Below, piece by piece: positions 1 through 64,000 of a stretch of 64,000 nt of DNA. The translations under genes and the position numbers were made by a program. The stretch's first letter is position 1, and each line of letters opens with the position of its first letter. The stretch is taken from the NCBI RefSeq assembly GCF_017599385.1, contig NZ_JAGFPK010000001.1, forward strand, positions 3,479,436 through 3,543,435, written 5' to 3'. This DNA comes from Ciceribacter sp. L1K22 (GTDB lineage Bacteria > Pseudomonadota > Alphaproteobacteria > Rhizobiales > Rhizobiaceae). The notes beneath the pieces are model-generated. The model did not search any database. It was not told the DNA's origin and saw only the letters and a list, made by a program, of their open reading frames with translations.

Positions 1-36
1 TTCGACGCCTCCGGCAAATCCTATCAGGCGCACTGA
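1..36 (+). CDS. C-terminal end of a truncated CDS, possibly sugar ABC ATPase
   Basis: The first 36 bases read in frame 1 as FDASGKSYQAH followed by TGA; the rest of the gene lies left of the window. UgpC/MsmX-type sugar ABC transporter ATPases commonly end with a short 'HLFD' motif followed by a few variable residues, and the neighbouring operon lacks an ATPase, so this could be it. The gene converges on the permease operon. With only eleven residues the identification is a guess; that an open frame ends here is clear. Confidence 0.35.
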   Translation, partial: FDASGKSYQAH

Positions 37-63
37 TCTCAAAGAGCGGACGCTTTGGAAATC

Positions 64-102
64 GTCACGGGCCTTGCGATCTTTCGACCGCAGGCCCGTG
101 AC
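64..102. terminator. Hairpin between convergent genes
   Basis: A perfect 11-bp inverted repeat (GTCACGGGCCT at 64-74 and AGGCCCGTGAC at 92-102) with an 17-base loop lies between the plus-strand gene ending at 36 and the minus-strand permease ending at 131. There is no strong T tract on either side, so it may be a bidirectional terminator or 3'-end stabiliser. The position between convergent genes is the main argument. Confidence 0.5.
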
Positions 103-130
103 AAAAGGGTAAGACGCGGGAGGTGGCGCC

Positions 131-973
131 CTAGCCCTTGATCCCGGCGGAAAGCGTGATCGCCTCGGTCACACGCCGTTGGAAGATCAAATAGGCCAGC
201 GCCACCGGGAGTCCGGCCAGCACCGCTGCGCTTAATTCCCGCGCATAATAGACACCGAACGCATCGTTGACCTGGGTGATGCCGACAGTGATCGTCATCA
301 TGTCGGTGCGTGTTACCGCCAGGAACGGCCACAGGAACGAATTCCAGGACCATATGAAGCAGACGATGGCGAGCGCCGTCGTCACGCCCCAGTTCATCGG
401 AATGTAGATGCGTGTCAGGATCCGCCATTCCGATGCATTGTCCATCACCGCTGCTTCGCGGAAATCCTTCGGCACGCCGTCAAAGAACTGCTTGTAGACG
501 ATGATGATGACGGGATGGATGAGCTGCGGAAGAACGATGCCGGCCCAGGTATTGATCAGTCCGAGGTTGGCGACGAGCTCGAAATGATTGACGATCAGCG
601 TCTGCATCGGAACCATGAAGCTCGCGAGGATCAGCCACCACAACAGCTTTCGGAACGGGAAATGCAGCTGCGAGATTGCGTACCCGCATAGGAGCGACGA
701 CGATACGGTCAGGATCGTTACAGACAAGGCAGTGACGATCGAGTTCAGATACCACCGGCCGATTTCGGTTTCCGTGAGCGCGAAGACGTAGTGAGAAATC
801 GTGAAGGTATCGGGCCACAGCTCAATGTAGGGCCGGACGACTTCGTGCTCGGGTTTCAATGATGACACGACGCCCCAGTACAGGGGAAAGGCCCAAAGGA
901 CCGCCGCGAAAACCGTCAACAGCGTTATGATCAGCCCAGCAATGTTCAGTCGTCTTGCCGTCTGTGCTGTCAT
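131..973 (-). CDS. Sugar ABC transporter permease (MalG type)
   Basis: This 280-residue inner-membrane protein has about six hydrophobic segments, starting with one near residues 12-32. The cytoplasmic EAA loop (EAAVMDNASE, near residue 174) is the contact site for the ATPase. Length and C-terminal ending (ITLSAGIKG) fit the MalG/CUT1 family. The start overlaps the stop of the upstream permease by four bases (ATGA), so the two are translationally coupled. It is the last gene of the arabinoside operon read from abfA. The import substrate is inferred from the arabinofuranosidase gene and could be arabinose, arabino-oligosaccharides or a related sugar. No ATPase gene lies in the operon. Confidence 0.9.
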   Translation of the reverse strand: MTAQTARRLNIAGLIITLLTVFAAVLWAFPLYWGVVSSLKPEHEVVRPYIELWPDTFTISHYVFALTETEIGRWYLNSIVTALSVTILTVSSSLLCGYAISQLHFPFRKLLWWLILASFMVPMQTLIVNHFELVANLGLINTWAGIVLPQLIHPVIIIVYKQFFDGVPKDFREAAVMDNASEWRILTRIYIPMNWGVTTALAIVCFIWSWNSFLWPFLAVTRTDMMTITVGITQVNDAFGVYYARELSAAVLAGLPVALAYLIFQRRVTEAITLSAGIKG

Positions 974-1854
974 CGGTTGCGTCCTCCCGAGAGTCTCGTC
1001 AGCTGGAAGTTTAGAACCGAAACGATGATGACGATGAGGAAAAGGACCACGGCAGCCGCGGCAGCCCGCCCACCCTGATCGGACTGAAACGCTCTAAGGA
1101 AGATGTAGTAGACGAGGACCAGGTTGTCGTTCGGTCGCCCGCCGGTCGAAAAGAGGTAAACCTGATCGAAGATTTTCAATTGCGAGATCAGCTGGATGGT
1201 CAGGACCAGTGCCGTGATCGGCCACATCAATGGCCAGGTGATCCGCGAAAAACTTGCCCACCGGCCCGCATTGTCGAGTGCCGCCGCTTCGTAAATCTCG
1301 GCCGGTATCGCCCTTAGTCCCGCCAGGAACAAAAGGATCGAAAACCCCGCGGTCCACCAGATCGTGATGACGCCGACCGCAGGCATGAACCATGCGGTGG
1401 ATTTGAACACCGGGATGCGTGGAATGCCAAAGAATTCGAAGAGATACATTGCGATGCCGAACTGGAAGTTCAGCGTCCAGTCCCAGATGAGGTAGACGAC
1501 CGAGACGGGCAGGATGTAGGGCAGGAAGAAGAGGGCCAGGATTGCCGCCTGCAGGCGGCCCGAGAGGCGATTGACGCCGAGTGCGATGGCGTAGGCGATC
1601 ATCGTGCCCGGAACGACCGTCAGAGCAACGAAATAGGCGGTATTCCATAGGGCGGTCGCGAACCGGCGGTCGCCGACGAGCCGGGTGTAGTTTTCAAGGC
1701 CGACATAGCTGCCCTCCCCGATCAGCGGCGCGTCGGTGAAGCTGATGCCGAACAGCTTGATCGTGGGGTAGACAAACACCAGTCCGTAGATCGCCACGAA
1801 CGGCGCCACCAGCGCGAGGGCGAACAACGCCTCGCTGCGTCTGTTCCTGAGCAT
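970..1854 (-). CDS. Sugar ABC transporter permease (MalF type)
   Basis: This is a 294-residue permease with six predicted membrane segments and the EAA loop (EAAALDNAG, near residue 188) that docks the ATPase. The sequence and length match the shorter CUT1 MalF/UgpA-type permeases without the large MalF periplasmic loop. It pairs with the MalG-type permease, whose start overlaps its stop, to form the channel heterodimer. An 81-base gap containing a very stable hairpin separates it from the upstream binding-protein gene. Substrate is inferred from context only. Confidence 0.9.
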   Translation of the reverse strand: MLRNRRSEALFALALVAPFVAIYGLVFVYPTIKLFGISFTDAPLIGEGSYVGLENYTRLVGDRRFATALWNTAYFVALTVVPGTMIAYAIALGVNRLSGRLQAAILALFFLPYILPVSVVYLIWDWTLNFQFGIAMYLFEFFGIPRIPVFKSTAWFMPAVGVITIWWTAGFSILLFLAGLRAIPAEIYEAAALDNAGRWASFSRITWPLMWPITALVLTIQLISQLKIFDQVYLFSTGGRPNDNLVLVYYIFLRAFQSDQGGRAAAAAVVLFLIVIIVSVLNFQLTRLSGGRNR

Positions 1855-1903
1855 TCTCTCCCGGGCCTCCTCGACTTTCGCTGGCTTGGGGGCGCAAATC
1901 CAA

Positions 1904-1927
1904 GCCCGGGCCGCGAACGGCCCGGGC
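1904..1927 (-). promoter_or_regulatory. Intercistronic hairpin with UUCG loop
   Basis: On the minus strand the sequence is GCCCGGGCCG, TTCG, CGGCCCGGGC: a perfect 10-bp GC stem closed by a UUCG tetraloop, among the most stable RNA hairpins known. It follows the binding-protein gene by nine bases and precedes the permease pair. No T tract follows, so it more likely protects the upstream message from 3' exonucleases, allowing more binding protein than permease to be made, than terminates fully. Confidence 0.7.
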
Positions 1928-1935
1928 GTGTTGTT

Positions 1936-3210
1936 TCAGAGGTCTTCAAGGCCGAGCTTGATCTCTTCCACTGCCTCGGATGGTTCCATCTCGCCATTGA
2001 GCGTGGGGACGAAATAGGTCGACATGACATCGAAGATCGGTCCGGCAATGCCGGCAAGCGGCGTCTTCGGATCGAAGATCATGTTGGCTGTCAGCGAGGA
2101 ATAGGTCGCGTTCGGCTCCATCGCCTTGTATTCGGCCGAGTTGGTTACCGGTCCATAGGCCGGAATGTGGCCGGCGGTCGCCCAGAGCAGCGAATTCTTC
2201 GAGATCCAACCGATGACTTCCAGCACCGCAGCCCGCTTCTCGGGCGTCATCTCCTTGCCCTTGTTGGCGGGGATGGCGAAGGCGTGGCTGTCGGCATAGG
2301 TCGAGGGATGATCGAAGATAACAGGCAGTTCAACGGCACCCCATTCGAAGAGCTTGCCCTCCTTCTGCAGGTCGGTCATCGTCGGGACTTCCCAGACGCC
2401 ATTGATCATCATCGCGGCTTCGCCCGAGGTGAAGAGTGCGACGGTGGCGGGGTAGTCGGTATAGGTCGACTGCAGACCCTCGGTGGTCCACTCCTGCAGA
2501 ACCGAAAGCGCATTCTCGAGTTTCGTCGCGTTGTCGCCGGCGAGGAATTCGTCGCCGGTCATCAGTTCACCGTCCTGCTGTCCCATCAGCGAATAGATGG
2601 TGCGGAACATGAAATTGCCATCCGCGGTCACGGACCCAAGCGGAAATTTGACGCCAGCGTCCTTGAGTGCTTTCAAGGTCGCGGTGAAGTTTTCACGGGA
2701 ATCCAGCCCTTTGGGCTTGCCGCTTTCGTCCAGGAGACCGGCTTTGCCGAGTACATCCTTGTTGTAGTAAAGCACGATCGGATGCGTATCGAGGGGAACC
2801 GCATACTGCTTGCCGTCGACCGTCACCGCGTCCCAGGTGGCCGGAGCGTAATCGGCCTGCGCCAGACCCATTGTCGTCCAGTCGTCGGCGGTAATCTCCT
2901 GCAGGATGCCCTGCTTCACGGCCAGCGGAATGCGGCTGGCGTGATAGGTCATGATATCCGGAGCCTCGCCGACGGCTGCTGATGTTTGCACCTTCGAGTA
3001 GAAGGGCGTGCCCCACTCCAGCGTGGTCGCATCGATCTTGATCTTCCCCTGATGCGCCGCGTTGAAGTCGCTTATAAGCTGCTTCATGCGCACCCCGTCG
3101 CCGCCGCTTAGAAAATCCCACCACAGGACTGTTTCTTCAGCGTGCGCCGCCGACGTCATCAACCCCGTCGCAAGCACGAGGGCCTTCGTCATTCTCAACC
3201 AATTCTGCAT
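1936..3210 (-). CDS. Sugar ABC transporter substrate-binding protein
   Basis: This 424-residue periplasmic protein starts with a Sec signal peptide (MQNWLRMTKALVLATG, cleavage near AHA-EE at residues 22-24) and continues as a cluster-B sugar-binding fold of the UgpB/MalE type (for example 'LWWDFLSGGDG' near residue 29). A strong Shine-Dalgarno run (GGGAGGAGAATG) precedes the start. It is the second gene of the operon after abfA, 52 bases downstream. It should deliver the sugar to the two downstream permeases; an arabinose-containing ligand is inferred from abfA. Confidence 0.92.
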   Translation of the reverse strand: MQNWLRMTKALVLATGLMTSAAHAEETVLWWDFLSGGDGVRMKQLISDFNAAHQGKIKIDATTLEWGTPFYSKVQTSAAVGEAPDIMTYHASRIPLAVKQGILQEITADDWTTMGLAQADYAPATWDAVTVDGKQYAVPLDTHPIVLYYNKDVLGKAGLLDESGKPKGLDSRENFTATLKALKDAGVKFPLGSVTADGNFMFRTIYSLMGQQDGELMTGDEFLAGDNATKLENALSVLQEWTTEGLQSTYTDYPATVALFTSGEAAMMINGVWEVPTMTDLQKEGKLFEWGAVELPVIFDHPSTYADSHAFAIPANKGKEMTPEKRAAVLEVIGWISKNSLLWATAGHIPAYGPVTNSAEYKAMEPNATYSSLTANMIFDPKTPLAGIAGPIFDVMSTYFVPTLNGEMEPSEAVEEIKLGLEDL

Positions 3211-3262
3211 CTCATTCTCCTCCCTGAAAGACAGGCAGCCTCCCCGCCGCCTGTGATTGCAC

Positions 3263-4771
3263 CTAGAGCGTGATCCTGATCATCGAATATGAGTAAGGGG
3301 GCACCGAGACACGCACCGTATTTCCCTCAATGATGGCGCCTTCTGCCTTGCGTGGCTTCACGTTTTCAGGGTTGTCCCTGGTATTCTTAGCCTCAAGGTC
3401 ATCATGTTTGATGAGAGTATGCTCGACACTTTTGACGGTGCCGAAATGTTCCGTCGCTAGCTTGAGGTCGATGTTCTCCTGACCGTTGCGATTGATCGCG
3501 AAGAAGGTCAGCGTACCGGTATCGCCGTCATGGACGCCGGCAATGTCGAGATAGGAAACCCGATCGGCGCTATCGGCGGTGTAGTGCGGGCAATCGACAT
3601 CGAGCTGAAGGGCCGTACCGCGACCATATCGCGACGCAATATGGAAGGGATGGTAGATCGTCTGCCGCCAGGCAGCGCCACCCGGCTCGGTCATGATGGG
3701 TGCGATGACGTTCACCAACTGCGCGATGCAGGCGATCCGTACCCGGTCCGCGCGGCGAATGAAGGTGTTGAGAATGCAGCCGACCTGCAGGACGTCCTCG
3801 AAGTTATAGATGTCCTCCAGCAGGACAGGTGCATGCGGCCAGTCCCACTCCTTCATGCGCTTGGCGTCGCTTTTGCGCTCGTGATACCAGACGTTCCATT
3901 CATCGAAGGAAATCTTCACGTCGCGCTTGGAGCGCTTCTTGCCTTTCACGAAATCGATGACGCCGCCGACCGTTCCGATGTAGCGATCCAGCTTTTCCGG
4001 GAGCGCGAGATACTCGGCGGTGTTCTTCTCGTAGTTCTCGAAATACATATGCAGAGATATGTAATCGATCTGGTCGTATGTCTCTTCGAGAACGGTGGCT
4101 TCCCATTGCGGGTAAGTCGGCATTTCGGAGTGGGACGACCCGCACACGACGAGTTCCAGGCTGTCGTCGAAAGCCCGTATCGCTTTGGCGGTCTCGTTGG
4201 CCAAATGCCCATATTCCGCCGCGCTCTTGTGGCCGACCTGCCACGGACCGTCCATCTCGTTGCCGAGGCACCAGAGCTTGACGTTCCAGGGATCGGTACG
4301 GCCGTTCTTGCGGCGCAGGTCCGACCAGTGGCTGCCACCGGGATGATTGACGTATTCGACGAAGTTCCGCGCGGCGTCGAGCCCGCGTGACCCGAGATTG
4401 ACGGCGAGCATCATCTCCGTTCCTGCGGCTTCGGCCCACTCGGCGAACTCGTGGATGCCGACCTGGTTCGACTCGGCCGTGCGCCAAGCCAGATCCAGAC
4501 GCGTTGGCCTGTCTTCTTTCGGACCGATGCCGTCTTCCCAGTTGTAGGCGGAAACGAAGTTGCCGCCGGGATAACGGCAGATAGGCGTGTCGAGATCACG
4601 GACCAGATCGATTACATCGCGGCGCATGCCGTTCGGCAGAGCTGTTGGATGGCCGGGTTCGTAGATGCCCGTATAAACGGCACGACCGAGATGCTCCAGG
4701 AACGAGCCATAAAGCCGCTTATCGATGTCCGCGATAGAATAGCGCGCGTGCGCGGTGACCCGAGCGTCCAT
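3263..4771 (-). CDS. abfA: Alpha-L-arabinofuranosidase, GH51
   Basis: This 502-residue enzyme has the GH51 hallmarks: an N-terminal 'YGSFLEHLGRAVYTGIY' segment, 'CRYPGGNFVSAYNWEDG', the acid/base glutamate in LGNEMDG (about residue 171) and the nucleophile glutamate in SFDEWNVW (about residue 290), followed by a C-terminal beta domain. It removes terminal arabinofuranosyl groups from arabinan, arabinoxylan or their oligomers. There is no signal peptide, so it acts in the cytoplasm on imported oligosaccharides. I chose the ATG at 4771 because GGGAGG lies just upstream; the longer frame from 4795 would translate that ribosome-binding site. It is first in the operon with the sugar ABC transporter. 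Confidence 0.93.
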   Translation of the reverse strand: MDARVTAHARYSIADIDKRLYGSFLEHLGRAVYTGIYEPGHPTALPNGMRRDVIDLVRDLDTPICRYPGGNFVSAYNWEDGIGPKEDRPTRLDLAWRTAESNQVGIHEFAEWAEAAGTEMMLAVNLGSRGLDAARNFVEYVNHPGGSHWSDLRRKNGRTDPWNVKLWCLGNEMDGPWQVGHKSAAEYGHLANETAKAIRAFDDSLELVVCGSSHSEMPTYPQWEATVLEETYDQIDYISLHMYFENYEKNTAEYLALPEKLDRYIGTVGGVIDFVKGKKRSKRDVKISFDEWNVWYHERKSDAKRMKEWDWPHAPVLLEDIYNFEDVLQVGCILNTFIRRADRVRIACIAQLVNVIAPIMTEPGGAAWRQTIYHPFHIASRYGRGTALQLDVDCPHYTADSADRVSYLDIAGVHDGDTGTLTFFAINRNGQENIDLKLATEHFGTVKSVEHTLIKHDDLEAKNTRDNPENVKPRKAEGAIIEGNTVRVSVPPYSYSMIRITL

Positions 4772-4824
4772 GTTCCTCCCACCTTTTATATCCAAATTTG
4801 CGGTTTGTATCCGTCTTATTGGTA

Positions 4825-4853
4825 AATAAAGCGCAGGGCCGTCGCTGCGTCAA
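4825..4853 (-). promoter_or_regulatory. Promoter of abfA operon with overlapping dyad
   Basis: On the minus strand TTGACG (4853-4848) and TTTATT (4830-4825) are separated by exactly 17 bases, a good sigma-70-type promoter 54 bases before abfA. The dyad TTATT-GGTA-AATAA (4816-4829) overlaps the -10 element and could be an operator for the ArsR-type repressor encoded just upstream. The operator assignment is inference. Confidence 0.65.
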
Positions 4854-4869
4854 GCCTTGGTATGACTTT

Positions 4870-5793
4870 TCAGATATGGATACGCAGCACGATGTCCTGC
4901 GCATAGTTCCCGAAACCGCTGCCGAAGATGTTGATTCCACCTGGGTGTTCGGCATCGTCTTTCACCCCGACGCGCATGCGAATAGATCTGTGCTGATCGA
5001 GGCCGAGATCATCGAGAGTGACGCTCGATATTCGCACGCCGTCGACAAAGCTTCCCTGCTCGTTGATCCGCCAGTTCTTCAGTTTTCCATATTGCGAGCC
5101 TGACAGCTTCCACCAGTCGGGCGTGTAAACGCCGCGCTTGTCGCCGAAGTCACCCGGAGATGTCCACGTGCCGACATCGGTTCCGTTGACCTGCAGGAAG
5201 ATGTCCGAGGGCCAGTTCGCCGCCGTTCCCGGCACCTCCGAACTGAGTTCCATGGAAAACTCCAGCTCCCGTGGTTTTGCTTTCTTGAGCAGGGTGTTGT
5301 TTGGGAACTGATATTCGACGAATCCCCTGGTAAACCAAAGCAACCCCGCCTTCATGCGATCGGGATCGAGAAAGGTGTCCGGCACATCTAGAAGCCCGAT
5401 GACCCCCTCTTTCGAGCAGAGCCCGCACGGTCCCGTCACGTCGAACTGGGTATAGAGACCGAGCGGCATGGACACCTCGATCATGTTGTCCAAGCTGTCG
5501 GTGACCGGGTCGGCAAAGGAGATCAGAATCTCCTGGAAGGCCGAGTGGCACAGCTTCTGGCTTCCCTTACGGGCTCTCTGGCTTTCGGTATTGATGAGGC
5601 CGCAATCCTCGAGGATCTTCAGGTTGATCGACACGGTCGATTGCGGCAGCGCCAATTCCTCCGCGATCTGGTTGACGTTCTTCGGCCCGCCCGTTCGCAG
5701 AAGCTTGAGTATACCGACGCGCACCTCGCTCGCGAGTCCGCGAATAAGGTCCTGCCGTTCGATCGGATCGATTACCAATACGTTGCCTGTCAT
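4870..5793 (-). CDS. ArsR-type regulator with C-terminal ligand-binding-like domain
   Basis: Residues 10-85 of this 307-residue protein form a winged helix of the ArsR/MarR class (LASEVRVGILKLLRTGG and QSTVSINLKILEDCGLI). The remaining 220 residues are unusual for ArsR. They hold a Cys pair (CGLCSKEG near residue 122) and a beta-rich, aromatic region (VYTPDWWKLSGSQYG, near residue 225) that looks like a carbohydrate-binding jelly roll. The gene is 98 bases upstream of and co-directional with abfA, so it is the probable arabinoside-responsive repressor of that operon. The Cys pair might bind metal or be structural. DNA binding is well supported; the sugar effector is inferred. Confidence 0.8.
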   Translation of the reverse strand: MTGNVLVIDPIERQDLIRGLASEVRVGILKLLRTGGPKNVNQIAEELALPQSTVSINLKILEDCGLINTESQRARKGSQKLCHSAFQEILISFADPVTDSLDNMIEVSMPLGLYTQFDVTGPCGLCSKEGVIGLLDVPDTFLDPDRMKAGLLWFTRGFVEYQFPNNTLLKKAKPRELEFSMELSSEVPGTAANWPSDIFLQVNGTDVGTWTSPGDFGDKRGVYTPDWWKLSGSQYGKLKNWRINEQGSFVDGVRISSVTLDDLGLDQHRSIRMRVGVKDDAEHPGGINIFGSGFGNYAQDIVLRIHI

Positions 5794-5815
5794 TTCCTAC
5801 CCTCAGCTTGCATGC

Positions 5816-5840
5816 TTCATATCAAAATTATCGATATGAA
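5816..5840. promoter_or_regulatory. Perfect inverted repeat upstream of the ArsR-type gene
   Basis: TTCATATC (5816-5823) and GATATGAA (5833-5840) are perfect 8-bp arms around a 9-bp AT-rich spacer, 23 bases upstream of the regulator start. Size and position fit an autoregulatory operator for the winged-helix protein. The abfA promoter region carries no full second copy. The rest of 5841-6044 holds no recognisable gene; it must carry the promoter of the plus-strand pair starting at 6045, which I cannot place confidently. Confidence 0.5.
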
Positions 5841-6044
5841 AGCAATGACCCGTCATTCGGGTGGTCACGGCAGCTGGGCCCCATCACTACAGAGGTTAGG
5901 CGCGATATCGCCATCTCGGTCATGTTCCAGTGTGCACTTATAGTCAAGCGTCACGCACCCACAGTCATTCCAGAGCAAAGAGCTTGAAACTAAGGTGTTC
6001 GACAACGCTCCTGATAGTATTTCGTTTAAGGGAGGCAGGGAAAA

Positions 6045-6260
6045 ATGCCTGACAAGCGTCACGATGGCGAGAGTGGAGATCTGCTCGATGCCGAACGTTA
6101 CGAGACATCTGGAACACCCGTGGCCATGGGGCTGGCCGCCATTTCCGGATGTATAGCGTCTATGCTGGCGCACGGCTCTTTTCTTGAGGTGGTTATTATC
6201 ATCGGCGCGGGCGCTCTATGTGGATATGCCGGATGGTGGTTCAGGGGAGAAGAAAACTGA
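6045..6260 (+). CDS. Small membrane protein of unknown function
   Basis: This 71-residue protein has a charged N-terminal 24 residues followed by two hydrophobic stretches (about residues 26-43 and 47-66) and ends with the charged tail WWFRGEEN. A GGGAGG Shine-Dalgarno sits 8 bases before the ATG. The next gene starts two bases after its stop, so the two form a transcription unit. I do not recognise a family. Coupling to a Fis-like DNA-binding protein could mean a membrane partner for that regulator, but nothing in the sequence proves it. Confidence 0.65.
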   Translation: MPDKRHDGESGDLLDAERYETSGTPVAMGLAAISGCIASMLAHGSFLEVVIIIGAGALCGYAGWWFRGEEN

Positions 6261-6261
6261 A

Positions 6262-6849
6262 ATGAAGCTGAGAGGTATACCATTTGGGCGGAAGCGGAAT
6301 TCAGCGGTCACTGGAGCTGACGGACACCCCCCGAAGCCGTCCATGCACGACAGATTGTCGAATATCGCGGCAGAGTTGACGTACCTCGCGGGCGAGTCAT
6401 GCAAACTGGAAATGACATTTGAGAAACGGGTAGCATATCTTTCGGTGCTGTTGTCCGATAAGCCATTCATCACTGTGTCGGCGGAGCCTGAAACGGCTTT
6501 TTTTCGGCTTCGGGAATTCGGCGACGCGAGCGACAACATCTTCATGACGACGGATCGGAACCGGATCGTTGATTATGTCGTTCGTCGCCTCTGCAACAGG
6601 TCGGATCCCTTGGTCCATAACAGATCAGATCTCCACATCGAACGGCTTGTCGGACTTAGTCTCAACGATGTCGAGCGTCGCCTGGTGGCTCACACGCTCA
6701 TGCGCTTTTCGGGCCGACGCGACATGGCGGCAGAAACGCTCGGCCTTTCACTGGGCGAATTGGAGAGCAAGCTCCGTTCCTACCTTGCTATCGTGCGTTC
6801 AAATCCGAACGGGGACGTCCATCCGTCCATGTTGAGTGAGGTCGATTGA
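6262..6849 (+). CDS. Fis-type helix-turn-helix protein
   Basis: This 195-residue protein ends with a Fis/NtrC-type DNA-binding domain (HTH_8): about residues 143-182 contain VERRLVAHTLMRFSGRRDMA followed by AETLGLSLGELESKL, with the usual 'alanine-x-x-leucine-glycine-leucine-serine' recognition helix. Residues 40-130 are a mixed alpha/beta region with no central AAA+ motif (no Walker A), so it is not a sigma-54 activator. I chose ATG 6262 over the upstream frame start because it follows the previous stop by one base. It probably regulates neighbouring genes; no target is visible. Confidence 0.7.
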   Translation: MKLRGIPFGRKRNSAVTGADGHPPKPSMHDRLSNIAAELTYLAGESCKLEMTFEKRVAYLSVLLSDKPFITVSAEPETAFFRLREFGDASDNIFMTTDRNRIVDYVVRRLCNRSDPLVHNRSDLHIERLVGLSLNDVERRLVAHTLMRFSGRRDMAAETLGLSLGELESKLRSYLAIVRSNPNGDVHPSMLSEVD

Positions 6850-7116
6850 CACAATTGCGGCGGCCCAGGGCGCTGAAGCGGGTGCAAATGCGGTCGTTTC
6901 GGCGCCCTCGCGGCGTATGCAGTTTCAATGCCTCGCTGCCTGTCGTCAAAAGTGCTTCCTCTGCACGTTTCTGCAAGCTTCGTACACTGCGCGACATTCT
7001 GCGAATCTCCCGGGCAAAATAAAAATTAACCAGATTTTTACTTGCACGAGTGGCTCGCATTAATAGCAACACCGAAGCGTAATAAATATTTTTCTTCGAC
7101 AAATCGGTGAATTTTG

Positions 7117-7136
7117 TGCGCAAAGCAATTTGCGCA
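7117..7136. promoter_or_regulatory. Palindrome upstream of the first AraC-type gene
   Basis: TGCGCAAA-GCAA-TTTGCGCA is a perfect 8-bp dyad 46 bases before the AraC-type start at 7183. It is the only clear structure in the gene-free stretch 6850-7182. That stretch is AT-rich from 7015 to 7110 (for example AAATAAAAATTAACC), consistent with a promoter region. It may be an operator for the adjacent regulator; AraC proteins more often use direct repeats, so another factor is possible. Confidence 0.45.
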
Positions 7137-7182
7137 AGTGTATTGCTGCGTTTTCGCTGTGCCATTCGTTCCGGAGAGAACG

Positions 7183-8220
7183 ATGGTTCAGCCCGTATAC
7201 GTATTCGATAGCAATAAATATTCAGAAGAAGAGCAGTTCTCTAGTTTTTGTAAAGAAATTTCACTAGGCGATATCTACAGTTTGGCCCGGGCTCCCGGTG
7301 ACCAGAAGAGGTTTCATGCGAATGTTGTCGGATATGATCTGGGAACTCTTAAGGTTGTCGTGAGCCAGTCCGAGGCTTTCCGATTTTCCCCGCAACCTCG
7401 CCTAGGTCGGCTGCCGGGCTTTGACTTCTGGCTTATACTTTTGCGCCTGACCGGGCATGCCACCATCGATGGTCCTCACGGACAGATGCGTTATGAGGGC
7501 AAGCGTCTCGAAATTCGTAAAGCCGGCGTGGCGCAATCCGGTGAGGTTTCAGTCAATACCACGGTCGGTGTTTATCTTCCACGGAACCAGTTCAGCGGCA
7601 TGGAAGCCGTTCTGGACCAGCTTGCCCACAACCCCAACCCTGATGACGGCCTCCATCCGTTGCTTTCGAACTACTTGTCCGCCCTGGTGACGGTTTTGCC
7701 TGATGCAGCGCAGAAGGAGATTTTCATGATAGCGGAGACCACGATCTCCATGATCCGCTCCTGCATTTCGGTGCGAGAGAGGGGGCAACTGCTTCAGACT
7801 CCTCTGACGGTTGCTCGGTTGGAGGTCGCCAAGAGGCTCATCTCGTCGAACCTCACATCATCCGTTGATCTCACTCCTGAAACTCTCAGCAGCAAGCTCA
7901 ATATGTCGCGGCGACAACTTTACAAGCTGTTTGAAAGCGAGGGCGGCGTGGAGCACTACGTTCGGTCCCGACGCCTTAACGCATGTTATGAGTCGATTAT
8001 CAAAGCCGGGCACCTCCGTCCGAGCAGTGCGATCGCGGAAGAATACGGATTTCACGATGCCCCGACATTCAGCCGGCAATTTCGTTTGCAGTTCGGGTGC
8101 AGCCCGAGCGAACTCAAGCAATTTTCAAAGGAGCGGCTGCAGGAAACCGCGTTCTCAAGATGGTTGAGGAAAGGCTCGAGCAGCGACCTCAGAGACACAG
8201 GTACCGATACCTTGGAGTAG
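7183..8220 (+). CDS. AraC-family transcriptional regulator (copy 1)
   Basis: This 345-residue regulator has a variable N-terminal sensor domain with a cupin-like middle (about residues 75-165) and a C-terminal AraC/XylS double helix-turn-helix (about residues 235-330). The latter contains SRRQLYKLFESEGG, the linker RSRRLNACYESI and the family signature YGFHDAPTFSRQFRLQFG. The start at 7183 has GGAGAG upstream; the longer TTG-started frame overlaps the palindrome at 7117-7136. It is convergent with, and 10 bases from, the end of the DUF11/barrel/transpeptidase operon, and is clearly paralogous to the AraC proteins at 22913-23983 and 24329-25351. A role in controlling that operon is inferred. 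Confidence 0.9.
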   Translation: MVQPVYVFDSNKYSEEEQFSSFCKEISLGDIYSLARAPGDQKRFHANVVGYDLGTLKVVVSQSEAFRFSPQPRLGRLPGFDFWLILLRLTGHATIDGPHGQMRYEGKRLEIRKAGVAQSGEVSVNTTVGVYLPRNQFSGMEAVLDQLAHNPNPDDGLHPLLSNYLSALVTVLPDAAQKEIFMIAETTISMIRSCISVRERGQLLQTPLTVARLEVAKRLISSNLTSSVDLTPETLSSKLNMSRRQLYKLFESEGGVEHYVRSRRLNACYESIIKAGHLRPSSAIAEEYGFHDAPTFSRQFRLQFGCSPSELKQFSKERLQETAFSRWLRKGSSSDLRDTGTDTLE

Positions 8221-8230
8221 GCCTTCGGGT

Positions 8231-8902
8231 TTATAAAACTATTATCGCCGCGCCTGGCTGGACCCGGGCGGCAAGATCGATGACATCCTGGTTGAGCATT
8301 CTGATACAGCCGGATGAGGCCTGCCGTCCTATGCTCCACCACTCCGGGGTACCATGAACACGATATAGCGTATCCTTACCGTTGCGGTGTATGTAGAGTG
8401 TGCGCGCTCCCAAAGGGTTTTCCGGGCCGCCGGGCATGCCGCTTCGGTAGCGTTCAAGTTCCGGAAGCCTCGCTCGCATTTCCATGGTGGGCGTCCATTT
8501 TGGCCAGGTCGCTATCCGGGCAATTTCACCATTGCCCGACCATCTGTAGCCATCCTTACCAATAGCTATGCCGTATCGTATCGCGGTACCGTCGCCGATA
8601 ACGAAATAAAGAAACCGCTCCGCAAGACTGACGAAGACAGTGCCTTCAGTGGCTCCGGTCAGGTCGATTACACGCCTGCGCCAAAATCTTGGGTCAAGCT
8701 TCCTGTATCGGACGGAAGGAACATTAAAACCATTATCTTCAAGCGCGACATAAAACCGTTCGGGATCTGCGGCTTGTATATCATGCGTGCCATTCGGCCG
8801 TGTGCCTCCTTGTGCAGCTTGCGACGAGGCGCCAAGGAGTAGCGCGGACAACAGTAGCGCCCGTCGATTCAGGACGACACCATTCGCCAATATCTTCTCC
8901 AT
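8231..8902 (-). CDS. L,D-transpeptidase (YkuD domain)
   Basis: This 223-residue exported protein has a signal sequence with a twin arginine (NRRALLLSALLLGASSQA). Its YkuD domain carries the active-site pattern VHGTPE ... SSGCIRM, with Cys as nucleophile; the SSGC variant in place of SHGC is common in rhizobial enzymes. The family forms 3-3 peptidoglycan crosslinks or attaches proteins to peptidoglycan in the periplasm. I chose the ATG at 8902, preceded by GGCGGAG; an alternative ATG at 8938 overlaps the barrel gene's stop (TGATG) and would also couple translation. It is the third gene of the DUF11 operon. Linking the barrel or the giant protein to the cell wall is a plausible inferred role. 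Confidence 0.88.
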   Translation of the reverse strand: MEKILANGVVLNRRALLLSALLLGASSQAAQGGTRPNGTHDIQAADPERFYVALEDNGFNVPSVRYRKLDPRFWRRRVIDLTGATEGTVFVSLAERFLYFVIGDGTAIRYGIAIGKDGYRWSGNGEIARIATWPKWTPTMEMRARLPELERYRSGMPGGPENPLGARTLYIHRNGKDTLYRVHGTPEWWSIGRQASSGCIRMLNQDVIDLAARVQPGAAIIVL

Positions 8903-8937
8903 TCCAGGCTCTCCGCCACCACGGTAAAGGCGCTTCA

Positions 8938-11900
8938 TCAGTATTTCCCAACGACGTTGAGGAAGACACCTTTGTCATCGAGTGTGAGGTCTCTGAGGTC
9001 GTCGGTGAAACGACCGAAATTGTATCCGACGCCCACCTTGAAGTCCTCGCCGACATGCCGATACAGGGCCACCAGGAGTCCGTAGTCGGTCGAGCTTGTC
9101 TCTGGAAGGCTGAGAACTCGTCCCTCCACCAGCGCATCCCAGCTTTTCACCAGATGAAGATCGAGACGGCCGGTACCCAGATATGCGGTAGAGACCGCCC
9201 ATTCGGATCCGTCCGATCCGTCGCGACGATCGCCAAAACGCAGTGCCTGCTTGGTCCCTATCGTCAGCCAAGGCATAAGGTCATAGGAAAGGTCGGCAGA
9301 CACAATGTGGCTGCGTTGCTCGACGGCCCCTTCGGACACAGCCGTTGACCCGAGATCCTTGAGATCGAGAAGATAGCTGTATTGAAACAGCGCATTAAGC
9401 TTATCATTGTCCACTGGACGGTACGCAAAGCCGAGCGATGTTTCCAGATAGTCCCTGTTTTGGACCGATGCGGACTCGCCATGTGCCTGGACGAGATCCA
9501 AGCCGGCAAGTAGGCGCCAGTCCTCGCTGGTTTTTACGGCAAAGTTTGAGGCAAGAACGTACGTCGTCGAGTCGCGCGTGTCGTCGGTCGAGTCGTCGTA
9601 TCTCGCCTCCCCCTTGACGCGGCCTTTCAAACCGTAATCCTCATCGTCGTAATTGACTGCAACGGAAACCGCCTTGCGATCGTAGTCCGAGCGTTCAAGC
9701 TTGGTGGAAGGATCGATGGTCTCGTCGCGGATCGATCCCGTCGTCAAGGCCGTATCAACGCTCCACAACGCGTCGGGCGTGTATTCGATGCCATAGGTCT
9801 GGGCCAGCGACTTTCGAAGCCCGAACATGTCGTAGGTGCTTTCGGCAAAGGCGGACGTAGAGTCCGAGATTTTCTTCCGAGACCCTGCGGTGATGACACC
9901 CCTGTCTGTTCCCGACAGCTCGTTCGTGCTCTCGATCGACGCGGCTCTGTCCGGATCGAGACGATAACCGACATAGTATTTGTCGTCGGCCGTCGGAGCA
10001 TATTCGGCACCGATTGCCCCTCCCACGCCGGTGGCGCCATGCGAGATTTCCGCGTTGGCTTCCACCTTCTCGGTCAGGCGCGTCTTTCCGCCAACGCCGA
10101 TCCGATCATTTCGACGTATATCGCCAGATTGCTGGACCGTTCCCTGAGCGAATCCGTATATCGATCTGTCGTCATTTATCTCGTAGTCGGCTCGCAGCCC
10201 GCCATCGATGCGCGAGCCGTTATAGCCGCTCTTTCCTGCCGCAAGGGCTGATGCGGACTGAAGCTCCGTACGTGCCGCGCCGACCGTGATCTTTGTGCTG
10301 TCGTTGAGCTGCACCGCCACATCGGCGGATGTCTCGACGCTTTTCTTGTTCTCGTCGGTCTTGAGTTGCTCATGCCCGATCGTCACTGAGGTGTTCTCGC
10401 CCAGTTCCAAAGCGGTGCCAACGCTCCAGCGCTCCAGTCCGACATCGGAATTGCCGCCGGCAATCGAAAAGCCGTTGCCTCTGTTCTCATAGCTGCCGTT
10501 AATGGTGCCCTTGAGATTTTCGATGCCTATGTCAGCCAGATCCAGCTGACCCTTGAGTTTCCAGGCGTTGGCGTCGTCGCTCACCGAGCCCAGTTTCTGC
10601 GTCGTTGAGGTGGATAAGCCGCCGTCGGTCGACGTATAACTTGAAGACGAAGCTCCTTTCGAACGCGCCACTTCGACGTCAAGCGAGGTGGTGTCGGAAT
10701 GACGAAGGCGCAAATCCGCGCTGACAACCTGGTGGTCGCTTGGGCCGGTATTGTCGGTCACTTCCGAGGCGCCGACGCGGACCTTGTCGTTGATCCAGCG
10801 TTCAACGCGGGCGCCGTGCGCATAGCCGTCGACATCTGAGGCAAGCGGAGTGTACTCGTATTGAACGATGACGTAGGCGTTGGTGCTGCCTTGCGAGGAA
10901 GACCGAACCGCCTCGCCAGGCGCACTCAAGACTGAAGCCGGCCTGCGGAGCAGAAGCAGGCCCTGGAAATAATCGAGTGTATAGTCCTCGTCCGCCACCA
11001 GTGTTTTCTCGGTGACAACCGCGCCCGTTACGACGCTCCGGTATTCGATCGAGACGGTCTCGGAACCTTCAGTTACATCCTGTCGCGAAAGAAAGTAGGA
11101 CGAGCCGCCTGTTGCCAGGAATTCATCGCGCCGCGCCAGGCTGTCCGGTTGTGCCGCATAGACGGCAGCAACGGTTCGCTTCTCGCCAAATGATGTCACA
11201 TCGTCTGGCGCATACTGAGCGGCTGCCCCGTAGAGAGAGCGTTCTGACTGAGCAAACTCCGTTCCCACGACGCGTGTCTTGAAATTTCCCCAAACGACAT
11301 GGCTGTCGCCCTTCTCGAGGCGGATATAGAGTTTCCCCCGTGTCGGCGCGTCTTCAACAGTGGTCGATGAGTCGCCGTAGACGGGGTAATACTGGTCGGG
11401 ATCAATTCTCCGCAGGATCTCGGAGCTCGACTGAGAGTTCAATCCTCGAAAGAGATTTTTCACGTCATCCTCGCCGGTGTCGGCTGATGCCGTAAGGAGA
11501 TACTCGCCCTTGATCTTGCCCTTCAGATAGAAGGCAAGCCGACCCTTGGAATAAACCCTGTCGTACTCCCCTTCGCGGGCGATTTCGATGCCGTCATCAC
11601 CCGATTTTCGGCCGACGGTCAGATCTGCAAGCGCAACATAGAACCATTCGTTCTGGGGTATATTGATTTCGCGTATGAAATTGAGGCCGCCTGATTTGGA
11701 GACGCCGGCGAGTGAAACGTCGACCTCGTGATCGCCGGGCGGCAGAATTCGCTGGACCACGAAGGACCGTTGTGCGTCGAGCGGGACCTGTGATCCGAGT
11801 GCGGTTATCGAATATCCTGGAGGAACATTCCGACCGTAGACAGTCACAGCCCCGCCATGAACGGGAATGTGCCGGACTGCGGTACGATCTTCGGCCACAC

Positions 11901-12675
11901 CAGGTGCCGGCGCCGGAGTCGCGCTGGCGGGCTCAAACACCGCATCGGTCCGCGACAGCATCAATGGTTCGGTTTCGTTGAAGCGTCCCTTGTCATCATA
12001 GACGCGCAAAACATAGTCGAAGTCCCGCGTCTCGCTCTCCGGCATGATCCACCGCGCGGTTCCGTTCGGTTCGATCGGCACCACGAACTGCGGCCTGAAG
12101 GTGGATCCTCTGTAGGAATCCCCGATTCTGATTTCTGCCTTGGTTATGAACGCCGGGTAGTTCGAGTAGGCTTGGAAAACGACGTCTTCGCCGGCCTGAT
12201 AGGTTCTTCGAACCGGACTCGTGGACACGTTGAGCATTGTCTTCACATCGAGTCCGTCGAATTTGACCTGGATGTCGACCGCGCTCAGATCCAAATCCGC
12301 CTTGCGCTGCCGATCCGCCATTTTGACAGCTGACTTGTCGCCGAGGGGCGCAGAAACGACCTGCATGCTTTCATCGACCACCTGCCCATCCACGCTGATC
12401 GAAAAAGGGACTGCGTCCCCTTGCGCAGCGCCTTTTTCGGTGTTCTCTCCCACCACCAGCGTTCGGCTTGATCCGTCGTCCAGCATTTTTCCGCGGATGA
12501 CGGACGAACATTCCTCATTGACGCACCCGTCAATGTCGAAGCCGCTTTGTGGGAATGCCTGATGTGAAACCCCTATGGAAAGCAGCAAAGCGGTGCCGGC
12601 TTTCAGTGTGAGGTGCCTTGATTTCCTGTCGGGGGACTGGTCCCACGTGCGCACGCTATCGAACAAGGTTGTCAT
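8938..12675 (-). CDS. Large outer-membrane beta-barrel protein
   Basis: A signal sequence (near residues 20-40, ending SHQAFPQ) begins this 1245-residue protein. Residues about 110-280 hold Ig-like beta sandwiches (for example RTYQAGEDVVFQAYSNYPAF), and a PEGA-like stretch follows (GRNVPPGYSITALG). From about 350 to the end, amphipathic beta strands alternate and the final residues are FLNVVGKY, an aromatic C-terminus typical of Bam-dependent barrels. 'VADEDYTLDYFQGLLLL' near residue 575 is a motif I associate with barrels encoded beside DUF11 proteins. ATG 12675 has GGAGGT upstream and overlaps the stop of the DUF11 gene (ATGA). It may export, anchor or assemble the giant repeat protein; the exact function is unknown. 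Confidence 0.78.
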   Translation of the reverse strand: MTTLFDSVRTWDQSPDRKSRHLTLKAGTALLLSIGVSHQAFPQSGFDIDGCVNEECSSVIRGKMLDDGSSRTLVVGENTEKGAAQGDAVPFSISVDGQVVDESMQVVSAPLGDKSAVKMADRQRKADLDLSAVDIQVKFDGLDVKTMLNVSTSPVRRTYQAGEDVVFQAYSNYPAFITKAEIRIGDSYRGSTFRPQFVVPIEPNGTARWIMPESETRDFDYVLRVYDDKGRFNETEPLMLSRTDAVFEPASATPAPAPGVAEDRTAVRHIPVHGGAVTVYGRNVPPGYSITALGSQVPLDAQRSFVVQRILPPGDHEVDVSLAGVSKSGGLNFIREINIPQNEWFYVALADLTVGRKSGDDGIEIAREGEYDRVYSKGRLAFYLKGKIKGEYLLTASADTGEDDVKNLFRGLNSQSSSEILRRIDPDQYYPVYGDSSTTVEDAPTRGKLYIRLEKGDSHVVWGNFKTRVVGTEFAQSERSLYGAAAQYAPDDVTSFGEKRTVAAVYAAQPDSLARRDEFLATGGSSYFLSRQDVTEGSETVSIEYRSVVTGAVVTEKTLVADEDYTLDYFQGLLLLRRPASVLSAPGEAVRSSSQGSTNAYVIVQYEYTPLASDVDGYAHGARVERWINDKVRVGASEVTDNTGPSDHQVVSADLRLRHSDTTSLDVEVARSKGASSSSYTSTDGGLSTSTTQKLGSVSDDANAWKLKGQLDLADIGIENLKGTINGSYENRGNGFSIAGGNSDVGLERWSVGTALELGENTSVTIGHEQLKTDENKKSVETSADVAVQLNDSTKITVGAARTELQSASALAAGKSGYNGSRIDGGLRADYEINDDRSIYGFAQGTVQQSGDIRRNDRIGVGGKTRLTEKVEANAEISHGATGVGGAIGAEYAPTADDKYYVGYRLDPDRAASIESTNELSGTDRGVITAGSRKKISDSTSAFAESTYDMFGLRKSLAQTYGIEYTPDALWSVDTALTTGSIRDETIDPSTKLERSDYDRKAVSVAVNYDDEDYGLKGRVKGEARYDDSTDDTRDSTTYVLASNFAVKTSEDWRLLAGLDLVQAHGESASVQNRDYLETSLGFAYRPVDNDKLNALFQYSYLLDLKDLGSTAVSEGAVEQRSHIVSADLSYDLMPWLTIGTKQALRFGDRRDGSDGSEWAVSTAYLGTGRLDLHLVKSWDALVEGRVLSLPETSSTDYGLLVALYRHVGEDFKVGVGYNFGRFTDDLRDLTLDDKGVFLNVVGKY

Positions 12676-15600
12676 TGGTTTACCTCCACGCGCTTCTCGA
12701 TTTCGAGGCGATAGGTCCCGCCATAATCGGCCCACAGCTGGGCGATGGTTTTCTGCATTTCGGTCAACCGCCTTGCAGCCAGCTGCGGCTCGGCCTTGCT
12801 GTCCACGTAGGAGAGGCGAATGAGGGAGTAGTCCTGCTTGAGCACCTCAAGGAGGCGGATGATCTGGTCGTACCATTGCGCCTTCAACCGAAGACTTCCG
12901 GCGTCGAAGGCATCGTCCGTGAGGTCGATACGGACCAGTCTTCCGATAGAGGCGCCGAAGTTCATCTTCGACATGTTTCCGGCCGTGAGCCGCATGACCC
13001 GGGGATTCTCGGTCGTCAGGCGGTAGCCCGTCGGAAGCGTTCTCGTGTCGAGCTTGAGAATGAAGTTCGAGCCGATGCGTTGATCCGGCAGAGCGGCGCA
13101 GGGAAGACTGTAGCGCCCATGTTCGTCCGTCGTGATGAGAACACCATTGACGGTTGCCAAACGGACCCCGGGCAATCCGGGCTCGCCATCATCCGGATAG
13201 CCGTTCCGGTTGACGTCATCGAACACGCGACCGATGACAGTCGAGCAGTCGAACATCGCCTCGGCAACCACGACGACCGTCGCTGTGCCCGGGGGTGTTG
13301 GAATGTCCTTTACCGTGGCGTAGTTCGTGTATCTGCCGGGGACGACAGAGCTGAGAACCACGAGCTTCAACTCGATCTCGATCGCGCTATCCGGAGGGAT
13401 ATCGAGGTCGGCGAACTCGATGTCCCTGCCCTTCACGCTTGGCGTCACCGCAACGCCCTCCACCTTCGCTGATCCTTCGATGAAGCGGAACCCGGCGGGA
13501 ATGCGATCGATCACGGTGACCTGCGCCGGAATGGATAGCGAATTGTTTGCAACCATGATCCGGTAGGGCACCGTGTCACCCCTGCGTACCTCCTTCACAT
13601 CCGCCACCTTGGTGACGGTGATGTCGGTGGAGGTTGCCGGAGGCGCAAGCGGCGTTACGACACAATACGCGGGAGGATTTTCCGGATCGCAGGGTGGCGA
13701 GGTAAAATCCGGGTCTTCGGGTGTTTCGAATGTGAGATTGGTGACCTCTGTCAGACCTTCGGGCAACTCATCCTTCAGTGTCACGGCGACATGTCGGGTG
13801 ATTTTCTTGCCGGGAGGCAGAGTATCGATCGTCCAGGTGGTATAGCCGGTTACGGGATCGTAGGTGCCATTCTCCCGTGGTTCGACCTTCTTGACCGCTT
13901 CGAGGTCCACGAACTGGTCTGTTACGGAGTAGTCCTCAATCGCCGTACCTCCGGTGTTGATCAGTGTCACTTCGTAGACCAGTGTCTCTCCCGGCTCACC
14001 GAGGCCTTCCCTCGTGCCACCGATTTCCTCGATCAGCGTCTTGGTGGGAGAGACCTGTCCTTCGGTCGGATGATCGACGTCGCAGACCAGGATTGCAGTC
14101 GGGATGCAGTCCAGGACGATGTTGCTGACACGCTTCAATCCCTGGGGCAGCGGAGCGACCAACGTGATGTCCACGGTCCGCGTGACGGTCTCGCCGATTT
14201 CAAGGCTGTCGATCACCCATGTCGTTCGACCTGTCGTGGGATTGTACGTCCCATTATCGGAGGCAACCGCCGAGGCGACGGCGTCCGCCGGTTTGAACAC
14301 CTCGAAAACCTCGACGTCATTGGCATCGCGACCGCCATTGTTGGTGACGGTGATCTCGTAGCGCAGGGTTTCCCCGGCTTGAGCAATGCCATTGTTCTCA
14401 ATACTCTCATTGATGAGCTTCTTCGATCTGTTGATCGATGACGGCGTTGGGAGAACCACCCGGCAAGGAGCGCCGGTTGCTGTGTTCGTGACGGTGCAGT
14501 CCTTCACCAGCCGGTTCGTCACCTGCGTGGTACCTGCGGGCAGTGGGTCCTTGAGCGTGAACTTCACCGTATAGTTGACCGGCGTGCCCCGTGCGATTGT
14601 CTGGTCTCGCCAGATCACCCTTCCGGTTGCAGGGTCCCATTCCCCACCCTTGTCGGCCTCCACTAGCTCCGCTGTCGCCGGTGGTTCGAAGAAGTCTTCG
14701 ATGTCATAGCCCATGACAGTCGAGCCGCCCGTATTGGTGACTGTCACGCGGTAGGTGAGCATTTCACCCGGCTCCGCGATACGGTTGTTCGGCACATAGC
14801 TTTCGGCCACCAGCGACTTGACCTGATGGATATCGGATTCGGTCGGCGTGACGACCTCACAGGAGCCGGCGAAAAGCTCTTTGCACTCAAGAACCCGGTT
14901 CCTGACGGAGGCCAGGCTTGTGGGCAAGGGATCATTGAGCTTGATATCGACCGTGCGTGTTACCTCTCCGCCGAGCTTTCCGATCGAGGGAATGATCCAT
15001 TCGATGGTCACGGTATTCGCGCCGGGATCGGTCGTTACCGTGCCCCCATCAGCATCAATGTCGGCGACCGAGACCGCAGTGAGGGGGGTGAATTCGTCCC
15101 TGAGGACGTAGTTCTCTGCATCCGCATTGCCGATGTTGCGCGCGGTGATCTCGTAGCGCAGGGTTTCGCCGGCCTCGGCAACACCGGTAATGTCGCCCCC
15201 ATCTTCAACTTTGAGCACCTTGGCATGCTTGACATTCGGAGCCCTGGGCAAATCCGGGCCGCACGTCCGCCCCGGAATGACGACGCAATTCAGGACTTCA
15301 TTCTTTACGTTCAGAATATCGTCCGGCAGCGGGTCCTTCAGCTTGATCGCGACCCGCAATTTGATGGTGCGGGTGCCGGTCGAAGGTACGGTCAGATTGG
15401 TCCATGTAACGATGCCGGTGTTTTCGTCATAGGAGTGCGTGTTCCCATCGAGGACCGTCACTTCATCGATCGCGTCCAGGGGTGTGAACTGATCTTGAAT
15501 CGACACGCCCGTTGCATCGGATCCACCTAAATTCATGACCGTGATTTCATAGGTCAGGGTTTCACCGGGCTCGGCATAGGCATCGTTGTCTTCGGCGCCG

Positions 15601-18600
15601 CCCGACTGATCCACCAGTTCCTTGGCCTGTTGCAGCAGCGGTCCGGTTGGGGTGTCCACCTCGCAGGACTCGCCATCGATCGGCAGGCAATCGAGCAGTC
15701 TGTTCGTCACGCCCTGGAGCCCGTCGGGGAGCGGGTCGGCAAAACGGTACTTGATCGTGACTTCCTGGGGCGTTCCCCCAAGGGCGAGCGGCACAAGTGG
15801 CCCAATGGTTCTCGTTGCAGTGTTCGTTGCGGCGTTCCAGCTCCAGTCGGCCGGCGTAGGGTCACCGTCGAGAAGGCCGGGAACGCCCACCGGATCGAGC
15901 TGGTCCTTGACAACAACCGTATTGGCGACGGCCCCACCAACGTTGATCACCCTGATGGTGTAGGTAAGTTCCTCTCCCGGCTGGAGCTTCCGGTCGTTGT
16001 TGATGCTGTCGATGGTCAGGACCTTGGACTGCCTGATAATCGGCTCCGGGGGGATAACGGGGTCGCAGATCTTGCCGACGATGATGTTTTCGCAGGTCAA
16101 GATATTGGTCAGCTCGGTCAGCCCCTCGGGCAATGGATCGATCAAGGTGATGTCGAGCGTTCTGGTGACAGTTGTTCCTTTTGGCAGCGACGCTATGGTC
16201 CATGTGGTCGTGCCATTGACATAGCTTCCGCCGTCCGAGGCGACCGCACTATCAACCACCTCCGGATTGCTGAAGGTGTCCACGACCTGATAGTCGCTGA
16301 GGTCGGTGCCACCGGCATTGGTGACGGTGATCGTATACCTCAGAGTCTCGCCGCCTTCGGCATAGGCATCGTTGTCTTCAGCGCCACCGCTCTGGTCGGT
16401 CAGTTCCTTGGACTTCTGCACATCGGCGGCGGTCGGTGTCACGACGGTGCAGGAAAAGCCCGGGATGACTTCGACACACGGGGTGACGGCATTCGTCACT
16501 TCTTCGGTATTTGGCGGCAGGCTTGGCAGGAGTGTGACGGTGATATCCCAGGTGACCGGCTCGTTTGGCTTCAGTTCCGGGATTGTCCATGTGGCGGTTC
16601 CGGTAGCGGCATCCGCCGAGCCCTTGCCGGCTTCCGTCGACATGGTCGCAATGGCGTTTACCGGGAGAAACTGGTCTGTGAGCGTGTGGTTGAACGCCGA
16701 CTGCCCCCCTACGTTCTCTACGGTGATACGGTAGGTCAGCGTTTCTCCGGGCTCTGCGATATTCGGCGCAGAACCGCCCTGCTCGGTGAGAAGGATCTTG
16801 GCCGTTCTGATGCGCGGTGGCGTAGGCGTTTTAATGTCGCACGGTTCGCCGGTCGCGGCATTGGTGATGATACAATTGTTCGGGAGAAAGTTGCGCACCC
16901 ACTCCACGCCCACCGGCAGCGGATTGGCAAGAGTGACCGTCACTGTATAGGTCTTGCTGCTACCAGCCGGAATGTCCTGGCCGGTCCACAGGCTCGTGCC
17001 AGTCGCCGCGTTGTAGCTGGAATTGAGCGGCGGGTCGAGAACGACGCTTTGAACGGCAGTCTGAGGGCTGGAAAGCCCTTCCGCGGAAAAGACATCCCGG
17101 ACGGTGTAGCCGAAAGCATCGGTGCCGCCATTGTTGGTGGCAACGACAGTGTACATAAGCGTTTCACCGGGTTCCGCCACTCCCGTCAATCCTGAAGGTG
17201 CAACCGAACTTTCGGTCGTCAGTTGTTTTGCAGTATTGACGGCGGAGGGAGTGGACGTGACGACCACGCACGGTTCCTCGGTTGCGACGTTTGTCGGCAC
17301 GCAGTCCTTGATGACGCTGTTCCTGACTTCTGCGAGCCCCGGGGTCAGCGGGTTGGTGAGGGTTATGGCGACGGTTCGTTTCACGATGCCGGGCTGGGTC
17401 TCGCTGGTTGCGGCCGGAATGGTGACTGCGGGCCATGTGGTGGTGATCTGGTTGGCCGCGACGGCAGAGGTGCCTGCATCGCTTGCCACGACGCCGGAGA
17501 CGATGTCGACGGTATCGGCGGGCTCGAAGACATCCTGAATGACATAGTTGGTCATCGGCGTGCCGCCGGTATTGGTCACGGTGACCTCGTATTCGAGGGT
17601 CTCGCCGGGTTCTGCTGTATTGGCGAGCGTGCCACCGGTCTCCGGGAGCAGCCTTTTCGACTGGCTGACCTTCGCGGCGGTCGGCAGGATGACGCCGCAG
17701 GGCGCGAGTGTGACGGGGTCGGTCACGACGCAGTCGGTGGTGACGCGGTTGATGACCTGGGTCCATGGCTGGTCGAAGACCGGCTTGAGTGTCACCTCGA
17801 TCGGGACGGTGATGCTGCCATTGGCGGGAATGGAGAGGTTCGTCCAGGTGGTGACGCCATTGCCCTGGTAGGTGCCGCCGGGAATGGTGGTGCTTCCGAC
17901 AACGGTTGACGGCGCATTGACCGAAGCGATGATCCCGGCGGGCGTGAATGTGTCCGTCAGGGTGTAGCCGCTTCTGGCCGTGCCGCCGCTATTGGTGATG
18001 GTCAGCGCATAGGTGATGGTCTCGCCAGGCTCGGCAACACCCAGCATGCCGGCAGGCTCGACAAGGCTTTCCACCGTCTTCACCTTGCTCGTCGTGATCT
18101 TCGACGCCGTGGGCGTCTTCACCACGCACGGTTCCCCGGTAGCGACGTTTGTCGGCACGCAGTCCTTGATGACGCTGTTCCTGACTTCTGCGAGCCCCGG
18201 GGTCAGCGGGTTGGTGAGGGTTATGGCGACGGTTCGTTTCACGATGCCGGGCTGGGTCTCGCTGGTTGCGGCCGGAATGGTGACTGCGGGCCATGTGGTG
18301 GTGATCTGGTTGGCCGCGACGGCAGAGGTGCCTGCATCGCTTGCCACGACGCCGGAGACGATGTCGACGGTATCGGCGGGCTCGAAGACATCCTGAATGA
18401 CATAGTTGGTCATCGGCGTGCCGCCGGTATTGGTCACGGTGACCTCGTATTCGAGGGTCTCGCCGGGTTCTGCTGTATTGGCGAGCGTGCCACCGGTCTC
18501 CGGGAGCAGCCTTTTCGACTGGCTGACCTTCGCGGCGGTCGGCAGGATGACGCCGCAGGGCGCGAGTGTGACGGGGTCGGTCACGACGCAGTCGGTGGTG

Positions 18601-21600
18601 ACGCGGTTGATGACCTGGGTCCATGGCTGGTCGAAGACCGGCTTGAGTGTCACCTCGATCGGGACGGTGATGCTGCCATTGGCGGGAATGGAGAGGTTCG
18701 TCCAGGTGGTGACGCCATTGCCCTGGTAGGTGCCGCCGGGAATGGTGGTGCTTCCGACAACGGTTGACGGCGCATTGACCGAAGCGATGATCCCGGCGGG
18801 CGTGAATGTGTCCGTCAGGGTGTAGCCGCTTCTGGCCGTGCCGCCGCTATTGGTGATGGTCAGCGCATAGGTGATGGTCTCGCCAGGCTCGGCAACACCC
18901 AGCATGCCGGCAGGCTCGACAAGGCTTTCCACCGTCTTCACCTTGCTCGTCGTGATCTTCGACGCCGTGGGCGTCTTCACCACGCAATTGGCAGGGTCCT
19001 CGACGGCGCAGGCAGGCAGGCTGTTGATCACTTCGAGGAGACTCGAAGGCAGGTCCGCGACGAGCTTCAATCTGACCGTCCGCGTGATCACCCCGCCGGC
19101 ACCCAGATTGCTTATCGGCCATGTGGTGGTGACAGCGGTCGGCGTGATCACGGACGTCCCGCCATTACTGACATTCACCACTTCGGCCACCGCACTGCCC
19201 GGCGTGAATTCGTCCACCACGTCACCGGACCAGGGCAGCCCGCCGGTGTTGGTGATGGTGACGGTGTAGGTCAGTGTTTTGCCGGCTTCGGCAATATTGG
19301 GCAGCGACTCATCCGCAAGGACTTTCTTCAGCTTTATGCGGGCCTGCGTCGGCGTTTTGACCTGGCAGGGATAGCCGGTACCGGCGTCTTCGATCACGCA
19401 TTCGCTGTTGGTGACGAGGTTGATGATCTCGGCGATATTGTCGGGGATAGGGTTCTTGAGCGTGACGAACAGCTTTCCGACGAACTCTGCCCCGGGCGCG
19501 AGGTCGACGGCGGGCCACTGCGAAACATAGGAGGTCGTGTCTGGCTGGATATCGACGCCCGTATCAGGCGAGGTGATCGACTGGATGGCCTGAAGCGGCG
19601 AGGTTTCGTCCGTCAGTACGAAGCCGGTACGGGTCGTGCCGCCATTGTTCTTCACGACGATCCGGTACTCAAGCGTTTCGCCATCGGAAGCGATGCCGTC
19701 AGCATTGTTTACGATCGTCTTGATGATCGAGAGCTTCGCCGGCGTCGGTGTATAGACGCAATGGTCGGTATCGGTCCCAACCGGCAGGCAGTCCGGCTCC
19801 GTGTCTCCGGTCTCGAAGACCTTGTTCAGCACTTCGCTGACGCCATCGGGAATCGGGTTCGCAACCCGGGCCTGGAGCGTCACTTCGAGGTAGCCGGGAT
19901 CTTCGATTCTGGGGTTGGGATAGCCTTCCTCCCCTTCACCCGGCTTACCGGCCGGCACGTTGAGACCGCTGATGGCAATGACCTGACGGCCTGCATCGGT
20001 GGTGATCGATATCTGTCCTGCAGGAATGACCACCCCGTCGGCCCTGGCGCTTCCCGCCACATAGGTGAGGTTCGGATCGAGGATATCGGTTAGCTTGTAG
20101 TTTGTGTCGGGCGCGCCACCGATATTCTTCAACGAAATCTTGTAAGTCAGGATCTCGCCCGCAACAGCGATGTCATCCCTGGCGATGCTTTCCGCCGACA
20201 GTATCTTCTTGAAGGAGATGTTCGGCACGGTAATTATCTCATCAGGGCACTTGATGTCCGGGGGAAAGCAGGGGAAGTCGCCGGCGATGTTGCCGACCTC
20301 GCCGATGCCGATGATCGTGCCACTGTCGATCTCGAGCGGATCGACGAGTGTGATATTGATGAAGCGATCGACAGCCTCACCCGCGGCGATCGACGGGATC
20401 GTCCACACGGTCTCTCCCGTGTAGGCCCCAGTGTCGTCCAGTATGTTGGTTCCGGGGGGACTATTATTCGGGAACGTGATCGACGCGATCGCTTCCTTCG
20501 GAAAGAAGAAGTCGCGCAGGACATAGTCGGTGATTGCCGAACCGCCGATGTTATCGACGGTCAGCTTGTAGCGCAATGTCTCGCCCGGCTCCGCCAGCGG
20601 AGAGTTACCGTCGCCGCCCAGGAAGACCTTGGGGGTCAGGACCTGCAAAGTCGGTGTGATCACGCAAAGGGCGCCGTTACGGTCTGCGCCCCCCATCTCG
20701 CAGTCGGGTTCCGGGTTTTCGGTCTTGTGGACGGCGTTGATGACTTCCTTGATGCCGATCAGATTGTCGGCGACCCGCGCATCGACATCGATGGTCACGG
20801 TGCCGGGCGTGTTGGGGTCGGGTGTTCCCGGGATCGTCAGGTTCTGCCAGCGGATCACGGTTTTCTGAGTGACCGGGTCATATGTCGGCGCATTGGACGG
20901 GGTAAGGGTCGACGAGGAATAGGTCAGGTTGTCGCCGAGAACATCGGTCAGATTGTAACCTGTGAAGTTAGCGGTCCCGGTATTCGACAGCGTGATCCGG
21001 TATGTCAGGAATTCGCCTTCCTCGGCAATCGCCGGCGTCTGCGGCTTCGTCTGCCCGAAGAGCTGCTTGCGGATGGTGATGGGAGGAAGGTCATCATCCG
21101 TGCTCGTGTTATTGCTGTCGTCGCTGTCGCCGAAATCCTCGGTCGTCGGCTCGGCACTGACCGTGTTGATGAGATTGCCCTTGTAGTCAGGGGGAACGGG
21201 CAGATTCAGGGTGAAGATCACCGAGGTTGGAGAGATCCCGCTGGCGTCGACGTTCACCGGCAGGGAAACCATGTCGTCTATCGGGCCGGATCTGGGGTCT
21301 GCGCTTGTCGGCGTTGCCTTGGTGCTGCCGGGCGGGCACTCCGGCATGAGCGTGGCGGACGCACCAAGACCCGCTTTGCAGGACCAGGTGGCGGCTGCTT
21401 TTTGCGATGCGGTGAAATTCGCCGGCAGCAGATCCTGCACCCGAACCGCATTGGCGCCGAAGGGCCCGGTGTTTTTCACCTCGATCTCGTAGGTCGTGGT
21501 TTGCCCCGGGACATATTGGTCGGTGGGAAGATCGAGAGGCCCCTGCGCCGGCGTATTGGTCTTGGTGACGCTGACGTCGACGGGGAAGGTGATGGCCGCA

Positions 21601-22610
21601 TTGATATCTGACGCGCCGTCGTTGACATTTGAAGCGGCAGTATTCCCCAGTTTGAAGGCGATGCCGGTGTCAGGATCGAACTTGTAGAAACCCGCGCCGC
21701 CGTTCTCCGAGCCGTAGATGCCCAGGCAGGTGCTGTACATTGCGCCGAATGAACCCTGGGGTTGTGTTCCGCTTGAGCCCCATATCGAGCTCGATACGGT
21801 ATAATTTCTGACCGTAGGCCATTGAGAGATATCGAAATAGATGAGCGTTGGAGGATTTGTTCTTCGGACGGAGTAGAGCTTGCCATCCTGGGCGAAGGCA
21901 AAATCCTGGAAGATAAGCCCGGGAGTGTTCCCCACGGGGGTCTCGGTGTTGCCTTTCACTTCCAGGATCGGGGTCGAGGATTCAATGCTGAGCGTTCCTA
22001 CAAAAGTGCCCGCCTTGAGTTGCTCCAGCTTCGACTGAAAGTTGGTGATTCTTCTCAACCTTTGGGCGCCGTTGGCCTCGGCAAGGTAGTAGTCACCGTT
22101 CGCATCGAACGCCCCCGAAATCATATTCACGTTCGGAAGGGCACCGATAGGATCTATACCTGTGCCGTTCTGGACATTGGCATCGATGGCGGTCACAACT
22201 CCAGTTCCTGGGTCGATTTCGAGCAGCTTTCCGGTGTTCGCATCCGTGCCGGAAGAACTTTTGGCATTGCGGATGGCGTAAAGCTTGCCGAGAGCCGTAT
22301 GGTAGGCAAGCGCGTTGTAGGTAACAGTGGACTGGCTACCTATATTGCCGAAGACAACCGGGTTGTTGTTCGTGTTTGCCTGCTGAAGCGTGACGTATTC
22401 GTTGACATTGTCATTGAGGCTCTGCGACAGGAAGAATTTGTTCGAGGTCGCGGTTCCGTTGCAGACCACCTGTGCTTTCGCCGCCTGTTTCTCCGGCTGC
22501 AGAATGGGCGGTGCCACAAGCACGGCGAGCGAGACCGAAGTGGAGAGCGCCAGTGTGGCGAATACAGTTCTCAGCTTTTCGGCGTATCGCGCAGTCATAT
22601 TGGCAGTCAT
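12672..22610 (-). CDS. Giant DUF11-repeat secreted protein
   Basis: This protein has 3312 residues. A signal peptide (about 1-46, ending AAKAQ) is followed by a domain (about 50-340) with 'GKLYAIRNAKSS' and 'GKLYSVRRTN' blades resembling the DUF6923 propeller. I count about twenty DUF11 Ig-like repeats (about 345-3115), each opening with a pattern like EPGETLTYEITVTNTGG. An SdrD B/prealbumin-like domain (about 3118-3220; GRVFDDVNRNGYPDDGEPG) and a C-terminal 85 residues resembling a degenerate OmpA peptidoglycan-binding domain end it. Most linkers carry one Cys pair. Domains 7-8 and 9-10 are nearly identical by recent duplication. It is first in the operon, 302 bases from an AraC gene. Surface fibre or adhesin is the likely role; the ligand is unknown. 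Confidence 0.85.
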   Translation of the reverse strand: MTANMTARYAEKLRTVFATLALSTSVSLAVLVAPPILQPEKQAAKAQVVCNGTATSNKFFLSQSLNDNVNEYVTLQQANTNNNPVVFGNIGSQSTVTYNALAYHTALGKLYAIRNAKSSSGTDANTGKLLEIDPGTGVVTAIDANVQNGTGIDPIGALPNVNMISGAFDANGDYYLAEANGAQRLRRITNFQSKLEQLKAGTFVGTLSIESSTPILEVKGNTETPVGNTPGLIFQDFAFAQDGKLYSVRRTNPPTLIYFDISQWPTVRNYTVSSSIWGSSGTQPQGSFGAMYSTCLGIYGSENGGAGFYKFDPDTGIAFKLGNTAASNVNDGASDINAAITFPVDVSVTKTNTPAQGPLDLPTDQYVPGQTTTYEIEVKNTGPFGANAVRVQDLLPANFTASQKAAATWSCKAGLGASATLMPECPPGSTKATPTSADPRSGPIDDMVSLPVNVDASGISPTSVIFTLNLPVPPDYKGNLINTVSAEPTTEDFGDSDDSNNTSTDDDLPPITIRKQLFGQTKPQTPAIAEEGEFLTYRITLSNTGTANFTGYNLTDVLGDNLTYSSSTLTPSNAPTYDPVTQKTVIRWQNLTIPGTPDPNTPGTVTIDVDARVADNLIGIKEVINAVHKTENPEPDCEMGGADRNGALCVITPTLQVLTPKVFLGGDGNSPLAEPGETLRYKLTVDNIGGSAITDYVLRDFFFPKEAIASITFPNNSPPGTNILDDTGAYTGETVWTIPSIAAGEAVDRFINITLVDPLEIDSGTIIGIGEVGNIAGDFPCFPPDIKCPDEIITVPNISFKKILSAESIARDDIAVAGEILTYKISLKNIGGAPDTNYKLTDILDPNLTYVAGSARADGVVIPAGQISITTDAGRQVIAISGLNVPAGKPGEGEEGYPNPRIEDPGYLEVTLQARVANPIPDGVSEVLNKVFETGDTEPDCLPVGTDTDHCVYTPTPAKLSIIKTIVNNADGIASDGETLEYRIVVKNNGGTTRTGFVLTDETSPLQAIQSITSPDTGVDIQPDTTSYVSQWPAVDLAPGAEFVGKLFVTLKNPIPDNIAEIINLVTNSECVIEDAGTGYPCQVKTPTQARIKLKKVLADESLPNIAEAGKTLTYTVTITNTGGLPWSGDVVDEFTPGSAVAEVVNVSNGGTSVITPTAVTTTWPISNLGAGGVITRTVRLKLVADLPSSLLEVINSLPACAVEDPANCVVKTPTASKITTSKVKTVESLVEPAGMLGVAEPGETITYALTITNSGGTARSGYTLTDTFTPAGIIASVNAPSTVVGSTTIPGGTYQGNGVTTWTNLSIPANGSITVPIEVTLKPVFDQPWTQVINRVTTDCVVTDPVTLAPCGVILPTAAKVSQSKRLLPETGGTLANTAEPGETLEYEVTVTNTGGTPMTNYVIQDVFEPADTVDIVSGVVASDAGTSAVAANQITTTWPAVTIPAATSETQPGIVKRTVAITLTNPLTPGLAEVRNSVIKDCVPTNVATGEPCVVKTPTASKITTSKVKTVESLVEPAGMLGVAEPGETITYALTITNSGGTARSGYTLTDTFTPAGIIASVNAPSTVVGSTTIPGGTYQGNGVTTWTNLSIPANGSITVPIEVTLKPVFDQPWTQVINRVTTDCVVTDPVTLAPCGVILPTAAKVSQSKRLLPETGGTLANTAEPGETLEYEVTVTNTGGTPMTNYVIQDVFEPADTVDIVSGVVASDAGTSAVAANQITTTWPAVTIPAATSETQPGIVKRTVAITLTNPLTPGLAEVRNSVIKDCVPTNVATEEPCVVVTSTPSAVNTAKQLTTESSVAPSGLTGVAEPGETLMYTVVATNNGGTDAFGYTVRDVFSAEGLSSPQTAVQSVVLDPPLNSSYNAATGTSLWTGQDIPAGSSKTYTVTVTLANPLPVGVEWVRNFLPNNCIITNAATGEPCDIKTPTPPRIRTAKILLTEQGGSAPNIAEPGETLTYRITVENVGGQSAFNHTLTDQFLPVNAIATMSTEAGKGSADAATGTATWTIPELKPNEPVTWDITVTLLPSLPPNTEEVTNAVTPCVEVIPGFSCTVVTPTAADVQKSKELTDQSGGAEDNDAYAEGGETLRYTITVTNAGGTDLSDYQVVDTFSNPEVVDSAVASDGGSYVNGTTTWTIASLPKGTTVTRTLDITLIDPLPEGLTELTNILTCENIIVGKICDPVIPPEPIIRQSKVLTIDSINNDRKLQPGEELTYTIRVINVGGAVANTVVVKDQLDPVGVPGLLDGDPTPADWSWNAATNTATRTIGPLVPLALGGTPQEVTIKYRFADPLPDGLQGVTNRLLDCLPIDGESCEVDTPTGPLLQQAKELVDQSGGAEDNDAYAEPGETLTYEITVMNLGGSDATGVSIQDQFTPLDAIDEVTVLDGNTHSYDENTGIVTWTNLTVPSTGTRTIKLRVAIKLKDPLPDDILNVKNEVLNCVVIPGRTCGPDLPRAPNVKHAKVLKVEDGGDITGVAEAGETLRYEITARNIGNADAENYVLRDEFTPLTAVSVADIDADGGTVTTDPGANTVTIEWIIPSIGKLGGEVTRTVDIKLNDPLPTSLASVRNRVLECKELFAGSCEVVTPTESDIHQVKSLVAESYVPNNRIAEPGEMLTYRVTVTNTGGSTVMGYDIEDFFEPPATAELVEADKGGEWDPATGRVIWRDQTIARGTPVNYTVKFTLKDPLPAGTTQVTNRLVKDCTVTNTATGAPCRVVLPTPSSINRSKKLINESIENNGIAQAGETLRYEITVTNNGGRDANDVEVFEVFKPADAVASAVASDNGTYNPTTGRTTWVIDSLEIGETVTRTVDITLVAPLPQGLKRVSNIVLDCIPTAILVCDVDHPTEGQVSPTKTLIEEIGGTREGLGEPGETLVYEVTLINTGGTAIEDYSVTDQFVDLEAVKKVEPRENGTYDPVTGYTTWTIDTLPPGKKITRHVAVTLKDELPEGLTEVTNLTFETPEDPDFTSPPCDPENPPAYCVVTPLAPPATSTDITVTKVADVKEVRRGDTVPYRIMVANNSLSIPAQVTVIDRIPAGFRFIEGSAKVEGVAVTPSVKGRDIEFADLDIPPDSAIEIELKLVVLSSVVPGRYTNYATVKDIPTPPGTATVVVVAEAMFDCSTVIGRVFDDVNRNGYPDDGEPGLPGVRLATVNGVLITTDEHGRYSLPCAALPDQRIGSNFILKLDTRTLPTGYRLTTENPRVMRLTAGNMSKMNFGASIGRLVRIDLTDDAFDAGSLRLKAQWYDQIIRLLEVLKQDYSLIRLSYVDSKAEPQLAARRLTEMQKTIAQLWADYGGTYRLEIEKRVEVNQ
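17284..18128. repeat. Tandem duplication inside the DUF11 gene, promoter-distal copy
   Basis: These 845 bases recur at 18142-18986 with an offset of exactly 858 bases (286 codons), encoding two DUF11 domains. I found no differences over the parts compared; identity stops sharply at both ends (gcgacg at 17284 and cacgca at 18128). Frame is preserved. Confidence 0.9.
18142..18986. repeat. Tandem duplication inside the DUF11 gene, promoter-proximal copy
   Basis: This is the second copy of the 845-base unit at 17284-18128. Neighbouring DUF11 domains in the same gene are much more diverged, so this pair is a recent in-frame expansion or a recently homogenised pair. Confidence 0.9.
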
Positions 22611-22803
22611 CTGTCAAATCCCTCGTGGCCATGACCGCATCGGAATTTGTCAGACAGCTAACCCAACCACTTGAGACAACAGTTCCAAAAGTTAAATTTG
22701 TGTAAAACTTCTGAACTGACTATCGGGTGCGTCGATATTCAATATAATGCGGACCAGTATCATTCTTATCTTTGCGTTTTACTGATTCGCGGAATGACCG
22801 TAG

Positions 22804-22834
22804 GTGCACGCGCCTTGTGCAATTGTGCACGCGC
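22804..22834 (-). promoter_or_regulatory. 21-bp-spaced direct repeats, candidate AraC-type operator
   Basis: GTGCACGCGC occurs at 22804-22813 and again at 22825-22834, an offset of 21 bases, two helical turns. This is the spacing of AraC half sites I1 and I2. The repeats lie in the 302-base gene-free stretch 22611-22912, about 195 bases upstream of the DUF11 gene and just after the AraC-type gene ending at 22913. An AT-rich segment at 22690-22780 between the repeats and the start could contain the promoter; I cannot place hexamers with confidence. Confidence 0.5.
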
Positions 22835-22912
22835 GACGGATTTGAGGCGGCTCGTCAGGATGTCGCTTGCAAAGAAAAACCGGGTTTCTGGAACGCTTTC
22901 TTGTCTTCGGGC

Positions 22913-23983
22913 TTAATCCCGGAACTGCATCAGCCATTCACGCAAAGTCGCCGGTCTTTGTTGCAGCGGCCGGTATCCATAGTGCCGAAAATCCCTGGCT
23001 TCGGTCGGGCTGTATCCGAACTCCGACAGGAAATTCCGGCTGAACTGCGGGGCGTTCGTGAAGCCATAGTCGTAGGCGATGGTGCTGATGAGGCGGTGAT
23101 CGGCGGCATCGACGATGGCGTCGTGGCACGCGATCAGGCGACGGCGCCGGATGTATGTGGCAACGCCTCCCAGCTTTTCGAAGACGTAGTAGAGTTGTCG
23201 ACGAGAGATGCCGATCGCCTTGCAGACCTCGCCCGGCCCAAGATCCGCCGATCGCAGGTTTGCATGGATATAGCGCCTTGCCCTCTCAAGAAGGCTTGTC
23301 GCTATTGGGGCAGCGGCTTCCTCCAGCGTTTCGCGGCTAAGCTCCAGCGCAGCGCGCAACAGGGTCGTGACCGAGTTCACGATGACAGGCACATCCTCCA
23401 GCGTTGCGCTTTCCATTCGTTCGTCGAGAGAAAACAGGAATTCGCGAATGATCCCCTGCATGCTGCCGGTTAGCGGACGATTGTTCGCCGCATCAAGGCA
23501 TGAGGCGAGCGAGGCGAAGTTGTCGCGGCTGAGGAACAGCATGATCGAGCGACTTCTGCTGGTCGAAGCCGAAAACGGAGCGGCCAACGATCTGATGTCG
23601 AGCGTTCCGGCCGTGCTCTCCAGCTGCGAACCATCATATCGGGTCACCTCAGTGCCCGACCGCCGGAGCGTCAGAACCCAGTGGTCGATGTCCGATCCCT
23701 GGATCAGGCTCGCGCTTCTTTGATACCGGAGGGCACCCGTGCTGAGAGACACATGATGGAGACGACCCAGATCATAGGCTCTCGCGCACGCCTTGAATTC
23801 GGGTCGCGGCGTTCTTTCGATTTCCACGACAGGCGACAGTAACTCGGCCCAGTAGTCGATAGGCGTCACGCCCGATCGAGCAACGGTGCTGACGAAATCC
23901 TTCCGCAGAAACTCCGACCTCGGTGACGCGTCCGCTTTCGCGGTCTTGTAGCTGTCACTCATCAAGCGCAGATATTTGACCAT
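22913..23983 (-). CDS. AraC-family transcriptional regulator (copy 2)
   Basis: This 356-residue regulator has an N-terminal sensor region (about 30-200) and a C-terminal AraC/XylS domain (about 245-335) with SRRQLYYVFEKLGG, RRRRLIACHDAIV and YGFTNAPQFSRNFLSEFG. The ATG at 23983 is preferred; a GTG two codons upstream is also in frame and the ribosome-binding site is weak in either case. It lies upstream of and in the same direction as the giant DUF11 gene, 302 bases away, and is the best candidate for its activator. It is paralogous to the AraC proteins at 7183 and 24329. Confidence 0.9.
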   Translation of the reverse strand: MVKYLRLMSDSYKTAKADASPRSEFLRKDFVSTVARSGVTPIDYWAELLSPVVEIERTPRPEFKACARAYDLGRLHHVSLSTGALRYQRSASLIQGSDIDHWVLTLRRSGTEVTRYDGSQLESTAGTLDIRSLAAPFSASTSRSRSIMLFLSRDNFASLASCLDAANNRPLTGSMQGIIREFLFSLDERMESATLEDVPVIVNSVTTLLRAALELSRETLEEAAAPIATSLLERARRYIHANLRSADLGPGEVCKAIGISRRQLYYVFEKLGGVATYIRRRRLIACHDAIVDAADHRLISTIAYDYGFTNAPQFSRNFLSEFGYSPTEARDFRHYGYRPLQQRPATLREWLMQFRD

Positions 23984-24007
23984 GGACACGCCTGAGATAA
24001 ATTTTGC

Positions 24008-24043
24008 TCAATCTTCCATCTCCCCAAATTTATGAAGTGCCAT
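24008..24043 (-). CDS. Possible 11-residue leader peptide
   Basis: A short minus-strand frame encodes MALHKFGEMED and stops 24 bases before the AraC-type start at 23983. Its ATG is preceded by GGAGGAGCACAAT, a much stronger ribosome-binding site than that of the regulator itself. It may couple or attenuate translation of the regulator. It is too short for composition to prove coding. The rest of 24044-24328 shows no gene or clear signal. Confidence 0.3.
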   Translation of the reverse strand: MALHKFGEMED

Positions 24044-24328
24044 ATTGTGCTCCTCCAGCATCGCGTAGATTGCAGTCCCCGCGCCAGCGAGCCTGTCGCT
24101 CGATAAAAAAGTCTGCCTAGCGACCACGTTCCTCCCGGCCGCTGCCTAATCTAGCCGTCGCGCTGCTGCGTCGGTTGTCCTCTACTTCAACTTGAGCATG
24201 AACTCACTTAGGAAATGAGAAATTAATGTATACAATCTGACGAAACTCGACGCCGGTCTTCCATTTTTACCAGATGAGACATCCCTCGGAATGCGCAATG
24301 GGCCTGACGTGTTCGGCCGTCTATCTGA

Positions 24329-25351
24329 CTAGGCATCGATGCCTCCAGTAAGCCATTTGACAAACCATGTATCGGATGAGAGCGCGAAATTGGAACGACG
24401 CGCGTCGCTCGGTCGGCATCCGAAAACTGAACTGAATTGTTTGTTGAAATTTGTCCCGCTTTCAAAACCCGATTGCCGGGCGATTGTGTCGATCGGGGTG
24501 GCGCCATCCGATCGGCGAATACGGTCGAAGCATATCTCCAGACGACGAGTGCGAATAAACCGGTCGATTCCGCCCTGCGGTTCGAACAACTTGTAAAGAT
24601 AGCGCTTCGAGACGTTGAGAAGACGGCAGAGATGGTCGGTGTCGACATTCCTCGTCCACAGATTGTCCTCGACATACTGGCTTGCGATTTCATATTTTGC
24701 CGCGGCAATAGGGGAACTGGCAGCCTCGATCGCATCACCAGACTGGACGGCGCACGCCCGAAGCATGGCGATTGTTGCCTCCGAGACCGTGTCGCTCTCC
24801 TGCACATCTACATTCGCGGCGTTCTTGAAGAGACCCACTAGGTAACGGCCCAGGAGAGGGTGAAGACGGGCGCTCCCTCGCATATCCTTGATGGTATCGA
24901 GCAGCCAGTTGATGTCGCTCAGCCTGTCCCTCGAGATAAAGCAATAGAGAACCGTACTGTCAGCCTGGGAAACATTGCGCGGCTCGGCCAGCGAACGCAA
25001 CTCCAGGCTCCCTTCTTGAACGCGCACCGTTTGGCCGGAAACGTCGACGTCGGCGTGCCCGCGCACCCACACCCCGACAGCCCAGACGCCCCTGATGTCA
25101 GACATTCTCCTGTGTTTCTCGGGTAGCGATACATAGCCTTCGGACTTTACGAGAGCCATTTTTGCCGAGCCAAAGCTGTGCCCGGAAACAGAGATATCAA
25201 ACCCCTCGTTTTCCTCCTTGCCGTCAACACGGCAACGGTAGCCGATATCGGCCATTCCTCTGTTGAATTCTTTCAACTGCTCGCCCGGCGGCAGCAATTT
25301 GTAGTCCGGAAAATCGATTTTCATGAAGTTGAGCCCCCGCTTCAACTTCAT
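24329..25351 (-). CDS. AraC-family transcriptional regulator (copy 3)
   Basis: This 340-residue regulator has an N-terminal sensor part (about 10-200) and a C-terminal AraC/XylS domain (about 235-325): VSKRYLYKLFEPQGG, RTRRLEICFDRI and SGFESGTNFNKQFSSVFG. It aligns along its whole length with the AraC-type proteins at 7183 and 22913, including the conserved 'FE-x-x-GG' turn between the two helix-turn-helices. A second ATG at 25324 (MKIDFPDYK) is an alternative start. It is transcribed towards copy 2 with a 345-base gap. Target genes are unknown; the nearby DUF11 operon is the obvious candidate. Confidence 0.88.
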   Translation of the reverse strand: MKLKRGLNFMKIDFPDYKLLPPGEQLKEFNRGMADIGYRCRVDGKEENEGFDISVSGHSFGSAKMALVKSEGYVSLPEKHRRMSDIRGVWAVGVWVRGHADVDVSGQTVRVQEGSLELRSLAEPRNVSQADSTVLYCFISRDRLSDINWLLDTIKDMRGSARLHPLLGRYLVGLFKNAANVDVQESDTVSEATIAMLRACAVQSGDAIEAASSPIAAAKYEIASQYVEDNLWTRNVDTDHLCRLLNVSKRYLYKLFEPQGGIDRFIRTRRLEICFDRIRRSDGATPIDTIARQSGFESGTNFNKQFSSVFGCRPSDARRSNFALSSDTWFVKWLTGGIDA

Positions 25352-25477
25352 GAACTGTATTTTCGCAAACCGTTAAAACAAGGCAGTAATCGTCATAACT
25401 CACCGTTATTTCGCAGTGGTTCAGTCAAGACGGTGCATTTAACTCCGTGTTGGACTCGTCGAAGCGCTGCTCCGGCG

Positions 25478-25499
25478 AAAGCGCCCTTGACGGGGCTTT
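25478..25499. terminator. Hairpin after the malonate operon
   Basis: AAAGCGCCC (25478-25486) can pair with GGGGCTTT (25492-25499) with one bulged base. It lies downstream of matB (stop at 25573) and upstream of the AraC copy 3 gene. The A/T-flanked arms would give a terminator-like structure on either strand. The remaining 25352-25477 is the probable promoter region of AraC copy 3. Confidence 0.4.
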
Positions 25500-25572
25500 A
25501 TCCCAGCCAGATCGCCCGTTGTTTTGTATGCCGCTCAAGCCTGCGCGATTTCCTACCAGTCCCCTTCGAGGG

Positions 25573-27081
25573 CTAGGTGTAAAGATTGGCATAGGTGTCG
25601 CGAAGGACATTCTTTTGCACTTTCCCCATCGTGTTCCGCGGCAGGTCGTCGACGAAGATCACGCGCTTCGGCTGCTTGTAGCGCGCCAGCCTGTCCTTCA
25701 ATCCATCCAGGATGATCCGTTCATCGATCGAGGCTCCAGGCTTTTTGACAACGACGGCGGTCACGCCCTCGCCGAAATCCGGATGCGGCACGCCGATGAC
25801 CGCCGTCTCCACAACGCCCGGCATTTGGTCGATCTCCGTTTCGACTTCCTTCGGATAGATGTTGTATCCACCCGAAATGACGAGGTCCTTGCCGCGCCCG
25901 ACGATATGCACATAGCCGCGCTCGTCGATCTTGCCGAGGTCGCCGGTGATGAAGAAGCCGTCAGCGCGGAATTCCGCCGCCGTCTTTTCCGGCATGCGCC
26001 AGTAGCCCTTGAAAACGTTCGGGCCCTTCACCTCGATCATCCCGGTTTCGCCATCGGCGACAGGAGCCCCTGTCTCCGGTTCGGTCACCCTCAGCGAAAC
26101 GCCCGGCAACGGGAAGCCCACCGTTCCCGCAATCCGGTCACCGTCGTAGGGGTTGGAGGTGTTCATGTTGGTTTCGGTCATGCCATAGCGTTCGAGGATA
26201 GCGTGGCCTGTCTTTGCTTCGAAACTGCGGTGGGTTTCCGCCAGAAGCGGTGCCGATCCGGAGACGAAGAGGCGCATGCCGGCAGCGGTCTCGCGAGTCA
26301 GGCCCGGATGCTGGGCTAGACGCACATAGAAGGTCGGGACACCCATCATTGCGGTCGCCGTCTTCATCAGGCGAAGCACTTCGTCGGCATCAAATTTCGG
26401 CAGGAAGTACATTGATGCGCCTGACAGCAGGATGACGTTCGATGCGACGAACAGTCCATGCGTGTGGAAGATCGGCAGCGCATGGATCAGCCTGTCGGCG
26501 GCTGTAAAGCGCCAATGGTCACGGAGTGTCGCGGCATTGGAGAGCAGATTATCATGGGTGAGCATCGCCCCCTTCGACCGGCCCGTCGTCCCTGACGTGT
26601 AAAGGATTGCAGCGAGATCGTCCGGTCCGCGTTCTACATCGAGGAAATCGCTCCCTCCGTCTCTGGCAAGATCCACCAGCGAGCCGCCACCGCTGTCGTC
26701 GAGCGTCTCGACATGGGCGCCATGGTTCGCCGCGAGTTTTGCCATTCCGTCTTTTGCTGCGGGGGTGCAGATGACGAGACGCGGTTCCGCGTCGCCGATG
26801 AAATAGTCGAGTTCCGCCAGCGTATAGCCGGTATTGAGCGGCAGGTAGACGGCACCTGCGCGAACGCAGCCAAGATAAAGCATCAGGGCTTCGGGGCTTT
26901 TCTCAACCTGCACGGCCACCCGGTCTCCAGGCTGCACGCCGAGCGTCTTGAGTACCGACGCGAAGCGGCCCGACTGCTCGAGCATGTCTCCATAGGTCCA
27001 CGAACGGCCGTCCGCGCCCAGGATGAAAGGCGAGTCCGGACGCACGGCGTGGCGGATGGCGTCGAACAGATGGTTGCTCAT
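25573..27081 (-). CDS. matB: Malonyl-CoA synthetase
   Basis: This 502-residue cytoplasmic enzyme of the acyl-CoA synthetase/ANL family has the P-loop-like motif YTSGTTGRSKG (about residue 160), 'ERYGMTETNMNT' (about 290), the hinge region 'FFITGDLGKIDERGYVHIVGRGKDLV' (quoted in part) and the catalytic lysine near NTMGKVQKN at the C-terminus. It activates malonate to malonyl-CoA at ATP cost. Its ATG overlaps the stop of matA by four bases, and the whole locus (transporter, decarboxylase, synthetase) matches the rhizobial malonate pathway. Confidence 0.95.
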   Translation of the reverse strand: MSNHLFDAIRHAVRPDSPFILGADGRSWTYGDMLEQSGRFASVLKTLGVQPGDRVAVQVEKSPEALMLYLGCVRAGAVYLPLNTGYTLAELDYFIGDAEPRLVICTPAAKDGMAKLAANHGAHVETLDDSGGGSLVDLARDGGSDFLDVERGPDDLAAILYTSGTTGRSKGAMLTHDNLLSNAATLRDHWRFTAADRLIHALPIFHTHGLFVASNVILLSGASMYFLPKFDADEVLRLMKTATAMMGVPTFYVRLAQHPGLTRETAAGMRLFVSGSAPLLAETHRSFEAKTGHAILERYGMTETNMNTSNPYDGDRIAGTVGFPLPGVSLRVTEPETGAPVADGETGMIEVKGPNVFKGYWRMPEKTAAEFRADGFFITGDLGKIDERGYVHIVGRGKDLVISGGYNIYPKEVETEIDQMPGVVETAVIGVPHPDFGEGVTAVVVKKPGASIDERIILDGLKDRLARYKQPKRVIFVDDLPRNTMGKVQKNVLRDTYANLYT

Positions 27082-28511
27082 GGCGTGAACTCCTTGCGGC
27101 CGTTCTTCAAATCGTTGGCGGCTTCGGTCTTGGGGGTGGGAAGGTTGGTGGCGGGGACCAGACTGCGGACAGCCTTGTCGGCCGGTACGAGGCGACGGAT
27201 CGACTGCGCCGCGACGACCTCGCCGCGACCGGCGAAGGCTTCATGGTTCGCCTCGATGTCGTCGAGTTTATAGAGATAATTCACCATCAGGCCGTGAGCC
27301 TGGCGCAGGGCCTTCGGTGAGAGGTCGCCGAGGAAATTGATGCGTTCCAGGCGCGCGCCATTGCCGAGGTGAAAACGGGCGACAGGATCAATCAGCCGGC
27401 CTTTGGAATTACGTGCCTTTAGGAAATACCATGCCGCAGCGGACATCATGACCGGCTGAACGGTGGCGACGGCTTCGGCGCGTTCGGTCCAATCCTGATC
27501 GTCGATCACGGCAAGCTTTGACTTGTCGGCTGGCGTCAGGACGTCGGAACTTTCTGCCATGCGTTCGCGCGAGAGCCAGCCGGCGAAGCCAGGGACAGGA
27601 GACAGCGTCACAAAAGTATCGAGCTTCGGCAGTTCGCGGCGCAGGTCTTCCACCACCTGCTTGATCAGGAAATTGCCAAACGAAATGCCACGCAGACCTT
27701 CCTGACAATTGGAAATCGAATAGAAGACGGCGGTTGTCGCTTCGTCGGCTTTGATCTGCGCGCGATCCTCTTTGAGGAGATCGGCGATGTTGGAGGGAAT
27801 CTCGCGGGTCAACGCCACTTCGACGAAAATGAGCGGGTCGTCGATCAACTGCGGATGGAAAAACGCGAAGCATCGCCGGTCATCCGGTGCCAGCCGCCTT
27901 CGCAACTCGTCCCAGCCGCCGATGTGATGCACCGCCTCGTAGCGGATGATCTTTTCCAGAATGTCGGCGGGTGTTGACCAGCTCACTGGCCGTAGAACCA
28001 GGAACCCCCTGTTGAACCAGGAGCCGAAGAGATGCGCGAAATCGGAATCGACGGCCTCCAGATCCGGATCCTCGACCTTCAGTTCCAGCAGTTTCTCGCG
28101 CATGCGCACGAGCGTGGCAATGCCGTTGGGCGCAAGATTGAGGCGGCGTATTAGCTCCTGCCGCCGGGGTTCCGCGGCCACATGCAGTTCAAGGAGTGCC
28201 GCAGGGGTCGGATCGGCTTGATAGCTTTCGATAGCCTTTTCCAGACGCTCCGTCTTGGGGCCGAAGCGCCGCAGGAGCATCATCATGAACTCGCGCTGCA
28301 TGGCCGGATCGAATCGCTGCCAGCGATCGAGGAGGTCCTTGGCCATAGCCATGCCGGAGGCTTCGCCGCGGCTGGATAGCAGCGCCTCGCACAAGATCTC
28401 GATGTGATCGAGCGGATTTGTGCCCTCCTCCCGCGGACCCAGCGACAGGAAGCGACGTCCTCGCTCGGTTATGGTCTGAAGCATATCGCCGAAGAAGGAG
28501 GTGGTGTTCAT
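27078..28511 (-). CDS. matA: Malonyl-CoA decarboxylase
   Basis: This 477-residue protein matches the malonyl-CoA decarboxylase family, with an N-terminal helical domain (about 1-190) and a C-terminal acetyltransferase-like catalytic domain. The latter shows FHPQLIDDPLIFVEVAL (about residue 218), TTAVFYSISNCQEGLRGISF (about 260) and 'HLGNGARLERINFLGD' (about 380). It converts malonyl-CoA to acetyl-CoA and CO2. Both ends overlap neighbours by four bases (matM upstream, matB downstream), so the three are translationally coupled. Confidence 0.95.
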   Translation of the reverse strand: MNTTSFFGDMLQTITERGRRFLSLGPREEGTNPLDHIEILCEALLSSRGEASGMAMAKDLLDRWQRFDPAMQREFMMMLLRRFGPKTERLEKAIESYQADPTPAALLELHVAAEPRRQELIRRLNLAPNGIATLVRMREKLLELKVEDPDLEAVDSDFAHLFGSWFNRGFLVLRPVSWSTPADILEKIIRYEAVHHIGGWDELRRRLAPDDRRCFAFFHPQLIDDPLIFVEVALTREIPSNIADLLKEDRAQIKADEATTAVFYSISNCQEGLRGISFGNFLIKQVVEDLRRELPKLDTFVTLSPVPGFAGWLSRERMAESSDVLTPADKSKLAVIDDQDWTERAEAVATVQPVMMSAAAWYFLKARNSKGRLIDPVARFHLGNGARLERINFLGDLSPKALRQAHGLMVNYLYKLDDIEANHEAFAGRGEVVAAQSIRRLVPADKAVRSLVPATNLPTPKTEAANDLKNGRKEFTP

Positions 28512-29824
28512 TCAGCCACTCCGAGCATCTGATTGGGCAGCCATGTGGCGATCTCGGGGAAGATGCAAAGTAGCAGGATCGCCAGGAACATCACCAGGAC
28601 GTAAGGCAGCGCCCCCCACAAGATGTCCTTGGTCCGTACGGTCGGCGCGATCGCGTTGATGACGAACAGGTTGAGACCGATCGGCGGGGTAATAAGCCCG
28701 ACCTCCATGTTGATCGTCAGAACGATCGCAAACCAGTAGGGGTCGAAACCGGCCTGTGTGACGATCGGAAAGAGCATGGGCGCGGTCATGACGATCACGG
28801 CCACGGGCGGTAAAAACATTCCGCAGACCAGCAGGAAGACGTTGATGACACCCATCAGAACCCAGCGGTTCACATCCATATCGGCAATCGCCGTGGCAAC
28901 CGTCTGCGTAATGAAAAGCGAGGACAGCGCAAAGGCGAAAAGTTCCGCAGCTGCCATGATCATCATGATCATCACGCTTTCGCGCATGGCCGACCCGAAG
29001 ATATTGGCCACCGGACGGAACCTGAACAGCCCGTAGGCGATGACCACCACGAGGAGCGTCAGAAGCGCGCCGGCGCCCGCCGCTTCCGAAGGTGTGGCGA
29101 TGCCGCCATAGAGAACGTAGAGCGTTCCGGCGATGATCAGGAGGAAAGGCAGGATGCGCGGCAGGCCAGCGAGCTTTTCCTTGATTGTGTAGCGGATGGC
29201 GCGCGCACCGAATTCGTATCCCTTTCGCTTGCAGTCGATGATTGCCCAGATCATGAACATGATCGTCAGCATGATGCCGGGGAGGACGCCGGCCATGAAC
29301 AGGCGGCCGATGGAAGTCTCGGTGGCAATTCCGTACACGATCAGTGTCACGGACGGCGGGATCAGGATGCCGAGCGTGCCGCCAGCGGCAATCGAACCGG
29401 TTGCAACGGAGGTGGGATAGCCCCGCCGTAGCATTTCGGGAATGCCCATCTTGCCGATCGCTGCGCATGTCGCGGGCGATGAGCCGGTCATTCCGGAAAA
29501 GATCGCGCAGGCACCGATATTGGAAAGGACCAGTCCGCCCGGAATCCGGTTCAGCCAACGGTCGAGCGACGTATAGAGATCCGATCCGGCTGGGGACGAA
29601 GCCACCGCCGCCCCCATAAGAACGAACATGGGTATGGAGACATAGGCGAGGTTGGCGATGCCGGAAAACATCGTGTCACCCAGAATGTAGAATATGTCGA
29701 GTCCGCTTTGCAGGTAGAGTGCGGCAAAGGCGGCCAGCCCGAGGGCAAAAGCGATCGGCATGCCTGTACCGAGCAGAACGAAGAGGGCCGCGATGATCAG
29801 CAGGCCGGAGACTGTCGGGCTCAT
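28508..29824 (-). CDS. matM: TRAP transporter large permease (DctM type), malonate
   Basis: This 438-residue protein has about twelve membrane segments and DctM-family motifs (TGSSPATCAAIGKMGIPEML near residue 130; GGTLGILIPPSVTLIVYG near 165). An ATG at 29824 overlaps the small-permease stop by four bases and is preferred over a much longer frame starting at 30016, which would lie inside that gene. It is the proton- or sodium-coupled channel of the TRAP system. Malonate as substrate is inferred from the downstream decarboxylase and synthetase genes. Confidence 0.93.
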   Translation of the reverse strand: MSPTVSGLLIIAALFVLLGTGMPIAFALGLAAFAALYLQSGLDIFYILGDTMFSGIANLAYVSIPMFVLMGAAVASSPAGSDLYTSLDRWLNRIPGGLVLSNIGACAIFSGMTGSSPATCAAIGKMGIPEMLRRGYPTSVATGSIAAGGTLGILIPPSVTLIVYGIATETSIGRLFMAGVLPGIMLTIMFMIWAIIDCKRKGYEFGARAIRYTIKEKLAGLPRILPFLLIIAGTLYVLYGGIATPSEAAGAGALLTLLVVVIAYGLFRFRPVANIFGSAMRESVMIMMIMAAAELFAFALSSLFITQTVATAIADMDVNRWVLMGVINVFLLVCGMFLPPVAVIVMTAPMLFPIVTQAGFDPYWFAIVLTINMEVGLITPPIGLNLFVINAIAPTVRTKDILWGALPYVLVMFLAILLLCIFPEIATWLPNQMLGVAE

Positions 29825-30396
29825 CGGGTCGATCCCTTCATGGAAGTACCGTCGTCGTGTGTTGTGGTTGGTTGCACTGACGCTGCGGCATCTTGAACGA
29901 CGGTTTCGACCCCCGCACCGTGGAGCTCTGCCAGGATCTGCGCGACATACTGAAGACACAACATCGCGAAGCCGATCGGCAGTGAGAGCAAGGGGACCCA
30001 GAGCGGCGGTGCCCATACACTGGAGTGCTTCCAGTTTCCGAGCCAGGCTTCATGAAACTGGATCCAGGTCGCGGCCAGCATCAGCACGCAAAAAAGCAGG
30101 CCGAGGAAACTTCCGACGAGACGCAGACGGGCACGAGCGCGGTCGGCAAGCAGCATCTCGACAACGTCAACGCCGACATGCCCACCTTTGAGGAGAACAT
30201 AGGGCGCGCCGATGAACATGGCGGCCGTGGCTGAGAAGACCACGAAGTCCGTCTGCCAGATGGTCGGCAATCGAAAGACATAGCGCAGGAGGATCATCTG
30301 ACACACCACAAGCATGGCAGCTATGATCATTGCGGTCGACACGACCGCCAGGGCACGCGACATATTGCCGACAACCCGAATAAAGGCGTTCACCAT
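29821..30396 (-). CDS. matQ: TRAP transporter small permease (DctQ type), malonate
   Basis: This 191-residue protein has four predicted membrane helices (about 15-37, 52-72, 90-112 and 135-155), matching the DctQ family in size and topology. The conserved segment 'LRYVFRLPTIWQTDFVVF' lies near residue 35. The family contacts the large permease and is essential for transport. The extended C-terminal tail (about 160-191, rich in Thr, Gln and Asp) is longer than in many relatives. It sits 68 bases after matP, with a hairpin between. Confidence 0.9.
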   Translation of the reverse strand: MVNAFIRVVGNMSRALAVVSTAMIIAAMLVVCQMILLRYVFRLPTIWQTDFVVFSATAAMFIGAPYVLLKGGHVGVDVVEMLLADRARARLRLVGSFLGLLFCVLMLAATWIQFHEAWLGNWKHSSVWAPPLWVPLLSLPIGFAMLCLQYVAQILAELHGAGVETVVQDAAASVQPTTTHDDGTSMKGSTR

Positions 30397-30426
30397 TTAG
30401 GTAGTCCCTGGTGTTGAAGGAAGATG

Positions 30427-30449
30427 GTGGCGGGCATAAAGCCCGCCAC
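30427..30449 (-). promoter_or_regulatory. Intercistronic hairpin after matP
   Basis: GTGGCGGGC-ATAAA-GCCCGCCAC is a perfect 9-bp GC-rich stem with a 5-base loop, in the 68-base gap between the binding-protein gene and the small permease gene. On the minus strand no T tract follows. It probably shields the binding-protein message, giving more of it than of the membrane subunits. Confidence 0.65.
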
Positions 30450-30464
30450 GGCCGCGCTGCGGCT

Positions 30465-31469
30465 TCATTCGACAGCAAGAGCCTTTTCGATCAGCTTATC
30501 GCCGTCCGGCACGTTGGCGGCGAAGTTCTTGTAGGAGGACTCCTTGGCGACGGCGAGCCAAGCGTCGTAGTCTTCCTTCGACATTTCCACGACCTCGACA
30601 CCTGCCTTCTTGTAGGTGTCGATCATCAACTGGTCGCCCTTGCGGACCTCGTCGTTGAAATAGGCTTCCGCCTTCTCGCCCGCATCAAGGATTGCCTTCT
30701 GCTGTTCCGGCGTCAGGCCCTCGAAGACCTTTTTGGACATCAGCACCGGCTCGTACATGAACCACAAGGCATTCTCGCCCGGCGCCGTGAGGCATTTGGC
30801 ATGCTCGAACAGGCGGTAGGATACGAAGCTCGCCGACGACGTGTTGGCCGCATCCAGAACGCCGGTCTGCATGCCGCTGTAGATTTCCGACGATGGCATC
30901 GACGCGATGGAAGCGCCGGCCGCGACCAGCATCTCCTCAAATGCCGGACCGGCCGCGCGGATGACCTGTCCTTTCATCGTCTCGGGCGAGGTGATGCAAG
31001 CCTTCTTCGATGCAAAGGCGCCGGAGAGCCATGCATCGGAGATCACCATCGCGCCGGCATCCTCGATGACTTTCTTGATTTCCTGCATGAACTCGGAGTC
31101 ATTCAGTCGCATCGCCCGGTCGAAATTGCCGACCAGACCAGGCATGAGTGTTGCCGAGAAGATCGGATGACGGCCGGAAGCATAGTCGAGCGGAAAAGAC
31201 GTGAGGTCGAGCAGTCCGCGCGTGACAGCGTTCCATTGATCGTTCGGTTTGAACAGCGACGAACCTGGAAATACTTGGATTTCCAGGTCGACATTGGCCG
31301 CCGCAACGTCGCGGGCGATCATCTGCACCATTTCGTCGCGAATGTCCCCCTTTCCGCCTGGAAACTGATGCGATGCTTTGAGCACTGTCTGCGCATGCGC
31401 ACCGGAGACGGCAAGCCCGCTTACGGCGGCAAGCGCTAAGGCGAGCCTTTTCCATCGAAACTTCGTCAT
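30465..31469 (-). CDS. matP: TRAP transporter substrate-binding protein (DctP type), malonate
   Basis: A signal peptide (about 1-26, ending SGAHAQ) begins this 334-residue periplasmic protein, which has the DctP fold: ASHQFPGGKGDIRDEMVQM near residue 33, and the ligand-clamping arginine region 'GQVIRAAGPAFEEMLVAAGA' near 165. GGGAGG lies just upstream of the ATG. It binds the dicarboxylate and hands it to MatQM. It is first in the five-gene operon matPQMAB and divergent from matR. Confidence 0.93.
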   Translation of the reverse strand: MTKFRWKRLALALAAVSGLAVSGAHAQTVLKASHQFPGGKGDIRDEMVQMIARDVAAANVDLEIQVFPGSSLFKPNDQWNAVTRGLLDLTSFPLDYASGRHPIFSATLMPGLVGNFDRAMRLNDSEFMQEIKKVIEDAGAMVISDAWLSGAFASKKACITSPETMKGQVIRAAGPAFEEMLVAAGASIASMPSSEIYSGMQTGVLDAANTSSASFVSYRLFEHAKCLTAPGENALWFMYEPVLMSKKVFEGLTPEQQKAILDAGEKAEAYFNDEVRKGDQLMIDTYKKAGVEVVEMSKEDYDAWLAVAKESSYKNFAANVPDGDKLIEKALAVE

Positions 31470-31509
31470 TTTTTCCTCCCTGGTATTCCGGCCCTCCTGC
31501 CGGTCTGGT

Positions 31510-31542
31510 ATAATACTGATGTCTTCTTGTGCGCAATGTCAA
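31510..31542 (-). promoter_or_regulatory. matP promoter, long spacer
   Basis: On the minus strand TTGACA lies at 31542-31537 and TATTAT at 31515-31510, 21 bases apart; CAGTAT at 18 bases is an alternative -10. The overlong spacer suits an activator-dependent promoter. The MatR-like box lies immediately upstream of the -35. Confidence 0.5.
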
Positions 31543-31545
31543 TGC

Positions 31546-31559
31546 TCTCGTATACAAGA
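31546..31559. promoter_or_regulatory. MatR-type operator
   Basis: Read on the minus strand the site is TCTTGTA-TACGAGA, a 14-bp dyad with one mismatched pair. It closely resembles the operator reported for MatR in Rhizobium leguminosarum (TCTTGTA/TACACGA, recalled, not checked). Its centre lies about 45-50 bases upstream of the expected matP start of transcription, an activator position, and between divergent matP and matR. Confidence 0.7.
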
Positions 31560-31587
31560 ATGACATGGGGCCTTCAGTGGGTGGGTA

Positions 31588-32262
31588 ATGAGCGAGAATA
31601 TTTTCTTCAAGCTGCGCGACGAGATCGAGAATGGCATTGTCACGGGAGAGTTTGCGCCGGGTGAGCGTTTGGACGAGACGCAACTCGCCACGCGTTTCGG
31701 GGTTTCCCGCACGCCAATCCGTGAAGCACTGATGCAGTTGAGCGCGATCGGGCTTGTGGAAATCAGGCCACGGCGAGGTGCTGTCGTCGCAGATCCGCCA
31801 GCTCAACGCGTCTTCGAGATGTTCGAGGTGATGGCAGAACTGGAAGGCATGGCCGGCGCCTTGGCGGCCCGCAGACACACGGACAGCGATCGTACCGCTC
31901 TGCTTGCTGCGCATGAAAGATGCCGTGACGCATCCGAAAGCGAGGAGACCGATCGCTACTATTACGAAAACGAGGTTTTCCATCGCGCGATCTATGCCGC
32001 GACCGGAAGTGCCTTTCTCGAGGAACAGTGCGTCGCTCTGCACCGTCGTCTAAGGCCGTATCGGCGTCTGCAGTTGCGCGTTCGAAACCGTATGAAGGTA
32101 TCGTTCAAGGAGCATGGCGACGTCATCGAGGCCATTCTGGCGGGTGATGCGGACGCTGCGCGTGAGCAGCTTCGCGGCCACGTCGCCGTGCAAGGCAACC
32201 GCTTCGGCGATCTTGTGGCGAACCTCGCCAACCGCGACCGACGGGCGCGCAAGGAAGCGTAG
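31588..32262 (+). CDS. matR: GntR-family regulator of malonate genes
   Basis: This 224-residue FCD-type GntR protein has an N-terminal winged helix (about 5-75; GERLDETQLATRFGVSRTPI) followed by the all-helical FCD effector domain (about 80-215), with metal/ligand-site residues in ENEVFHRAIYAATGS and the EHGDVIEAILAGDADAA stretch. It is divergent from matP, with the MatR-type dyad in the 118-base gap. Malonate or malonyl-CoA is the expected effector by analogy with rhizobial MatR. Confidence 0.92.
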   Translation: MSENIFFKLRDEIENGIVTGEFAPGERLDETQLATRFGVSRTPIREALMQLSAIGLVEIRPRRGAVVADPPAQRVFEMFEVMAELEGMAGALAARRHTDSDRTALLAAHERCRDASESEETDRYYYENEVFHRAIYAATGSAFLEEQCVALHRRLRPYRRLQLRVRNRMKVSFKEHGDVIEAILAGDADAAREQLRGHVAVQGNRFGDLVANLANRDRRARKEA

Positions 32263-32288
32263 CACGCTCTGCCTGCCGTCTCCCGCCG

Positions 32289-32901
32289 CTAGAGGCTGCT
32301 CAAGATTTCCCGCGTCTTGGGCATCCGTCTCAGCGAGTTTTCGAGGTGTTGGCGCCAGCGCGGCTCTACGTCCATGGCTGTGGCATGTGCGGTGCGGAGG
32401 TCATCGGGCCGGTCCTCTGCAAGAGCTTCGATCAGAAACGCCGCCTGCTCGCGGTCTTTGGAGGATTTCAGCGTACCGGCGCCATCGCGCCTCCGGTCGG
32501 CAACGATGAGCTTGTGGATCGCGTACCTCTCTGGTCGGGGCACTTGAACCAGAACACCGGATCGATAGATGGCGGCTGCCTGGATGGGTTCGGATATCAG
32601 GAAGTTGAGGGAGTTGAGGGCCTGCGCGCTGACGCCCAGCGCCGGCAGCTCTCGAATGGTTTCCTCCCCGAAGGCCGGGGTTAGAAATTCCACCAACTGA
32701 CCGCTGCCACCCTGCGTCCATCGCCATGTCCGTGCCGGGTCGAGCCCCGGCAGCGGCGTGAATTTGAGCGCCGAGAACGTCTCCGCGATGTTTCAGGGCC
32801 GGTTTGCCAGGAATGCCGGAGACGGTATCGTCCTTCAGAAGCCGCACGAGGTTGGTGTAGGCGCTGAGCGCGATGCCGCTGAGCGGTATCATGCCTATCA
32901 T
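32289..32901 (-). pseudogene. Decayed nucleotidyltransferase (GSU2403-like family)
   Basis: The 5' part reads MIPLSGIALSAYTNLVRLL then 'GKPALKHRG'. The sequence then continues in another frame with FSALKFTPLPGLDPARTW and on to the C-terminal part from 32696 (RSGVLVQVPRPERYAIHKLI, EDRPDDL, PRWRQHLENSLRRMP). The start and end look like GSU2403-type nucleotidyltransferase-fold proteins of about 300-350 residues. Roughly half of the middle is missing and the reading frame shifts near 32780, so an internal deletion with frameshift is likely. A short product from 32696 could still be made but would lack the catalytic part. Confidence 0.65.
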
Positions 32902-32957
32902 TTTCAGTTTTTGCTTGGCATACTATGCCTATCAAAAAAAGGAAATTGCTAGGCATA
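32891..32957. repeat. Cluster of AGGCAT/ATGCCTATCA repeats
   Basis: ATGCCTATCA occurs at 32891-32900 and 32924-32933, GGCATA-C-TATGCC is a perfect dyad at 32917-32929, and AGGCAT recurs at 32951-32956. The cluster covers the start region of the decayed nucleotidyltransferase gene and could be its former promoter/operator. No other function is visible. Confidence 0.4.
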
Positions 32958-32998
32958 TTCCCAAGCGCGTTCCGATTGTTCCCTGATCACGTGGCAGA

Positions 32999-33024
32999 GC
33001 CCGCCCTGATGGTTCAGAGCGGGC
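32999..33024. terminator. Terminator after the peptide-binding-protein gene
   Basis: GCCCGC-C-CTGA-TGGT-TCAG-A-GCGGGC forms an 11-step stem with a single mismatch and a 4-base loop, 29 bases after the stop of the binding-protein gene at 33053. A short T-rich run (CTTTGTT) follows only on the plus strand. A terminator or 3'-end protector is likely. Confidence 0.6.
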
Positions 33025-33052
33025 CTTTGTTACATTTCGACTGGTCGGAGAC

Positions 33053-34567
33053 TCAGTTCTTGACGGTATCCTCGAGGAAGAAGCGACCGAGCGGGTTCTG
33101 GTAGAAATTCTCGATGTTCTTCCGGGATACGTTGATGAACGGGCTGTAGTATAGGTCGATCCAGTGCACGTCGTCCTTCGACATCTTCTGGATATCGACA
33201 TACATCTGCTCGCGCTTGGCCGGGTCCATTTCCAGACGGGCGGCGGCGACGAGATCCTTCACCGCGTCGTTCTTGTAACGGGTCATGTAGTTCATGTTGG
33301 CATCATGACCGACCACGAACGTCGTCTTCTGGTCGGGGTCGAGAATGTCGTTGGTCCAGTACATGACGGAAAGGTCATACTCACCTGCGACCAGCATATC
33401 CCAGGTCTGGCTCGGATCCATCTTCTGCAGGTTTACCGTGATGTCGGCCTTCTGCAACTGTTGCTGCAACAGCACCGCGATCTGCTCGTCGACCTCGTTG
33501 CCTGCATTGACGAGATAATCGAGCGTCAGCCCGCTGACACCGGCGGCCGCCAGCAGTTCCTTGGCCTTCTCCGGATCGTAGGGACGCTGAAGATTGTCCG
33601 CATAGTGGTAGAGAGCGCCCTTGGGGATAAAGGAGTTTGCGACTTCACCGAAGCCGAAGGTAACGGTGTCGACGATCGCTTTCTTGTCGATGGCGTAGTC
33701 GAGCGCCTCGCGCACCTCCTTCTTGGCGAGATCGCCATGCTCATGGTTGATGAGCAGGTGGTCTTCGCGGGTGGAGGTGTCGAGATGAACCGTCAGGTTC
33801 TCGTCCTTTTTCAGCTCTTCCACGCGGGAGAAGGGCACGAAGATCGCGGCGTCGAGCTGGCCGGCCTGGACGTTCAGCATGCGGGTATTGTCGTCGGGAA
33901 CCGAAATCCATTCCACGCCGTCAAGCGACACGCGATCGGCTTCCCAAAAATTGGGGTTTTTCTCCAGGATGACCCGATCACCGCGCCGCCATTCCTTGAC
34001 GGTGAAGGCGCCGGACGCCACCGGCGCTTCCGCATACGCGTCCTCGCCGAGGGATTCCATTCCGGCCTTGGAGATGATCGAGGCGCCCGGCATAGCAAGC
34101 GTCGACAGGAAAGGTGCCGATGGCCCGGAAAGCTTGATCACGAGCGTCTTCGGATCGCTCGCTTCCGCGGTTTCGATCACCTTGTAGGAATCGCTCCAGA
34201 GCGAACCCTCGTTGTCGCGGATACGCAGTAGGCTGAAGGCGGCATCGTCAGCGGTGATCGCGCTGCCGTCGGAGAATTTGGCGTCGCGCATCGTGAAGGT
34301 ATAGGTCAGGCCGTCATCGGAGACCGTCCAGCTTTCAGCCAGGCCCGGTTCCAGCTTGGTGCCGGTTTTGTCAACGCGCACGAGCACGTCATAGACGTTC
34401 GAGAACACCCAGAAGTCGATGTTCTGTGCTGTCTTGATCGGATCGAAAGTCGTCGAATCCTCCCGGCGGCCGATGGTGAGCACGCCGGCCGCTTCCGCAA
34501 GACTTGCGCCAAGCGACAACGAGGTCAGCACGGTGACCATGCCGATTTTCATCCATTTCTTTAGCAT
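33053..34567 (-). CDS. Peptide/nickel-type ABC transporter substrate-binding protein
   Basis: This 504-residue periplasmic protein has a signal peptide (about 1-26, ending LAEAAG) and the SBP_bac_5 fold: DPIKTAQNIDFWVFSNVYD near residue 42, LVRVDKTGTKLEPGLAESW near 62, and 'YAIDKKAIVDTVTFGFGEV' near 288. The family binds oligopeptides, opines, glutathione or nickel. GGGGA precedes the ATG. It closes the operon after the iminopeptidase gene and the B, C and D-F transport genes. The iminopeptidase suggests peptide or amide ligands. Confidence 0.92.
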   Translation of the reverse strand: MLKKWMKIGMVTVLTSLSLGASLAEAAGVLTIGRREDSTTFDPIKTAQNIDFWVFSNVYDVLVRVDKTGTKLEPGLAESWTVSDDGLTYTFTMRDAKFSDGSAITADDAAFSLLRIRDNEGSLWSDSYKVIETAEASDPKTLVIKLSGPSAPFLSTLAMPGASIISKAGMESLGEDAYAEAPVASGAFTVKEWRRGDRVILEKNPNFWEADRVSLDGVEWISVPDDNTRMLNVQAGQLDAAIFVPFSRVEELKKDENLTVHLDTSTREDHLLINHEHGDLAKKEVREALDYAIDKKAIVDTVTFGFGEVANSFIPKGALYHYADNLQRPYDPEKAKELLAAAGVSGLTLDYLVNAGNEVDEQIAVLLQQQLQKADITVNLQKMDPSQTWDMLVAGEYDLSVMYWTNDILDPDQKTTFVVGHDANMNYMTRYKNDAVKDLVAAARLEMDPAKREQMYVDIQKMSKDDVHWIDLYYSPFINVSRKNIENFYQNPLGRFFLEDTVKN

Positions 34568-34600
34568 TTTTCATTCCCCTTTTTGTTGACGGTTTCCGTG

Positions 34601-36277
34601 TCAGGCTGCAGTGGGCGCCGCGATCGTTTTCGGCGCGCGAAGCTTCTTGTCGGGATCGATGTCCGGGACCGCCTCGATAAGGGCGGCGGTGTAGGCCTGC
34701 TTGGGCCGCGCGAAGACATCGGCGGACCGCCCCTCCTCGACGACTTCGCCGTGGTACATGACGAGCACCCGGTCGCAGAGATTGCGGACGATTGCGAGGT
34801 CGTGGGCGATGAACAGCAGGGTCAGGTTCATGCGCGTCTTCAACTCGGCGAAGAGATCGACGATCTGCTTCTGGATGGTGACGTCGAGGGCGGCCACGCA
34901 TTCGTCGGCGATGATCATCCGGGGATTGACCGCGAGCGCTCTTGCGATGCCGACGCGCTGGCACTGGCCACCGCTCATGCTGCGCGGGCGCCGGTCTTTG
35001 AACTCTTGGCCAAGGTGGACCAGATCGAGCAGTTCCTCGATGCGGTGAGGGATTTGCGCAAACGGCATGCCCTGCACCTTAAGAACCTCGCCAAGCGTTT
35101 CACCGACGGTCATACGCGGATTGAGAGCATTGAGCGGATCTTGGAACACCATCGCCGTTTCCCGCCGAAGCTTGGCGAGTGCGTGCTTTGGCTGTTGGGC
35201 GAGATCCACACCGTCAAAGGTGACATGCCCCGAGGAGATCGGCGTCAGGCCCAGAATGGCGCGGGCGAGCGTGCTCTTGCCGCTCCCGGATTCGCCGACT
35301 ATGCCGACGGTATCGCCGGGCATGACCTGGAAACTGACGTTCTTGACGGCGGCAACGGTTTTCCTTGCGGTGCGGAAGAGTGAACCGCCGACATCGAAAC
35401 GGACATTGAGATCATCCACTTCCAAGAGCGGCCGCGTTGTTTTTTCGCTGGCGTCAGAAGCGACTGTTGCCGACGCGCTTGCCACCGGCAGCGAGGGATG
35501 GCTGCCGATCAGCATCTGCGTGTATTCGTGTTGCGGCCGTCCGAGTACCTGACGCTTGCCGCCCTGTTCCACCAGTCGGCCGTTGCGCATGACAGCGATC
35601 CGGTCGCAGGTCTGCGCGACGATGCCGAGATCATGGGTGATCAGGATCACGGACAGCCCGAAGCGATCGCGCAGATCAAGCAGAAGCTCCAAAATTTGTG
35701 CCTGGATCGTCACGTCGAGCGCCGTCGTCGGTTCGTCCGCGATCAGGATCTTCGGTTTGCACGACAGTGCGGCGGCGATCATCGCTCTTTGCCGCATGCC
35801 GCCGGAGAACTCGTGCGGATAGTTATCGTATTGCCGCGCCGGATCGGGAAAGCCGACCTGTGCCAACATCTCGATCGCTTCCGCCCGGGCCTGTCTGGCG
35901 CTCATGCCCTGGTGAAAACGGATGCCTTCGGCGATCTGGTGGCCGATCTTCATGACTGGATCGAGGTGGCTGGTCGGGTTCTGGAAGATCATGCCGATCT
36001 CGCGTCCGCGCACGGCAAGCATGTCCTCAGGCGTCGCCGTCACGAGGTCGCGGCCGTCGAGCTCGACGGAACCGGCGTCGATCGACAGTTTCCTGGACGG
36101 CAGCAGTCGCATCACGGCGCGGCAGAGCAGGCTTTTGCCCGAGCCGCTCTCACCGACAAGCCCGAGCACCTCGCCCTTGGCGAGATCGAAGGAGACGTGG
36201 TTGATCAGCGTTCGCGGTGGGTCTTCTCCGTGAAAATTGACCACAAGATCGCGGATCGAGAGGATGGGTTCGTTCAT
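34601..36277 (-). CDS. Fused two-domain peptide ABC transporter ATPase (DppD-DppF)
   Basis: This 558-residue protein joins two complete ABC ATPases. The first (about 5-255) has Walker A GESGSGKSLLC and signature FSGGMRQRAMIA. The second (about 285-535) has GESGSGKSTLA and MSGGQCQRVGIA, each with its own Walker B ([12 protein letters not shown] and MIIADECVAALD). The second Walker B has Cys where Pro is usual. ATG 36277 overlaps the permease stop by four bases; longer upstream frames lie inside that permease. It powers the DppBC-type channel. Confidence 0.95.
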   Translation of the reverse strand: MNEPILSIRDLVVNFHGEDPPRTLINHVSFDLAKGEVLGLVGESGSGKSLLCRAVMRLLPSRKLSIDAGSVELDGRDLVTATPEDMLAVRGREIGMIFQNPTSHLDPVMKIGHQIAEGIRFHQGMSARQARAEAIEMLAQVGFPDPARQYDNYPHEFSGGMRQRAMIAAALSCKPKILIADEPTTALDVTIQAQILELLLDLRDRFGLSVILITHDLGIVAQTCDRIAVMRNGRLVEQGGKRQVLGRPQHEYTQMLIGSHPSLPVASASATVASDASEKTTRPLLEVDDLNVRFDVGGSLFRTARKTVAAVKNVSFQVMPGDTVGIVGESGSGKSTLARAILGLTPISSGHVTFDGVDLAQQPKHALAKLRRETAMVFQDPLNALNPRMTVGETLGEVLKVQGMPFAQIPHRIEELLDLVHLGQEFKDRRPRSMSGGQCQRVGIARALAVNPRMIIADECVAALDVTIQKQIVDLFAELKTRMNLTLLFIAHDLAIVRNLCDRVLVMYHGEVVEEGRSADVFARPKQAYTAALIEAVPDIDPDKKLRAPKTIAAPTAA

Positions 36278-37128
36278 TCCTGCACCCCCAGCATATCGCC
36301 CAGGGCATCGCCGAGCAGACTGAAGGCAAACGCCAGGAAGACGATCGAGAGGCCTGGGAAAAGCGTGATCCACCACGCAGTCGTCACGAAGGGCTGGCCT
36401 TCCGCGACCATGATGCCCCATTCCGCAGTCGGTGGCTGCACGCCGAGCCCGAGATAGCTGATGGCCGCGCCGTTCAGGAGCACCAGAACGGCGTCCGACA
36501 TCACGAATACCAGCGATCCCGCCACGGCGTTGGGAAGGAGGTGGCGGAACATGATGCGGGTCCGGCTGAAGCCGAGGCTCACCGCCGCGACCGCGTAGTC
36601 ATTGTTCTTCAGAACGAGGATCTGGGCGCGCACGAGGCGCGCATAGGAGACCCAGCCGACAAGAGCCATGGCGATGTAGAAGCTCTTCAGCCCCGGTCCC
36701 AGGATTGCGATGATCGAAAGCATCAGCACGAGGAACGGAAAGGCGAGGATGATGTCGATGATGCGCATGAAGATGGTGTCGACGATCCCACCGAAGAAGC
36801 CTGCGATTGTGCCGACGAGCGTCCCGATGATGAAAGGGAAGATCACGCCGATGAAGGCGATCTGCAGGTCGATCCTCGTGCCCCAGATGACGCGCGAAAG
36901 GATATCGCGTCCGAAGTTATCCGTACCGAACGGGTGGCTAAAGGAGGGCGGCTGCAGGCGCGCATCCGCCATCTGCACGACCGGATCGTAGGGTGCGACG
37001 ACAGGCGCGGCGATCGCGATCAGCACAAAGAAACCCAGCAGCCCTGCCCCCAAGGCAAATGCCAGGTTCTGTCCAAGCCAGCGGCTGAGCCCGATAGAAA
37101 CGGTTAGTGGCTTTGCCGGGGCGCTCAT
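36274..37128 (-). CDS. Peptide ABC transporter permease (DppC type)
   Basis: This 284-residue permease has the DppC-type N-terminal helix (about 20-42), the GTDNFGRDILSRVIWGTRID motif near residue 70 and six segments in all. The EAA-like loop is near residue 180 (AVAAVSLGFSRTRIMFRHLLP, shortened here to AVSLGFSRTRIM). It overlaps DppB upstream and the fused ATPase downstream by four bases each. Confidence 0.94.
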   Translation of the reverse strand: MSAPAKPLTVSIGLSRWLGQNLAFALGAGLLGFFVLIAIAAPVVAPYDPVVQMADARLQPPSFSHPFGTDNFGRDILSRVIWGTRIDLQIAFIGVIFPFIIGTLVGTIAGFFGGIVDTIFMRIIDIILAFPFLVLMLSIIAILGPGLKSFYIAMALVGWVSYARLVRAQILVLKNNDYAVAAVSLGFSRTRIMFRHLLPNAVAGSLVFVMSDAVLVLLNGAAISYLGLGVQPPTAEWGIMVAEGQPFVTTAWWITLFPGLSIVFLAFAFSLLGDALGDMLGVQE

Positions 37129-38063
37129 AGCTTCACCCGCGGATCGGCGGTCACCGTGATGATGTCGGCCAGGAAGTTCACTAGCACCGTGGCACAGGCA
37201 AAAACCATGGCCACGCCCTGGACGACCATGTAGTCGCGGGAAAAGATTGCCCGCACGAGCAACTGTCCCATACCGGGCAACGCAAACACGCTTTCCACGA
37301 CCACGCTTCCCCCGATCAGCCAGCCGATGTTGACGGCGAGCAGATTTATTGTCGGGACGATCGAATTCGGGAGTACGTGGCGCCAGAAGACGATGTTTTC
37401 CGGCATGCCGCGTGCGCGCGCCGCCGTTGCGACATCCGAGTGCAACGACTGGATCATGGCTGCCCGGAGGCTGCGCGTGAGAACCGCTGATAGCGAAAGG
37501 GCAATGGTCAGGCTCGGCAGCGCCAGGTGCCAGAGCTTTTCCGTGAAGGTGTTGCCGTAGCCTGAAACCGGAAACAGATCGAGTTGAACACTGAAAAAGA
37601 TGATCAGCATCAATGCCAACCAGAAGGGCGGGAAGCCGATGCCCATTGTGGAGACGACCCGCACCGCGTGGTCCGCGAGCCGGCCCTGACGCCGGGCCGC
37701 AAGTGCCGACATCGGGACGGCAATAAGGATGGAGAGAATGACGCTCGTCAGCACCAGCATCAGTGTCGGCTCAATCCTGGCAGCGATCAGCCTCAGCACG
37801 TCGATCTTGTAGAGAATCGACTTGCCCATTTCGCCGCGACCGAGATTCTCGATGAAGTAGAAGTATTGAAGCCATATCGGCTCATCGAGCCCATATTGCT
37901 CGCGAATACGGGCGATCGCCGTCGGCGTCGCCCGCGTGCCGAGAAGGACTCGGGCGGGGTCCCCCGGAATGAGTCGAACGAGAACAAACGTGATGATGCT
38001 GATCCCGAAAAGAACGGGCAGAAGCTGTAGCGGCCGGTAGAGAACGAACCTGTATCGGTGCAT
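37125..38063 (-). CDS. Peptide ABC transporter permease (DppB type)
   Basis: This 312-residue permease begins with the DppB signature (LLPVLFGISIITFVLVRLI-PGDPAR, residues about 13-38). It ends with the helix before TADPRVKL, and its ATPase-docking loop reads 'VATAARARGMPENIVFWRHV' near residue 213. It lies 50 bases after the iminopeptidase gene and is co-directional with it, so both are likely in one transcript. Confidence 0.94.
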   Translation of the reverse strand: MHRYRFVLYRPLQLLPVLFGISIITFVLVRLIPGDPARVLLGTRATPTAIARIREQYGLDEPIWLQYFYFIENLGRGEMGKSILYKIDVLRLIAARIEPTLMLVLTSVILSILIAVPMSALAARRQGRLADHAVRVVSTMGIGFPPFWLALMLIIFFSVQLDLFPVSGYGNTFTEKLWHLALPSLTIALSLSAVLTRSLRAAMIQSLHSDVATAARARGMPENIVFWRHVLPNSIVPTINLLAVNIGWLIGGSVVVESVFALPGMGQLLVRAIFSRDYMVVQGVAMVFACATVLVNFLADIITVTADPRVKL

Positions 38064-38113
38064 GTGTTCTGTTATCGCCTTTGGCTAAAGGTGGCGCGGC
38101 GTGCCGGTCGAGG

Positions 38114-39001
38114 TCATGATAGGTGCCGGGCCAGGAAGTCGATCAGCGCAGGATAATACGCTTCGGCATTCTCGTAGAACGGCATGTGGCTTGCATTTCG
38201 GAACACGCACAACTGCGCATTGGGCAGAGCGTTCTTCATCCGCATCGCACAGGCGGGCGTGAGTTCGTCATGCTCACCGACGGTGATAAGCACGGGTAAG
38301 TCCAGCCCGGGCAGGTCCGGTATGCGGTTCCAGTCTTTCAGGTTGCCCGTATAAAGAAATTCGTTCGGCCCCTGCATGGTCATGTACGGCCCCATGTTCC
38401 AGTCATCGAGCGAGCGACGGACGGGTGCCGGCCAGTCGGGCAGGCGGCAGACGTGGCGGTAGTTGAGGATGGTCACCGCCGCCTGATACTCAGGGTGTTC
38501 GAGCGTGCCCTGCGCCTCGTGCTTTTGCATCATCGCGACGGTCTCGGAGCCAAGTGCGGCGCGAAGTCGCTCGAGCTCGGACACCAGATGCGGCATGTCC
38601 GCGACGGTGTCTTCCAAGATGAGCGTCTTTAGATTCTCTTTGTATTTAAGCGCGTAGTCGATCGCCAGCCAGCCGCCCCAGGAGTGTCCGAGGAGATGCA
38701 CCTTGCCGAGGTTGAGCGCCTTTCGGACCGTCTCGGTCTCCTCGACATAGCGATCGATGGTCCAGAGGCCCTCGTCGGTTGGACGATCGGAGGAGCCGGT
38801 TCCGAGCTGGTCGAAGGCCACCACCCGGTAACCTTGATCCACGAGACAGGAATGGGCGTCGCGGAGATAGTCACACGGCAATCCAGGTCCGCCGTTCAGG
38901 CAAAAGACGGTCTCGTCGCCGCTTCCGAAGCTGTAGGCGACAACCTTGAACCCATCGACCTCGACTTCGATGCGTTCATCCGGAGTGATCTCACGCCACA
39001 T
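38114..39001 (-). CDS. pip: Proline iminopeptidase-like hydrolase (S33), copy 1
   Basis: This 295-residue alpha/beta hydrolase has the oxyanion-hole motif LNGGPGLPCDY (about residue 35), FDQLGTGSS (about 64), the nucleophile elbow GHSWGG (Ser near 105), and the acid and base in 'VGEHDELTP' (about 242) and 'ASHMPFYE' (about 270). Proline iminopeptidases release N-terminal proline or hydrolyse small amides; no signal peptide is present, so it acts in the cytoplasm. It leads the operon with the peptide ABC transporter and is divergent from a LuxR solo, the classical arrangement in plant-associated bacteria. Confidence 0.9.
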   Translation of the reverse strand: MWREITPDERIEVEVDGFKVVAYSFGSGDETVFCLNGGPGLPCDYLRDAHSCLVDQGYRVVAFDQLGTGSSDRPTDEGLWTIDRYVEETETVRKALNLGKVHLLGHSWGGWLAIDYALKYKENLKTLILEDTVADMPHLVSELERLRAALGSETVAMMQKHEAQGTLEHPEYQAAVTILNYRHVCRLPDWPAPVRRSLDDWNMGPYMTMQGPNEFLYTGNLKDWNRIPDLPGLDLPVLITVGEHDELTPACAMRMKNALPNAQLCVFRNASHMPFYENAEAYYPALIDFLARHLS

Positions 39002-39078
39002 GTCGCCCTGCCCTCTCGAATTGACTTGACCAAAATTTGAGCATGGCTAACTTTATCGCATCGCATCATGCGTACCAG

Positions 39079-39094
39079 CTATTACAAGTGATAG
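39079..39094. promoter_or_regulatory. Lux-box-like imperfect palindrome
   Basis: CTATTACAAGTGATAG pairs at six of eight positions across its centre and lies between the divergent iminopeptidase (start 39001) and LuxR (start 39127) genes, 32 bases before the latter. LuxR-type dimers bind dyads of about 18-20 bp. It does not match the classical sequence closely, so this is a candidate only. Confidence 0.35.
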
Positions 39095-39126
39095 GGTGGC
39101 TTGCGATCGTCGTGCCGGAGTGTGGG

Positions 39127-39909
39127 ATGTCAGAGGAAATCAACGCGATCGCAGATCGTCTAGCGGGGCTGGAAACCCTTGACGACAGGATCGACGAGGC
39201 TTTCGAAGCAATGCGGATGCTGGGCTTCGAAGCCCTGATCTACGACTACACGCCGACGCCCTGCGACATCGGCGGACAGGTGGAAATACCGACGCTCCTG
39301 AAGCTGCGGAATGTCGCCGGCGACATGTACGATTATTGGTGCAATCGCGAGTATTTCCGCATTGACCCCGTCCAGCGCCTTGCGATGCAGACATCGGTAC
39401 CATTCTTCTGGAACTACGATCCCGACGTCGAAACGAAGATCAGCCGCTTCCTTACGGACGATACCAAGCCGGTCTGCGATTTTCTGCGCGAGCATGACAT
39501 GCTTGCAGGGATAACGGTGCCGGTTCACATGCCGCGCGGCGACTATGCGACCGTAACAGGGGTGCGCTATGGCGCCCGGCGAGACTTCAGTCGGGATGCC
39601 ATGCGCGTCATCGCCGATTTCAGCCTGCTGGCACATGTCTTCCATGAGGCCGCCTACGAGCTCTTCGACGACAAGGTGCTGAATGCATCCGGTGTGCGCC
39701 TCACCGAACGGGAGCGCGAATGTCTGACTTACTCGTCCTATGGGCTGTCGGCGAAGGAGATTTCGCGCATCATCGATCGGTCGGTTCCAACTGTTGTCAT
39801 GCACTTGAATTCGGCTACTCGTAAACTCGGCGCGAAGAACAGGACGCAGGCCGTCGTCCGGGCGACCCAGTGCCGTTTGCTCTCAAGCGTTCCGGCCTAT
39901 AAGTTATGA
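39127..39909 (+). CDS. LuxR-family solo, plant-responsive subfamily
   Basis: Residues about 15-165 of this 260-residue protein form an autoinducer-binding domain and about 190-255 a LuxR helix-turn-helix (LTERERECLTYSSYGLSAKE and DRSVPTVVMHLNSA). Aligned to TraR, Asp70-Pro71, Trp85 and Gly113 are kept, but the two signal-contact residues differ: position 57 is Met and 61 is Trp (in MYDYWCNREYFRIDP). That Met/Trp pair marks the OryR/PsoR/PipR subfamily that senses plant compounds rather than AHLs. No luxI is present. An in-frame start at 39037 is possible; 39127 has CGGAG upstream. Proline iminopeptidase genes flank it on both sides. Confidence 0.9.
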   Translation: MSEEINAIADRLAGLETLDDRIDEAFEAMRMLGFEALIYDYTPTPCDIGGQVEIPTLLKLRNVAGDMYDYWCNREYFRIDPVQRLAMQTSVPFFWNYDPDVETKISRFLTDDTKPVCDFLREHDMLAGITVPVHMPRGDYATVTGVRYGARRDFSRDAMRVIADFSLLAHVFHEAAYELFDDKVLNASGVRLTERERECLTYSSYGLSAKEISRIIDRSVPTVVMHLNSATRKLGAKNRTQAVVRATQCRLLSSVPAYKL

Positions 39910-39974
39910 TAGCTGCCACCGGTGCGTGAGCATCGCTAAGGTCTTCTCCTGCCCATGAGATCAAGGAGAATGAC

Positions 39975-40877
39975 GTGGCCGCCATTTCGTCGATTGAAGG
40001 TTATGCACCCTTCCGGGACTACCGGACCTGGTATCGGATCACGGGTTCGCTTTCCTCCGATCGCCTGCCTCTGGTCGTCGCGCATGGCGGTCCCGGCTGC
40101 ACCCATGACTACGTCGATGCCTTCAAGGACATTGCTGCGCTGGATGGCCGCGCCGTCATCCACTACGACCAGCTTGGCAACGGCAACTCGACGCGCCTTC
40201 CCGACAAGGGCCCTGATTTCTGGACCGTCGAACTCTTTCTGGACGAACTCGACAACCTGCTAAATCACCTCGGCATCCAGGACCGCTATGCCTATCTCGG
40301 CCAGTCCTGGGGCGGCATGCTCGGCTCGGAGCATGCGGTGCGTCGCCCCGCCGGACTGAAGGCATTCGTCATCGCCAATTCGCCGGCCAACATGCGGACC
40401 TGGGTCGCCGAGGCGAACCGGCTTCGCCGGGAACTTCCGGATGACGTCCAGGCGATGCTGTTGCGCCACGAAGAAGCCGGAACGATCACCGATCCCGACT
40501 ACATCGCTGCCTCCAGGGTTTTCTACGACCGCCATGTGTGCCGTGTGACGCCGTGGCCGGAGGAAGTCGCGCGCACCTTCGCGATCATGGACGAGGACAA
40601 CACAGTCTATCGCAACATGAACGGTCCCACCGAATTCCATGTCATAGGAACGCTTAAGGACTGGACCATCGAGGACCGTCTTCACCGTATTGCCGCCCCC
40701 ACCCTGCTCATCTCGGGGCGCCATGACGAAGCAACGCCGCTGGTCTTGAAGCCTTATGTCGACAACGTACCCGGATGCCGCTGGGTGGTCTTCGAAAACT
40801 CGAGCCACATGCCGCATGTCGAGGAAAAGGCGCTCTGCCTGACCACTGTTTCGGATTTCCTCAAGCAGTTCGACTGA
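39975..40877 (+). CDS. pip: Proline iminopeptidase-like hydrolase (S33), copy 2
   Basis: This 300-residue S33 hydrolase has [10 protein letters not shown] (about residue 37), [15 protein letters not shown] (nucleophile Ser near 110; the usual GHSWGG has Gln here), 'GRHDEATP' (about 250) and SSHMPHVEE (about 277). The start is GTG 39975, with AAGGAG six bases upstream. It follows the LuxR solo by 65 bases in the same direction. It resembles copy 1 (38114-39001) throughout but is clearly diverged, so the two may have different substrates. Confidence 0.9.
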
Positions 40878-40915
40878 CAGCCGAACAGCGAGATGCGAAC
40901 GAGACGTTTGGCGGC

Positions 40916-40954
40916 TTGACAAAAGACGAATGGGCATATTTTAATCATGCCCAT
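40916..40954 (+). promoter_or_regulatory. Promoter of the ami operon with operator dyad
   Basis: TTGACA (40916-40921) and TTTTAA (40939-40944) are 17 bases apart. An 8-bp dyad, ATGGGCAT (40930-40937) and ATGCCCAT (40947-40954) with a 9-base spacer, straddles the -10, as a repressor site would. Transcription would start near 40951 and run through the hairpins and terminator before amiC. Confidence 0.65.
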
Positions 40955-40957
40955 CAT

Positions 40958-41016
40958 CTGAGCAGAGCGCTCGGACTTCTTACATCGGCGACATCCGTCA
41001 ACGGGCAATAGAGCCC
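40958..41016 (+). promoter_or_regulatory. Candidate ANTAR-responsive leader hairpins
   Basis: Two short stems occur between promoter and terminator: CTGAGC-AGAGC-GCTCGG (40958-40974) and GGGC-AATAGA-GCCC (41003-41016). The second has a six-base loop starting with A, and its 3' arm overlaps the 5' arm of the terminator (41015-41024), so the two are mutually exclusive. ANTAR proteins bind paired hexaloop hairpins with A at loop position 1 and G at 4. Here the first loop has five bases (A1, G4) and the second lacks G4, so the match is partial. Confidence 0.45.
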
Positions 41017-41058
41017 CACAACGCCCCTATAACAGGGATCCGCGTTGTGGGATTTTTT
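41015..41058 (+). terminator. Intrinsic terminator in the ami leader
   Basis: CCCACAACGC (41015-41024) pairs perfectly with GCGTTGTGGG (41042-41051) and is followed by ATTTTTT, a textbook Rho-independent terminator. It ends 17 bases before amiC and lies downstream of the promoter at 40916. It is therefore either an attenuator opened by AmiR or the end of a short transcript. Confidence 0.85.
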
Positions 41059-41074
41059 GCGTTTGGAATTCTCA

Positions 41075-42211
41075 ATGCTGAATCCAGTGAAAATCGGCAT
41101 CCTCTACTCGACGACAGGGCCTTACGGCGCCATGGGCCGTGACGCCTTCGACGGCGTGGAATTTGCGTTTCACGAATATGCGAAAGCTGGTGGCACACGG
41201 GTGCAGCCGGTGTTCTTCGATCCCCACGCCGATCTTTCGGCTTATCTCGAAGGTGCGCGAAGCCTGATCCGCGACAGTGGCTGCCGCCACATCATCGGCA
41301 CGATCACGTCCGCTGCCCGCAAGGAGGTGCTGCCGCTCGTCGAAAAGCATGACGGCCTCTTGTGGTACATGTGCCCCTATGAAGGATTCGAAGCGAACGA
41401 AAACGTCATTTATATCGGCGGCTGCCCGAACCAGCATCTGATCCCGCTCTTCGAGCATCTCATTCCCCGCCATGGTGCGCGACCCTATCTCGTCGGCGCC
41501 AACTATGTCTGGGGCTGGGAAATGAATCGGCTGGCGCGTGAACTCGTCGCGAACGCCGGCGGAACCGTGCTCGGTGAACGTTACCTGCCGCTGGAGGAAA
41601 CGGCGGTCGAACGCATCATTGCCGATATCGCGGAGAAGCGCCCGAGCTTCGTCCTCAACAATCTCATCGGTCCGTCAAGTTACGCCTTCCTCAAGGCCAT
41701 GCACGAGCTTGGTCAGCGGGATCCCGCATTTCTGCCGGAGAACTGCCCGGTCGCAAGTTGCGACCTCCAAGAAAGCGAACTCGATGAAATCGAGGATGGT
41801 GCCGCGATCGGCCAGCTTTGCGCCGCCTCCTATTTCGACACGCTTGACACGGCGGAAAACCGCGATTTCAAGACCCGGCTGCGAGCCTTCAAGCCGACGG
41901 CCCGCAGGGTCTCCAGTATCTTTGCCAGCGCCTATACCGCCGTGAGCATCTGCATCGGCGCGATCGAGGCGTCCGGCGACGGCGACCCGACGACCGTGCG
42001 TCGACAGGTTCATGCCGCCACCTGGCCGGGTCTTTTTGGCGACATGGTCGTCGACCCGGTCACCAACCACGCCGCCCTCCCTTTCCTCCTCGGTCGTATC
42101 AATGCCGCGCGTGGTTTCGATGTCATCGCCGCGCGCCCTCCGCTAGCTGCTGATCCTTATCTGACCGGCGGAAGTACGCGGAGCGAGCCTCGATTGAGGG
42201 TCGTATCATGA
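41075..42211 (+). CDS. amiC: AmiC-like amide-sensing ligand-binding protein
   Basis: This 378-residue protein has the type I periplasmic-binding fold of AmiC/UrtA (VKIGILYSTTGPYGAMG at the N-terminus, 'GTITSAARKEVLPL' near residue 78, 'NYVWGWEMNRLARE' near 145, 'VLNNLIGPSSYAFL' near 190). It lacks a signal peptide, as expected for cytoplasmic AmiC, which in Pseudomonas binds amides and holds AmiR inactive. An upstream in-frame start (41045) falls in the terminator, so ATG 41075 is chosen. It overlaps amiR by four bases. Confidence 0.88.
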   Translation: MLNPVKIGILYSTTGPYGAMGRDAFDGVEFAFHEYAKAGGTRVQPVFFDPHADLSAYLEGARSLIRDSGCRHIIGTITSAARKEVLPLVEKHDGLLWYMCPYEGFEANENVIYIGGCPNQHLIPLFEHLIPRHGARPYLVGANYVWGWEMNRLARELVANAGGTVLGERYLPLEETAVERIIADIAEKRPSFVLNNLIGPSSYAFLKAMHELGQRDPAFLPENCPVASCDLQESELDEIEDGAAIGQLCAASYFDTLDTAENRDFKTRLRAFKPTARRVSSIFASAYTAVSICIGAIEASGDGDPTTVRRQVHAATWPGLFGDMVVDPVTNHAALPFLLGRINAARGFDVIAARPPLAADPYLTGGSTRSEPRLRVVS

Positions 42212-42792
42212 TGTCGCGGACACCGAATTTTACGGGATGGCGCGTGGTTATCCTCGCGGAGGAGGACAGCAATACCGAGAAGCTGTGCCGCCAACTCGCT
42301 CTCCTGGGTGTCAGCTCATCCCTGCAATGGTTGCCGTTGGCGGACGATGCCTTGCCGGATCTGGTTATCGTCGATGCCGATCGTGGCTGGGACGAACTTC
42401 TGCCGTGGGCACGCCGCAAGCCGGCTCGCCCGGTTGCGGCCTTGCTCGGCTCTGAAGCGCCCGGCCGGATCGCATGGGCGATCGATTGCGGCGCCGCGTC
42501 GTTCATTCCGAAGCCGGTATCGGCTTCGACCGTCTATCCAGCGCTGGTTCTTGCGGTCAGTACCCACGAACAGCGCTTGGAGGACGAGGCGCGCATAGAT
42601 CGGCTCGAGGAACGCCTGAAGCTGCGTCCTGTCGTCTTTGCGGCGGTCGACCGGCTGAAGGTCGAACGGCAGATCGACGACGAACGCGCCTACGGCCTGC
42701 TTCGAAACTGCGCGATGCGGCGGCGCATGCCGATCGAACAGCTGGCGGCGCTCGTCGTCGGCGGCATCGAAACCCTGCGCGAGGTTGGCTGA
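42208..42792 (+). CDS. amiR: AmiR-like ANTAR antitermination regulator
   Basis: This 194-residue protein has an N-terminal pseudo-receiver domain (about 10-115; VVILAEEDSNTEKLCRQLAL, lacking an ordinary phosphoacceptor pattern), a short coiled coil (about 120-140; RIDRLEERLKLR) and a C-terminal ANTAR domain (about 135-190; AAVDRLKVERQIDDERAYGL). ANTAR proteins bind leader RNA and prevent termination. It overlaps amiC and the downstream permease gene, and the intrinsic terminator in front of amiC is the natural target. Confidence 0.9.
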   Translation: MMSRTPNFTGWRVVILAEEDSNTEKLCRQLALLGVSSSLQWLPLADDALPDLVIVDADRGWDELLPWARRKPARPVAALLGSEAPGRIAWAIDCGAASFIPKPVSASTVYPALVLAVSTHEQRLEDEARIDRLEERLKLRPVVFAAVDRLKVERQIDDERAYGLLRNCAMRRRMPIEQLAALVVGGIETLREVG

Positions 42793-43640
42793 TGCGTGTT
42801 CTCAAGGAAATCGGGCGACAGCCCGCTGCGATGTTCGGCCTTCTTGTCATCATTGTCGTTCTCGTCGCGGCGCTAGGGGCGCCGTTGTTTGCGCCCTTCG
42901 ATCCGGACGAACAGATGTTCGATGGCCTCACGCTGGAAGGCGCTCCCATGCCGCCGGGCGGACCTTTCCTCCTCGGCACCGACACACTCGGCCGTGACCT
43001 GCTGTCGCGCATGCTGTTCGGCGCACGCACCTCGCTGATCATCGGCCTGGTTGCCAATGGTGTTGCCGTCGCGATCGGGCTCCTTGTCGGGATCACCGCC
43101 GGCTACATGCGCGGCTGGGCCGGAAACCTTATGATGCGGTTCACCGATCTGATGATGGCTTTTCCGGCCCTGCTGCTCGCCATCGTGCTGGCGGCACTCC
43201 TCAAGCCGAGCCTGTGGATCGTGGCGATGGTGATCGCTCTGGTCAATTGGGTACAGGTTGCACGTATCGTCTACACGGAAACCAGGGGGCTGGTGGAGCG
43301 GGACTTCATCCTTGCCGAACGCTCCCTCGGCGCTGGCCACTCTCGCATCCTGTTCCTTCACATTCTGCCGCATCTCATCCCGACAGCGATTGTCTGGGGT
43401 ACGCTCGGTATCGCCACGACGGTGCTGCTCGAGGCGACGCTGTCCTTCCTGGGGATCGGCGTGCAACCGCCGGATCCGTCCTGGGGAAACATCATCTTCG
43501 AGAGCCAGAGCTATTTTCAGGCAGCACCATGGCTCGTCTTCTTCCCCGGAGCCGTCATCCTGCTGACGGCGCTTGCCTTCAACCTGGTGGGTGATGCGCT
43601 GCGCGACATTCTCGATCCCACCCAGCGGGGGAGAGGCTGA
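42792..43640 (+). CDS. Peptide/amide ABC transporter permease (DppC type)
   Basis: This 282-residue permease has the DppC N-terminal helix, the GTDTLGRDLLSRMLFGARTS motif near residue 62, six segments and the loop 'LAERSLGAGHSRILFLHIL' near 175. Its ATG shares a base with the amiR stop (TGATG). Longer upstream frames lie inside amiR in another frame. It forms the import channel with the next gene. Confidence 0.94.
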   Translation: MRVLKEIGRQPAAMFGLLVIIVVLVAALGAPLFAPFDPDEQMFDGLTLEGAPMPPGGPFLLGTDTLGRDLLSRMLFGARTSLIIGLVANGVAVAIGLLVGITAGYMRGWAGNLMMRFTDLMMAFPALLLAIVLAALLKPSLWIVAMVIALVNWVQVARIVYTETRGLVERDFILAERSLGAGHSRILFLHILPHLIPTAIVWGTLGIATTVLLEATLSFLGIGVQPPDPSWGNIIFESQSYFQAAPWLVFFPGAVILLTALAFNLVGDALRDILDPTQRGRG

Positions 43641-44560
43641 TGCTGGCATTGCTCGGAAAACGGCTGGTCCAGTCCGTGCTCATCCTGTTCGGTGTGGCAG
43701 CGATTACCTTCGTGCTGCTCTACGCCCTCCCGGCAGATCCGGCGCGCATGCTCGCGGGTCGTAGCGCCACCGCCCAGACGGTGGAAAACATCCGGCGCGA
43801 GCTCGGCCTCGACCAGCCGCTCGCCGTTCAGTTCGCGCACTATGTCGGTGGTCTGGTCCAGGGCGACCTTGGGCGTTCCTACGCGCAAAAGACCGAGGTC
43901 GTGACACTGATCGCAGCACGCTTGCCGGCAACGCTCACTCTCATGGCGGCAGGCATCTTTCTGGAAGTGCTGCTTGGCGTTATTCTTGGCGCGATCGCTG
44001 CCCTCAATCGCGGCGGGCTGGTCGACAGAACTGTGATGATGTCGGCTTTTGTCGGCGTATCGGCGCCGCAGTTCGTGGTGGCCCTCCTTTTGCTGTACGT
44101 ATTCGCTGCAACGCTCGGCTGGTTCCCCATGTCCGGATACGGCACGGCTGCCCATGTCGTCCTGCCCGCCGCGACGCTCGGACTGCTCGGCGCAGGCTGG
44201 TACGCCCGGATGGTGCGATCGGCGATGATCGACGTGCTGAATCAGGATTACATCCGGACCGCGCGCGCCAAGGGGCTTTCGGGAGCGCGTGTCATCCTTC
44301 GCCATGTCCTACCCAATGCCATCCTGCCCATAATTGCGATGATCGGCATCGACATCGGCCAGTTCATGGGCGGCGTGGTCGTGGTCGAGGCGGTCTACGG
44401 TTGGCCCGGCATCGGGCAACTTGCCTGGCAGGCCATCCAGCAGGTCGACATCCCGATCATCATGGGCGTCACGCTCACCTCCGCCCTTGCCATCATCACC
44501 GGCAACCTGGTTGCCGACCTGATTGCGCCGGTCATCGACCCGCGTATCCGTTCACACTGA
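43640..44560 (+). CDS. Peptide/amide ABC transporter permease (DppB type)
   Basis: This 306-residue permease has the DppB-type start (ILFGVAAITFVLLYALPADP, residues about 15-34), the family motif ARMLAGRSATAQT, and the loop 'RTARAKGLSGARVILRHVL' near residue 208, ending IAPVIDPRIRSH. It overlaps the upstream permease by one base (TGATG). The binding-protein gene follows 27 bases later. Confidence 0.94.
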   Translation: MLALLGKRLVQSVLILFGVAAITFVLLYALPADPARMLAGRSATAQTVENIRRELGLDQPLAVQFAHYVGGLVQGDLGRSYAQKTEVVTLIAARLPATLTLMAAGIFLEVLLGVILGAIAALNRGGLVDRTVMMSAFVGVSAPQFVVALLLLYVFAATLGWFPMSGYGTAAHVVLPAATLGLLGAGWYARMVRSAMIDVLNQDYIRTARAKGLSGARVILRHVLPNAILPIIAMIGIDIGQFMGGVVVVEAVYGWPGIGQLAWQAIQQVDIPIIMGVTLTSALAIITGNLVADLIAPVIDPRIRSH

Positions 44561-44587
44561 AGCCTAACGACAAAGGGGAACTTCAAA

Positions 44588-46207
44588 ATGTTCAGACGTC
44601 TGCTTCTCAACTCCACGGCGGCGGCCCTCATGGCGCTGATGCCGCTGTCGGTCCATGCCCAGGAAACTCCCGGCCAGGGCGGAGACATCGTCGTCACCTA
44701 CAAGGACGACATCACCACGCTCGATCCGGCTATCGGCTATGACTGGGTCAACTGGTCGATGATCAAGAGCCTTTTCTCGCGCCTGGTCGACTATGAGCCC
44801 GGCACGGCGAATATCGTGCCTTCCCTGGCCGAAAGCTTTGAGGTGGCTCCCGATGGCCTCACCTACACATTTAAGCTGCGCAAGGGTGTGAAATTCTCCA
44901 ATGGCCGCGATGTCGTCGCCTCCGACGTCAAGTATTCGATCGAACGCGCCGTCAATCCAAAGACCCAAGGACCGGGTGCCGGGTTCTTCGGTGCCATCGC
45001 CGGCTTTGACGACATGATGGGCGGTTCAACGGAAACGCTTTCGGGTATCGAGACGCCAGATGACGGCACCGTGATCTTCAAGCTGTCGCGTCCTGATGCC
45101 ACCTTCCTGCACGTGCTTGCGATCAACTTCGCCTCGATCGTACCGAAGGAAGCCGTCGATGCGGCCGCTGGCGACTTCGGCAAGAAGCCGGTCGGTTCCG
45201 GCACCTTCATCCTGAAGGACTGGACCATTGGCCAGAAACTCGTGTTTGACCGCAACCCCGACTATTTCATCGATGGCATGCCGTATATCGACAAGGTGAC
45301 AGTCGAAGTCGGCCAGGAGCCGCTGGTGGCGCTGTTGCGTCTCCAGAAGGGAGAAGTCGACATCGCCGGCGACGGCATACCCCCGGCCAAATTCCTGGAG
45401 ATCAAGAACTCCCTTGAAGGCGCGCAGATGATCGTCGACGGCGAGCAGTTGCATACCGGTTACCTGACGCTCAACACCAAGATCAAGCCGCTGGATGACG
45501 TCAAGGTGCGCCAGGCGATTAACATGGCGGTCAACAAGGAGCGCATCACGCGCATCTTGAACGGTCGCGCGACGCCTGCCAATCAGCCGCTTCCGCCGCT
45601 GATGCCCGGCTATGACAAGGAGTTCACCGGCTACGCCTTCGACGTCGAGAAGGCCAAGGCACTGCTGGCAGAGGCCGGTTATGCCGACGGCTTCGAGACC
45701 GTTCTTTACTCGACCAACACCGATCCGCAGCCGCGCATCGCTCAGGCGATCCAGCAGGACCTGGCGGCCATTGGCGTAAAGGCCGAAGTGCGGGCTCTGG
45801 CCCAAGGCAATGTCATCGCAGCCGGCGGCACCGAAGGCGAAGCCCCGATGATCTGGTCCGGCGGCATGGCCTGGATCGCCGACTTCCCGGATCCGTCCAA
45901 CTTCTATGGCCCGATCCTCGGCTGCGCCGGCGCGGTGCAGGGCGGCTGGAACTGGTCGTGGTATTGCAACGAAGCGCTCGACAAGCGCGCGGTCGAGGCA
46001 GATTCCATGTCCGATCCGGCCAAGGCTGCCGAGCGTCAGGCGCTTTGGAGCAAGATCTACACCGACATCATGGCCGATGCGCCTTGGGTGCCAGTCATCA
46101 ACGAACGTCGCGTCGTCGCCAAGTCGCTGCGCATGGGCGGACCTGACAACATCTACATCGATCCGACCCGCGTCATCAATTACGATGCGATTTTCGTGAA
46201 GCAGTGA
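44588..46207 (+). CDS. Peptide/amide ABC transporter substrate-binding protein
   Basis: This 539-residue periplasmic protein of the SBP_bac_5 family has a signal peptide (about 1-24, ending SVHAQE). Motifs include YKDDITTLDPAIGYDWVNWS near residue 38, LAESFEVAPDGLTYTFKLRK near 80, and 'AINMAVNKERITRILNGRA' near 318. AGGGGA precedes the ATG. It differs strongly from the binding protein at 33053-34567. The ligand is inferred to be an amide or amide-bearing peptide because AmiC and an amidase flank it. Confidence 0.93.
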   Translation: MFRRLLLNSTAAALMALMPLSVHAQETPGQGGDIVVTYKDDITTLDPAIGYDWVNWSMIKSLFSRLVDYEPGTANIVPSLAESFEVAPDGLTYTFKLRKGVKFSNGRDVVASDVKYSIERAVNPKTQGPGAGFFGAIAGFDDMMGGSTETLSGIETPDDGTVIFKLSRPDATFLHVLAINFASIVPKEAVDAAAGDFGKKPVGSGTFILKDWTIGQKLVFDRNPDYFIDGMPYIDKVTVEVGQEPLVALLRLQKGEVDIAGDGIPPAKFLEIKNSLEGAQMIVDGEQLHTGYLTLNTKIKPLDDVKVRQAINMAVNKERITRILNGRATPANQPLPPLMPGYDKEFTGYAFDVEKAKALLAEAGYADGFETVLYSTNTDPQPRIAQAIQQDLAAIGVKAEVRALAQGNVIAAGGTEGEAPMIWSGGMAWIADFPDPSNFYGPILGCAGAVQGGWNWSWYCNEALDKRAVEADSMSDPAKAAERQALWSKIYTDIMADAPWVPVINERRVVAKSLRMGGPDNIYIDPTRVINYDAIFVKQ

Positions 46208-46220
46208 TCGACCTGCCATT

Positions 46221-46253
46221 GCTCCTCCCTTCCCGGCGGGGGGAGGAGCTTTT
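46221..46253 (+). terminator. Terminator-like hairpin between binding-protein gene and fmdA
   Basis: GCTCCTCCC (46221-46229) pairs with GGGAGGAGC (46241-46249) and is followed by TTTT. It lies 14 bases after the binding-protein stop and 35 before fmdA, so it would reduce expression of the amidase and ATPase genes and protect the upstream message. It is a partial terminator or processing site rather than the end of the operon, because fmdA follows in the same direction. Confidence 0.65.
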
Positions 46254-46287
46254 CGAGGAAACACCACAACACTCCTGAGGCCTCATC

Positions 46288-47228
46288 ATGTGCGTCGCCT
46301 GCAACCACACCATTCATCGCGCCCAACACAATTTCGGCTGGAACAAGGACTTTCCTCCGGCCCTGACCGCCAAACCTGGCGAGACGATTCTGTTCGAGTG
46401 CCTGGACTCTTCCGGCGGCCAGTTGGGTCCCGATGCAACGCTCGAGACGCTTGCCAATCTCGATTTCGGCAAGATCAATCCCGTCTCCGGTCCGGTATAT
46501 GTGGAAGGCGCAAAACCAGGCGACGCGTTGAAGGTGACGATCCGCAAGTTCCATCCGTGCGGGTATGGCTGGACAGCGAACATTCCCGGATTCGGCCTTC
46601 TCGCCGACCAGTTCAAGGACCCTGCGCTGCATGTCTGGTCCTACGACACCGCCTCGATGGCTCCCGCCGCCTATGGCCCCGGCGGAAAGGTGCCGCTGAA
46701 GCCGTTCACGGGCACCATCGGCGTCGCGCCGGCCGAAGCCGGCCTGCATTCCGTCGTCCCGCCCCGTCGCGTCGGCGGCAACATGGACATCCGCGACCTG
46801 ACATCGGGCGTGACACTCTATCTGCCGATCGAAGTTGAGGGCGCGCTTTTCTCAGTCGGCGACACCCATGCCGCGCAGGGTGACGGCGAAGTCTGCGGAA
46901 CTGCGATCGAAAGCCAGATGAACGTCGAGCTGACACTCGACCTCGTGAAGGGTGCCAACCTCAAGACGCCTCGTTTCACCACAACCGAACCGGTGACCCG
47001 TCATCTTGACGGGGCCGGCTATGAAGTGACCACCGGCATCGGTCCCGACCTCATGACGGGCGCGCAGGAAGCAGTCATGCGGATGATCGACCTGCTGTGC
47101 ACCGAGCACGGCATGAATGCGGTCGATGCCTACATGCTCTGCTCGGTCTGCGGCGATCTCAGGATCAGCGAGATCGTCGACATGCCGAACTGGGTCGTCT
47201 CCTTCTACTTCCCAAGGATCGTTCTTTC

Positions 47229-47232
<4 letters not shown>
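46288..47232 (+). CDS. fmdA: Acetamidase/formamidase family hydrolase
   Basis: This 314-residue protein of the FmdA/AmdA family hydrolyses short amides to acid and ammonia in the cytoplasm. Family motifs include PVSGPVYVEGAKPGDALKV (about 65-83), 'PRRVGGNMDIRDLTSG' (about 155), VGDTHAAQGDGEVCGTAIE (about 190) and AYMLCSVCGDLRISEIVD near the C-terminus. Its sequence is rich in Cys (for example MCVACNHT at the start). It sits inside the AmiCR-regulated ABC operon and overlaps the ATPase start by four bases. Formamide versus another amide cannot be decided from sequence. Confidence 0.92.
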
Positions 47233-48902
<1,670 letters not shown>

Positions 48903-49039
48903 GGCAACGGCTTCCAGGCTGCAGCCTGGCGGCTATGTTGCGAAAGCCTCTTAAGCCAGACCTCAGCTGTCGCAGGCGAGGTCAAACTGGCATCCCCGCA
49001 AACGCTAAGTGGACCGCGACAATACTTGATTTGCCGCTT

Positions 49040-49053
49040 ATCAAATATCCATT
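49040..49053. promoter_or_regulatory. 14-bp motif shared with 56370-56383
   Basis: ATCAAATATCCATT here is the exact reverse complement of AATGGATATTTGAT at 56370-56383. It lies 31 bases before the GMC oxidoreductase start, in the 181-base stretch 48903-49083. A related half, TGGATAT, sits at 50819-50825 before the first enolase-superfamily gene. A shared regulator of the amine/alcohol genes could use it. Confidence 0.4.
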
Positions 49054-49083
49054 TTCAAGATGCTTCGGGGTGAATGGTCCATC

Positions 49084-50712
49084 ATGGCGACCGATCAGGT
49101 TTTTGATTTCGTAATCGTCGGCGCCGGATCGGCGGGCTGCGTTCTCGCCAACCGGCTGAGCGCCGATCCGAAGACCAGAGTTCTTCTGATCGAAGCAGGC
49201 GGCAGCGACCTCAATTTCTGGGTCCGCATGCCGATTGGTTATGGAAAGACCTTCTATCACCCACGACTCAACTGGCGCTACCAGACCGAAGCCGAAAGCG
49301 GGCTGGGAGGTCGGCAGGCCTATTGGCCGCGCGGCCGTGTGATTGGTGGATCCAGTTCCATCAACGCCATGGTCTACGTGCGCGGACAATATCAGGATTT
49401 CGACGCCTGGGCGGCGCTCGGCAATACCGGTTGGTCGGCCGCCGAGGTTCTTTCGGTCTACAAGAGGATGGAGGACAACCTGGAAGGCGCTGACGAATGG
49501 CGCGGCAAAGGCGGGCCGCTGACGATCACCAGCATGAAGGGCGCGGTTCACCCCCTCGCGAATGACTACCTCAAGTCAGCCGAAGCGGCGGGCATCGCGA
49601 TCAACGAAGACTATAACGGGGCGAGCCAGGAGGGGGCGGCGATCTATCAAGTTACGACGCGCGGTGGCTTCCGGTGCTCGTCGGCGGATGCTTATCTGCG
49701 CCCCGTCCGCAAGCGCTCCAACCTGGAGATTATGACCAATACGCATGTCACGCGCATCTTGATGGAAGGCACGCGCGCAGTCGGCGTGGAGTACCTGCGC
49801 GATGGCATTCGCGAGACGGTTCGGACGGCAAGGGAGGTCATCCTCTCTGCCGGCGCAGTCAACTCCCCACAGATCATGATGCTATCGGGGATCGGAGATG
49901 CGAAGCGGCTGTCCTCCCTCGGCATTCCCGTCGTAAATCACGCTCCAAAGGTGGGGAAAAACCTGCAGGATCATCTTGGTTTTGACTATATCTACGAAGC
50001 GACCCGTCCAACCCTCAACGATGTCTTGCGACCCTGGTGGAGCCGGTTGGCCGTCGGCCTTCAATATGTGCTGACGCGAAAGGGACCGCTGTCGCTGAGC
50101 GTCAATCAGGCCGGTGGGTTCGTCCGCAGTCGTTCCGATCGGTCTCGCCCCAATATCCAGCTCTATTTTTCGCCGCTCAGCTACACGCGGGCCATTCCAG
50201 GAAAACGCGCGCTGATGCGCACCGACCTCTTCTCCGGCTTCATGCTTGGTATTTCCAATTGCCACCCACGCAGTCGCGGCGAGATCGATCTGAAGTCGGT
50301 TGACCCTTTTGCCGCGCCACTCATCCGGCCCAACTACCTCTCCGATGCCGCCGATCTTGAGGAAATGGTGGACGCGGCACGCATCTTGCGGCGGATCGCG
50401 GCGGAACAGCCGATGGCGGGGCTGATCAAGCGCGAGATCGTGCCTGGCCCCGATATCGATAGCGACGAGGAGATCGCAGCCGATATCCGCGCGAGAAGCG
50501 GTTCGGTCTTCCACGCCTGCGGCACATGCGCAATGGGTCCGGAGCCCGGCCAATCGGTCGTCGATGCTCGTCTGAAGGTTCACGGCATCGAGGGTTTGCG
50601 CGTCGTCGACGCCTCGATCTTCCCGCTGATCCCCTCGGGCAATATAAACGCCCCCTCGATCATGGTCGGCGAAAAAGGAGCGGACTTCATCCTTGAAGAC
50701 TGGCGTAGGTAG
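49084..50712 (+). CDS. GMC-family FAD oxidoreductase (choline dehydrogenase-like)
   Basis: This 542-residue enzyme has an N-terminal FAD-binding motif GAGSAGCVLANRL (about residue 12), the GMC signature region 'WPRGRVIGGSSSINAMVYVR' (about 80), LSAGAVNSPQIMMLSGIG (about 260), and the catalytic His in VFHACGTCAMG (about 478) with the second base pair partner in GNINAPSIM (about 522). GMC enzymes oxidise alcohols such as choline or polyethylene glycol. ATG 49084 is preferred over 49060 because it starts directly before the FAD fold. Substrate is unknown. Confidence 0.92.
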   Translation: MATDQVFDFVIVGAGSAGCVLANRLSADPKTRVLLIEAGGSDLNFWVRMPIGYGKTFYHPRLNWRYQTEAESGLGGRQAYWPRGRVIGGSSSINAMVYVRGQYQDFDAWAALGNTGWSAAEVLSVYKRMEDNLEGADEWRGKGGPLTITSMKGAVHPLANDYLKSAEAAGIAINEDYNGASQEGAAIYQVTTRGGFRCSSADAYLRPVRKRSNLEIMTNTHVTRILMEGTRAVGVEYLRDGIRETVRTAREVILSAGAVNSPQIMMLSGIGDAKRLSSLGIPVVNHAPKVGKNLQDHLGFDYIYEATRPTLNDVLRPWWSRLAVGLQYVLTRKGPLSLSVNQAGGFVRSRSDRSRPNIQLYFSPLSYTRAIPGKRALMRTDLFSGFMLGISNCHPRSRGEIDLKSVDPFAAPLIRPNYLSDAADLEEMVDAARILRRIAAEQPMAGLIKREIVPGPDIDSDEEIAADIRARSGSVFHACGTCAMGPEPGQSVVDARLKVHGIEGLRVVDASIFPLIPSGNINAPSIMVGEKGADFILEDWRR

Positions 50713-50739
50713 CTCTCCCGCCTTTATTTACGTGATGTC

Positions 50740-50782
50740 GCTCCCTGCCTCGTTTCTCGGCCGCCATAAGCAGGGGAGCTTT
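50740..50782 (+). terminator. Terminator after the GMC gene
   Basis: GCTCCCTGC (50740-50748) pairs with GCAGGGGAGC (50770-50779) with one bulged base and is followed by a short T run. It lies 28 bases after the GMC stop. The following stretch to 50915 holds the dyad CCAATT-ATTCA-AATTGG (50805-50821), possibly an operator of the next gene. Confidence 0.5.
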
Positions 50783-50915
50783 CCCGCCCATCAGACTGGC
50801 CTTCCCAATTATTCAAATTGGATATCGTGAGCATTCCACTTTCTTCTTAGGGTGGTGCTTGAAAGTCAGCATGGCGATGCAATCGGAAATTTCAGAAATT
50901 GCTGGAGGGTTGGAA

Positions 50916-52115
50916 ATGCAGATACTGGACCGGATCGAACTCTATGTCGTGAACGCACCGCTCGCCGCACCGTTCGCCCCGTCATGGATGCCGGGCACGA
51001 TCCGCCACAATGTGTCTTTCACACTCGCGCGATTGATCACGGACGATGGGGTTGAAGGCTGGAGCGCATTTTCGGGAGGTGGACGCGATCGCGCCGGCAT
51101 CGGCGATACTATAGCCAACTTGTTTCTCGGCCAGGACCCCGAAGATATCGAGAGGGTTTCAGAGCGAATCCAGATCATGGCCGTAGGCGGCAATTTTAAT
51201 TGGTGGCTCGAACCGGCCTTCTGGGACATCAAGGCGAAGAATGCCGGCGTACCGCTCTACAAGCTGCTTGGTGGCACACATGATCGCATCAAGCTCTACG
51301 CATCCGCTGGCGAAATCAAGGAGCCGGCGGCGCGGCGCGAGGAAGCTGAGGCGCGGCTTGAAGACGGCTTCGACACGATGAAGATTCGCATTCATGATTT
51401 CGACGAACAGGTCGATATCGCGCATATCTCCGATGCCGCAACCTACATGCAGGGTCGGATGAAGATTTCGGTGGACTGCAATCAGGCATTTCGCCTGACG
51501 CAGAACGGCGCTGCGCCGCTCTGGTCGCTCGACCGTGCTAAGCGTTTCGTCGATGCGGCGGCCGATGTCGGACTGGCGTGGGTGGAAGAGCCGTTGTTCG
51601 GCGAGTGGCACGAGGAGATCGCGCGGTTGACGGCCTATTCCCGGGTTCCGATCGCCGGCGGCGAGCTGCATTTGATGGGCTACAACGAACTCGCCCGCAT
51701 GGCCAAAATGGGCTGCTACAACATCTTCCAGCCCGATGCGATGTGGGCGGGCGGGGTCAAGCAGGGCATGGATCTGAGCAGGCTCTGCCGCGAGCGCGGC
51801 CTGAAGTTTACGCCGCATTGCTGGTCGAATGGTTTCGGTTTCATCGTTAACGCTCACGTCTTCGCCGCGAGCGGCTTTGCCGACGAGATGCTCTACGAGT
51901 ATCCGTTCGCTCCACCGGGCTGGGTCCCGGAGGGGCGGGATGCGATCATCGGGCAACCCTTCGTGCACAACCGCGGCTGGTTCGACATGCCGCAGACGCC
52001 GGGCCTCGGATTCGAGATCGATCACCGCGCCCTCGAGAAGCACGGGCGCTGCTTCTTCAAGGCGAGCCGGAAGGAGCGGCACTGGATGCCGGAAGCACTG
52101 GCTGACATCCGGTAG
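50916..52115 (+). CDS. Enolase-superfamily dehydratase/racemase, copy 1
   Basis: This 399-residue MR/MLE-type enzyme has an N-terminal capping domain (about 1-120) and a TIM barrel. Metal ligands appear as Asp in ISVDCNQAF (about 205), Glu in AWVEEPLF (about 240) and Glu in AGGELHLM (about 266). The base motif is MKIRIHD (Lys-x-Arg, about 172) and the His in FTPHCWSNG (about 322) completes the mandelate-racemase pattern. ATG 50916 is chosen for its GGAGGG; the frame opens upstream at 50859. Acid-sugar dehydratase is the commonest activity of such proteins, but the substrate is open. Confidence 0.88.
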   Translation: MQILDRIELYVVNAPLAAPFAPSWMPGTIRHNVSFTLARLITDDGVEGWSAFSGGGRDRAGIGDTIANLFLGQDPEDIERVSERIQIMAVGGNFNWWLEPAFWDIKAKNAGVPLYKLLGGTHDRIKLYASAGEIKEPAARREEAEARLEDGFDTMKIRIHDFDEQVDIAHISDAATYMQGRMKISVDCNQAFRLTQNGAAPLWSLDRAKRFVDAAADVGLAWVEEPLFGEWHEEIARLTAYSRVPIAGGELHLMGYNELARMAKMGCYNIFQPDAMWAGGVKQGMDLSRLCRERGLKFTPHCWSNGFGFIVNAHVFAASGFADEMLYEYPFAPPGWVPEGRDAIIGQPFVHNRGWFDMPQTPGLGFEIDHRALEKHGRCFFKASRKERHWMPEALADIR

Positions 52116-52155
52116 GCCTAGCGAACGCTTCTTTTGCAACGGCAATTTGGCGAGA

Positions 52156-52182
52156 GAGGCCCGGCGACTGCGCGTCGGCCTC
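52156..52182. terminator. Hairpin between convergent genes
   Basis: GAGGCC (52156-52161) and GGCCTC (52177-52182) can pair, with an inner CGAC/GTCG stem, in the 78-base gap between the convergent enolase-superfamily and MocR genes. CGCTTGCTATTTT follows on the plus strand. Bidirectional termination is likely. Confidence 0.45.
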
Positions 52183-52193
52183 GCTTGCTATTT

Positions 52194-53681
52194 TCACCCG
52201 TGCATCTCCCGCAACAGGTCGGCGAGGTCCTGAACGGCCGAAACGGTTGCGCGCGGTGAGACCGCGCTGAAGCCGAGGATCAGGCCCTTTTGCGCCGGTG
52301 CGAGCGAAAACCGGCTGAGCGGCGAAACGATGATGCCGCGCTCAAGCGCCTTTGCCGCCACCGCATCCTCATCGATTTCCGACAGAAAGCGTCCGACTGT
52401 CTGAAAGCCGGTCGTCGTCGGTTGCACGTCGAGAAGACCGCCCAGGTGCTCCTCCGCCGACGTGATCAACGCAGCCTGCCGTTCGGCGTAGATGCGTCGC
52501 ATGCGTCTCAGATGCGCGTTGAAATGGCCCTGCTCCATGAAGTTCGCCATGATGGCCTGGAGGCTGGAAGGGGCTCCTTGCATGGTGGCGCCCGCCACGC
52601 GACGGAACATCTTTGCAAGCTCCGGCGGGGCCACGATGTAGCCGAGCCTGAGTGCCGCGAACATCACCTTCGAGAATGTACCGACATAGATGACGCGTCC
52701 GGCCGTATCGACGCTTTTCAGCGTCGGCGCGGGATGGCCGGAATAATAGAACTCGCCATCATAATCGTCCTCGACGATCCAGGCGCCGCAGCGTCCGGCG
52801 GCGGAGAGCAGTTCCAGCCGCCGGCCAAGCGACATGGTTACACCGAGCGGGTGCTGGCGCGCCGGGGTCACGAAGGCCATGCGGAACTCGGGGCATGTTT
52901 TCAATCCGGCTGCGACATCGATGCCCTGATCATCGACAGGCACGGGGACAAGGCTGGCGCCGCTCGACACGAGACTGTTGCGTGCGCCGATCGGTCCCGG
53001 ATTTTCAAACCACACCTTGTCTCCCGGATTGAGCAGCATCTGGCCGATCCGGTTGAAAGCGTCCTGAGCGCCATTGAAGATGAAGACGTCGTCGGGTTCG
53101 CAGGCGACGCCGCGGTTGGCCTTGAGATGGTTGCAGATCGCCTTGCGAAGTTCATAGAGGCCGACAGGGTCGGGATAACCCAGCACCAGATGGCGCGACT
53201 GCCTCCAGTACTGGGCCGATAGCCGTGCCCAGAGCGCCATCGGGAACTCGTCATTGGCTGGCATGCCGGTGACGAAAGGTCGTGGCACTGGCGGATGCGA
53301 CAGGCGAGGGAAATATTGCTCGGAAGCTTCCAGACTAAGACGCGCTAGCCTTGGCGGCGTCGTATCGGCCGGCTCTTGAACCGGCTCCGCCTTCTGCGGA
53401 CGCTCCTGATCCAGTGTCTCGCTCACATAGGCACCTGCGCCGACGCGGGAATAGATCAGCTCCTCTGCCATCAACTGCTCGTAAACGGTGACCGCCGTCG
53501 TGCGCGAAACGCCCTGGTCCTTGGCCAGAGTGCGACTCGAAGGCAATCGCTCGCCCGCGGCCAGCCTTCCCGACAGGATGAGCTCGCGCAGGCCACTGGC
53601 CAATTGCGCGGTCACGGAGCTTTCGTCGTCCCTGTCGATCCTGATCGGCGGTATCAGCGCGCCGCCGGCATATTTTACCAT
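52194..53681 (-). CDS. MocR-type GntR/aminotransferase regulator
   Basis: This 495-residue regulator has an N-terminal GntR winged helix (about 20-85; GERLPSSRTLAKDQGVSRTT) joined to an aminotransferase class I-like domain (about 120-480). The latter has the PLP lysine in GTFSKVMFAALRLG (about 315), EDDYDGEFYYSG (about 285) and the Arg-containing C-terminus. MocR proteins bind PLP and an amine or amino acid and activate divergent genes. It is divergent from the enolase-superfamily gene at 53817, the likely target. Confidence 0.93.
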   Translation of the reverse strand: MVKYAGGALIPPIRIDRDDESSVTAQLASGLRELILSGRLAAGERLPSSRTLAKDQGVSRTTAVTVYEQLMAEELIYSRVGAGAYVSETLDQERPQKAEPVQEPADTTPPRLARLSLEASEQYFPRLSHPPVPRPFVTGMPANDEFPMALWARLSAQYWRQSRHLVLGYPDPVGLYELRKAICNHLKANRGVACEPDDVFIFNGAQDAFNRIGQMLLNPGDKVWFENPGPIGARNSLVSSGASLVPVPVDDQGIDVAAGLKTCPEFRMAFVTPARQHPLGVTMSLGRRLELLSAAGRCGAWIVEDDYDGEFYYSGHPAPTLKSVDTAGRVIYVGTFSKVMFAALRLGYIVAPPELAKMFRRVAGATMQGAPSSLQAIMANFMEQGHFNAHLRRMRRIYAERQAALITSAEEHLGGLLDVQPTTTGFQTVGRFLSEIDEDAVAAKALERGIIVSPLSRFSLAPAQKGLILGFSAVSPRATVSAVQDLADLLREMHG

Positions 53682-53816
53682 TCCCGTCCGTCCGGAAGAC
53701 TGGAGTTTCGATTATTGGCATGAAAACTATTCCAAAATGGACCTTAGTCAAAGGCCAGTTTAAGCTCACAGTGAGGCCAGTCCATCTTGGCTTTTTGCCC
53801 GACGCGAGGTTCGGCA

Positions 53817-54920
53817 ATGAAACTGAAGTCTATCGAAACCTTCTCGACCCGCTATGTCGGCTTCGTCCGCGTCACGGACGAAACAGGGGCTCAGGGCTGG
53901 GGTCAGTTGTCGACCTACAATTCCGATATTTCGGCGCTGGTGCTGCATCGGCAGGTCGCACCCTGGACGCTTGGTGTGGAAATCGTCGATCTCGACGATC
54001 ATCTCGATCTTATCGCGGAACGCGAGCACAAGTTCCCGGGCTCCTATCTGCGTCGCGCCATGGGTGGAATCGATACCGCGATATGGGACCTCAGGGGCAA
54101 GCAGGCGGGAAAGCCGGTGGTGTCGCTGCTCGGTGGAACGCCTGGACCCTTGAGGGCCTATGCCTCGTCGATGAAGCGAGACATCACCCCGAAGGATGAG
54201 GTGGAGCGCTTCAAGCGTCTGCGCCAGGAGTTCGGCTTCGATGCCTTCAAGTTTCGTGTTGGCGCCGAGGTCGGTCGCAATACGGACGAATGGCCTGGTC
54301 GCACCGAGGAGATCATTGCGGCCGTGACCCGGGCGCTTGGAGCGGAGGCGGACCTCCTTGCGGATGCCAACTCCTGCTATTCTCCTCACAAGGCGATCGA
54401 GGTCGGGCGCATGATGGAGGACCACGGCATGGTCCACTATGAAGAGCCCTGCCCCTATTGGGAGTTGGAGCAGACCAAGGAGGTCGCCGACGCCCTCGAC
54501 ATCGCCGTGACAGGTGGCGAGCAGGATTGTGACCTGACGATCTGGCGGCGCATGATCGACATGCGGGCGGTCGATATCGTGCAGCCCGACGTCCTTTATC
54601 TCGGCGGGATAAGCCGGACGTTGCGGGTTGCCCGCATGGCTGAGGCGGCGCATCTTCCCGTTACCCCCCACTGTGCGAACCTGTCGCTAGTCACGCTCTT
54701 CACCATGCATGTGCTCCGAGCCATTCCGAACGCCGGTGACTACCTGGAGTTCTCTATCGAGGAAGCAGATTACTACCCGTGGCAATATGGTCTTTTCCGC
54801 AAGGATCCCTACCAGGTCAAAGATGGGAAGATAGCGATCGACGATACGCCCGGTTGGGGGGTGGAACTCGACCCGGAATGGCTCGCGAAATCGGCGTACC
54901 AAATCAGCGAGCTCGATTGA
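53817..54920 (+). CDS. Enolase-superfamily dehydratase/racemase, copy 2
   Basis: This 367-residue MR/MLE-type protein has metal ligands in LLADANSCYS (Asp, about 182), VHYEEPCPYWE (Glu, about 210) and VTGGEQDCD (Glu, about 235). The base motif is FKFRVGA (Lys-x-Arg, about 145), and the His in VTPHCAN (about 284) is kept. It is only distantly like copy 1. GAGG lies upstream of ATG 53817; a longer frame opens at 53787. It is divergent from mocR and 110 bases before the amine oxidase gene. The substrate is unknown. Confidence 0.87.
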   Translation: MKLKSIETFSTRYVGFVRVTDETGAQGWGQLSTYNSDISALVLHRQVAPWTLGVEIVDLDDHLDLIAEREHKFPGSYLRRAMGGIDTAIWDLRGKQAGKPVVSLLGGTPGPLRAYASSMKRDITPKDEVERFKRLRQEFGFDAFKFRVGAEVGRNTDEWPGRTEEIIAAVTRALGAEADLLADANSCYSPHKAIEVGRMMEDHGMVHYEEPCPYWELEQTKEVADALDIAVTGGEQDCDLTIWRRMIDMRAVDIVQPDVLYLGGISRTLRVARMAEAAHLPVTPHCANLSLVTLFTMHVLRAIPNAGDYLEFSIEEADYYPWQYGLFRKDPYQVKDGKIAIDDTPGWGVELDPEWLAKSAYQISELD

Positions 54921-55030
54921 GCTGATGCCTCTAAAACGCGATTTCGCGCGATCGCGTGACGGAAGGGCCATGTTGCGCCGTTGCCCTATTCCTGCATCAT
55001 GAGCTGACAGGTCCAGACAGAGAGGCGTGA

Positions 55031-56326
55031 ATGGAGACCATCTTTACTGCCGGCGCGAAGATGACGCCCTACTGGTGGGAAAAGTCTCCGCCAAAACAAA
55101 TCGAGGAAGCCGCACTTCCGCGCAGTGTCGACGTGATCATCGTCGGGTCGGGATATACGGGCTTGCATGCGGCGATCGAACTCGCCCGCGGCGGCAGGAC
55201 GGTTCTGGTCTGCGATTCCGGGCCGATCGGTTTCGGTTGCTCGACGCGAAATGGCGGTCAGATCAGCACATCTGTAAAGCCGGGTTTCGATAGCCTCGCC
55301 AAAGCCCATGGGGAAGCGACCGCACGGCGAATATTCGAGGACGGTCGCCACTCCCTTGCATGGACGGAAGAGTTTATCCGTGCGGAAGGAATTTCCTGTG
55401 ACTTCTCCGTCGTCGGCCGCTTTCATGTCGCCCATGACCGAAGGTCGTTCGAGACGCTGGCGGCGTCGATCAGGACACAGCCGAAGGGCCTGGAAGTGCC
55501 GGCGCATGTCATCCCTCGGGCTGAGCAACGCTCCGAACTCGGTACGGACGTCTACTATGGCGGTGTCGTCTTCGAAAAACATGCCTCGCTCGATCCCGGT
55601 CTTTATCATGCCGCCCTCGTGAGCCTGGCGCGACAGGCGGGCGTTGAATTTGCGCCACATTGCGAGGTCACCGCCATCAGGCGCGAGGGGCGGATGTTCT
55701 CCGCTGCCACTGCGCGCGGACAGACCCAGGCTCGTAATGTCGTCTTCGCGACCAACGGCTATTCCGGCGCCCTCTCGCGTTGGCATCGTCGCCGCATCAT
55801 TCCGATCGGCAGCTACATCATCGCGACCGAGGAATTGCCCGAAGCCCTCGTTGACGAATTGATCCCGAAAAACCGCGTGGTCTCCGATACGAGGCGCGTT
55901 CTTTACTACTTCCGGGCCTCGCCCGACCGGCGGCGCATTCTGTTCGGCGGGCGTGTCAGCATGGGCGAGACAGACCCGACGAAGAGCGGGCCTCTGCTCT
56001 ATCGGGAAATGGTGAGGCTCTTCCCCCAGCTTGCGGGCTGTAAGGTCACGCATTCGTGGATGGGCTATGTCGGTTACACCTTCGACACGCTTGCACACAC
56101 TGGCGAGCACGACGGCATTCACTATGCCATGGGCTACTGCGGTTCTGGTGTCGGAATGGCCGGCTATCTCGGAATGCGGGTCGGACAGACCATTCTCGGC
56201 AAGTCTGAGGGTCGAACCGGCTATGGCGAAACGGAATTTCCGTCACGCTCCTACTATTTCGGCAGGCCGTGGTTCTTGGCGCCGGCCGTACATGTGTACC
56301 GGCTGCGGGATCGGCTCGGCCTTTGA
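55031..56326 (+). CDS. FAD-dependent amine oxidase (DAO family, PuuB-like)
   Basis: This 431-residue protein has a DAO fold: a Rossmann FAD motif IIVGSGYTGLHAAIELARGG (about residues 36-55), the CSTRNGGQIS segment typical of gamma-glutamylputrescine oxidases (about 76), 'VVFATNGYSGALSRWHRRRI' (about 240) and the C-terminal AMGYCGSGVGMAGYLG (about 373). The family oxidises secondary or primary amines with release of peroxide. GAGGCGTGA precedes the ATG. It is upstream of a putrescine-type importer, so imported polyamine derivatives are probable substrates. Confidence 0.9.
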   Translation: METIFTAGAKMTPYWWEKSPPKQIEEAALPRSVDVIIVGSGYTGLHAAIELARGGRTVLVCDSGPIGFGCSTRNGGQISTSVKPGFDSLAKAHGEATARRIFEDGRHSLAWTEEFIRAEGISCDFSVVGRFHVAHDRRSFETLAASIRTQPKGLEVPAHVIPRAEQRSELGTDVYYGGVVFEKHASLDPGLYHAALVSLARQAGVEFAPHCEVTAIRREGRMFSAATARGQTQARNVVFATNGYSGALSRWHRRRIIPIGSYIIATEELPEALVDELIPKNRVVSDTRRVLYYFRASPDRRRILFGGRVSMGETDPTKSGPLLYREMVRLFPQLAGCKVTHSWMGYVGYTFDTLAHTGEHDGIHYAMGYCGSGVGMAGYLGMRVGQTILGKSEGRTGYGETEFPSRSYYFGRPWFLAPAVHVYRLRDRLGL

Positions 56327-56369
56327 CCTCTAGGACAGCGACGTCAAAGTGGTCTTTAACAATCGAAAG

Positions 56370-56383
56370 AATGGATATTTGAT
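56370..56383. promoter_or_regulatory. 14-bp motif shared with 49040-49053
   Basis: AATGGATATTTGAT lies in the 206-base gap before the binding-protein gene at 56533, and occurs inverted before the GMC gene. A sequence of this length repeating by chance within 7.5 kb of promoter DNA is unlikely but possible. Confidence 0.4.
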
Positions 56384-56532
56384 GGTGACCAGTTTGCGCC
56401 TTCAATGCGCAAATGGCGCACGTGGAAAATCCCGGCGCTCGGGGAGCTTCACATGCCGGTCAAGGAACGCCGGTAGCCATGGACATGACAACGACGAAAA
56501 TAAAGAACGATTGTCACTGAGAGGAGAGAACA

Positions 56533-57609
56533 ATGGGAAAACTGGGAAACAGACTGCTGTGCGCGACCGCTATTGTACTGATGGCGACCGCTTCGGCCGC
56601 CAATGCCGAGACATTGCGCATCCTGACCTGGGGCGGCTATGCGCCTGACGAATTGATCAAGAAGTTCGAGGCCGAGAACCCCGATATCAAGGTGGAGGTG
56701 ACGCTCTCGAACAACGAGGAGATGGTGGCCAAGCTCCGTGCCACCGGCGGCACCGGCTACGATCTCGCCCAGCCGAGCCACGACCGCATCTATGCGGCGC
56801 AACTCGAATACAACATCTACAAGCCGCTTGATCTGTCGAAGATCAATGTCGATCAGATGGCGCCTAACCTCGTCGATGGCGTGAAGCAGAACACCACGAT
56901 CGAAGGTCAGGTCTACGCCGTTCCGCACCAGTGGGGTACGTCCGGCATCATGGCGAACAAGAAGGAGGCCCCTGACGCTAAGAGCTGGGCCGATCTCTGC
57001 GATCCGAAATACAAGGGCCGCACGTCCATGCGCCTCCGCCGCACGATCCTTCTAGGCACGGCCTTTTCAATGGGAATGAATCCGTTTGATCTCTATGCCG
57101 ATACCGCTGCCTACAAGGACATGCTCGACAAGGTTACCGACAAGCTGATCGCCTGCAAGGATAACATCAAGACCTACTGGACCGGGGGCGACGACCTTTC
57201 GGCGCTGATGCTGTCGGGTGAGGTTATCCTGTCGGAAACCTGGGATTCGACCGCCTTCAAACTTTATTCGCAGAACCAGGACATCGTCTTCGTTCCGCCG
57301 GAGACCGGTGCGCTGGCCTGGATCGATACATTCGCCATTCCGCGCGGCGGCGAGGCTGACGATGCCGCCTACAAGTGGATCAACTTCGTGATCCAGCCCG
57401 AGAATGTGAAGATTATGTCGGCCTCGACCGGCGCGCTTGCTGCCGTTCCCAATGCCACGGATCTTCTTCCCGACGACAAGAAGGCGGCCGTACAGGCAGC
57501 GTTCACCCAGGCCGACATCGACAATCTGAAGTTCTTTGCCAACATCCCTCCGGGGATCGAGGATATGGAAGGTATCGCGCTCGAACGCATCAAGGCGGCT
57601 TCGAACTGA
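56533..57609 (+). CDS. Polyamine-type ABC transporter substrate-binding protein
   Basis: This 358-residue periplasmic protein of the PotD/PotF class has a signal peptide (about 1-25, ending ASAANAE). The mature start TLRILTWGGYAPDELIKKFE is typical, and 'YDLAQPSHDRIYAAQLEY' near residue 77 and 'PHQWGTSGIMANKKEA' near 135 match the ligand cleft regions. A strong GAGGAGA lies upstream. It should bind a cationic amine such as putrescine or spermidine; the exact ligand cannot be read. Confidence 0.92.
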   Translation: MGKLGNRLLCATAIVLMATASAANAETLRILTWGGYAPDELIKKFEAENPDIKVEVTLSNNEEMVAKLRATGGTGYDLAQPSHDRIYAAQLEYNIYKPLDLSKINVDQMAPNLVDGVKQNTTIEGQVYAVPHQWGTSGIMANKKEAPDAKSWADLCDPKYKGRTSMRLRRTILLGTAFSMGMNPFDLYADTAAYKDMLDKVTDKLIACKDNIKTYWTGGDDLSALMLSGEVILSETWDSTAFKLYSQNQDIVFVPPETGALAWIDTFAIPRGGEADDAAYKWINFVIQPENVKIMSASTGALAAVPNATDLLPDDKKAAVQAAFTQADIDNLKFFANIPPGIEDMEGIALERIKAASN

Positions 57610-57636
57610 AGCCTGCTTGAGCGACCACAAAGAGCA

Positions 57637-57660
57637 GCCGGGGCGTGTTATCGCCCCGGC
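57637..57660 (+). promoter_or_regulatory. Intercistronic hairpin after the polyamine-binding-protein gene
   Basis: GCCGGGGCG-TGTTAT-CGCCCCGGC is a perfect 9-bp stem with a six-base loop in the 76-base gap between the binding-protein and ATPase genes. No T tract follows, so message protection is more likely than termination. Confidence 0.65.
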
Positions 57661-57685
57661 GGGTTCAAGAAATGGATAGTGCGCG

Positions 57686-58756
57686 ATGTATGACCTGAGC
57701 TGTGCCAGCGTAACAAAGAAGTTCGGAGCCTTTACTGCCGTCTCCGGGGTGTCGCTCGACATTCCCTCCGGTTCCTTCTTCTCCATCCTCGGCCCCTCCG
57801 GCTGCGGCAAGACAACCTTGATGCGGATGATCGCTGGCTTCGAGACGCCGACCTCCGGCGACATCCGGATCAAGGGTGAGAGCGTGGTGAAGGTCGCGCC
57901 GAACCGGCGCAACGTGAAGATGGTCTTCCAGCATCTGGCGCTTTTCCCGATGATGAATGTCGGTGAAAACATTGCCTACGGCCTGCGCTGCCGGGGAGAG
58001 GCAAAGGCGGATATCCCGCGCAAGGTTGCGCGTGTCCTGGAGCGTGTCGGTCTGCCCGGTGTCGAGGAAAAACGCATCAGCCAGCTCTCGGGTGGCCAGA
58101 AACAGCGCATCGCGATTGCCCGCTGCATGGTGCTGGAGCCAGACGTGCTACTGCTTGATGAACCGCTCGGCGCGCTCGATCTCAAGCTTCGTGAGCACAT
58201 GAAGATCGAGCTGAAACAGTTGCAGCACCAGTTCGAGACGACCTTCCTGTACATCACTCACGACCAGTCCGAAGCCCTCGTCATGTCAGACACCGTTGCG
58301 GTGATGAATGGCGGACGCTTCGAGCAGATCGGCAGCCCGCGTGAGCTCTACGATGCCCCGGTGTCCGGCTTTGTCGCGGGTTTTGTCGGCGATTCCAACT
58401 GCCTGTCGGGGCGGTTGGTGGAGACGCGCGGCGACCTCGCCAGCGTCGATCTCCACGGCGGCGGTCGCGTGGTCGGACGCTTGTCGGGTGCAGGCAGACC
58501 GGGCGACGCCGTCGAAATTTTCCTCCGGCCGGAGGCGTTGGCCATCGGGCCGGGCGCGGCGGAGGCCGAACTCGTAGGCATCGTAGATAGTCTGCTATTC
58601 AACGGTGCGAATTCCCGCATCCTCGTGATGACGGTCCATGGCCAGCTTGTCGAGGTGGCCGATCCCTCCGCCGCATCGACTGTGGCCAAGGGCGATGCCG
58701 TGAAGCTCTCCTGGAAGCCGGAACTGGCACGCGTCTTCCCGAGGAGGGCAGGCTGA
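57686..58756 (+). CDS. Polyamine-type ABC transporter ATPase (PotA type)
   Basis: This 356-residue protein has an ABC ATPase domain (about 1-235) with Walker A GPSGCGKTTLMR (about 37), signature LSGGQKQRIAIA (about 134) and Walker B VLLLDEPLGALD (about 155). A C-terminal TOBE regulatory domain follows (about 275-355; LRPEALAIG). It overlaps the next permease by one base (TGATG). Confidence 0.94.
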   Translation: MYDLSCASVTKKFGAFTAVSGVSLDIPSGSFFSILGPSGCGKTTLMRMIAGFETPTSGDIRIKGESVVKVAPNRRNVKMVFQHLALFPMMNVGENIAYGLRCRGEAKADIPRKVARVLERVGLPGVEEKRISQLSGGQKQRIAIARCMVLEPDVLLLDEPLGALDLKLREHMKIELKQLQHQFETTFLYITHDQSEALVMSDTVAVMNGGRFEQIGSPRELYDAPVSGFVAGFVGDSNCLSGRLVETRGDLASVDLHGGGRVVGRLSGAGRPGDAVEIFLRPEALAIGPGAAEAELVGIVDSLLFNGANSRILVMTVHGQLVEVADPSAASTVAKGDAVKLSWKPELARVFPRRAG

Positions 58757-59622
58757 TGGGGCGTGATGCCGGGCGCCTGTCGCTGATCCTGTTGATGGCG
58801 CCGTTCGTGTTGTGGATCGGCTTGTTGATCGTGCTGCCGCAGATCGGTATCGGCTACGTGTCCCTGCGGGAGAAAGTGGGCTTCAACCAGTACGAATACG
58901 GCTTCGCAAACTACGCGGCCTTTTTCGGGGAGCCAATCTACCGCAACACATTGCTGCGGACCGCTTGGATATCGATCCTCGTGACGGTGATTGCGTTGGT
59001 GATGGGATTTCCCGTGGCCTATTACATCGCCAAGATGGCGAGGGAGCGGAGCCGTGCGGCGCTGTTCCTGATGTGCCTCATTCCGCTTTGGGTGAGCGAT
59101 CTCGTTCGCGCCTATGGCTGGATCGTACTGCTTCGCGAGACTGGCGTAGTCTCGAACGCTCTGGTCAATCTCGGCCTGATCGACCAGCCCGTCGAGATGC
59201 TCTACAACGATGTGACCGTGGTGATGGGCCTCGTTTACACGGTCATCCTGTTCATGATCGTCCCGCTCGTTTCCACCCTGCAGGGTATGGATGATTCATT
59301 GCTCGAAGCGGGCTACAATCTCGGCGGATCGCGTTTTACGGTCTTTCGCCGTATCATCGTTCCCTATGCGATGCCGGGCATCGTCTCCGGCTGCATCATT
59401 ACCTTCATGCTGGCGGCCGGCAGTTATCTGACGCCGATCCTGCTCGGCGGCAAGAATTCCAGCTGGTTCACCGAGCAGATCTACAACCAGTTCATCACCC
59501 GCTACAATTGGGAAGCCGGTGCCACGTTTGGCGTGCTGCTCCTCGCCTTCACCTCCCTCGTCGTCTGGGCGGGCCTTCGGCTGACAGGCCAAAGCCTCGC
59601 CACCACTGTCGCGAAGGATTGA
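58756..59622 (+). CDS. Polyamine-type ABC transporter permease (PotB type)
   Basis: This 288-residue permease has six segments, an early 'APFVLWIGLLIVLPQIGIGY' helix (residues about 14-33) and the docking loop LLEAGYNLGGSRFTVFRRII (about 180). It pairs with the PotC-type permease starting four bases after its stop. Confidence 0.93.
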   Translation: MGRDAGRLSLILLMAPFVLWIGLLIVLPQIGIGYVSLREKVGFNQYEYGFANYAAFFGEPIYRNTLLRTAWISILVTVIALVMGFPVAYYIAKMARERSRAALFLMCLIPLWVSDLVRAYGWIVLLRETGVVSNALVNLGLIDQPVEMLYNDVTVVMGLVYTVILFMIVPLVSTLQGMDDSLLEAGYNLGGSRFTVFRRIIVPYAMPGIVSGCIITFMLAAGSYLTPILLGGKNSSWFTEQIYNQFITRYNWEAGATFGVLLLAFTSLVVWAGLRLTGQSLATTVAKD

Positions 59623-59626
59623 GAAC

Positions 59627-60478
59627 ATGCGGACCCCTGCTCATCTCCTGTTCGTCTATCGCGCCTATGTGGTGATCTTCTTCCTCTATCTGGTAGCTCC
59701 GCTTCTGGCGGCGGGAGCCTTTGCGTTCAACGATTCTCTCTTTCCGTCTCTGCCCTGGCAGGGCTTCACGCTCGACTGGTTCTTCTCACCGACGGAACCC
59801 AAGCTCGGCCTCCTGCACGACGAGCGCCTGCTGCGCGGCCTTGGAAACTCCGTCTATATCGGCCTGATCGTCGCAGCGCTCTCGGTCGTTGCCGGCACCT
59901 GCAACGCGTTTCTCTTCGTGCGCAAGGAGTTCCCGTTCAAATCCTTCCTCTACATCCTGATGGTGGTGCCGCTGGTGATCCCCGGCGTCATCCTCGGCAT
60001 CTCCATTCTCGTCTTCGCATCCATGATCGCGAACTTCGCCGATCGTGAACTCGGTCTATTCCTCACATGGCTGAGGCCCGGCATTCCCCTGGTCGTGCTT
60101 GGACAGTTCTCGTTCCTGACGACGATCACGTCGCTCGTTATCGCGGCGCGTCTGCAGAAGTTCGACATAGCGCTGGAAGAAGCCGCGTTGAACCTCGGCG
60201 CCACAAGGCTTCGGGTGCTTTCGACGGTCACGCTTCCCTTCCTCTTTCCAGCGCTGTTCTCCGCCTTCGTCGTCGCCTTCCTGGTCTCGTTCGAAAACTT
60301 CAATACCACGCTCATGCTCGTCGGCTCGGACGCGCCGCTGACGGTTACGATGTATGACCGCATGGTGAAAGCTGGTTCGACGCCCGTCCTGAACGCGGTC
60401 TCGGTGGTTCTGATGCTGGGATCGGGGCTATTGGCACTGCTGAGCGTGGTGGTGCAGCGCGAAAGGCAACAGCAATAA
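59627..60478 (+). CDS. Polyamine-type ABC transporter permease (PotC type)
   Basis: This 283-residue permease has six predicted segments, the 'LAAGAFAFNDSLFPSLPWQG' periplasmic start typical of PotC/PotI (residues about 27-46) and the loop LEEAALNLGATRLRVLSTVT near 184. It ends the amine import operon and is convergent with the 3-dehydroshikimate dehydratase gene, 29 bases away. Confidence 0.93.
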   Translation: MRTPAHLLFVYRAYVVIFFLYLVAPLLAAGAFAFNDSLFPSLPWQGFTLDWFFSPTEPKLGLLHDERLLRGLGNSVYIGLIVAALSVVAGTCNAFLFVRKEFPFKSFLYILMVVPLVIPGVILGISILVFASMIANFADRELGLFLTWLRPGIPLVVLGQFSFLTTITSLVIAARLQKFDIALEEAALNLGATRLRVLSTVTLPFLFPALFSAFVVAFLVSFENFNTTLMLVGSDAPLTVTMYDRMVKAGSTPVLNAVSVVLMLGSGLLALLSVVVQRERQQQ

Positions 60479-60507
60479 CCCGGGATATGCAGGCGCAAGC
60501 GCCGCCG

Positions 60508-62400
60508 TCACGCTTTCGGCATACCCTTCGGGCGAAGGTGACGACGTAGCGCGGCGATCCGGAAGATGGCATTGGGCGCGCCATAGCCGCCGTAACCGCG
60601 CCGTTCGACAATCTCGAAGAAGAAACCTTCGCCGTAGGTCGGTGAGTAGAGCTGGAAATACTCGCCCCCATCGTCGCGGTCGTAGAGGATGTTGGCCGAT
60701 TTCATCTTTTCGACAAGACCGGAATCGAGCCCGAAACGCGCTTCAAGGTCATCGTAGTAGTTCGGGGATATGGCGAGTGCCTTGAAGCCCCTTGTGGCGA
60801 GCATCCTGGCAGTGGCAAAGATGTCGTGCGTTTCGAACGCGATATGCTGGATGCCGGAGCCGAAGGTTTCGGCGATGAACCGTCCCGCCAGTGTGTTGCG
60901 GTTTTCGGCGCCGTTGAGCGTTATCCTTAGGTTTCCGCCCGCCGTTTCGACCACTTGGCTGCGCACCAACCCTGCGGGATCGACGATATCGACCATCGGC
61001 GTCTTCCGTGTCGCCAGTTGCGACGTGTAAAAGAGCAGCCAGGTCAACATTTCCTCGTAGCGCGTCGTCTGAGCAAGATGGTCGATGCGCGTAAGACCCA
61101 CCTCACCCGGCGCATCCATGTCAGGAGCCAAAGGGGTGAAATCGACTTCCCAGATTCGGGAAAGCTCGCTCGTCTGATCGAGGAAGTAGACGATGCCGCC
61201 ACCGACCCCTCGGATCGCGGGGATCTGCAGTTCTCCTTCTGCGACCGATTGCTGGAAGTCCTCCGCCCCGAGAGTTATTGCACGCGCATGCGCCTTCGCG
61301 GCGTCATCGACCATAAGAGCGAAGGCATATGCATTTGCCCCGTGCACCAGATATGAGGCGTTCGCGAACCCCCTGGCCTCTCTGTTGAGAATAAGGCGGA
61401 TATCTCCCTGCTGCAGCAGTTTGACCGCTTTCGAGCGATGATGTGCCACGGTCCTGAAGCCAAGCGAGCCCATGAGTGCTTCGAGCTGTATGCCGTCATC
61501 ATCGCCGACGGCGAACTCGACGAAAGCAATACCCGTTACCTCCGCACGCGGAGGCATCGAGGGTACCGGTATCCGGATATCAGGCTCGTTGTTCCTGACC
61601 TGGTCCATGAGATAGACGAGCGAACGCTGCCCGTCCTTCGAAATCGCTTGCGGCGAACCACCACGAAACTGGTCGTTGAAGATTTCGAGTGACAGAAATC
61701 CGTCATAACCGGTCGCCGACACCGCCTGCATGAAGGCCGTGACAGGGAGATCGCCTTCTCCCGGCATGTTGCGGAAATGGCGCGACCAGTAAAGCAGGTC
61801 CATCTCGATTAACGGTGCGTCGGCAAGCTGGACGATGAAGATCCTGTCACCGGGAATGGCGCGGATTGAGTTGACGTCGATCTTTCGCGCAAGAGTGTGG
61901 AAGCTGTCGAGGATAAGGCCGATACTTGGGTGATCGGCGCGCCGTACGATTTCCCAGGCGTCACGATGGTCGTTGATATGCCTTCCCCACGCAAGGGCTT
62001 CGTATCCAACGCGAAGTCCACGTTTTGCCGCTCGCTCGCCAAGCTCGCGAAAGTCATCGGCGGCACGATCTATGCCGCCGAGCGATACCGGCGAGGCGTT
62101 GGAGCAGATCAGCATGAGATCGGTGCCAAGCTCTGCCATCAGATCGAACTTGCGCTCAGCGCGATCGAAGTTGCGGCTCCGGAAGGGTTCTGGCATGCCC
62201 TCGAAATCGCGAAAGGGTTGGAAAAGGGAGACCGTAAGGCCTTGGTCGCGAACCATTTTGCCGACGTCGGCCGGAGAGCGGTCAAAGGCCAGGAAATCGT
62301 TCTCGAAAATCTCGATCCCATCGAAGCCGGCGCCGGCGATCGCGGAGAGTTTTTCTTCGAATTCACCGCTGATGGAAACGGTCGCTATCGAGGTTTTCAT
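60508..62400 (-). CDS. quiC: 3-dehydroshikimate dehydratase, isomerase/HPPD-like fusion
   Basis: Two parts are joined in this 630-residue protein. An AP-endonuclease-2-type TIM barrel (about 1-275) contains 'GFDGIEIFENDFLAFDRSP' and metal-ligand candidates in LILDSFHTLAR and 'GYDGFLSLEIFND'. A C-terminal VOC/4-hydroxyphenylpyruvate-dioxygenase-like domain (about 290-620) has HHRSKAVKLLQQGDIRLIL and DHLAQTTRYEEMLTW. Bacterial 3-dehydroshikimate dehydratases of the QuiC1 type share this architecture and give protocatechuate. GGGAGAA precedes the ATG. The neighbouring dehydroquinase supports the assignment. Confidence 0.85.
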   Translation of the reverse strand: MKTSIATVSISGEFEEKLSAIAGAGFDGIEIFENDFLAFDRSPADVGKMVRDQGLTVSLFQPFRDFEGMPEPFRSRNFDRAERKFDLMAELGTDLMLICSNASPVSLGGIDRAADDFRELGERAAKRGLRVGYEALAWGRHINDHRDAWEIVRRADHPSIGLILDSFHTLARKIDVNSIRAIPGDRIFIVQLADAPLIEMDLLYWSRHFRNMPGEGDLPVTAFMQAVSATGYDGFLSLEIFNDQFRGGSPQAISKDGQRSLVYLMDQVRNNEPDIRIPVPSMPPRAEVTGIAFVEFAVGDDDGIQLEALMGSLGFRTVAHHRSKAVKLLQQGDIRLILNREARGFANASYLVHGANAYAFALMVDDAAKAHARAITLGAEDFQQSVAEGELQIPAIRGVGGGIVYFLDQTSELSRIWEVDFTPLAPDMDAPGEVGLTRIDHLAQTTRYEEMLTWLLFYTSQLATRKTPMVDIVDPAGLVRSQVVETAGGNLRITLNGAENRNTLAGRFIAETFGSGIQHIAFETHDIFATARMLATRGFKALAISPNYYDDLEARFGLDSGLVEKMKSANILYDRDDGGEYFQLYSPTYGEGFFFEIVERRGYGGYGAPNAIFRIAALRRHLRPKGMPKA

Positions 62401-62437
62401 CCCGGTTCTCCCAAATGACCGCAGAAGTCGGACTGCT

Positions 62438-62887
62438 TCAGCGCTTTCCCTCCTCGACGAGCAGCTTCAAGGCCCGGACGGCGTGCGGATAGCCGGCCGC
62501 CCCGAGACCTGCCATGACAGCGGTTGCCGTCATCGAGACCAACGACTTTTGATAGATCGACTCGCGGCGGTGAACATTGCTGATATGGAACTCGATGATC
62601 GGTCCCTTGAACATCTTGAGGGCATCGAGGAGCGCCAGAGACGTGAAGGTGAAGGCCGCGGGATTGATCAGAATGCCCGCGCCCTCGTCGCTCGCCTTGT
62701 GCACGTCTTCGATCAGCTTCTCCTCACTGTTGGTCTGCCGGAAGATCACGGGCCAGTCGCCGGCGGCCTCCCGGCAACAGAGTTCGACATCGGCGAGTGT
62801 GTGGTGTCCGTAGATCTCCGGCTCGCGCCGGCCAAGCCGGTTGAGGTTCGGGCCATTGAGGATGTAGAGCGGCTTGCGTTCGGTCAT
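62438..62887 (-). CDS. aroQ: Type II 3-dehydroquinate dehydratase, divergent
   Basis: This 149-residue enzyme has the type II fold and motifs: YILNGPNLNRLGRREPEIYG (Asn, Arg and Tyr of the active site), INPAAFTFTSLALLDAL, IIEFHISNVHRRESI. It converts 3-dehydroquinate to 3-dehydroshikimate. The usual THTS motif reads TFTS, so the active-site His (His81 in the Mycobacterium numbering) is Phe, and the usual QSNHEGEL is QTNSEEKL. The ATG at 62887 has GGAG upstream and is preferred over 62914, which would overlap the permease gene. It sits between the TRAP permease and quiC, so a catabolic role in quinate use is likely. Confidence 0.88.
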   Translation of the reverse strand: MTERKPLYILNGPNLNRLGRREPEIYGHHTLADVELCCREAAGDWPVIFRQTNSEEKLIEDVHKASDEGAGILINPAAFTFTSLALLDALKMFKGPIIEFHISNVHRRESIYQKSLVSMTATAVMAGLGAAGYPHAVRALKLLVEEGKR

Positions 62888-62897
62888 GGTTTCTCCA

Positions 62898-64000
62898 TCA
62901 GCCCTGATACCCAAGAAGGCGCGGTAGCCAGAGCACTGTGTCGGGGACGAAGGTGATCACGCCGAGGCTTAAAACCATCCAGAGAAGGAAGGGGGTTGCG
63001 TCGCGGACGATGTCGCGAAGTGGTGCTCCGGAAATCTTGGCAACGATGAAGAGCAACAGTCCGTAGGGTGGTGTTACAAGGCCCAGCATGATGTTCACGA
63101 CAACCACAACTCCGAAGTGGACGAGGTCGATGCCGAGCGCCTGGGCCGTGGGAATGAAGACGGGAACGATGATCAACAGGATCGCCGTTCCTTCGAGGAC
63201 ACAGCCGAGCAGCAGCAGAACGATGTTCACGAAGACCAGGAACATGACCGGCGACATGTCCCAGCCGATGAGCACGGTCTTGATGCTTTCGGGAATATTC
63301 TCGATGGTCACCACATAGTTGAAGACCAGGGCGCCAGCGATGAGCATGCCGATGGATGCGGATGTCTTCGCACTTGAGAATACGGCCCTGTAGAACGCGA
63401 TCCAGCTTATGCTTCGATAGACGACCACGGCGATGAAAAGCGCGTAGGCGGCGGCCAGTGCCGCGGCCTCCGTGGGGGTGGTGATGCCGGAATAGATACA
63501 TCCGAGTAGCAGGACCGGCATGAACAAAGCCGGTGCTGCTCTCCAGGTGATGCCCGGGATATCCTTCAGCGGAACCGGCGCTTCGACCGGAAAATTCTTG
63601 CGGCGTGCAGTGATCGCCACCTGCGTCATCTGCAAGCTCGCCATGAGCAGTCCCGGCACCATGCCGGCCAGGAAGAGATAGCCGATCGACGCATCCGAGA
63701 CGAGCGAGTAGATCACCATTGGAATGGACGGCGGAATGATGGGGCCGATGACGGCTGTCACGGCCGTCAGCGCAGCGGCAAAACTCGGCGTATAGCGGCC
63801 GCCCTGCGTCATCAGCTTCTGCATCATGCTGCCGGTACCGGCAGCATCGGCGATCGCCGAACCGGACATGCCGGCGAAGATAATGCTCTGCACGACGTTG
63901 ACCTGCGCAAGTCCGCCGCGGAAACGACCGACCAGCACGTTGCAGAACGACAGCAGCCGTTCGGTCATCGAGCCGATATTCATCAGTTCGGCGGCAAGAA
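62898..64000 (-). CDS. TRAP transporter large permease (DctM type), partial
   Basis: At least 367 residues of a DctM-type permease are present. The frame stays open to the right edge (reading LAAEL before MNIGSMTERLLSF), so the N-terminus lies outside the window and 63983 is an internal Met. Motifs include SGSAIADAAGTGSMMQ (about 30 residues after 63983), IPPSIPMVIYSLVSDASIGY and VTPPYGLLLFIVAKISGAPL. It precedes aroQ by 10 bases and is co-directional with aroQ and quiC, so quinate, shikimate or dehydroshikimate is the likely substrate. Confidence 0.93.
   Translation of the reverse strand, partial: LAAELMNIGSMTERLLSFCNVLVGRFRGGLAQVNVVQSIIFAGMSGSAIADAAGTGSMMQKLMTQGGRYTPSFAAALTAVTAVIGPIIPPSIPMVIYSLVSDASIGYLFLAGMVPGLLMASLQMTQVAITARRKNFPVEAPVPLKDIPGITWRAAPALFMPVLLLGCIYSGITTPTEAAALAAAYALFIAVVVYRSISWIAFYRAVFSSAKTSASIGMLIAGALVFNYVVTIENIPESIKTVLIGWDMSPVMFLVFVNIVLLLLGCVLEGTAILLIIVPVFIPTAQALGIDLVHFGVVVVVNIMLGLVTPPYGLLLFIVAKISGAPLRDIVRDATPFLLWMVLSLGVITFVPDTVLWLPRLLGYQG

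What the first reader, a model, noticed from the sequence alone, without database searches (positions are those of the whole stretch)
8231..22610. Operon of a 3312-residue DUF11 protein, an outer-membrane barrel and an L,D-transpeptidase
Three minus-strand genes overlap or abut (ATGA at 12672-12675; TGATG at 8936-8940). They encode a secreted fibre-like protein with about twenty Ig-like repeats and an OmpA-like end, a 1245-residue barrel and a periplasmic crosslinking enzyme. DUF11 proteins with a neighbouring barrel are known, but their function is not established. Adding an L,D-transpeptidase suggests a self-contained system that builds a surface fibre and anchors its base to peptidoglycan.
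Basis: partly seen in the sequence, partly recalled or inferred. Interest (0 to 1): 0.78.

Follow-up and report, generated by a model that had tools for sequence, protein, structure and literature searches.

The report
Crosslinked surface fibre with wall enzyme
A rhizobium-like bacterium carries three linked genes that look like a very long, chemically stapled surface fibre, the outer-membrane protein it is built on, and an enzyme that may fasten its base to the cell wall; the first two recur widely, the third was found with them only in one small group.

Summary
The three overlapping minus-strand genes are real. Fibre and barrel form a widespread pair: a DUF11-type partner lies beside or is fused to the barrel in 84 of 96 loci with enough upstream DNA, with the same 4-base ATGA overlap in 36 of 82 separate pairs. 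Single-chain DUF11-barrel proteins exist elsewhere. DUF11 now has a described function: CLIPPER, an Ig-like domain with an internal Lys-Asn isopeptide bond (PMC12617251); the residue triad is kept in 16 of 18 repeats here. The L,D-transpeptidase (LDT) is not a general part: it follows 0 of 87 pairs outside one barrel clade, but all 5 clade loci with visible downstream DNA, the window included. The 'OmpA-like end' looks like an OmpA domain that lost its wall-binding loop; relatives outside the class keep a true OmpA domain. Best reading: a fibrillar adhesin split from its outer-membrane base, which lost a non-covalent wall anchor and in one clade gained a transpeptidase. Barrel size, surface exposure and the enzyme's substrate are untested; structure prediction never ran.

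The parts
12672..22610 (-). 3312-aa DUF11/CLIPPER fibre protein (start ATG 22610; signal-peptide-like N-terminus by eye)
21609..22430 (-). N-terminal DUF6923 region (residues 61-334), presumed variable tip
   Evidence: Pfam PF21959 8e-16; N-terminal 480 aa found by phmmer in 4 of 104 loci against 85 of 104 for the C-terminal 252 aa
13713..21074 (-). stalk of 18 DUF11/CLIPPER repeats (residues 513-2966); Lys-Asp-Asn triad and Cys pair in 16 of 18 each
18142..18986 (-). copy 1 of an exact 845-base internal duplication (offset 858 bases)
17284..18128 (-). copy 2 of the exact 845-base internal duplication
13104..13229 (-). SdrD_B-like stretch before the tail (residues 3128-3169)
   Evidence: PF17210 E 1.2e-4, below Pfam's own cut-off
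12675..13004 (-). degenerate OmpA-like C-terminal tail without the PG-binding loop (residues 3203-3312)
8938..12675 (-). 1245-aa presumed outer-membrane barrel protein with an N-terminal region that looks Ig-like; starts on the ATGA overlap
8941..11538 (-). presumed conserved core and barrel (residues 400-1265 of the long ORF), aromatic C-terminal residue
   Evidence: no structure model
8231..8938 (-). YkuD-type L,D-transpeptidase (alternative start ATG 8902), HGTPEWW...SSGCIRM motif
7114..8220 (+). AraC-type regulator, convergent, 10 bases from the LDT stop
22913..23989 (-). AraC-type regulator upstream of the fibre gene (32% identical to the one at 7114)
24329..25351 (-). third AraC-type regulator

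Best explanation
The operon makes a fibrillar adhesin in two pieces plus a wall enzyme. All three proteins are exported. The barrel protein sits in the outer membrane. The 3312-aa protein's conserved C-terminal base (SdrD_B-like stretch and degenerate OmpA-like tail) docks on the N-terminal region of the barrel protein, as inferred from relatives in which the two are one chain. Its stalk of 18 CLIPPER repeats, most of them predicted to be stapled by a Lys-Asn isopeptide bond and a Cys pair, stands out from the cell and carries a variable N-terminal tip. Versions in other classes can hold the base to peptidoglycan through a true OmpA domain; that domain is gone here, and a transpeptidase of one subfamily has been added, most likely to fix or reinforce the base on the wall. 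Shown: genes, overlaps, conserved bond-forming residues, pairing, fusions, absence of OmpA, clade-restricted LDT. Inferred: export, surface exposure, docking, bond formation, the enzyme's substrate.
For: Partner beside or fused to the barrel in 84 of 96 loci; ATGA overlap in 36 of 82 separate pairs, ATG within 60 bases in 37 more; single chains L050 and L195-L198; C-terminal 252 aa found in 85 of 104 loci, N-terminal 480 aa in 4. Triad (Asp or Glu, Asn or Asp accepted) in 16 of 18 window repeats, 17 of 18 in L083, 21 of 22 in L089; Cys pair in 16, 17 and 17; the same residues, and a Cys pair after the Asn, are reported for the solved CLIPPER domain (PMC12617251, passages). OmpA domain in the barrel protein of L031, L159, L162, L199 and in single chains L196, L198, but in none of the other 194 of 197 fibre and barrel ORFs scanned (the 3 matches, L031, L159, L162, were in the training set). 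Specialised LDTs tether OMPs to PG in many Gram-negatives (review PMC12729407, abstract passage).
Against: The barrel clade has support 99 in FastTree but 83 in IQ-TREE; four of its five confirmed loci are one GTDB genus, so shared descent explains part of the co-occurrence. Within the 19-row LDT set the linked ones are interleaved with 12 of unknown context (5 label changes), and the program warned of long branches among them. Nearly all alphaproteobacterial pairs examined have neither OmpA domain nor linked LDT. LDT-tethered barrels are linked through an N-terminal Ala or Gly (PMC12274547, passages); by eye the mature N-termini here mostly do not start so. The fibre ends in Gln, not an Lpp-like Lys. 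In Root274 a PAS-protein gene sits between barrel and LDT. The solved CLIPPER chain 9IFR matches the repeat profile only at E 0.8. No structure could be predicted.
Confidence: 0.45

Rival explanations
1. The fibre-barrel pair works as above, but the LDT edits peptidoglycan (3-3 crosslinks, or local change of mesh) so that the large assembly can pass or stand in the wall; it tethers nothing.
For: A toxin-release system that depends on LDT wall editing is described in the review PMC12729407 (passages). No tether signature seen on either partner. The YkuD domain fills residues 100-234 of 235, so no further domain follows it.
Against: 87 of 87 pairs outside the clade do without an LDT behind the barrel. 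I recognised no wall hydrolase among the ten neighbours read in part but scanned none of those ten with profiles except one AraC gene.
Confidence: 0.25
2. The LDT is a hitchhiker: one more of many wall LDTs that landed behind the pair in an ancestor and is merely co-transcribed.
For: The genome has 16 YkuD matches; the clade is small and mostly one genus; 283 of 297 order genomes have relatives of the enzyme. LDT genes also lie near two pairs outside the clade, L145 and L149, about what 16 LDTs per 4.7 Mb would give by chance (my rough estimate, not computed in a call).
Against: Kept behind barrels only 53-67% identical to the window's, including a genome of another GTDB family (G237); the linked LDTs cluster (5 changes against a shuffled mean of 6.9, 0 of 500 shuffles as low).
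Confidence: 0.2
3. The barrel is a nutrient transporter (as its database name 'TonB-dependent receptor' says) and the DUF11 protein is its periplasmic or surface accessory.
For: Name in NCBI for many relatives; ExbB-ExbD-TonB genes follow the pair in Phyllobacterium sp. 628.
Against: No plug or receptor-barrel Pfam match at E<=1 and no credible PDB relative by profile (best E 0.015, a phage protein); ExbB/D/TonB genes beside 1 of the 9 annotated plasmid loci read; an extended 18-Ig stalk should not fit the periplasm (inference).
Confidence: 0.1

Closest known systems
CLIPPER (DUF11) fibrillar adhesins, e.g. Acinetobacter silvestris B9T28_05395 (PMC12617251, PDB 9IFR)
   Same: Tandem DUF11 stalk, Lys-Asp-Asn triad, Cys pair after the Asn, N-terminal tip, OmpA-like C-terminal end.
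   Different: There the OmpA-like domain is called the anchor; here it is degenerate and the protein has a separate, co-encoded barrel partner and, in one clade, an LDT. Direct sequence match to 9IFR is weak (E 0.8).
Type V secretion (autotransporters, two-partner secretion)
   Same: N-terminal fibre with C-terminal barrel in one chain or in two adjacent genes.
   Different: No autotransporter or two-partner translocator Pfam match in the barrel; much longer barrel protein; the conserved end of the fibre is its C-terminus.
LDT-tethered beta-barrel OMPs of alphaproteobacteria and Lpp-type tethers (PMC12274547, PMC12729407)
   Same: A YkuD LDT and an outer-membrane barrel.
   Different: There the LDTs are not encoded with one client (recalled); the N-terminal Ala/Gly signature is not general here.
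Grappling hook protein A of Aureispira (PDB 9flp)
   Same: Giant surface protein with DUF11-like stretches; best PDB hit of the repeat profile, E 0.0014.
   Different: Weak match over 44 profile positions; different phylum and secretion route (recalled).

Membership tests
CLIPPER-stalk fibrillar adhesin | tandem DUF11 domains in a long protein | tested here: met
   20 Pfam stretches at E<=1, 18 full repeats
CLIPPER-stalk fibrillar adhesin | Lys-Asp-Asn isopeptide triad | tested here: met
   16 of 18 repeats; profile built on these repeats
CLIPPER-stalk fibrillar adhesin | bond really formed | not testable with these tools
   needs mass spectrometry or a crystal
CLIPPER-stalk fibrillar adhesin | adhesive N-terminal domain | tested here: inconclusive
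   DUF6923 only, function unknown
OmpA-type PG-binding anchor | PF00691 match and PG-binding loop | tested here: not met
   0 of 17 C-tails at E<=1; loop deleted in the profile alignment
TonB-dependent receptor | plug and receptor barrel domains | tested here: not met
   no such Pfam or NCBIfam match
Type V secretion | known translocator domain | tested here: not met
   best Pfam YadA_anchor E 0.51
Type V secretion | fibre and barrel in one chain or adjacent genes | tested here: met
YkuD L,D-transpeptidase | YkuD domain with His and Cys motif | tested here: met
   PF03734 6e-21; HGTPEWW and SSGCIRM read in the sequence
LDT-tethered OMP | mature N-terminal Ala or Gly (Ala-Asp in Rhizobiales, recalled) | tested here: inconclusive
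   judged by eye without a signal-peptide program; likely Ala start in L084, Ala-Asp in L090, unclear in the window, otherwise mostly Gln or Glu

The most novel reading that the evidence does not exclude
A split fibrillar adhesin in which a stalk stapled by isopeptide and disulfide bonds is held by, or threaded through, an unusually wide outer-membrane barrel, and in which one clade replaced the lost non-covalent OmpA wall anchor by a dedicated transpeptidase that welds the fibre base to peptidoglycan: a fibre covalently continuous from tip to cell wall in a Gram-negative.
Probability: 0.15. Interest if true: 0.8.

Novelty: new variant of a known kind. Interest (0 to 1): 0.52.

Why it matters
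It gives CLIPPER fibrillar adhesins of alphaproteobacteria a co-encoded outer-membrane partner that databases mostly name 'TonB-dependent receptor' or 'hypothetical', and a series of architectures (one chain with or without OmpA; two genes with OmpA; two genes without; two genes plus LDT) that makes the question how a Gram-negative fibre is held on the wall directly testable. I found no description of the pair in the open-access searches made; subscription papers are mostly not held.

Tried and rejected
Rejected: the trio as a general Rhizobiales system. TonB receptor. Type 11 secretion: in the 12 passages shown of PMC12282271 nearly every 'duf11' hit is DUF1194, and DUF11 is named only as a domain found with it. 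DUF3233 autotransporter (PMC3206015): the 'duf11' hit was DUF1196. Lpp-like C-terminal Lys: many fibre tails end in Lys or Gln, but the ATGA overlap forces a last codon ending in A, so this says little; the window ends in Gln. 'CLIPPER repeats are special to the LDT clade': dropped, because the profile was made from the window and partners outside the clade are rich in the sister family CLIPPER_2/DUF7507. A strand count from amphipathic 9-mers: dropped, the density is the same in both halves. Led nowhere: PDB profile search with the barrel; promoter/terminator scan (promoter-like 11 against 6.4, sd 2.4; terminator-like 14 against 16.9, sd 3.8); first genome-contig scan with one sequence.

Rows dropped before counts: five loci that repeat another record (L033, L035, L036, L039, L042), from 109 to 104. 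Of 12 loci without a partner by my rule, L121 does have one (overlapping open frames), L051, L107 and L157 are broken or short, and eight are orphan barrels. 16 of 109 loci were left out of the 102-row tree, which also holds two copies of the R. halophytocola barrel. One more barrel and LDT share a contig length (9393; P0013, P0243): the sources differ, P0013 lies outside the clade and P0243 outside the 19-row LDT set; I did not count it, but if it is one contig it is a case against clade restriction. The LDT rows are the 120 best hits to the window's enzyme, R. halophytocola's and 28 background rows, so the tree is centred on it.
Full report
OBSERVATION. The three genes are present as described. 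The fibre ORF is 12672-22610(-), 3312 aa. The barrel starts on the ATGA overlap at 12675 behind a GGAGG and has 1245 aa; the LDT ORF is 8231-8938(-). The window's own LDT as held in the protein database begins at the ATG at 8902 (P0124), which has a GGAG in front, so the TGATG overlap is possible but not certain. In the window's genome all 18 DUF11 matches lie in this gene, the barrel is single copy, and the LDT is one of 16 YkuD matches.

THE FIBRE. Pfam at E up to 1 gives DUF11 with 20 stretches, DUF6923 near the N-terminus and a sub-threshold SdrD_B stretch near the C-terminus. My repeat profile finds 18 full repeats. In 16 distinct repeats, five columns are invariant (Gly, Tyr, Asn, Gly, Asn) and a Lys, a Glu, a Leu, an Asp and two Cys are nearly so. 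The survey PMC12617251 (passages read) renamed DUF11 to CLIPPER and solved one domain with a Lys-Asn isopeptide bond, a presumed catalytic Asp and a Cys-Cys disulfide after the Asn. The window has the triad (Asp or Glu and Asn or Asp accepted) in 16 of 18 repeats and the Cys pair in 16 of 18; the nearest relatives show 17 of 18 and 17 of 18 (L083), 21 of 22 and 17 of 22 (L089). The profile is built from the window, so I do not claim that other partners lack such bonds: four partners outside the clade score 1169, 1277, 579 and 325 bits for the sister domain DUF7507/CLIPPER_2, against 215 in the window, 197 in L083 and 213 in L089. By sequence the repeats match the solved chain 9IFR only at E 0.8; the best PDB hit is the Aureispira grappling hook protein, E 0.0014. 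An exact 845-base duplication lies in the stalk.

BASE AND TIP. The fibre's C-terminal 252 aa are found in 85 of 104 loci with a median BLAST identity of 47%; its N-terminal 480 aa in 4 of 104 by phmmer and 10 by BLAST at about 29% (many loci are cut before the N-terminus, so this is a lower bound). A conserved base with a variable tip is what an adhesin with a fixed partner would show. The tail (last 110 aa) has no PF00691 match in 17 of 17 members scanned. A profile comparison with six true OmpA domains aligns it (probability 45%, E 2e-4 for one pair) with a gap at the GHTDNQ...N..L wall-binding loop. So it probably descends from an OmpA-type domain but should not bind peptidoglycan in the usual way.

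THE BARREL. No Pfam match better than E 0.51, no NCBIfam match, no credible PDB relative. Of 2306 homologues among the 8000 candidates scored, the 120 listed cover 78-99% of the query at 47-100% identity; where named they are mostly 'TonB-dependent receptor' or 'hypothetical protein', yet plug and receptor domains are not found. The family is patchy: 4 of 63 genomes of the window's genus, 19 of 297 of the order, and 57 of 398 of the phylum with an alignment as query, each with the window's genome included; many of the last match only a core stretch inside larger chains. The number of strands is unknown; the wide-barrel idea rests on protein length alone.

PAIR AND FUSIONS. In 104 loci (nine plasmid regions, of 25 plasmid records hit; 20 genome regions; 80 named loci, which is capped at the best 80 of 493; five repeats removed), a DUF11-type partner lies directly upstream or is fused in 84 of 96 loci with at least 1.5 kb of upstream DNA. 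In 82 separate pairs, 36 have the exact ATGA overlap, 37 an ATG within 60 bases of the stop, 9 neither. L050 is one open frame from DUF11/DUF7507 through SdrD_B and the degenerate OmpA-like stretch into the barrel. I took five further regions: four larger chains (L195-L198) hold DUF11 and the barrel core in one frame, two of them with a true OmpA domain between (L196, L198); L195 is of the window's class, the others are not. In L031 (Eleftheria), L159 (Syntrophaceae), L162 (Methylotenera) and L199 a true OmpA domain is at the front of the barrel protein. A profile of these domains finds only L031, L159 and L162 among 197 fibre and barrel ORFs, all three in its training set. So the alphaproteobacterial pairs examined, the window's among them, lack the canonical wall-binding domain.

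THE TRANSPEPTIDASE. An LDT on the same strand within 3 kb follows 3 of the 90 loci with at least 1.5 kb of downstream DNA: L083 (Rhizobium sp. Root274, after a 548-aa PAS protein), L084 (R. halophytocola, 4 bases), L089 (Rhodobacterales bacterium BW5, overlapping open frames). L090 (Rhizobium sp. PDO1-076, short contig) has it too. With the window that is five loci. All five lie in one barrel clade (13 of 102 rows, FastTree support 99; 12 of 38 rows, IQ-TREE SH-aLRT 83). In the remaining clade locus, L087, the contig ends behind the barrel. Two further clade members, P0080 and P0100, share a contig length with an LDT (18519 and 417972), which is suggestive only; a third such match (9393, P0013/P0243) lies outside the clade and is told under Tried and rejected. 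The 87 other loci have no LDT behind the barrel. Of 104 loci two more hold an LDT elsewhere: L145, about 1 kb in front of the fibre gene and of another type (129 bits against 308-326), and L149, 9 kb behind. Coordinates show that L083, L084 and L090 are three of the four barrel carriers (the window's genome is the fourth) among 63 genomes of the window's genus, so all four carriers have the LDT; BW5 (G237) is another family. Independent events are therefore few.

REGULATORS. Three AraC-type genes flank the operon. Relatives of the first two lie beside L083 (two), L087 (two), L134 and L135 (one each, weaker): 4 of 109 loci at E 1e-8. The S. meliloti pair has an annotated AraC gene behind the barrel that did not match.

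HOW IT PROBABLY WORKS. See Best explanation. A topological point argues for caution: in the single chains the order is DUF11, OmpA, barrel, so the OmpA part is periplasmic and the DUF11 part must come back out through the outer membrane, or stay inside. For chains with one DUF11 stretch staying inside is possible; for an 18-repeat stalk I consider the surface far more likely, but this is not shown. LDT tethering of beta-barrels to peptidoglycan is reported in some alpha- and gammaproteobacteria (PMC12274547, passages; review PMC12729407, passages); the Ala-Asp signature in Rhizobiales is recalled from the primary paper, which I did not read. By eye, mature N-termini in this family mostly do not show it. 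I therefore rate tethering as the likeliest but not a dominant reading, with wall editing and hitch-hiking as rivals.

VERDICT. Known kinds: CLIPPER-stalk fibrillar adhesin and YkuD LDT. New as far as my open-access searches reach: the conserved fibre-barrel pair, its architecture series with loss of the OmpA anchor, and a clade-restricted LDT.

Noticed in passing
L096, L097, L101, L102, L103, L104, L113, L117: Orphan barrel paralogues without a DUF11 neighbour in Nitratireductor and Chelativorans; in the five inspected (L096, L101, L103, L113, L117) a gene that reads like a biotin carboxylase lies divergently upstream (recognised by eye). Chelativorans xinjiangense also has a complete pair (L122).
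   Followed up: partly
window 17284-18986: Exact 845-base direct duplication inside the fibre gene, offset 858 bases (two repeats), pointing to recent stalk lengthening or recombination.
   Followed up: partly
L145 100-657: An LDT of another type lies about 1 kb in front of the fibre gene of Pelagibacterium montanilacus, outside the LDT clade.
   Followed up: partly
L151 5803-9956 (same record as L035): Pelagibacterium xiamenense has two DUF11-type partner genes in tandem before one barrel.
   Followed up: no
L083 13670-15313: A 548-aa PAS-domain protein frame stands between barrel and LDT in Rhizobium sp. Root274.
   Followed up: partly
L026 17326-19627: ExbB, ExbD and TonB genes follow the pair in Phyllobacterium sp. 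628.
   Followed up: no
window 22001-26000 and 6001-9000: G+C falls to 53-57% at both edges of the operon, below most of the window; with the patchy distribution this would fit horizontal gain.
   Followed up: no
window 25573-31469 and 131-4795: Upstream neighbours read like malonate use and a TRAP transporter; downstream ones like an ABC sugar transporter and an arabinofuranosidase-like enzyme (by eye).
   Followed up: no
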